IMG/VR virus record: IMGVR_UViG_3300017786_000084
Coordinates: 1-30,083 of that record
Strand: one strand, 5' to 3'
Source of the DNA: a virus
Length of the DNA stretch: 30,083 nucleotides
Made by a program: the position numbers and the translations under genes. The notes beneath the pieces are model-generated. The model did not search any database and was not told the DNA's origin. It worked only from the letters and a program-made list of their open reading frames with translations. Shown piece after piece: positions 1 through 30,083 of the stretch. How positions within the stretch are numbered: the first letter of the stretch is position 1; every line of letters begins with the position of its first letter.

Positions 1-1581
1 AAGAAAATGTTTACTGACAAAGTTGTACCTATATCGATTAATTATCCTTTCTTTTTTAGTCCTATTCAAGACGGTATGGATAGGCCAAAATCCGAGCTTG
101 CATATAGAGTTCCAGCTTCTAAGTTCACTAGAAAGAAGATTACAACAAACGAAAAGCTAGAAGATTTAGAAGGATTAGATACAACTATAGACTGGAAGAA
201 TACAGGTGACAATAGCTATGATGGTGAAAAACTAAAGCTTTTAGTACACGATGAAAGTGGTAAGTGGGAAAGACCCGATAACATATTAAATAATTGGCGA
301 GTTACAAAAACATGTTTACGATTAGGTAGTAGGATTATAGGTAAATGTATGATGGGCTCAACTTCAAACTCATTAGACAAAGGTGGAGAAAACTTCAAAA
401 AACTATACAACGCATCAGATGTTACTAAGCGAAACAGAAATGGACAGACAGCGTCTGGTTTATATTCTCTTTTTATCCCAATGGAGTGGAACTACGAAGG
501 ATTTATTGATGAGCACGGAAGCCCAGTCTTCAATACTCCGGACCATGACATCTTTGACCCACACGGAGAGTTAATAGATATAGGTGTTATAGACAGTTGG
601 CAAAACGAAGCTGATGGTTTAAAAGGTGATCAAGATGCATTAAATGAATTTTACAGGCAGTTTCCAAGAACTACTGAGCACGCGTTTAGAGATGAAACAA
701 AAAACAGTATATTTAACTTGGTTAAACTATACGAACAAATAGATTATAATGAAGAAATGTCTAGAACGTTGGGTATTACTCAAGGTAATTTTCAGTGGGT
801 TAACGGTGTAAAAGATACTCAAGTAATATTTTACCCAGATAAAAAAGGTAGATTTAAAGTAAGTTGGGTACCACCATTAAACATACAAAACAAAGTTATA
901 ATAAAAAACGGTGTCAAATGGCCTGGTAATGAACACATGGGTGCTTTTGGTTGTGATAGCTACGATATATCAGGAACAGTAGATGGCAAAGGCTCTAAAG
1001 GTGCTTTGCACGGTTTAACTAAATTTAGCATGGAAGACGCGCCGGCTAATCAATTTTTTTTAGAATACTTAGCAAGACCACAAACTGCTGAGATATTCTT
1101 TGAAGACGTTCTAATGGCATTAGTATTTTACGGGATGCCTATACTCGCAGAGAACAACAAACCTCGCCTATTGTATTATCTACGAAGACGTGGTTATAGA
1201 GGTTTTAGCATGAACAGGCCTGATAAAGTATGGAATAAATTATCTGTAGCTGAAAAAGAAATAGGTGGTATACCTAATTCAAGTGAAGATATAAAACAAG
1301 CTCATGCCTCTGCAATTGAAATGTATATACAGGGACATGTTGGTATGAGTGCAGATGGTTCTTTTGGCTCTTGTTATTTTAATGAATTACTAAATGACTG
1401 GGCTAAGTTTGATATAAATAAAAGAACAAAACATGATGCTTCTATTAGCTCTGGTTTAGCTATAATGGCTAACAATAGACATTTATATATACCAAACGCT
1501 AAAATAGAAAAACCAAAACTAAATATAAGTATTGCTAAGTACACTAACAGAGGTAATACATCTAAATTAATTAAAGAATAA
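1..1581 (+). CDS. terL: Terminase large subunit, C-terminal part (5' end outside window)
   Basis: This is the motor/nuclease that packages phage DNA into the procapsid. The reading frame is open from base 1, so the gene starts before the window and the ATG at base 7 is probably internal. Counting that Met as residue 1, LKLLVHDE (76-83) fits a Walker B motif with its catalytic Asp-Glu. GST (118-120) fits the ATPase coupling motif. The Walker A loop must lie upstream. The RNase H-like nuclease half shows D317 in GCDSYD, E382 in AENNKP and D477 in KHDAS, matching the three acidic metal ligands of terminase nucleases. The stop is 2 bases before the portal ATG, the classic terL-portal order. No frame break is visible. 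Family assignment is firm. The packaging type (headful or cos) cannot be read from this part. Confidence 0.93.
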   Translation, partial: KKMFTDKVVPISINYPFFFSPIQDGMDRPKSELAYRVPASKFTRKKITTNEKLEDLEGLDTTIDWKNTGDNSYDGEKLKLLVHDESGKWERPDNILNNWRVTKTCLRLGSRIIGKCMMGSTSNSLDKGGENFKKLYNASDVTKRNRNGQTASGLYSLFIPMEWNYEGFIDEHGSPVFNTPDHDIFDPHGELIDIGVIDSWQNEADGLKGDQDALNEFYRQFPRTTEHAFRDETKNSIFNLVKLYEQIDYNEEMSRTLGITQGNFQWVNGVKDTQVIFYPDKKGRFKVSWVPPLNIQNKVIIKNGVKWPGNEHMGAFGCDSYDISGTVDGKGSKGALHGLTKFSMEDAPANQFFLEYLARPQTAEIFFEDVLMALVFYGMPILAENNKPRLLYYLRRRGYRGFSMNRPDKVWNKLSVAEKEIGGIPNSSEDIKQAHASAIEMYIQGHVGMSADGSFGSCYFNELLNDWAKFDINKRTKHDASISSGLAIMANNRHLYIPNAKIEKPKLNISIAKYTNRGNTSKLIKE

Positions 1582-1583
1582 AT

Positions 1584-4004
1584 ATGGCAGAGTCTGTTGT
1601 AAATAGTTATTTTCCAAGCCAAGTTGTTAGCGACTTGGAAAAAATGAGTTATGAGTATGGTTTAAAGGTAGGTAAAGCTATAGAAAGCGAATGGTTTAAT
1701 CAAGACAGAGGAGCTAATAGATACCAAACTAATAAAAACAATTACCACAACTTAAGATTGTATGCTAGAGGTGAACAATCAATTCAAAAATATAAAGATG
1801 AATTATCTATAAACGGAGATTTATCTTATCTTAATTTAGACTGGAAGCCAGTACCTATTATACCTAAGTTTGTTGATATAGTTGTAAACGGTATTGCAGA
1901 AAGAACATATGACATAAAAGCATACTCACAAGATCCTTACGGTGTAAGTAAAAGAACAAGATACATGGAGTCTATATTGAAAGATATGAGAACTCAAGAA
2001 CTTGCTAATTTTGCAGGTGCTGAAATGGGTATTGATATAAGAGAAAACAAAGTAGAAGATTTACCTGGTACAGAAGAAGAATTAGCATTGCACATGCAAA
2101 TAACTTACAAACAAGCTGTTGAACTTGCAGAGGAACAAGCTATAAATGTTTTAATGGAAGGAAACAAGTATGAGCTAATTAAAAAACGTTTTTATTATGA
2201 TCTTACAGTTTTAGGTATAGGTGCTGTAAAAACTAGTTTTAATACATCAGAAGGTGTAGTTATTGATTATGTTGACCCAGCTAACTTAGTTTACTCACAT
2301 ACTGAGTCACCTTATTTTGATGATTTGTATTACGTTGGTGAAGTTAAAAGTATACCTGTAAATGAACTTGTTAAACAATTTCCTTTTTTAGATAATGAAG
2401 ATTTAGAAAATATAATTAAAAATAAAAAATATCATCAATCAAATTATCAAAGTGGTTTAACTAGCTCAAGAGAAGTAGACAATAATACTGTTCAAGTTTT
2501 ATATTTTAATTATAAAACTTACATGAACGAAACTTACAAAGTTAAAGAAACTGGTACTGGTGCAGATAAAATACTACCAAAAGATGATACTTTTAACCCA
2601 CCTGAAGACGCGGATAATTTTAGTAAGTTACAAAGATCAATAGAGTGTTTATACGAAGGTGCAATGATTTTAGGTACTGATAAACTTCTTAAGTGGGAAA
2701 TGTCTAAAAACATGATGAGACCTAAAAGTGATTTTACTAAAGTAAAAATGAATTACTCGCTAGTTGCTCCTCGTATGTACAAAGGCAGAATAGAATCACT
2801 TGTTAGACGTATAACCGGATTTGCTGACATGATACAACTTACACATTTAAAGCTACAACAAGTACTAGCTAGAATGGTACCTGATGGTGTTTATTTAGAT
2901 GCTGACGGTTTGGCTGAAATAGATTTAGGTAACGGAACAAATTATAATCCACAAGAAGCGTTAAACATGTTCTTTCAAACAGGATCTGTTATTGGTAGAT
3001 CATTTACTTCTGAAGGTGATATGAACCCAGGTAAAGTTCCTATTCAAGAAATACAATCAGGTTCTGGTGGTAACAAAATGCAACAATTAATTGGTACATA
3101 CAATTATTACTTGCAAATGATAAGAGATACTACTGGTCTTAACGAAGCTAGAGACGCTGCAACGCCTGATAAAAACGCTTTAGTTGGTGTTCAAAAACTA
3201 GCTGCAGCAAATAGTAATACAGCTACAAGACACATACTACAAGCTGGTTTGTTTTTAACAACTGAAGTTGCTGAATCTTTATCTCTTAGAATATCTGATA
3301 TTTTAGAATATTCACCAACAGCAGAAGCTTTTATTCAAGCAATAGGCAATCATAATGTTGCTACGTTAAAAGAAATGTCTGAGTTACATCTTTATGATTT
3401 TGGTATATTTATAGAATTAACACCAGATGACGAAGAAAAAGCTATGTTAGAAAATAATATACAAGTTGCAGTTGCGCAAAAAGGTATTGACTTAGAAGAT
3501 GCTATTGATCTTAGAGAAATTAAAAACATAAAACTTGCTAATCAATTATTAAAGATACGTAGAAAGCAAAAGCAAGAAAGAGATCAAATGATGCAACAGC
3601 AAAATATTCAAGCTCAAGCTCAGGCTAATATGCAAACACAACAAGCCTCTGCTCAAATGGAATTACAAAAAGCACAAGCGCTTAGCCAAAGTGAGGCACA
3701 GCTTGAGCAAATGAAAGCTCAAATAGATTCTCAAAAAATGATGCAAGAAGTTCAACACAAGAAAGAGCTTATGCAAATTGAGTTTCAAATGCAAATGCAG
3801 TTAGAACAAATGAAAAACCAAACTGCAAGTGCTAAAGACAGAGAAAAAGAAGATCGTAAAGACCGAAGAACAAAAATACAAGCTTCACAACAAAGTGAGC
3901 TTATTGATCAAAGAAAAAATGAAAAACCACCTAAAAACTTTGAGTCTGCAGGTAATGATACTATGGGTGGAGGTTTTAATTTAGGAGCCTTTGATCCTAG
4001 ATAA
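1584..4004 (+). CDS. Portal protein
   Basis: This is predicted to form the dodecameric portal ring at the head vertex through which DNA is pumped and later ejected. At 806 residues it is large, in the range of P22-like and other podovirus portals. It lies between terminase and scaffold, which fits. The central part (about 390-560) is a mixed fold with long helices such as MIQLTHLKLQQVLARM, typical of portal stem/clip regions. Residues about 650-775 form a long Gln/Met/Lys-rich coiled coil, which could make a barrel extending into the capsid, as known for P22. The last 21 residues include FESAGNDT (786-793), which recurs near the N-terminus of the scaffold, and end in GAFDPR. The leader is A/T-only (AATAAAT) without Shine-Dalgarno. 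Portal identity rests on context, size and architecture. Confidence 0.88.
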   Translation: MAESVVNSYFPSQVVSDLEKMSYEYGLKVGKAIESEWFNQDRGANRYQTNKNNYHNLRLYARGEQSIQKYKDELSINGDLSYLNLDWKPVPIIPKFVDIVVNGIAERTYDIKAYSQDPYGVSKRTRYMESILKDMRTQELANFAGAEMGIDIRENKVEDLPGTEEELALHMQITYKQAVELAEEQAINVLMEGNKYELIKKRFYYDLTVLGIGAVKTSFNTSEGVVIDYVDPANLVYSHTESPYFDDLYYVGEVKSIPVNELVKQFPFLDNEDLENIIKNKKYHQSNYQSGLTSSREVDNNTVQVLYFNYKTYMNETYKVKETGTGADKILPKDDTFNPPEDADNFSKLQRSIECLYEGAMILGTDKLLKWEMSKNMMRPKSDFTKVKMNYSLVAPRMYKGRIESLVRRITGFADMIQLTHLKLQQVLARMVPDGVYLDADGLAEIDLGNGTNYNPQEALNMFFQTGSVIGRSFTSEGDMNPGKVPIQEIQSGSGGNKMQQLIGTYNYYLQMIRDTTGLNEARDAATPDKNALVGVQKLAAANSNTATRHILQAGLFLTTEVAESLSLRISDILEYSPTAEAFIQAIGNHNVATLKEMSELHLYDFGIFIELTPDDEEKAMLENNIQVAVAQKGIDLEDAIDLREIKNIKLANQLLKIRRKQKQERDQMMQQQNIQAQAQANMQTQQASAQMELQKAQALSQSEAQLEQMKAQIDSQKMMQEVQHKKELMQIEFQMQMQLEQMKNQTASAKDREKEDRKDRRTKIQASQQSELIDQRKNEKPPKNFESAGNDTMGGGFNLGAFDPR

Positions 4005-4029
4005 ATTTTATTAATTATTATATTATATT
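4005..4029 (+). promoter_or_regulatory. A/T-only leader of scaffold gene with ATATT repeats
   Basis: The 25 bases between portal and scaffold contain only A and T. They carry TTTTATTAATT followed by overlapping ATATT units running into the ATG. Nearly the same leader precedes the gene at 6776. There is no Shine-Dalgarno sequence. It is probably an unstructured ribosome entry site of the Bacteroidota kind. A phage promoter element is an alternative that the sequence alone cannot exclude. Confidence 0.4.
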
Positions 4030-5208
4030 ATGGAAGAAAATGAAAACGTAGTTGAAGAAACTACACAAGCAACTGAACAACCAGTTGAAGAAACTAAATT
4101 TGAAAGCGCTGGAGATGACAGTGTTATGAAAATAGATTTAAATAAACCACCAACACCAAAAGAAAATGAAAATAAAGAAGATAACCCTGTCGACGAGGGA
4201 GTGGCTGGAGTCGATGAAAATGCCGACACCACAGAAAAACAAGAAGAAGTACAACCGGAAGCTGAAGCACAAGAAACTCCAGTATTAGAAGAAATTACTG
4301 AAGAAGAAGTTAAAGAGCAAACAGAAGAATTAACTGAAGAGGTTGAAGAAGCTGTTGCCGAAGCTCAAGAAGCAGGAACTTCTTTGCCTGAGAATTTACA
4401 AAAAGTTGTAGATTTTATGGAAGATACCGGTGGTAGCTTAGAAGATTACGTTCGTCTTAATCAAGATTTTAAAGATGCAGACGACATGACAGTATTAAAA
4501 GAATACTACAAACAAACAAAATCTCATTTAACTTCTGATGAAGTAGATTTTTTAATTGAAGATAATTTTCAATTTGATGAAGAAGAAGACGATGATAGAG
4601 AGATTAAAAAGAAAAAAATAGCGTTAAAAGAGCAAGTTGCCAACGCTAAAAGCCACTTAGACGGGCAAAAGTCTAAATACTATGAAGATATTAAAGCTGG
4701 TTCGAAGCTCACAAGTGAGCAACAGAAAGCAATAAATTTCTTTAACAGATATAACGAAGAGTCAGAAAAAACTAAAAAAGTAGCAGAAAAACAAACTAGT
4801 GCTTTTAGATTAAAAACTAAAGAGGTTTTTAACGATGATTTCAAAGGTTTTGAATACAAAGTCGGTGATAAAAGATATAGGTTTAATGTTAAAAACGCTA
4901 ACGAGATAAGAGATACACAAAGCGACTTAAATAATTTTACTAAAAAGTTTTTAGATAAAAATAATGAAATGTCAGATGCTAAAGGTTATCACAAGTCTTT
5001 ATATACAGCGATGAATGCAGATGCTATTGCCAATCACTTTTACGAACAAGGTAAAGCTGACGCTATGAAAACTAGCGTTGCTAAATCTAAAAACGTTGAC
5101 ATGAACCCTAGACAACAACATGGAGAGGTTAAAGTTGGCGGTGTAAAGTTTAAAGTTTTAGGAGATAGTTCAACTGATTTTAAGTTTAAAATTAAAAACA
5201 ATAAATAA
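4030..5208 (+). CDS. Acidic scaffolding-like protein
   Basis: Probable internal scaffold that guides capsid assembly and is then lost. It sits exactly between portal and major capsid protein, the usual scaffold position. It is 392 residues, highly charged and without Cys. The N-terminal 125 residues are almost all Glu/Thr/Asn/Val/Ala and look disordered. A Glu/Asp run (about 184-190) is followed by KKKK and a helical, coiled-coil-like middle (about 190-270). The C-terminus is basic (KVGGVKFKVLGDSSTDFKFK), as expected for a scaffold tail that binds capsid. FESAGDDS (24-31) mirrors the portal C-terminus. A 13-base direct repeat (GTTGAAGAAACTA at 4051 and 4084) gives a VEET/VEET duplication. No protease active-site pattern is evident, so this looks like a pure scaffold and not a protease-scaffold fusion. 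Confidence 0.75.
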   Translation: MEENENVVEETTQATEQPVEETKFESAGDDSVMKIDLNKPPTPKENENKEDNPVDEGVAGVDENADTTEKQEEVQPEAEAQETPVLEEITEEEVKEQTEELTEEVEEAVAEAQEAGTSLPENLQKVVDFMEDTGGSLEDYVRLNQDFKDADDMTVLKEYYKQTKSHLTSDEVDFLIEDNFQFDEEEDDDREIKKKKIALKEQVANAKSHLDGQKSKYYEDIKAGSKLTSEQQKAINFFNRYNEESEKTKKVAEKQTSAFRLKTKEVFNDDFKGFEYKVGDKRYRFNVKNANEIRDTQSDLNNFTKKFLDKNNEMSDAKGYHKSLYTAMNADAIANHFYEQGKADAMKTSVAKSKNVDMNPRQQHGEVKVGGVKFKVLGDSSTDFKFKIKNNK

Positions 5209-5233
5209 ATTACAAATTTAAAATTATAAAAAA

Positions 5234-6703
5234 ATGGCAATAATTGATGGACCAAATTTGAATAGTGTACCAGCTCCTTCAAAAGCGACACTAACAACAA
5301 ATTATATAGATTTTACAAGCTCAGCGACTGAAGGTTGGGCACAACAATATTTACCAGACCTAATGGAAAAAGAAGCAGAAGTTTTTGGAAAAAGAACTAT
5401 CTCTGGATTTCTTTCTCAAGTTGGGGCTGAAGAGTCTATGACTGCTGACAAAGTTATTTGGTCAGAGCAGGGTAGATTACACTTAGCTTATGACGGAGCT
5501 ATTAATAACGCAGGTGTTTTTACAGTTGCAAGTGCAGGTACTCACGCGGTTAGATTAGGTTCTACTGTTGTTTTATCTGATCAACCAACAGGATCTTCAA
5601 CAACTCCGGTTGTTATAAAAGGTTACGTTTCTGCAATAGCTGCTAATCAAACTACAATGACAATTTTACCTTACGCAGCTGCTACAGTTGGTGCTGTATC
5701 TGGTTTTGGAACTACTGATGATGCTGGTACTAATACTGCTAGATTATTTGTATTTGGTTCTGAATATGGAAAAGGTAGTAATGGTACTGGTCAAGGTGGT
5801 GGTACTAACGATTTTGTAGCTGTTGAGCCAAATTTCAAATCATTTACAAACAAACCAATTATTATAAAAGACGCTTACCAAGTTAATGGTTCTGACGTTT
5901 CTCAAATTGGTTGGGTTGAAGTAAGTGGTGAAGAAGGACAAAACGGTTACATGTGGTATTTAAAAGCTGAAGGTGATACTAGAGCTAGATTTACTGATTA
6001 TTTAGAGATGACAATGGTTGAAGCTGAGAAAACTTTAGCTGCATCTACCTTAGAAGCTTCGTTAGGATTAGCTGCTTCTTCTGTTGATGGAACTGCTGGT
6101 ACTGAAGGTTTATTTGCGGCTATTGAAGACAGAGGTCATACTACTAATGGTATTACTGGTGTTAACGTTACTAATGATTTGATTGAATTTGACAATATCT
6201 TAGCTAAGTTTGATAAGCAAGGTGCTATTGAAGAAAATATGTTATTCTTAAATAGAAGCACTTCGCTAGCAATAGATGATATGTTAGCTGCAATGAATTC
6301 TTACGGTGCGGGTGGTACATCTTACGGTGTATTTAACAACTCTGAAGACATGGCGTTAAATTTAGGTTTCTCTGGTTTCAGACGTGGATCTTACGATTTC
6401 TACAAGTCTGACTGGAAATATTTAAATGACTCTACTTTAAGAGGATCTATGGATGACGTTAGAGGGGTTATTATTCCAGCTGGCGTTTCTTCTGTGTATG
6501 ATGAGCAATTAGGTAGAAACCTAAAACGTCCTTTCTTACACACTAGATATAGAGCTTCTCAAACTGATGACAGAAGAATGAAAACTTGGATCACTGGATC
6601 TGTAGGGGCAGTTACTTCTGATTTAGATGCAATGACAGTTCAGTATTTATCTGAAAGATGTCTAGTTGTACAAGGTGCTAACAATTTCATGTTAATGAAC
6701 TAA
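5234..6703 (+). CDS. Major capsid protein
   Basis: Main shell protein, presumably of the HK97 fold. At 489 residues and directly after the scaffold it fits the role. It resembles a capsid family I recall from marine phages, for instance the segment around FLNRSTSLAIDDMLAAMNSY and the following SYGVFNNSED and GFRRGSYDFYKSDWKYLND. The C-terminal part ends QGANNFMLMN after a typical dense beta region. Residues about 85-215 are rich in Gly, Thr, Ser and Ala (including GTGQGGGTNDF), which suggests an inserted surface domain in the basic fold. There is no obvious N-terminal delta domain, and no head protease gene lies nearby. The leader AAATTATAAAAAA has no Shine-Dalgarno. A strong terminator follows, consistent with high, separately bounded expression. 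Confidence 0.88.
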   Translation: MAIIDGPNLNSVPAPSKATLTTNYIDFTSSATEGWAQQYLPDLMEKEAEVFGKRTISGFLSQVGAEESMTADKVIWSEQGRLHLAYDGAINNAGVFTVASAGTHAVRLGSTVVLSDQPTGSSTTPVVIKGYVSAIAANQTTMTILPYAAATVGAVSGFGTTDDAGTNTARLFVFGSEYGKGSNGTGQGGGTNDFVAVEPNFKSFTNKPIIIKDAYQVNGSDVSQIGWVEVSGEEGQNGYMWYLKAEGDTRARFTDYLEMTMVEAEKTLAASTLEASLGLAASSVDGTAGTEGLFAAIEDRGHTTNGITGVNVTNDLIEFDNILAKFDKQGAIEENMLFLNRSTSLAIDDMLAAMNSYGAGGTSYGVFNNSEDMALNLGFSGFRRGSYDFYKSDWKYLNDSTLRGSMDDVRGVIIPAGVSSVYDEQLGRNLKRPFLHTRYRASQTDDRRMKTWITGSVGAVTSDLDAMTVQYLSERCLVVQGANNFMLMN

Positions 6704-6715
6704 GCACAATTATTT

Positions 6716-6753
6716 TAAAGAGTCGGGGCTTCGGCCTCGACCCTTTATTTTTA
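6716..6753 (+). terminator. Rho-independent terminator after the capsid gene
   Basis: Two 14-base arms (6716-6729 and 6734-6747) pair around a TTCG loop closed by C-G, the very stable UUCG tetraloop. There is one A-C mismatch and one G-U wobble. The T-rich TTTATTTTTATT follows at once. This is the only GC-rich hairpin with a T tract in the window. Confidence 0.85.
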
Positions 6754-6775
6754 TTAATTTATATTATATTATATT
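6754..6775 (+). promoter_or_regulatory. A/T-only leader with ATATT repeats before the next gene
   Basis: The bases after the terminator are A/T-only and end in repeated ATATT units abutting the ATG at 6776. This is almost the same leader as before the scaffold gene, including the preceding TTTTATTAATT (which starts at 6749 and overlaps the terminator tail). It may be a translation start region, or transcription may restart here for the neck genes. No consensus promoter could be assigned with confidence. Confidence 0.35.
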
Positions 6776-7597
6776 ATGGCAAAAAAACAAAAAACGGTTG
6801 TTGAACAACCACAAGTAGAAGTACCGGTTATGGAAACTCCAAAACCAGAAAAAGTTGAACCTAAAAAACCAACTTGGGAAATAAAAGATAGAGTTTATTA
6901 TTTAATGAGTGCTAGAACACCTTTGTCTGCAACTTTAAAATCATCTGATATATATTGGTTTGATGAAGAAAAAGGTTATGAAAGAGAATTAAAATACACA
7001 ACAAATCAAAAAACTCCTTTTGTAGATGAATTTCCAGAAGGAAGTCAATCAAGACTAGCTCATATTACTTTTTTAGATGGATCTTTATTTGTTCCAAAAA
7101 ACAAACAAACTTTACAAAAATTAATGTCTTTGTATCACCCTGATTTAGGTAGAAAATACGAAGAATATGATAAAGTAGAAGTAGCTGTAGATGAAGTTGC
7201 TAATTTAGAATTAGAAGTAGACGCGTTAAACGAGGCTATGGAAATGGATATTGATATGGCAGAAGCAATAATGCGTGTAGAGTTTGGTTCTAAGGTGTCA
7301 CAGATGACTTCTAAAGAACTTAAAAGAGATTTACTATTATATGCTAAAAGAAATCCTAGTTTATTCTTAGAGTTAGTAAACGATGATAATGTTGTTCTTA
7401 GAAATTTTGGAATTAGAGCAACTGAAATGGGATTATTAACACTATCTCAAGATCAAAGAACGTTTAGTTGGGGATCTAATGGTAGAAAACTAATGAACGT
7501 ACCGTTTGATGAGCATCCGTACACAGCTCTAGCCTCTTGGTTTAAAACTGATGAAGGTATGGAAGTATACTCAAACATAGAAAAACAATTGAAGTAA
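6776..7597 (+). CDS. Protein of unknown function after capsid gene (likely virion)
   Basis: A 273-residue protein that I cannot assign to a named function. Residues 1-33 are Pro/Glu/Lys/Val-rich and probably disordered. A compact domain follows (about 34-130) with KDRVYYLMSARTPLS, IYWFDEEKGYERELKY and HITFLDGSLFVPKNKQTLQKL, which I recall as a recurring conserved block in marine phage genomes. The remainder is helical and acidic (about 140-230), ending in a Trp-containing segment (SWFKTDEG). It has no Cys, signal peptide or membrane segment. Its place between the capsid terminator and the neck genes suggests a head-completion, decoration or head-to-neck role, which is inference only. Confidence 0.8.
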   Translation: MAKKQKTVVEQPQVEVPVMETPKPEKVEPKKPTWEIKDRVYYLMSARTPLSATLKSSDIYWFDEEKGYERELKYTTNQKTPFVDEFPEGSQSRLAHITFLDGSLFVPKNKQTLQKLMSLYHPDLGRKYEEYDKVEVAVDEVANLELEVDALNEAMEMDIDMAEAIMRVEFGSKVSQMTSKELKRDLLLYAKRNPSLFLELVNDDNVVLRNFGIRATEMGLLTLSQDQRTFSWGSNGRKLMNVPFDEHPYTALASWFKTDEGMEVYSNIEKQLK

Positions 7598-7604
7598 AAA
7601 CCTT

Positions 7605-7641
7605 GTAGAAGCAGTCGCTCTACGGGGCGATTGCAAACTAC
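7605..7641 (+). promoter_or_regulatory. Intergenic hairpin with alternative pairing, no T tract
   Basis: GCAGTCGC (7611-7618) pairs with GCGATTGC (7627-7634) with one G-U, enclosing an 8-base loop. An outer helix GTAG (7605-7608) with CTAC (7638-7641) extends it. GTAGA (7605-7609) can instead pair with TCTAC (7619-7623), which would break the main stem. Downstream is A-rich, not T-rich, so termination on the + strand is unlikely. A processing, mRNA-stability or attenuation element is more likely. Confidence 0.45.
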
Positions 7642-7655
7642 AAAATAAAATAAAT

Positions 7656-8336
7656 ATGGCGGTAAATATAGATAACGTATATCAAAAAGTTTTAGCAATA
7701 GCTAACAAAGAACAAAGAGGATATATAACTCCTCAAGAATTTAACTTATTTGCAGACCAAGCCCAAATGGATATATTTGAGCAATATTTTTACGATATAA
7801 ATCAATTTAATAGAGTGCCAGGTAATAGCACGGAGTATGCAGACATGCTAACTTTACTAGAAGAAAAAATAGCACCTTTCAAAAACATTAAACTATTAAA
7901 TTATCACTCCCCTTATTTTCAAAAACCAAAAGAATTATACAGAGTAGGAACTATAGAAACTGGTTATGGTGAAGTAGAACAAATTACTCATAAAGAGTAT
8001 TTAAGTATAAAATTATCTCCATTGGCTAAGCCAACTTTAAAAAGAGCTGTTTATGTAGATATGCCAAGAGGCTTTAGACTTTACCCTACGTTTACAAATA
8101 ACGTACATTGTCATTATATTAGAAAACCAGCCAAAGCAAAATGGGCATACAATATAATTGGTGATCACGCTCTTTACGATGGTAATTTAGCTAATGATTT
8201 TCAACTACATGCTTCAGAAGAAAACAATTTAATTGTAAAAATTTTAGCACTAGCTGGTATTTCTATAAAAGATCCTAGTATATATCAAATAGCTACCGCG
8301 GAAGACAATAAAAATATTCAACAAGAAAAATCATAA
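7656..8336 (+). CDS. Neck/adaptor (ring) protein candidate
   Basis: A 226-residue protein beginning MAVNIDNVYQKVLAIANKEQ, with an N-terminal helical region containing GYITPQEFNLFADQAQMDIF. A beta-rich part follows, with MPRGFRLYP and the pattern HCHYIRKPAKAKW. It is followed directly by the stabilization-protein candidate and then by the hub-type protein, the region where short-tailed phages keep their portal-adaptor and ring genes. I infer an adaptor that docks under the portal. The gene is intact, has an A/T-only leader (AAAATAAAATAAAT), and ends 3 bases before the next ATG, so the two are probably translated together. A minor head protein is the main alternative. Confidence 0.6.
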   Translation: MAVNIDNVYQKVLAIANKEQRGYITPQEFNLFADQAQMDIFEQYFYDINQFNRVPGNSTEYADMLTLLEEKIAPFKNIKLLNYHSPYFQKPKELYRVGTIETGYGEVEQITHKEYLSIKLSPLAKPTLKRAVYVDMPRGFRLYPTFTNNVHCHYIRKPAKAKWAYNIIGDHALYDGNLANDFQLHASEENNLIVKILALAGISIKDPSIYQIATAEDNKNIQQEKS

Positions 8337-8339
8337 TAA

Positions 8340-9767
8340 ATGGGATTACTAGACGGTATTATACAAAAACAAAATGAAATAACTGGAGAAAGTGAACTTA
8401 TAGATTTAGGTTTAAACTCTAAACAATACTACGAAGGTGTAGATGGTATACAAAATAATGGTGTTGATACTTATGGTAATTATCAATTTATATCTTTAGA
8501 AGATATTATAAATTCTTTTATAGTTGCTTACACGGGTGAAGACAAAATAATTAGCAAGGTTAGAAGAACTGACGTTGCTTTTCATGCTCAAAGAGCTTTA
8601 GCTGAATTAAGTTTTGATACTTTTAAATCTATTAAATCTTTTGAAATTGAAGTGCCAGCTTCTTTATCAATGCCTTTACCGCAGGACTATGTTCATTATG
8701 TAAAAATGTGTTGGGTTGATGCTGCCGGCATAAAGCATATTATATATCCAACATCAAAAACTTCAAATCCAGTAGCGTATCAACAAAACACAGATGGAAC
8801 ATTAAAATTTGAAGATAACGTTTGGTTAAATCCAGTTACAGGTTTATATGAAGAATATGGTATTACAAGATCTTACGATTCTTTTGGAAATCCTATAGCT
8901 TCAGAAACACATAATCCAGCTGATAGTAAATTTAAATCAAAAACACCTTTGCAACAATTTGCCACAGAGGTTAGAGTCAATGTTACAGGAGCTTCAAGAA
9001 CAATGTCTGGCAGTGGAGCTACTTCTACTAGTTACATCGCTTATGGACCTGGGTCTGGTATGCAAATTAATTTTCAAGATGTTTATAGTAGCATAAAAGT
9101 TGGTATGTCTGTTTTTGGACCTGGTATACCTTTAAACTCAACTGTTGCTAGTGTAGGTAATTCTACAAGTGTAAATTACGACGGAACTGGCATAGTTATA
9201 ACAAATCCTGATTACGAAGCAGATATACTACTAGAGTCACCAACAGGAACTGCTGGTAGGCCTTTAAATGCTCAACAAGGAAATACTCAAGTTATAATTG
9301 TAGACATGAATAAACAGTCAAATACAATGTCTAGTTTTAAATCTCATGTTGCAAAAGATAATCAAAATCAATATGATGATGAAACTTATAATTTTGCGCA
9401 AGGAAGAAGATATGGTATTGACCCAGCGCACGCTCAAGTAAATGGATCGTATTTTATAGATGACAACAGTGGATTAATTCATTTTAGTTCTAATATTTCT
9501 TCAAAAACTGTAATACTAGAATATATAAGTGATAGTTTAGGTACTGATTCTGAAATGAAAGTTCATAAATTTGCAGAAGAGGCAATGTATAAGTGTATAG
9601 CATACGCTATAATGTCAACTAGAGCAAACGTACAGGAATATATAGTTCGTAGGTTTCAAAAAGATAAATTTGCCGCAACAAGAACCGCAAAACTAAGACT
9701 ATCAAATTTAAAATTAGAAGAATTAACTCAAATATTAAGAGGTAAATCTAAGCAAATAAAACACTAG
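8340..9767 (+). CDS. P22 gp4-like tail/head stabilization protein candidate
   Basis: A 475-residue neck protein. The segment at about 75-130 (VRRTDVAFHAQRALAELSFD, then IEVPASLSMPLPQDYVHYVK) resembles neck proteins annotated as P22 gp4-like stabilization proteins in P22-like and crAss-like phages. That is recall of family appearance, not a search. Residues about 215-335 look like a Gly/Ser/Thr-rich insertion with GMSVFGPGI (255-263), similar to GMAVSGTGI in the gene at 16757. The C-terminal 80 residues return to a helical, conserved style (AEEAMYKCIAYAIMSTRA; RRFQKDKFAATRTAKLRL). Spacing to neighbours is 3 bases on each side. The function probably is sealing the portal-tail junction. Confidence 0.6.
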   Translation: MGLLDGIIQKQNEITGESELIDLGLNSKQYYEGVDGIQNNGVDTYGNYQFISLEDIINSFIVAYTGEDKIISKVRRTDVAFHAQRALAELSFDTFKSIKSFEIEVPASLSMPLPQDYVHYVKMCWVDAAGIKHIIYPTSKTSNPVAYQQNTDGTLKFEDNVWLNPVTGLYEEYGITRSYDSFGNPIASETHNPADSKFKSKTPLQQFATEVRVNVTGASRTMSGSGATSTSYIAYGPGSGMQINFQDVYSSIKVGMSVFGPGIPLNSTVASVGNSTSVNYDGTGIVITNPDYEADILLESPTGTAGRPLNAQQGNTQVIIVDMNKQSNTMSSFKSHVAKDNQNQYDDETYNFAQGRRYGIDPAHAQVNGSYFIDDNSGLIHFSSNISSKTVILEYISDSLGTDSEMKVHKFAEEAMYKCIAYAIMSTRANVQEYIVRRFQKDKFAATRTAKLRLSNLKLEELTQILRGKSKQIKH

Positions 9768-9770
9768 AGT

Positions 9771-12700
9771 ATGCCGGAAATTAAAAATACGCTTACATCA
9801 GGAAAAATGAACAAAGATCTTGATGAAAGGTTAGTACGTAAAGGAGAGTATAGAGATGCAATGAACATTCAAATATCAACTTCAGAACAATCTGATGTTG
9901 GCGCTGTTGAAAATGTTTTAGGTAATTTCATGCTTCATGATACTTTTTTAATACCTACAAAATCAACGTGTGTTGGTGCTATTGCCGATGAAAAAAAAGA
10001 TACTTTATATTGGTTTACTTATCACGCAACAAAAGATGCAATATTAAAATATGATAGAAAAACTGGTAAAGTCTCACCAGTTTTAATAGATACAAATAAA
10101 AACGTTTTAAATTTTAATAAAACCGAATTAATTACAGGTATAAACATTATAGATAATCTGTTATTTTGGACTGACAATCGTACAGAGCCAAAAAAAATCA
10201 ATATAGATCTTTGTGAGCAAGGCACTGACTCTACAGGTCTTTATCATACTAGACTAGTAGTTCCAGAAAATAACATTGATTATTCTAAAGCAGAAGCTTT
10301 AAAAGAAGAACACATAACTGTTATAAAAACTCCTCCAAAACAAAAGCTACACGTTGAAGAATTTTATGAAGAATATAATCCTTCTGTAACTATATTTAAT
10401 TTTGCAGAAGAAGGTATGCAAAATGTAGGTACTCAGAACTATACTACATTTACAAATTTTATAAATGGGCAAACTTACAATGCAGGTGATAGAATAGCTA
10501 TGATTGCACAGTCAGAAAATGGTATTTTACCTAGCGACGCTACTGTTGTTATTAAAATTATTCAAGATATAAGCGGTGCTGATGGATATGATAATGATCC
10601 TTTACCAAAAGATACTTTTATAATTGAAACAGAGTCAATAGAAGATAATCCAGCTGCTGCAGAATTAACATATAGATGTTTAAAAATAATAGACTCAGAC
10701 CCTTTGTTTGAGCGTAAATACCCTAGGTTTAGCTACAGATACAAGTACGCTGATGGTGAATATTCTACTTTCGCTCCATTTACAGATGTTATTTTTAAAC
10801 CAGGTTTGTTTCAATATAATTCTTTTAAAGCTTACAACGTAGCTATGGAGAATAGGCTAAAGTATTTAAAGTTAAGAAATTTTATAACAAACGAAACTCC
10901 TAATAATGTTATACAAATAGACATATTATACAAAGAGTCTAACTCACCGACAGTTTATCTTGTAGATAAAATAAAATATAATGATGAGCCTAACATTACT
11001 GTTGGTGTTACAGAGGCAGATCATCACCTTGTCAACAGTTGGCATGGAAATCAATATGAAATAAAATCAGACCTTATATATGCTGTTTTACCTAGCAATC
11101 AATTGTTAAGACCTTGGGATAACGTTCCTAGACAAGCTTTAGCACAAGAAATAACAGGTAATAGAATAGTTTATGCTAATTACCTTCAAAACTACAACAT
11201 TAGTAACTTAAACAATGATAATTTTCAACCAATATTACATGCTGATTATAAAAGTAGGTATGTTGGAAACGAAGGTTATAAATTTTCATATCAAGGGAAC
11301 TACACTAATAGTCCTTTTGTTGTAAAAGAAAATATATTACATTACTACGGGCATAAATCTTTAAAGTCAATGAGAAACTATCAACTTGGCTTAACTTATA
11401 TTGATAAATACGGTAGAGAAACACCTATATTTAGTAATAACAATTCAATATTTAAAATACCTAAAAAGCATGGTGGTTTTAAGCTAGCACTAGAAGGGCA
11501 AATAAACACTTCACCACCTTCTTTTGCAGAGTCTTATAAGTTTTACGTAAAAGAAACTTCTACTGAGTACTACAACATAGCTATGAGTAGAGTTTATAGA
11601 GCTGAAGATGGTAATATATGGTTAGCTTTTCCATCTTCTGAAAGAAACAAAATTGATTTAGATACTTTTTTAATATTAAAAAAAGGTGCAGATAAAAAAC
11701 AACTAATAAAAGAAAAAGCTAGATATAAAGTATTAGCTATAGAAAACGAAGCTCCTGACTTTATAAAAACAGAAACTGATATTTTAGGTGAAATAGATGT
11801 TACTGGTACAAATGTTGGTGCGCACTTGACAAATCCACCAACAGTTGATAGCAGATTTTTTGATTTATCAGTAGATGAGTGGAGCGATTCTAATGCTACA
11901 GCTTTAAATGATATACCAGATCCTTTAAGAGTAGAGTGGGAAGGGTCAAATGGTTATGTAACACAACTTTATGATGTTAGTGTAGTAACCGCTTCAGATG
12001 ATGATTTTAGCTTTACTTTAGTAGAGGCTTTTAATGATTCTGACAGCTGGATTTACCCTGGTTATCCTTCATTAATAACTGGTGCAGATCTTCAAAGCGG
12101 ATTAAGAATAAGAGTTTATAGAGATAAAATTGTAAATAGACCAGAGTTTGATGGTGTGTTTTTTGTTAAAATAAATAGCGATGAAGTAGCGGAAAAACAT
12201 GTTTTTACAGAAGCTGCTAAATCTACAACTTATGAAATTCAAAACAAGGTGTATTCTCATAACTTTTTAGACGAGTCAATTAAAGTATTTAAAGATCCAG
12301 CTGGAATACAAACAACTACACTTGCTTCAAATACAGCTACTGGTGATAATTCACCAAATGTCACAACTTCAGACGATGAGTGGAAAGCTTTGTTAGATTT
12401 TGGTGGGCTGAGTAACATTCCTGGTGGTGCTACAGGTTCTACTGGTGGATTTTTTATAGATGCTGCTTATTACGCAGGTGTTCACTACGACACGCCAGAC
12501 TTTGAATTTGGATTAGAATCTCAAACAGCTGGGTTTAGCAACGGTGGAAATTATTGGACAACTGAAAGTTTTTCACCTCACCCTGCAAGTTATCAAAATA
12601 GGGCTTCTTATGGTAGAGGTATTTTTACAGAAAACGGAAAACATTATGTTGAAATTTCTTTTTCAAAAATTGGAGACGGCGCTTCTGTTAGAGGTTCTGG

Positions 12701-15458
12701 ACAGTTTAATATTGAAAACGATGCTTATAGATTAAATGATACTGGCTGGCCAGATGGTCTTGGTATGCATAGTGAAAAAATATGGGATTTAAGGTGGGAA
12801 AAAGCAATGTCTAATTATCAAGACGTTTATGGTGGGCCAGATGATTTGTTATCTAGGATATTAGATAGATTTAGAATTTTTCAAAAATTCAGAATATCAA
12901 ACAATTCAAATCCAAGTGAAATATTTGAAGTTTTAAACGTAGACATAGTGAAAAGATATAATCACACAGACTACAGAAGAGTTTGGCATGCATATATGCT
13001 AGCTACATCTCCTTCAAGCTCACCTTACCAACCTACTTACACAAATTCAGATCCTTCTTTAACTGTTGAAGGACCTTATAATGACACATCTGTAGACGAT
13101 GAGCAGGCTAATAATGTTTGGAAAAGATTTCAAAAATCACATAATAGAAGAATAACCTTTAGACTACAAGTTAATAAAGATTTGTCTGGTGTAATTTTAG
13201 ATAATAATAAAAGTTTGTTAGATGCTGATAATTGTGGTCCTGACTCATCATTTGGTATTGAGTTTGTTATACCTAGAGTTAGCACTCAAACAAAACAAGT
13301 AGTAAGTAAAAATCCAGCAATATGGGAAACAGAGCCAAAAGAATCTGCAGATTTAGATATTTATTACGAAGCAAGTGATGCTTTTCCAATAAATATAAAT
13401 GATAAAAATTGGCAAAGATTTATACCAAAAGGATCAATAGTTACATGTCCTACAAAACCAGGTGTTATGAACCCATATGTTACAACAACTGTTGTAGGAT
13501 TTAATAATAATAAAATTATTTTTTCACACGAAATAGATACTTCAGAGTATGTTGGACCACCAGCTTTAAGTCAAGAGTTGCCATACATAATATTTACAAG
13601 ACCAGACACAACAACAACTTCTTTAAAATTAGACCTAGGGATTTCAGCTGATTTTGCAGCTGCAGAATACGGTGTTTTTACAAACGTACATAGAAATCCT
13701 TTTTCACTTTCTTGGTACAATTGTTTTTCTTTTGTAAATGGAGTTGAATCAAATAGAATAAGAGATACTTTTAATAGTATAATTTTAGACAAAGGTGCAA
13801 AAGCATCTTCTGTAATTGACGAAAACTACGAGCAAGAAAGAAGAACTAATGGTTTAATATACTCTGGTATATACAACTCTACAAGCGGTGTTAATAATTT
13901 AAACCAGTTTATACAAGCAGAAAAAATTACCAAAGATTTAAACCCTACGTATGGTAGTATACAAAAGCTATACTCAAGAAACTCTGATTTAGTTGCTTTG
14001 TGTGAAGATAAAGTTATAAGAATACTTGCAAATAAAGATGCTGTATTTAATGCTGATGGCAATGCCAATTTAACAGCTACAAATAAAGTTTTAGGCCAAG
14101 CAGTGCCATTTGTAGGTGATTATGGTATATCAACAAATCCAGAATCTTTTGCGTCTGAAAACTATAGAGTTTATTTTACAGACAAACAAAGAGGTGCGGT
14201 GTTGAGATTGTCAAGAGATGGTTTGACACCTATATCAACTTATGGCATGCAAGATTATTTTAGAGATCATCTTAAACTAAGTAACAAAATAGTAGGTAGT
14301 TATGATGATAAAAAAAATAATTATAATGTTAGTATTATAGACATTAACAATACAATATCCTACGACGAAGACGTAAAAGGTTGGTCAAGTTTTAAATCTT
14401 TTATACCAGAACAAGCTATAAGTATGGCAAATGATTATTATAGCTTTAAAAATGGTCATTTGTGGGTACACCACTCAGAACACCAAGCTGCTCAAAGAAA
14501 TACGTTTTATGATCAATTTACACCTTCTTCTGTTAAAATTTTATTAAATGATGCGCCTGGAGTTATTAAAACTTTTAAAACTTTAAATTACGAAGGCTCT
14601 CAGTCAAATATAAATTTAGAAACTACAGATGTTAATAGTGGTTTTTATAACTTAGAAAACAAAAACGGCTGGAGGTCAGACTCTATTGTAACAAACAAGC
14701 AAGATGGTTATGTTTCTGAGTTTATAGAAAAAGAAGGCAAATGGTTTAACTACATAAAAGGAAGCGATGTTAGCGACACTTTAGATATTAAAACAGATGA
14801 GTTTTCTTTTCAAGGTATAGGTAAAGCCGTTTCAATTGATCTTGATCCTAGTTTGTATGTATATGTACCACCAACACCAACACCTGGGTGTATGGATCCA
14901 CTAGCAGATAATTACAATACACTTGCAACAATAGATGATGGTTCATGTACTTACACAACACCTGTATACGGTTGTACTGATCCAAATGCTATAAACTATG
15001 ATCCACTGGCAACTGTAGATGATAATAGTTGTGTAATAGAATTATTGGGCTGTACAGATCCAAGAGCTTCAAACTACAACCCTAACGCAACAGTTGATGA
15101 TGGAACTTGTATAATGACGCCAACACCACCTGTTTATGGATGCACAGATCCAAGAGCTTTAAATTATGATCCTTTAGCTACTATTGATAATGGAACTTGT
15201 ATAATGGGTATTCAAGGTTGTACTGATCCAAATGCAGATAACTGGGATCCACTTGCCAACCAAGACGACGGGACATGTACTTACAGTACAACTAGCGGTG
15301 GTGGAGGTCCAACTGGAGGAGGAACAGGAGGCGGTAGTAATAATGCAAATGGTTGTACAGATCCTCTTGCATTAAACTATGATAGCTCAGCTACAGTTGA
15401 TGATGGTACGTGTATATATCCTACTTTAACAATTCAAGATTTTAATGATGATGATTAA
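9771..15458 (+). CDS. Tail hub / beta-propeller-type protein with C-terminal Cys repeats
   Basis: A 1895-residue protein, much longer than P22 gp10 (about 470 residues). The N-terminus (KMNKDLDERLVRKGEYRDAM, then NIQISTSEQSDVGAVENVLGN) resembles propeller-type tail hub proteins. The same theme returns at about 1360-1530 (GSIQKLYSRNSDLVALCEDK; ENYRVYFTDKQRGAVLRLS), as if one propeller were split by a long beta-rich central insertion (about 560-1350). Residues 1706-1881 hold six Cys-paired repeats, with a Gly/Ser/Thr linker before the last, and the protein ends in an acidic tail. I infer that the N-terminus anchors to the neck and that the centre and repeats face the host. The GAG before the ATG is the nearest thing to a ribosome site. 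The alternative reading is a plain tail fibre. No break is seen over 5.7 kb. Confidence 0.7.
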   Translation: MPEIKNTLTSGKMNKDLDERLVRKGEYRDAMNIQISTSEQSDVGAVENVLGNFMLHDTFLIPTKSTCVGAIADEKKDTLYWFTYHATKDAILKYDRKTGKVSPVLIDTNKNVLNFNKTELITGINIIDNLLFWTDNRTEPKKINIDLCEQGTDSTGLYHTRLVVPENNIDYSKAEALKEEHITVIKTPPKQKLHVEEFYEEYNPSVTIFNFAEEGMQNVGTQNYTTFTNFINGQTYNAGDRIAMIAQSENGILPSDATVVIKIIQDISGADGYDNDPLPKDTFIIETESIEDNPAAAELTYRCLKIIDSDPLFERKYPRFSYRYKYADGEYSTFAPFTDVIFKPGLFQYNSFKAYNVAMENRLKYLKLRNFITNETPNNVIQIDILYKESNSPTVYLVDKIKYNDEPNITVGVTEADHHLVNSWHGNQYEIKSDLIYAVLPSNQLLRPWDNVPRQALAQEITGNRIVYANYLQNYNISNLNNDNFQPILHADYKSRYVGNEGYKFSYQGNYTNSPFVVKENILHYYGHKSLKSMRNYQLGLTYIDKYGRETPIFSNNNSIFKIPKKHGGFKLALEGQINTSPPSFAESYKFYVKETSTEYYNIAMSRVYRAEDGNIWLAFPSSERNKIDLDTFLILKKGADKKQLIKEKARYKVLAIENEAPDFIKTETDILGEIDVTGTNVGAHLTNPPTVDSRFFDLSVDEWSDSNATALNDIPDPLRVEWEGSNGYVTQLYDVSVVTASDDDFSFTLVEAFNDSDSWIYPGYPSLITGADLQSGLRIRVYRDKIVNRPEFDGVFFVKINSDEVAEKHVFTEAAKSTTYEIQNKVYSHNFLDESIKVFKDPAGIQTTTLASNTATGDNSPNVTTSDDEWKALLDFGGLSNIPGGATGSTGGFFIDAAYYAGVHYDTPDFEFGLESQTAGFSNGGNYWTTESFSPHPASYQNRASYGRGIFTENGKHYVEISFSKIGDGASVRGSGQFNIENDAYRLNDTGWPDGLGMHSEKIWDLRWEKAMSNYQDVYGGPDDLLSRILDRFRIFQKFRISNNSNPSEIFEVLNVDIVKRYNHTDYRRVWHAYMLATSPSSSPYQPTYTNSDPSLTVEGPYNDTSVDDEQANNVWKRFQKSHNRRITFRLQVNKDLSGVILDNNKSLLDADNCGPDSSFGIEFVIPRVSTQTKQVVSKNPAIWETEPKESADLDIYYEASDAFPININDKNWQRFIPKGSIVTCPTKPGVMNPYVTTTVVGFNNNKIIFSHEIDTSEYVGPPALSQELPYIIFTRPDTTTTSLKLDLGISADFAAAEYGVFTNVHRNPFSLSWYNCFSFVNGVESNRIRDTFNSIILDKGAKASSVIDENYEQERRTNGLIYSGIYNSTSGVNNLNQFIQAEKITKDLNPTYGSIQKLYSRNSDLVALCEDKVIRILANKDAVFNADGNANLTATNKVLGQAVPFVGDYGISTNPESFASENYRVYFTDKQRGAVLRLSRDGLTPISTYGMQDYFRDHLKLSNKIVGSYDDKKNNYNVSIIDINNTISYDEDVKGWSSFKSFIPEQAISMANDYYSFKNGHLWVHHSEHQAAQRNTFYDQFTPSSVKILLNDAPGVIKTFKTLNYEGSQSNINLETTDVNSGFYNLENKNGWRSDSIVTNKQDGYVSEFIEKEGKWFNYIKGSDVSDTLDIKTDEFSFQGIGKAVSIDLDPSLYVYVPPTPTPGCMDPLADNYNTLATIDDGSCTYTTPVYGCTDPNAINYDPLATVDDNSCVIELLGCTDPRASNYNPNATVDDGTCIMTPTPPVYGCTDPRALNYDPLATIDNGTCIMGIQGCTDPNADNWDPLANQDDGTCTYSTTSGGGGPTGGGTGGGSNNANGCTDPLALNYDSSATVDDGTCIYPTLTIQDFNDDD
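14886..15413 (+). repeat. Six Cys-paired GCTDP/DDGTC protein repeats
   Basis: Six in-frame 63-base (21-residue) units start at 14886, 14970, 15048, 15138, 15216 and 15351. Each has G-C-[TM]-D-P near the start, N[YW] at positions 9-10, and D-[DN]-[GN]-[ST]-C at the end. Linkers vary from 5 to 24 residues. The Cys pair at positions 2 and 21 of each unit probably forms a disulfide, and the Asp-rich end may bind calcium. Codons differ between units, so these are old protein-level repeats and not recent DNA duplications. The family is known from Bacteroidota secreted proteins. Confidence 0.9.
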
Positions 15459-15469
15459 AAAAATATACT

Positions 15470-16753
15470 ATGTCTCACAATAATTACACACATAATTCAA
15501 ATAACAATTACGATGTTTCAATTGTGATTGATCCTAATGCAACACAAGGAACTGGAACAACAGCAAAATATGATGATAATGGTGAAATTTATTATGAAAT
15601 TAGTATAATACCAAAATTTATACCTTCACCGTTGTTTGCTGCAAATTTTAGAATAGGAAACAATTCTGGAAGTTATATTCTACCTACATACAAATGGGAC
15701 TATAGTTATAATCCTAATGGAACTGGAAATGGAAATCCACCCCCACCTCCACATAATATAAACACGCAGCAAAATATTTATAAAATACTTCTTGGACAGT
15801 ATGGTCCTTTATATCCTACAGATAACACGCCTATTTATGGTCCTATTAAGTTTGAGCAAACAACTATATGGGCAAATCATGTAAACTTAAATGTAACTTG
15901 GTCAAAAATAATATTAAAAGAAATTTATCAAGATGATTCTGGTAACTTACATACTGTCAATGGTCAGTTAGAGTTTCAAACAAGCGAAGAATCTCAGTGG
16001 AACGCAAGCGTGTTAAACCCAAATAATTTTACTACAAATAATTACCCTGTTGAAATAAAAGCTTATGTTTATATTGATTACAGACCTGGTTATAGTCCAA
16101 ACCAAAACGAAAGCTTTACTATTGATTTTGACGAAGTAGAACCAATAGAAGGCTGTACAGATCCTACTGCTCTCAACACTACGCCAGGTGCGACAATTGA
16201 TGATGGTTCATGCACATATGCACCACCACCACCACCTCCACCTCCACCACCAGTATTTACCTTACCTCCTTTTACGATGGGTCACACGGTAGGACAAGCT
16301 CTTGTTGATGTTAATTATCCTAATTCACCTACTGACATGCGTGTTTTAGTTAACCTTAGTATTGATATTCAAGCTGCATTATATATCCCTTTTCCTAATC
16401 TTCCGGTAACTTATGATATAACTGAGCTATACTACATAGACAATAACGGTAATCAAGTTGATATACAAAGAACAACTAACTTGTCAATACAAAGTCCACC
16501 GTATGGATTATCTCCTATAGCACCTGGTAATTTAGTTCATTACTTTTCGTTACCATCAAATATAATAACATATCCAACACCTACTAATGTAACATTATCT
16601 GTTCCTCCAAGTATACTCGCGGGAACCATGTACATAAATGGGGTTTTGCTTCCAACTGATCTAACAAACAGCTTTACTACTGATGTGCACTGTACTATTG
16701 TAGCTACAAACTCTGCGTTTACATCTAGTCACACAGAAATAATAACAGTATAA
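15470..16753 (+). CDS. Two-domain tail protein with proline linker and one Cys repeat
   Basis: A 427-residue virion-type protein with no named homolog that I recognise. An Asn-rich start is followed by a beta-rich domain (about 15-225, with a short PPPPP stretch near 92-96). Next come one GCTDP-type Cys repeat (228-248), a run of ten prolines (252-261), and a second beta-rich domain (about 265-427). The segments ILKEIYQDDSGNLHTVNGQL in domain 1 and DITELYYIDNNGNQVDIQRT in domain 2 look alike, hinting at two related Ig-like modules. It lies 11 bases after the repeat-bearing hub gene and shares its repeat, so the two probably form one surface structure. There is no signal peptide, which fits a virion component. 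A receptor-contact role is inferred. Confidence 0.65.
   Translation: MSHNNYTHNSNNNYDVSIVIDPNATQGTGTTAKYDDNGEIYYEISIIPKFIPSPLFAANFRIGNNSGSYILPTYKWDYSYNPNGTGNGNPPPPPHNINTQQNIYKILLGQYGPLYPTDNTPIYGPIKFEQTTIWANHVNLNVTWSKIILKEIYQDDSGNLHTVNGQLEFQTSEESQWNASVLNPNNFTTNNYPVEIKAYVYIDYRPGYSPNQNESFTIDFDEVEPIEGCTDPTALNTTPGATIDDGSCTYAPPPPPPPPPPVFTLPPFTMGHTVGQALVDVNYPNSPTDMRVLVNLSIDIQAALYIPFPNLPVTYDITELYYIDNNGNQVDIQRTTNLSIQSPPYGLSPIAPGNLVHYFSLPSNIITYPTPTNVTLSVPPSILAGTMYINGVLLPTDLTNSFTTDVHCTIVATNSAFTSSHTEIITV
16151..16213 (+). repeat. Seventh GCTDP/DDGSC repeat, in the next gene
   Basis: A single 21-residue unit starting GCTDPTALN and ending TIDDGSC. It has the same spacing as the six units in the preceding gene but lacks the NY pair (NT instead). 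It directly precedes the ten-proline linker (16223-16252). Confidence 0.85.
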
Positions 16754-16756
16754 AAT

Positions 16757-18031
16757 ATGATAATAACTAGTGTACAAATAAATACAGATAATATTTTTTC
16801 TAAAGCAGAAAGTAGAAAGTTTGTTGTAAGCGGCGAGCCTGGTGCTGTGTTTAGTATGACTGTAACAAATGGAAGTAATCATTTTTACAATTTTTCAGAA
16901 GATCTTGATAAAAACGGTCAACTTAAAACAGCTTTAGCTTTTTCTGCAACTCCAGCAAAGTTAGTTCAAAAAAAATTAAATGAGTTTGGAGTTTACACAG
17001 GGTCTATTTTGTTTCCAACAGTTAGCGCTGATGATGAATATGAAATAATTGTTTATGCAGATGGTCACTACAACACTACTTTTGAACAGTCTTTATCAAA
17101 AAGTAATATTTATAAGTTGCCAATAATATATCAATTTAAAGATACTACACTAACATTTTCTTTGTCTTCTGCCGCTAATAGTAGTGATTACAATACTTTA
17201 CCACTAGATGTAACTTCTATAGGTTTTGAAAACCGTAAAGCCTCGTTTTCAATAAATTGGCCAGTAACACTAAGTAATGATGATTTACTAACTCATTTTG
17301 TTATTGCAAAACAACCATCAGCTAATGATTTTACGTTTACAACTACAAAAGATACTAAAACAGCTGGATCAAGCTCAGTGTCTCTAGAGCTAAAAGATAT
17401 AAAAGGTTTAAGCGCTGGTATGGCTGTAAGTGGAACTGGAATTGCTAGTGGTGCAACAATAAAAAACTTGACGCCAGGATTTTTTGATCAAAACAAAAGC
17501 TCAGACCTTGAAGATGTGTATAGCATACCTATAGAAGCTGCAACAGTAAATGGTGAAGAAATTGTTAGAGATTCTAGTGGTGGTACCGCTGTTATTAGCG
17601 CTGCTTCTACATTTGTTGCTGATAGAACTTTAACTTTTACAGGAAAAGGGCCTGGTCACTCTGACGTGTTTAACAATACAGATTTTAATATTTCTAATTT
17701 TAAAGTAACAATTGATCCTGTAGTAACAACAACTGACCTTGCGGTTGATGATAGCCTTACAATTCCTCTTGCAAGTACTGTTGGTATAAAAGCTGCAGAA
17801 ACTGTTATAATGTCTGGTATTGGTGTAATTGGTACTCCACACGTTGACGCGGTAAGCAACGGTGTTAACATAACAGCAAGTGCAAAACAAACGATTGAAA
17901 ATGGTCAAACAATAACCTTTACAGGTAGTAGTAGATCTGCAACTATAACAGCTGACGTTTCAATTGAGTCTCATGGTGTGGATGATTTAACATTAACACT
18001 TGCTTTAGATAATATCTTAACAATAGAATAA
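16757..18031 (+). CDS. Beta-rich structural (tail) protein
   Basis: A 424-residue protein rich in Thr, Ser, Ala and Val with no Cys, typical of phage beta-sandwich structural proteins. The N-terminal 130 residues form one module (SAESRKFVVSGEPGAVFSM style beta strands). Near residue 221, GMAVSGTGI is a motif common in phage tail/appendage beta modules and also seen in the protein encoded at 8340. In the C-terminal third, RTLTFTGKG...AVDDSLTIPL (about 295-335) and QTITFTGSS...LALDNILTIE (about 380-424) look like two copies of a beta repeat. It starts 3 bases after the previous stop and ends 1 base before the next ATG, so it is translated as part of the tail block. The exact role is unknown; a tail appendage or baseplate-like component is inferred. 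Confidence 0.65.
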   Translation: MIITSVQINTDNIFSKAESRKFVVSGEPGAVFSMTVTNGSNHFYNFSEDLDKNGQLKTALAFSATPAKLVQKKLNEFGVYTGSILFPTVSADDEYEIIVYADGHYNTTFEQSLSKSNIYKLPIIYQFKDTTLTFSLSSAANSSDYNTLPLDVTSIGFENRKASFSINWPVTLSNDDLLTHFVIAKQPSANDFTFTTTKDTKTAGSSSVSLELKDIKGLSAGMAVSGTGIASGATIKNLTPGFFDQNKSSDLEDVYSIPIEAATVNGEEIVRDSSGGTAVISAASTFVADRTLTFTGKGPGHSDVFNNTDFNISNFKVTIDPVVTTTDLAVDDSLTIPLASTVGIKAAETVIMSGIGVIGTPHVDAVSNGVNITASAKQTIENGQTITFTGSSRSATITADVSIESHGVDDLTLTLALDNILTIE

Positions 18032-18032
18032 C

Positions 18033-18416
18033 ATGCAAATAACATTAACATTTAATGCAAGATTAGAGTTTAACACTTCATTGCAAGTTGGAGATACAAT
18101 ATGGTATGTATCAACATCTTCAATAGGTGACTATGAAGTTGCGCCTAAACAAAATATAGTAAAACTAGGTAGATTAGAAGAAATGAGTCATGACCTACAA
18201 CAAAGAGTATTAAAAATTAGCAATTATTTTCCACAATCACTTACTAGTGGTCCACAAGTTTTAGACACAGATAGTTTTATTATGTTTTCAAAAGATAACA
18301 CAGCAAATATTGGTGGTTTAAGCGGTTATTACGCGGAGGCTAGTTTAGTTAATAATTCAAAAGAAAAAATTGAATTATATTCAATTGGCTCTGAAATAGT
18401 TGAAAGTAGTAAATAA
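18033..18416 (+). CDS. Small virion structural protein
   Basis: A 127-residue protein, beta-rich in its first half (ITLTFNARLEFNTSLQVGD). The C-terminus has GYYAEASLVNNSKEKIELYS and GSEIVESSK, a block I recall at the end of small structural proteins in many marine phages, often downstream of tail genes. It follows the beta-rich structural gene by a single base, so translational coupling is likely. It may be a tail attachment or tip component, or a module split from a longer ancestor. It has no Cys or membrane segment. The function is not established from the sequence. Confidence 0.65.
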   Translation: MQITLTFNARLEFNTSLQVGDTIWYVSTSSIGDYEVAPKQNIVKLGRLEEMSHDLQQRVLKISNYFPQSLTSGPQVLDTDSFIMFSKDNTANIGGLSGYYAEASLVNNSKEKIELYSIGSEIVESSK

Positions 18417-18453
18417 CGCATAAAAAGTGTAATTATAATAAAAAACAAATAAC

Positions 18454-19482
18454 ATGGCAAATAGTCCTTTTAAATATGAAGAAGATGGTATTTATTATCC
18501 ACCTGAAAATTCTGTTCCATCTACTTACACTGGAGAAGGCAGTAACTATACGGTAAATACACCTACGCCAATTGCTAGAGAGCAACAGACTATAACGTCG
18601 TTACCTACGATTGGTGTACAACAAATAGCAACACCTAATTTTACTGACACATTTCAACCAACACGGGCTTTTATGGGTAATATGCCAACGGTTAGCGGAA
18701 GTAAAATGCCTTTTGCTGGTAGACTAGACATGCTTGGAGGTCAAATTGGTGCTGGATTAGGTAAGTTTTTTGGAGGTATGGGCGCTGGTAAAGATGGAGG
18801 TCTTAGCGGCTCACAGCAGATGGGTTTAATTGGTGGTGTCGCTGGTATTGCTCAAGGACTAATTGGTAGAAAGAAAAGAAGAAACGCTCAAAGAAAAGCA
18901 AGAGCTGAGTATAAACGTAGAAGATCAGAATACGAAAATTTAGATACTAGCAACTTAGCTGCTGGTTTTAGAAACTCTTATCAAGGCATGGAAAATGCTT
19001 TTGAAGACATGACTGTTAACCAGCAACAAGCAAGCTTTCTTGCACAACAAAATTCACAAAACCAAGCAAACTTAATGCAAAACTTACAAGGAGCGGCTGG
19101 TAGTAGTGGTATTGCTGGTTTAGCTCAAGTTTTAGCAAATCAAAGCCAATTAGCTACGCAAAAAGCATCTGCAAGTATTGGATTACAAGAATCACAAAAT
19201 CAAAAATTAAGAGCACAAGGTGCTCAACAAATACAACAATTAGAAGCTGCTGGAGATCAATTTGCTCAAACACAAAGACTAGCTGGAGCAAAAGATGCTA
19301 GAGGTTTGCAGTACGATAAAACTGGTACTTTGCTAGGTATGGCGCAAGCTGACAAAGCGGCTGCAGATCAAGCAATACAAGAATCTAACGCGGCTTTATT
19401 TGGCGGTATTGGATCAATAGCTGGAGCTGCTTTAACCGGTGGAGTTAATTCATTACTAAAACCACCGACTGGAGGTAATTAA
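18454..19482 (+). CDS. DNA-ejection (internal virion) protein, T7 gp14-like position
   Basis: A 342-residue protein and the first of three genes of growing size. The N-terminus (1-90) is Pro/Thr-rich and probably disordered. A Gly-rich hydrophobic stretch (about 85-137, with GLIGGVAGIAQGLIG) is followed by a very basic segment (139-157, RKKRRNAQRKARAEYKRRR). A long Gln/Ala helix follows (about 160-305), and a second Gly/Ala hydrophobic stretch closes the chain (about 312-334). This hydrophobic/basic/amphipathic pattern is known in phage ejection proteins that insert in the host envelope, such as T7 gp14. The assignment rests on composition and gene order only. The leader is A-rich with no Shine-Dalgarno. 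A Gln-rich minor tail protein is the alternative. Confidence 0.6.
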   Translation: MANSPFKYEEDGIYYPPENSVPSTYTGEGSNYTVNTPTPIAREQQTITSLPTIGVQQIATPNFTDTFQPTRAFMGNMPTVSGSKMPFAGRLDMLGGQIGAGLGKFFGGMGAGKDGGLSGSQQMGLIGGVAGIAQGLIGRKKRRNAQRKARAEYKRRRSEYENLDTSNLAAGFRNSYQGMENAFEDMTVNQQQASFLAQQNSQNQANLMQNLQGAAGSSGIAGLAQVLANQSQLATQKASASIGLQESQNQKLRAQGAQQIQQLEAAGDQFAQTQRLAGAKDARGLQYDKTGTLLGMAQADKAAADQAIQESNAALFGGIGSIAGAALTGGVNSLLKPPTGGN

Positions 19483-19496
19483 TAAAAAATAACAAT

Positions 19497-21167
19497 ATGG
19501 CAAGAAACAATGTATTAATACAAGGTCAAAGACTTATGCGCGAAGCTGGTAAAGACAAGCGTGGTGAAGCTTTAGTTAAAGGTTTTACAGAAACTTTAGC
19601 TGCTGGTGTAGCTGAAAGAAAAATGATTGATGCTAAGGCAGATAAATACATGGAAGATCTTGGTGGTATTGAAAATGTAAATTTAATAGAACCTAGCCAA
19701 AGACAAGCTGTTACTGATTTTTTAAGAACTAAAAGAGATGAGTTTTCTGATTTAGCAGGTCAATATGCTGAAAATCCTAGCTCAGAAATTAAAGATAAAA
19801 TGGATGCTATTAAGTTTCAGTTTTCAACAGTTAATAACCAGCTTAAATCATATATGGATAAAAGAAAAGAGTTTTTGTCTGATAGAGATTCTGGTAATTT
19901 AATGAAAGATGGAAGTTTTGCAAAAAACAATGGGTTTTTTACTAACACGTACGGTAATCCCGATGCTCAGTTTAATATCGACTACGACACTGGTAAAATT
20001 TCTTTTACTGCTAGCAACGGTGAAGAAGATGAAACAAGGTCTTTAGATGATTTTGGTGACTATGCTATGAAAAATTACGAAGGTTTAGCTAGCTCTTCAC
20101 AAGCTTTTACAGATGCTAAAAAAGCTAAGTTTAATGGAACGTTATTTGATAAACAAGGCACAACTCAAGCTTGGATATTTAAACATAGAGAACAATCTCC
20201 AGATGAAGTACAATCTTTAATTCAAAGTGATTTATCTGGTGACAACTCAGATCTTTCGTTTATGAAACAATGGGAATCTGGTAATTTAAAAGACAAAAGT
20301 CTTTATAATGGATTTGAAGCAAATGAAGATGGTACTTATGATGCAAGCTGGATGCTAGAAGATGCTAATAAAAATGAGACTCTTGAAATGATGGGTAAAT
20401 TTGTTGGTAATGTTTCTGAAGACATATACAACACCTCTGATTCTAAACAAAAGAAAAAAGGTGGAGGTGGAGGAGATGATAGCAAAAATCCATTTAAAAA
20501 AGCTTTTCCTATAAAAGATCAAAATGGTAAAACAATATCTTATATACAACCTAATGAAAGACAAATAGTAAGAGACAGTGTGTTTAGTGATCCACCTGGT
20601 AATTTCACTGGTCATTACGGAGATTATGAATACAACTCAGATACTGGCAAGTATAATTTAGTTGTAGGCGGTGAAGTTGTAAAAGAAGGTATAGATAAGC
20701 TTGATGTTTTAAATAGAGAAGGTGGTAGAATGCCTGGCGATAAATCTGCTATTAAAGATACTGAAAACAGAGTAGGTTTAAGTACTGGTCAAATAAGTGT
20801 TAACGAGGCTTTTATTGGTGGAGATGATAGTACATCTAATGCTATAAACGAGTTTTTTGGATTAAGTAAAACAAAAGACGTTATGTTTGTTCCTTTTTCA
20901 AGAATAACAGGTAAAGGCGCTTTTGGATATAGTGACAATGCCGATGCTATAGCAACAAACGATATAATGTTACTTGACAATAGAACAAAAGAACCTATCA
21001 AAGATGAAAACGGAGATGTTATAAGAATAAAGTCTGGTAATTCTACAGGAGACATAGACTATGATGCGGAACGTGATAAAGTTAATAAAATAATGGAAAA
21101 GTATGGTTATATTGATAACTTTACAGGAGATACTGATACCAGTGGACAAACAGATCCTTTAGGATAA
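19497..21167 (+). CDS. Internal virion / ejection protein, T7 gp15-like position
   Basis: A 556-residue, mostly soluble and charged protein. The N-terminal 120 residues are helical (RNNVLIQGQRLMREAGKDKR, then GFTETLAAGVAERKM), in the style of phage internal-core proteins. Residues about 150-310 alternate acidic loops and beta segments. A Lys/Gly hinge (KKKGGGGGDD, about 318-327) separates a C-terminal domain that contains FVPFSRITGKGAFGYSDNAD. There is no Cys, signal or membrane helix. It lies between a small hydrophobic/basic protein and a giant multi-domain protein, the arrangement of T7 14-15-16, so a periplasmic tube or core subunit is a reasonable inference. I recognise no enzyme motif. 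Confidence 0.6.
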   Translation: MARNNVLIQGQRLMREAGKDKRGEALVKGFTETLAAGVAERKMIDAKADKYMEDLGGIENVNLIEPSQRQAVTDFLRTKRDEFSDLAGQYAENPSSEIKDKMDAIKFQFSTVNNQLKSYMDKRKEFLSDRDSGNLMKDGSFAKNNGFFTNTYGNPDAQFNIDYDTGKISFTASNGEEDETRSLDDFGDYAMKNYEGLASSSQAFTDAKKAKFNGTLFDKQGTTQAWIFKHREQSPDEVQSLIQSDLSGDNSDLSFMKQWESGNLKDKSLYNGFEANEDGTYDASWMLEDANKNETLEMMGKFVGNVSEDIYNTSDSKQKKKGGGGGDDSKNPFKKAFPIKDQNGKTISYIQPNERQIVRDSVFSDPPGNFTGHYGDYEYNSDTGKYNLVVGGEVVKEGIDKLDVLNREGGRMPGDKSAIKDTENRVGLSTGQISVNEAFIGGDDSTSNAINEFFGLSKTKDVMFVPFSRITGKGAFGYSDNADAIATNDIMLLDNRTKEPIKDENGDVIRIKSGNSTGDIDYDAERDKVNKIMEKYGYIDNFTGDTDTSGQTDPLG

Positions 21168-21177
21168 TAATTAATAT

Positions 21178-24100
21178 ATGGCAGACTATAAAAACTCTGA
21201 AGGTACAGTTTATAAAGAACGAGACCTTCGTGTGTGGGCTAGAAAAAGAGGTATGGATTTTGATGAATACATCAAAGAGGCTGGGTTGACTTTTGATAAA
21301 ATGGATTATGATGATGCAGGGTTTGCTGATAAAATAATTAGTATTGGTGCTGGGCTTGGTAAAGATATACTTGGAAAGCTAGAAGGTTTTGCTGACATTA
21401 AAGATGCCGCTATGTTTGCTGCTCTTACTGATGATGACAATATGACTTCAGAAGCTAAGCAAGTTGCTATGGCAGCAATGAAAAAAGCTAATGGTTTTGG
21501 TAGTGATCCATTTGAAAAAATGATTCAAGCTTTAGATGAAAAAACACTAGAGTATGACGATGCTAGTATAACTGAAACGTTTAAGTCTGGAGATTACATA
21601 GAAGGTGGTTTTAGAGCTGCAGAAGCTGGTATTGCAAGTTTACCATCTATATTGATGGCTGCAGCCGGTGTTCCTGGTTTAGCTGCTTTAGCGGTAACAA
21701 CTGCTGGTAGTAAGTTTGAAGAAGAGTTTGAAGAAGACGCTTCAAAAGATGTTACCTCTTTACTTGTAAACGCCGCTGGATCCGGTGTAATTGAAGCTGG
21801 TTTTGAATTTGCTACTAGAGGTTTATTAAAGCGATCTGGTTTAATTGCAGCTGGTGGAGCTCAGCAGTCTATAAAATTAGCAAAAGATATTCTTCAAGGT
21901 GGTGCTACAAGTATTGTAAAAAATATATTAGGGGGTGTTGCTTCTGAAGGTGCTTCTGAAGCCGCTACAGAATTAACGTCTACGCTTTGGGATCAAGTAA
22001 GTTTAGGTAAAAAAATTGATTGGGAAAGAAAATATTATGAAATTGCTGATGCTGGTATTGTTGGTGGTTTAGTAGGTGGTGTGACTGGTGGAATTGGAGA
22101 GATAAATAAAAAATCACAAAAATCTAAAAACTTAGCATATTCAATATTAGCTGGTGCTGACACTAAAGCAGAAGTGGCTAGTTTACAAGAAAAATTAGCA
22201 AAATTAATTACAGATCAAAAAGGTACTAGAAAAAAAGCTGAAGGAGAGCAAGATGGTGAGTTTGAAAAGTTGCAAGACATGATAATGGATGTTAGAGCTG
22301 ATATTGTTGGTGCTAAAGAAAGAGCAATACAAGGACTTTCTGAAATGGATCAACAAGAGTTTGATAGGTATTTTAACAACGTTAAAAAAGCTAGACCTTT
22401 AAATAAAATAGTAAAAGACAAGAAAAAATCTAAAGAAGCTCAAAGTCAAGCTCAAAAAGAATTAGACGCTATAAATGAAGAAAACAAAGCTATAGTAGAA
22501 GAAGCTAATAACAGAAAGTTAGAAAAAAATTTAAAAGCAGCTGAAACAAGAGCTAGACAAAGAGGTGGTGAAATTAGAGTTTATGAAACACAAGAAGATT
22601 ACATAGAAGCTGTTAGTGGAGTTTCAAAAAAGAAAGTTAAAAATAAAGATGGTGAGCTAGACTATACAGACGAGTTTAAAAAAGCAGCTAGAGAACATAG
22701 GTATAGTGATGGTAAGATAATGAATGGTATTTCGTATATAAACAAGCAAACTGCTAGAAAGTTAGGTTCTGTTTCTGTAGGTTCTCACGAAGTTCTTCAC
22801 TCTATTATGGACAAATATATTAGAAATGAAGACGGTACAACTTCAGACAAGGGTATAGAACTTATTGATGATATGTTGTCTGACATGTCTAAAGGTGATA
22901 GAGCTGTTCTTGAAAAAAGAATAAATGATAATTACAGGTACAACAAAGATGGTACTGAAAAAAGTAAAAATGAGTATTACGACGAGTATTTAAATGTTTT
23001 ACATGATGCTATTATTAAAAAACAAATTACATATAATAAAAACTTTGATGCAGTAGGTGGTAGGTTTAGTGGTATATTTCAAAAAATGGGTTATGGTGCT
23101 ATTGACTTGTCTTCAGGTAAAGGGCTTTTTAATCTTATAAGAACATATACAAAAGCTATTGAAACTGGCGAAAGCACAGCTGATTTAGACGCTATAATAG
23201 ATGAATCAAAAGGTTTTGCTATTAAAAATAAAAAAGCTAATAGAAAGTCTGTTAATTTAGGATCAGAAAATGACGGTGTGCCGTTAAATGAAAAAATAGA
23301 TCCATTAACTAACAATGCTAAAACAAAAGAAGAGTTTCAAGCAGGTGGTATACGAGGTGCTTTTGCAAAAGTTTACCAAGGCATAATAGATGGTAGTTTT
23401 GACAGGCTTTTTGGTAGTGTTAGTGAACAACAAAAAGAAATACAAAGAGAAAGGCTTGCTGATAGACTTATAAATTACGACCCAGCTAAATCACCTAGTC
23501 TTTTTGCTTGGATGCAAGGTAATAAGAGAAAAGGAAAACAAGGTAATGTTGAATTTGCCGCAAAAGATGCTAAAAAAGAATTAGCAAAACCAAAAAATAA
23601 AAGTTTAGATGCAACTAAAAAATCTAAAGATGGTGATATAAAGCAAGATGTAGAAGATGTAGGCCAAGATCCTGAGCAACAGTTAATAGCTAAAGAAAAA
23701 AGAGAGCAACAAGAAAAAATAATTAAAGCTAAACAAAAAAAGTTTGAAGCTTCTTTAGGTATAAGTACTGATTTGCAAAACAAAATTAAAGATGTAGTTG
23801 CAAAAGTATTTGGCGGTAAACTTCCACCTGTAACAAGCCCTAAATACAGACAAGCATTAAAAAAAGAGTTTGTAAACGAAATAGGTAAAAAAATAGAAGA
23901 AATTTTTGGTGTAGAAGCTAATTACGATAATTTTATAGATAATTTCTTTGAAGACGTTATATTTCCAAACTTATCAAACGCTAGACTAATACAAATAGAA
24001 AGACTTTTACCAAAAGGTGAAAAAATATTTGTAAGCAAAAGAAGAATAACAAAAGTTAAAGAAGTTAGAAAGCTACAAGAGCAAGGCTTAATAGATAAAA

Positions 24101-27100
24101 AAGTTAAACCAGCAAGCGGGCCAAACCTTGTGCAGAAAATGAAGCTTAACATGAATAAAGTTAAAGACTTTTTTAACCCGCCAGAAATAAATCCTAAAAC
24201 AGGTAAGAAAAGTGGTTTAAGAGGTACTAGAAAAAGAGCTTTAGCAGATGCTATAGCTGAAGAAATAGCTTTTAATCAAGTACAAGAAGTTTTAAATAGC
24301 GAAGATGTTTTAAACAAAGTTGAGCAATTAAACGAGCTTTTTGAATATGATAAAGTTGATAACTACAAAGCGGAAGTAATTAGACAAATAGAAAGAGGTG
24401 GTAGAAACTCTAATAGCATGGAAAACTTCATTAAAGTTCAAGACGTTTCGCCAGAAGCATTAATGAAATTGCTTAGTGAAAAAGCTATAGTTTTAGAAAA
24501 CTCTGACAACGAGCTTTACAACATTTTAAAGAACGATGCAGAAAAAAAGTACGGTGGTGAGCAAGAGTATATAGATAACGAAGGTTTTGTATCAAGAGTT
24601 AAAGAAGGCATTAGCAACCCTAAAGTTCAAGAGTTTTTAAAAAATAAAGGTTACAAAATTGATCCTAAAGTAAAAGGTGTAAAAAATTATAATGAAGAAA
24701 TGGCAGCTGACCATGTAAATAATTACAATATACCTTTACTTGGCTTTATGCCTGCTTGGATGGGACAGAGAGATCTGCGTATGCAAAAGAACAAAAAAGG
24801 TAAATACATGTTCTTGCATAGAGCTGCTAAAATGGATAGTGATAGGGGCGCTTTTGGTGGGTTGCTTGCTTTAAGAAAATCAAACATTGGTAGGTGGAAA
24901 AGAGCTTTAGCTAATAAAATGGGCCTTGGAAAAATGTCTAAAGCAACTAAAAAGCTTTGGGCTGAGTTTGAAAAAATACAAGGTGATTTAGAACTCATGG
25001 AGTCTACAATGACTGAACCTGGTAGTGTATTAAGAAGAGTTAAAGAAGTTCAAGCAATGGGCTATAACCCTGATGGATCTATAGTAACTGCTAAGCAAAA
25101 AGCAGCTATACTTAGAAAGGAGTTTAACCCAAAAGCTTTGGCAGCTGCACAAGCATTATTTAAAGCTTATAACTCAAGTATTCAAGACTGGGTGAATACG
25201 CAAGTTAGTTCTGGTAAAATGACTAGAGAGCAAGCTATAGAGTATGTTATCAGAGACAAGCAGATGAACACTAATTTTAATAAAGGTGAAAGAGCTTTAG
25301 CTGCTTTAACTTCAGTTTATTTAGTTGATGGCCCGCAAAAAGTAAGTGGTCAAAAAGGAGAACACATGGTTGACTCTGCTACAGTTTCTGCTGCAACAGT
25401 AGTTAGCATATATAACAATACTTTTTTACAAGACGCAGACAACATATTAAAAGGCTTTGAACAAGCTTTGTTACCTAAAGAATTAGCTGATGTACTAGAC
25501 GATTTAGGTGGTAGAAATAGTCCATTAGGTAATTATAGATTTTTAATGGACCCTACAATTGGCAAAAACGTATATGATTTAGCTAGTGGTAGAAATATGT
25601 ATGACTTGATGATTGAACAACATGGTAAAGATCTTGCTAATGCGGTTAAAAATGTACACGACTTTAGTAGAGCTAGTAATAGTTTAGGTAAAATATACAA
25701 AGCAGAACAATTTAGACTTGATCCTAACTCACCAAAAAAAGGTATTAGTGTTTTTGATTTTGATGAAACAGCTGGTATAAGTGATAATTATGTTATAGCA
25801 ACTAAAAATGGTATTACTAAAAGAATAGAGTCAGCTGATTGGCCTTTAGTTGGTGATTCAATGGTAAAAGATGGTTGGAAAATGGATTTTTCAGACTTTA
25901 ACAAAGTTACAAATGGAAGACCTGGACCACTAATGCAGAAGCTAAAAAATCAAATTAAAAAATACGGTAATAAAAATGTGTTTATATTAACAGCTAGAGC
26001 AAAAGAGTCAGCGCCAGCAATACAAGCTTATTTAAAAAGCGAAGGTGTAGATTTACCAATAGAAAACATAACTGGTTTAGGTAATAGCACAGGCGAGGCT
26101 AAAGCTGATTTTATGGTTGATAAACTAGCAGAGGGTTATAATGATTTTTATTTTGTTGATGATGCAATGCCTAACGTTGAAGCTGTTGATAATTTATTAA
26201 GTCAATTTGATGTTAAGTCTAAAGTAGTACAAGCTATACAAAAAAATAGTGAAAGTTTAGGTGGGCAAGTTGATGCGATGATTGAAGTTAACGAAGGTGT
26301 AGATAGAAACGTTGTTGTTGATGATGCAACAGCTAGAGTTAAAGGTTCAAGAAAAGGAAAAGGTATTGGTGGTAGGTTTTTTAACACACCTGGTTCTAAT
26401 GACTTTATGGGTTTAATGTACACTATAGCTAATGCAGTTGGCAAGCTTGGAGAGGCTCAAATAGCTTTTTTTGAACAAAACTTGTACGCACCATACAAAA
26501 GAGGTATTGATAGAATAAATAGACTAAAACAAGGTGTTTCTACTAACTACAAGGCTTTATTAAAATCAATGCCTGATGCTACTAAATTATTAAAAAAAAT
26601 AGTGCCAGGCACAAGCTTTACATACGACACAGCTATTAGGGTTTACTTGTTTAATAAGGCTGGTTATAATATACCAGGTATGAGTCCGGAGAACGTGCAA
26701 AAATTAATTGAAGCTGTAGAAGCAAACAACGATCTTATTGTTTTGGCTAGTGGTATTAATGCTATTGTTGGTAGGCCAGACGGTAAATATTTAGAACCTG
26801 GAAATAATTGGTTAGCAGAAACTATATTGTCAGACTTAGATGCAATGACTAATGATGTTGGTAGAAAACAACACATACAAGAGTTTATACAAAATAGAGA
26901 ACAAATATTTGGTAAATGGAAAAACGGTAAGCTTGATGGGCCTTTAATGAGAAAGCTAGAATCTTTATACGGTACCGATTATGTTGAGGCTTTAAACGAT
27001 ATGCTTTGGCGCATGGAAAATGGTAACAGCAGGCCAAGTGGTAGTAATAAGCAAGTTAATAAATGGATGAATTGGCTAACTAACTCTATTGGCGCTATAA

Positions 27101-28362
27101 TGTTCTTTAATACAAGATCTGCGCTTTTACAAACTCTTTCTGCTACAAACTTTATAAATTGGGGTGACAACAACCCTATTAAAGCCGCTGCAGCATTGGC
27201 TAATTTTCCACAATTTTTAAAAGATTTTGTAACTATATTTAACTCTGACTTTCTTAAACAAAGAAGAGGTGGTTTAAAACTTGATGTAAACGAAGCTGCT
27301 TTAGCAAAAGCCGTAAATGAAGGAGGTAAAAATAAAGTAAAAGCAATTATAAACTATTTATTAAAAATAGGTTTTTTACCTACGCAAATGGCTGATAGTT
27401 TTGCTATTGCTTCTGGTGGCGCAACGTTTTACAGAAACAGAATAAACACATATTTAAAGCAAGGCATGTCAAAAGCAGAAGCTGAAGCAAAAGCGTTTCA
27501 AGATATGACTGACGCTTCAGAACCTGTTCAGCAGTCTTCAGACCCGTCTCTTATATCTAAAGAACAAGCTAGTATTTTAGGTAGAATTATTTTAGCTTTT
27601 CAAAATGTTACAATGCAGTATACTAGGCGTATGAAAAAATCTGTTATTGATTTAGCCAAAGGAAGAGGTGATTTCAAAACAAACATATCACGTATAGTTT
27701 ATTATGGTGCTGTACAAAATTTTATTTTTAACTCTTTACAGTCAGCACTATTTGCGTTGGCTTTTGACGAAGAAGAAGAAGATAAAAAATTAACTAGAAA
27801 AACAAGAGTTGCAAATGGCATGGTAGATTCTATATTAAGAGGTATGGGTATACCAGGTGCTGTTTTTGCTACTGGTAAAAACGCTATAATAGAGTGGGCA
27901 AAACAAAACAAAAAAGGCTGGAACTCTAACCAAACATATACTTTGTTGCAACTGTTCAATATATCTCCACCTATAGGTAGTAAAGCTAGAAAAATATATA
28001 GTTCTATGCAGACAGAAAAGTTTAATAAAAAAATTATACCAGAAATGTCTATGTGGGATATAAGTAATCCTAGATACCAGTCTATTGGAAATGTTCTTGA
28101 GGGTATATTTAACATACCAATGGGTAGAGCAATTAACAAGCTAAATAATATAAAACAAGCTTTAGACTCTGATCATGCTACTTGGCAAAGAATAGCTATG
28201 ATGTTAGGCTGGAACACTTGGGACGTTGGCGTTAAAGATAGTGAAATATTGAAAATAAAAGGTGATGTTAAGAAAAACAAAGAAAATCCTTATAGCAATC
28301 CTTACAGTAAAAAAACAAAAACAAAAACAAAATCTAAAAAGAAAACTTATAACCCTTACTAA
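21178..28362 (+). CDS. Giant ejection protein with metallopeptidase-like and HAD-phosphatase domains
   Basis: A 2394-residue protein, the largest product here, of the large polyvalent/internal virion protein type. In order: an N-terminal globular part; hydrophobic Gly/Ala stretches (151-177, 292-306) that could insert in a membrane; charged coiled-coil regions (about 330-480); a zinc-metallopeptidase-like motif HEVLH (537-541) with a possible third ligand in DEYLNVLHDA (602-611); a Lys-rich linker (about 800-850); helical regions; a HAD phosphatase-like domain (about 1515-1690) with D1527-x-D1529, T1605, K1642 and D1661-D1662; and a helical module (about 1960-2260) that I recall in marine phage internal proteins. 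The tail is basic with three NPY motifs. It probably enters the cell with the DNA and acts on wall or cytoplasmic targets; the substrates are unknown. It starts 10 bases after the previous stop, and no frame break is seen. Confidence 0.75.
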   Translation: MADYKNSEGTVYKERDLRVWARKRGMDFDEYIKEAGLTFDKMDYDDAGFADKIISIGAGLGKDILGKLEGFADIKDAAMFAALTDDDNMTSEAKQVAMAAMKKANGFGSDPFEKMIQALDEKTLEYDDASITETFKSGDYIEGGFRAAEAGIASLPSILMAAAGVPGLAALAVTTAGSKFEEEFEEDASKDVTSLLVNAAGSGVIEAGFEFATRGLLKRSGLIAAGGAQQSIKLAKDILQGGATSIVKNILGGVASEGASEAATELTSTLWDQVSLGKKIDWERKYYEIADAGIVGGLVGGVTGGIGEINKKSQKSKNLAYSILAGADTKAEVASLQEKLAKLITDQKGTRKKAEGEQDGEFEKLQDMIMDVRADIVGAKERAIQGLSEMDQQEFDRYFNNVKKARPLNKIVKDKKKSKEAQSQAQKELDAINEENKAIVEEANNRKLEKNLKAAETRARQRGGEIRVYETQEDYIEAVSGVSKKKVKNKDGELDYTDEFKKAAREHRYSDGKIMNGISYINKQTARKLGSVSVGSHEVLHSIMDKYIRNEDGTTSDKGIELIDDMLSDMSKGDRAVLEKRINDNYRYNKDGTEKSKNEYYDEYLNVLHDAIIKKQITYNKNFDAVGGRFSGIFQKMGYGAIDLSSGKGLFNLIRTYTKAIETGESTADLDAIIDESKGFAIKNKKANRKSVNLGSENDGVPLNEKIDPLTNNAKTKEEFQAGGIRGAFAKVYQGIIDGSFDRLFGSVSEQQKEIQRERLADRLINYDPAKSPSLFAWMQGNKRKGKQGNVEFAAKDAKKELAKPKNKSLDATKKSKDGDIKQDVEDVGQDPEQQLIAKEKREQQEKIIKAKQKKFEASLGISTDLQNKIKDVVAKVFGGKLPPVTSPKYRQALKKEFVNEIGKKIEEIFGVEANYDNFIDNFFEDVIFPNLSNARLIQIERLLPKGEKIFVSKRRITKVKEVRKLQEQGLIDKKVKPASGPNLVQKMKLNMNKVKDFFNPPEINPKTGKKSGLRGTRKRALADAIAEEIAFNQVQEVLNSEDVLNKVEQLNELFEYDKVDNYKAEVIRQIERGGRNSNSMENFIKVQDVSPEALMKLLSEKAIVLENSDNELYNILKNDAEKKYGGEQEYIDNEGFVSRVKEGISNPKVQEFLKNKGYKIDPKVKGVKNYNEEMAADHVNNYNIPLLGFMPAWMGQRDLRMQKNKKGKYMFLHRAAKMDSDRGAFGGLLALRKSNIGRWKRALANKMGLGKMSKATKKLWAEFEKIQGDLELMESTMTEPGSVLRRVKEVQAMGYNPDGSIVTAKQKAAILRKEFNPKALAAAQALFKAYNSSIQDWVNTQVSSGKMTREQAIEYVIRDKQMNTNFNKGERALAALTSVYLVDGPQKVSGQKGEHMVDSATVSAATVVSIYNNTFLQDADNILKGFEQALLPKELADVLDDLGGRNSPLGNYRFLMDPTIGKNVYDLASGRNMYDLMIEQHGKDLANAVKNVHDFSRASNSLGKIYKAEQFRLDPNSPKKGISVFDFDETAGISDNYVIATKNGITKRIESADWPLVGDSMVKDGWKMDFSDFNKVTNGRPGPLMQKLKNQIKKYGNKNVFILTARAKESAPAIQAYLKSEGVDLPIENITGLGNSTGEAKADFMVDKLAEGYNDFYFVDDAMPNVEAVDNLLSQFDVKSKVVQAIQKNSESLGGQVDAMIEVNEGVDRNVVVDDATARVKGSRKGKGIGGRFFNTPGSNDFMGLMYTIANAVGKLGEAQIAFFEQNLYAPYKRGIDRINRLKQGVSTNYKALLKSMPDATKLLKKIVPGTSFTYDTAIRVYLFNKAGYNIPGMSPENVQKLIEAVEANNDLIVLASGINAIVGRPDGKYLEPGNNWLAETILSDLDAMTNDVGRKQHIQEFIQNREQIFGKWKNGKLDGPLMRKLESLYGTDYVEALNDMLWRMENGNSRPSGSNKQVNKWMNWLTNSIGAIMFFNTRSALLQTLSATNFINWGDNNPIKAAAALANFPQFLKDFVTIFNSDFLKQRRGGLKLDVNEAALAKAVNEGGKNKVKAIINYLLKIGFLPTQMADSFAIASGGATFYRNRINTYLKQGMSKAEAEAKAFQDMTDASEPVQQSSDPSLISKEQASILGRIILAFQNVTMQYTRRMKKSVIDLAKGRGDFKTNISRIVYYGAVQNFIFNSLQSALFALAFDEEEEDKKLTRKTRVANGMVDSILRGMGIPGAVFATGKNAIIEWAKQNKKGWNSNQTYTLLQLFNISPPIGSKARKIYSSMQTEKFNKKIIPEMSMWDISNPRYQSIGNVLEGIFNIPMGRAINKLNNIKQALDSDHATWQRIAMMLGWNTWDVGVKDSEILKIKGDVKKNKENPYSNPYSKKTKTKTKSKKKTYNPY

Positions 28363-28368
28363 TTAATA

Positions 28369-29418
28369 ATGAAAAAATTAATAATAATAATATGTATAGC
28401 ATTGTTTGCTTGCGCAGCACCAAAAGACTGTTGTTCACAAAACTTTAAAAAGTATTTTAAGTTTGCTACGTTTTATGCCGCAGCTAATGGTGGTAATTCA
28501 ATATCAGATGTAGATGTGTTTTCTGTAACTAACGGTTTAGAAACTGTAACAGTAGAAACTCCTTACGATTACAACTTAGCTTTAGGTATACGTAAAATTG
28601 CTAGGTTTGGTTATGAAAACAGAGCACAGACTTTTTACGATGGTACAGAAAACTCATGGTCGGATGGCGCTAATGTAGGTAAAGTGCGCGGCTTAGAATT
28701 TTTATTTGAAGTAGATTATAAGAGACAACAAGGTAATGAATATTTAGATCAGCATCACTTTATAAGATTTGTAGATGATAAGTATATATTAAAAGGCGAA
28801 TACCTAGAAGATGGTTTTGCTGATATTAAATACTTTGAAACATCACAGAGATATAGATATAAAGCTAATGACAAATTGTCTTTCAATGCTGGACTTGCTC
28901 AAAGGTTATCCGAGCCGTATGGTTATGATCCTTTAGCAGAATGGGTGCTCAGCAATGGCAATATACATTACACTTATCTAGCACTACAAGAAGGCTATAA
29001 TGTCGATGTAGCTGCTAGTGAGTATTTCTCTCCTGATGGAGAGCTCGTTGCCACAAGCAAGGAGGTTTGGGAAGAGGTTGTGATACCTACAATGTTAGCT
29101 GATTATACTGAAAGAAAACGTAAAGAGTTAGATCAAATAATACAACACTCTGTTGTCGTTGGTTTTGATTACTATCATTACACAAAGTCTTTTTGGTCAC
29201 ACGCTTGGGCAAACTTAATGCCATATCATTTAGACGAAGGTAGCGATTACTCTTATCATGAGTACGAGGGTAATCAGTGGCTAGATTACAACGGTGGAAT
29301 TATACTTGGTTACAAAGTAAATAAGCACTTAGGCACATTTATTGAAGGTAAATACAATAAGTACTGGAATAGAGAGTGGTATGACTTTAAATTTGGAGTA
29401 AACTACGTAATCTTCTAA
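28369..29418 (+). CDS. Exported, outer-membrane-type protein of phage
   Basis: A 349-residue protein with a clear export signal: KK, then a hydrophobic core (LIIIICIALF), then LFAC (12-15), a near-lipobox that would make Cys15 the lipidated residue. Cleavage near CSQ (22-24) by signal peptidase I is the alternative. The mature chain is rich in Tyr, Trp, Phe and Asp with alternating beta strands, and ends in GVNYVIF, the aromatic C-terminal signature of outer-membrane barrels. An extracellular loop-like, His/Tyr-rich segment (HYHYTKSF style, about 265-290) precedes the end. Placement after the ejection gene and before a nuclease suggests an accessory role in infected cells, such as receptor masking (superinfection exclusion) or envelope change before lysis. 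I recall similar proteins in marine phages, without a known function. Confidence 0.7.
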   Translation: MKKLIIIICIALFACAAPKDCCSQNFKKYFKFATFYAAANGGNSISDVDVFSVTNGLETVTVETPYDYNLALGIRKIARFGYENRAQTFYDGTENSWSDGANVGKVRGLEFLFEVDYKRQQGNEYLDQHHFIRFVDDKYILKGEYLEDGFADIKYFETSQRYRYKANDKLSFNAGLAQRLSEPYGYDPLAEWVLSNGNIHYTYLALQEGYNVDVAASEYFSPDGELVATSKEVWEEVVIPTMLADYTERKRKELDQIIQHSVVVGFDYYHYTKSFWSHAWANLMPYHLDEGSDYSYHEYEGNQWLDYNGGIILGYKVNKHLGTFIEGKYNKYWNREWYDFKFGVNYVIF

Positions 29419-29420
29419 CT

Positions 29421-29780
29421 ATGTATCAATACAAAGTAAAGCTTGATAGAATTATAGACGGAGATACTATAGACTGCTATATAGATTTAGGCTTTAGTAT
29501 CAACACAAAAAAGCGTATTAGATTTGTAGGTGTTAACACTCCAGAGTCTAGAACAAGAGATCTTGAAGAAAAGAAAAAAGGTTTAGCTGCTAAAGCTAGA
29601 TTAAAAGAAATATTAGAAGAGGCTAGTGAAATACATCTTGATTCACATGGCCTTGGTAAGTATGGTAGAGTACTAGGTCAATTGCACATTAGCACTGAAA
29701 ACTCACCTACAATGGTAAATGTAAATCAATTATTAATCAAAGAAGGCCATGCTGTAGAATATCATGGTGGTAAAAGATAA
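29421..29780 (+). CDS. Staphylococcal-nuclease-family (thermonuclease-like) enzyme
   Basis: A 119-residue, single-domain member of the SNase family, which cleaves DNA and RNA using calcium. DGDT (13-16) carries the metal ligand equivalent to Asp21. R34 matches Arg35, and T40-P41-E42 carries the general base Glu43. KYGR (80-83) supplies the equivalent of Arg87. The Asp40 ligand position is Asn39, as in some other homologs. The length is close to the catalytic core and there is no signal peptide, so it should act in the cytoplasm. It could degrade host or competing DNA or salvage nucleotides. It starts 2 bases after the outer-membrane gene and ends 3 bases before the next ATG, so these late genes are cotranslated. 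Family assignment is firm; activity is inferred. Confidence 0.88.
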   Translation: MYQYKVKLDRIIDGDTIDCYIDLGFSINTKKRIRFVGVNTPESRTRDLEEKKKGLAAKARLKEILEEASEIHLDSHGLGKYGRVLGQLHISTENSPTMVNVNQLLIKEGHAVEYHGGKR

Positions 29781-29783
29781 ACA

Positions 29784-30062
29784 ATGGGAAAAGAACTAAA
29801 CGAGGACACTGGTTTTCAAGTTAGTGTAAAAACACTAATAGCCATAGGCTTTGCAATGGCTACTATTATAGGTATGTGGTTTGCTTTACAAGCAGATATA
29901 GCTGAGGCAAAAGAATTACCAGTTGCACCACCACCAGATGTTACTCGCATGGAGTTTGACATGAAAGATCAAATGATACGTCAGACTATTATGACTACAC
30001 AAGAAGACGTGGCAGAGATTAAAAAAACTTTGGAAAAAATAGAGGATAAACTCTACAACTAA
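29784..30062 (+). CDS. Small membrane protein with coiled coil (holin/spanin-like candidate)
   Basis: A 92-residue protein with one predicted membrane helix (about 15-35, VSVKTLIAIGFAMATIIGMW). A Pro-containing hinge follows (PVAPPPDV, about 46-53), and then a charged helix (about 56-90) likely to form a coiled coil. The N-terminal acidic/polar stub has no classical signal peptide. The small size, single membrane span, coiled coil and position at the end of the late block fit a phage lysis component such as a holin or inner-membrane spanin. A membrane anchor for another late protein is possible. No lysozyme is visible in the window, so the lysis role stays tentative. Confidence 0.6.
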   Translation: MGKELNEDTGFQVSVKTLIAIGFAMATIIGMWFALQADIAEAKELPVAPPPDVTRMEFDMKDQMIRQTIMTTQEDVAEIKKTLEKIEDKLYN

Positions 30063-30067
30063 ATACA

Positions 30068-30083
30068 ATGAATAAAATATTAA
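30068..30083 (+). CDS. Start of a further gene, cut by window end
   Basis: An ATG 5 bases after the previous stop opens a frame that reads MNKIL before the window ends. The spacing and A/T-only leader match the other gene junctions, and MNK followed by hydrophobic residues would suit a membrane or exported protein. Nothing more can be said. Confidence 0.45.

Follow-up and report, generated by a model that had tools for sequence, protein, structure and literature searches.

The IMG/VR fragment of 30,083 bases analysed here (the window) encodes a giant protein of 2394 residues, whose haloacid dehalogenase (HAD) phosphatase domain is, judged by its residues and predicted fold, catalytically complete. 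The best reading of the sequence and model comparisons is that this domain works like a Pnkp-type phosphatase, with nucleic-acid ends as its putative substrate. The gene product is probably a giant polyvalent protein of the virion, from a podovirus-like phage with a Bacteroidota host. The main features of the window are:

7..1581, +, terminase large subunit, opens the virion block (phrog_6681, 1.5e-118)
1584..4004, +, portal protein (phrog_6547, 2.8e-153)
9771..15458, +, large virion structural protein (phrog_14478, 7.7e-149)
21178..28362, +, giant polyvalent-type virion protein, 2394 aa (open frame; closes the structural block)
21469..22104, +, N-terminal region, residues 98-309, hydrophobic helices (common to the same-slot Panino and Elemovirus proteins)
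22675..23217, +, zincin-like metallopeptidase region, residues approx. 500-680 (H, E, H and a downstream E; approximate boundaries)
22786..22800, +, HEVLH motif, residues 537-541 (motif check, alignment)
22984..22986, +, E603, predicted third zinc ligand (invariant column E154, alignment A5)
25735..26247, +, HAD phosphatase domain, residues approx. 1520-1690 (AlphaFold2 model and T4 Pnkp structural match)
25756..25770, +, HAD motif I, DFDET, D1527 and D1529 (residue check, alignment)
25987..25998, +, HAD motif II, LTAR, T1605 and R1607 (R1607 aligned with the SGR arginine of phage Pnkp)
26101..26103, +, HAD motif III, K1642 (invariant in 81 of 81)
26158..26163, +, HAD motif IV, D1661-D1662 (invariant in 81 of 81)
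26353..28227, +, conserved helical C-terminal module, residues approx. 1726-2350 (column identity, BFVD fold matches, Gundel gp74)

The frame at 21178-28362 (+) is stop-free throughout its 2394 codons, and the closest relatives of its product (P0002-P0005) are 75-78% identical. In one relative (L004:16561-16573), otherwise 75% identical, the giant ORF is broken into 2190 and 199 residues, through a frameshift or an assembly error. Alignment shows strong divergence among relatives over residues 1-1500, the zincin residues excepted, and the HAD together with the C-terminal module makes up the best-conserved 850 residues of the giant protein. Single-sequence searches of Pfam, PHROG and PDB with the whole protein returned no HAD match and no family, so that the case for the HAD rests on relatives and profiles.

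The six catalytic residues named in the original prediction (D1527, D1529, T1605, K1642, D1661 and D1662) all lie exactly where they were claimed to be, and the features of HAD membership are present in order: a D-x-D motif I, an S/T in motif II, a lysine in motif III and an acidic motif IV. The protein contains the motif set at HAD-like spacing once, and not one of 20,000 shuffles that preserve its composition contains it; the bare hydrophobic-DxDxT pattern alone occurs in 3.6% of shuffles. In the alignment, each of the six residues is unchanged in 79-81 of 81 relatives, and the chance that all six would be invariant, if the 30 invariant columns were placed randomly among 171, is ~2e-5. Column identity within the domain is 0.6-0.8, and most of the ~80 relatives show 41-50% identity. 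A predicted fold other than HAD had been set beforehand as a refuting outcome, and the prediction went the other way: the AlphaFold2 model (mean pLDDT 86, pTM 0.76) has a Rossmannoid/HAD fold and HADs lead its match list. A Foldseek search restricted to PDB yielded weak HAD matches (best E 5e-3), which became clearer on realignment (VIA), and a PDB profile search with the domain gave no HAD match by sequence, only thioredoxin-like noise.

The best solved match of the HAD model is the T4 Pnkp 3'-phosphatase (5uj0_B, Z 12.6, rmsd 2.5, 127 residues aligned). T4 Pnkp or Pnkp1 occupies all of the first eight places (Z 11.5-12.6), followed by an unrelated HAD at 11.2; with generic HADs at Z 10-11, the Pnkp lead amounts to 1-1.5 Z, a modest margin. 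By hhalign the domain matches seven phage Pnkp-type phosphatases at E 2e-7 (prob 93.6). The family phrog_415 recognises the phosphatase half of T4 PseT (3e-24), and it also matches 28 of 46 HAD members (best 1.8e-7) and four standalone HAD relatives. The catalytic residues of the T4 enzyme (D165, D167, S211, R213, K258, D277 and D278) align with D1527, D1529, T1605, R1607, K1642, D1661 and D1662, respectively. At the columns of T4 R246, D254 and R279, which are invariant in the seven aligned phage Pnkp phosphatases, the window protein has other residues, with DDA in place of the Pnkp DDR; the equivalent of T4 R176 falls in the cap, beyond the aligned region. The P-loop 5'-kinase, a feature of bifunctional Pnkp, is absent from the window protein. 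Because R246, D254 and R279 are missing, the domain is not filed as Pnkp. Action on nucleic-acid ends had been one of several options offered for the phosphatase, and it comes out strengthened: Pnkp phosphatases are the top structural and profile neighbours and PNK-like kinases are nested in or replace the HAD of relatives. The missing Pnkp-specific residues count against a Pnkp-like reading.

The HAD is a recurrent component of such giant proteins. Scanning with the domain returned 217 stretches in IMG/VR, of which the top 80 were kept for analysis; in nearly all of these 80 it lies within an ORF of 2300-3300 residues, with an HExxH a median 960 residues upstream of the HAD, and the ORF continues for a median 730 residues beyond it. 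Eighteen records have a terminase 80-95% identical to that of the window, and the HAD is found in 13 of the 13 that reach the gene, the other 5 being fragments of 22-28 kb that stop short of it. In this clade, then, the HAD is a constant component of the protein and not a passenger. Cultured phages in a 50,697-record collection gave no giant-protein HAD match, so that the group is easily overlooked; the sole match in that collection is a standalone 187-residue ORF of a 462-kb metagenomic phage (LR756500). A search with the standalone HAD relative L107 found no relative among cultured phages. Matches in bacterial and archaeal genome collections number 18, all on MAG contigs that are read as phage fragments, and therefore give no firm host. 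In three relatives (L056, L068 and L074, after residue ~2006, 2235 and 2281), an extra ~190-390 residues stand between the HAD and the C-terminal module; this stretch has repeated motifs (GTGITGTGNAAEVFG...AKEPSR...) and is acetyltransferase-like by eye only, and Pfam named nothing in it for L056 and L068.

A second enzymatic domain is found at the HAD of some relatives. In L069 and L072, the motif I sequence (FDFDDT...) is followed by a P-loop kinase (Pfam AAA_33 2.3e-10, Zeta_toxin 1.3e-9) and then by the remainder of the HAD (EFA...FDFSEF...LTAR...DD):

L069 residues 2088-2258 and L072 residues 1667-1837, nested kinase, between HAD motif I and the cap/LTAR (motif II) part
L217-L246, L248, L249, L251, L252, L255-L259, L261, L263-L265, L270, L271, L273-L275, kinase nested in HAD

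A scan with this kinase found 60 loci, in 48 of which it is nested at one same point of the HAD. In the remainder, a contig end cuts the locus (2/60), the kinase lies upstream (2/60) or after the HAD (1/60), the arrangement is not classifiable (2/60), or the kinase stands alone directly before the C-terminal module (5/60: L247, L253, L267, L268 and L269). These five records are fragments covering the slot, and a search of the whole records found no HAD. Within the terminase clade to which the window belongs, one record (G006) likewise carries the kinase at the HAD. The kinase matches phage PNK kinases by hhalign (E 8e-14, prob 98.1). In the PDB profile search its first matches were 4mde/4gp6 and zeta toxin (2e-4 each), then Pnkp1 (1.3e-3); the kinase is equally close to zeta toxin and Pnkp, which counts against the Pnkp reading. 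The entries 4mde/4gp6 are listed as 'Metallophosphoesterase', and we take them to be the kinase domain of Clostridium thermocellum Pnkp. The presence of a HAD phosphatase and a PNK-like kinase in one slot has the look of end healing and is the best indication that nucleic-acid ends are the substrate, although a nucleotide or sugar-nucleotide substrate would also be compatible with it. Standalone homologues of the nested kinase occur in two cultured phages, adjoining a cytidyltransferase gene in HTVC008M (gp129, L277:1453-2115) and a deoxyribonucleotidase-like HAD gene in Melnitz (118-119, L278:1477-2776).

The genomic setting agrees with the late virion-gene context originally proposed, in that the giant gene ends the structural block. 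Matches to head-and-packaging PHROGs were obtained for the terminase, the portal and several of the structural genes, which form one operon-like run with the giant gene. The terminase is 48-65% identical to those of Elemovirus and the uncultured podovirus MW202828, and the large structural protein is nearest to those of Callevirus phi40:1/phi38:1, Panino and Gundel, all flavobacterial phages. Elemovirus, phi38:1/phi40:1 and Panino likewise have a giant protein as the last of the virion block, and Gundel encodes a giant late protein directly upstream of its terminase. The positional counterpart in phi40:1, gp101, carries the annotation 'structural protein' on the basis of experimental proteomics of virions (MS/MS), and its link to the window protein consists of gene position and a chain of weak N-terminal similarities. 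In a seven-protein pairwise search, the N-terminal region of the window protein, with hydrophobic stretches at residues 145-179 and 289-309, matched Panino CDS0069 (27% over 222 aa, 61 bits) and Elemovirus gp20 (31% over 157 aa, 50 bits); in the same seven-protein comparison, the N-terminal region of the Elemovirus protein is in turn related to phi38:1 gp101 and Gundel gp74. Membership of the virion is thus well supported for the window protein by analogy.

No HAD of this type is recognisable in the proteins that hold the slot in Elemovirus, phi38:1 and Panino. Panino CDS0069 (L010:8229-13718, 1829 aa) is annotated as a tRNA methyltransferase and its kinship to the window protein is N-terminal only; it apparently carries another swapped enzymatic domain. 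The same-slot protein of MW202828 (L006:741-12320, 3859 aa) has HExxH at residues 1615 and 2500 and is annotated 'reticulocyte binding/rhoptry protein', a misleading name for an apparent polyvalent protein. After the giant gene, the window encodes a 349-aa protein with a signal-peptide-like start (28369-29418) and one of 92 aa with a single hydrophobic helix (29784-30062); each is present in 37-38 of the relatives' loci and is apparently conserved. Between them lies a staphylococcal-nuclease homologue (29421-29780, Pfam SNase 2.4e-10). Such an enzyme makes 3'-phosphates, and it was considered as a partner and dropped, being present in just one other searched locus and not conserved.

Two further parts of the giant protein place it in a known class. 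In the zincin region, the H, E, H and later E are the sole invariant columns among 37 relatives of 12-26% identity, and this is the zinc-site set described for polyvalent-protein metallopeptidases (PMC5512222), a signature that points to a zincin-like metallopeptidase in the giant protein. The C-terminal module has a column identity of 0.47-0.76 among relatives. A model of the HAD plus this module (895 residues, pLDDT 77.5) has many Foldseek matches among BFVD proteins with polyvalent ART, MuF C-terminal or large-polyvalent-associated annotations, over 800-1000 columns at E 1e-9 to 1e-5; with 10-16% identity, these matches are leads and not proof. By hhalign, the module matches the C-terminus of Gundel gp74 (E 1.9e-10) and does not match the C-termini of Elemovirus and phi38:1. 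Against solved structures (VIA), matches of the same model were confined to the HAD part, and Pfam gave scattered weak matches only for the module and the zincin region. That a single, very large chain combines several unrelated enzymatic domains (zincin and HAD, and a kinase in some relatives) supports a place for the window protein among phage polyvalent proteins, as far as sequence and model comparison can tell. The original prediction was right about the HAD fold and its intact catalytic set; it missed the zincin, the polyvalent-type C-terminal module and the position of the HAD as the core of the protein.

Taken together, the window may encode a virion-delivered, Pnkp-like nucleic-acid end-processing phosphatase within a giant polyvalent protein, a reading that we consider plausible without calling it probable, most of the doubt lying in the substrate. 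The giant protein would be packaged in the virion and enter the cell with the DNA, where its own zincin may cut it. The HAD would then strip phosphate from nucleic-acid ends, most likely 3'-phosphates, early in infection, and this clean-up would prepare nicked phage DNA, or RNA cut by a defence, for polymerase or ligase. A partner 5'-kinase activity is seemingly added in many relatives by the P-loop kinase nested in the same domain. The 68.7-kb genome of one relative encodes an ATP-dependent DNA ligase, so that a ligase could be available, yet this is a common phage gene. A wider reading, possible but doubtful, is that a widespread, almost uncultured phage group has a particle-borne end-healing enzyme (a kinase nested in the HAD cap, or either half alone), which would occupy a swappable slot before the C-terminal module of its giant polyvalent protein. 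If so, broken phage DNA or defence-cleaved RNA would be repairable from the first moment of infection, and end healing supplied by the particle would directly counter nicking or tRNA-cleaving defences.

Because HADs are promiscuous, the fold is a weak guide to substrate, and many phage HADs are nucleotidases. The domain could be a phosphatase of small nucleotides or signalling molecules (a nucleotidase, or an enzyme for an alarmone or defence signal) that is delivered to alter the host's nucleotide pools or to silence a defence signal. The Melnitz homologue of the nested kinase, standing beside a deoxyribonucleotidase-like HAD, is consistent with such a role, as are the resemblance of the nested kinase to zeta toxin/UDP-sugar kinases and adenylate kinases and the nucleotide-metabolism domains that polyvalent proteins carry (PMC5512222). 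The nearest structural and profile neighbours, however, are Pnkp phosphatases and not nucleotidases, and this alternative is judged unlikely, though it deserves serious attention. A role in dephosphorylating proteins, whether structural proteins of the phage or proteins of the host, is quite improbable: residue-level conservation points to an active enzyme and Legionella Lem4, an annotated effector HAD, is among the structural matches, but there is no specific sequence link, and the kinase partner belongs to a P-loop family of nucleic-acid and small-molecule kinases rather than to the protein kinases.

The place of action can also be questioned. The HAD might act in the particle, during virion assembly or genome ejection (for example on packaged DNA ends), and not in the infected cell; its fixed position beside the conserved C-terminal module in all 13 records reaching it would fit a core part of morphogenesis. 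Against this, the same-slot proteins of Elemovirus, phi38:1 and Panino are without such a HAD and five relatives have the kinase instead, which indicates that a virion can be built without it, and action in the particle seems improbable. That the fold is a catalytically dead scaffold is very improbable, as no support for it was found and all catalytic residues are invariant in the ~80 relatives despite their divergence. The reading as a Pnkp-like end-processing phosphatase within a polyvalent protein is the one preferred here.

The polyvalent-protein class, the HAD fold and the Pnkp fold are already known. What appears new is a phosphatase as the fixed, best-conserved core of a polyvalent protein, and a PNK-like kinase inserted inside that phosphatase. 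In open-access text, neither a fixed HAD core, a nested kinase nor a kinase-for-HAD exchange was found for polyvalent proteins, nor anything linking a polyvalent protein with haloacid dehalogenase; the main text of PMC5512222 has no mention of phosphatase, haloacid, polynucleotide kinase or zeta toxin.

The window HAD shares with T4 PseT/Pnkp the HAD fold, the D-x-D, a motif II S/T followed by x-R, the lysine and the DD, and in both systems a P-loop kinase can share the polypeptide. In contrast to T4 Pnkp, it is without equivalents of R246, D254 and R279 and has a small cap with the family signature EFA...FDFSEF; the kinase of relatives is nested inside the HAD instead of preceding it, and the host protein is of virion type. 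Standalone phage HADs (L105, L107-L109 and the LR756500 ORF) belong to the same HAD subfamily, with an EFA..DFSEF or similar cap signature and matches to phrog_415, but are single-domain proteins of 170-195 aa, outside any giant protein. Among the large proteins of related phages, phi38:1/phi40:1 gp101, Elemovirus gp20 and Panino CDS0069 occupy the same slot, closing the virion block, and Gundel gp74 is a large late protein; they are related to the window protein through the N-terminal region (Panino, Elemovirus) or the C-terminal module (Gundel), yet all are without this HAD, and their enzymatic domains vary by genus. Like the polyvalent proteins (Iyer et al. 2017, PMC5512222), the window protein is very large and multidomain, is encoded among virion genes, and has a zincin-like HExxH...E region and a helical C-terminal module; unlike those described there, its most conserved part is a HAD phosphatase.
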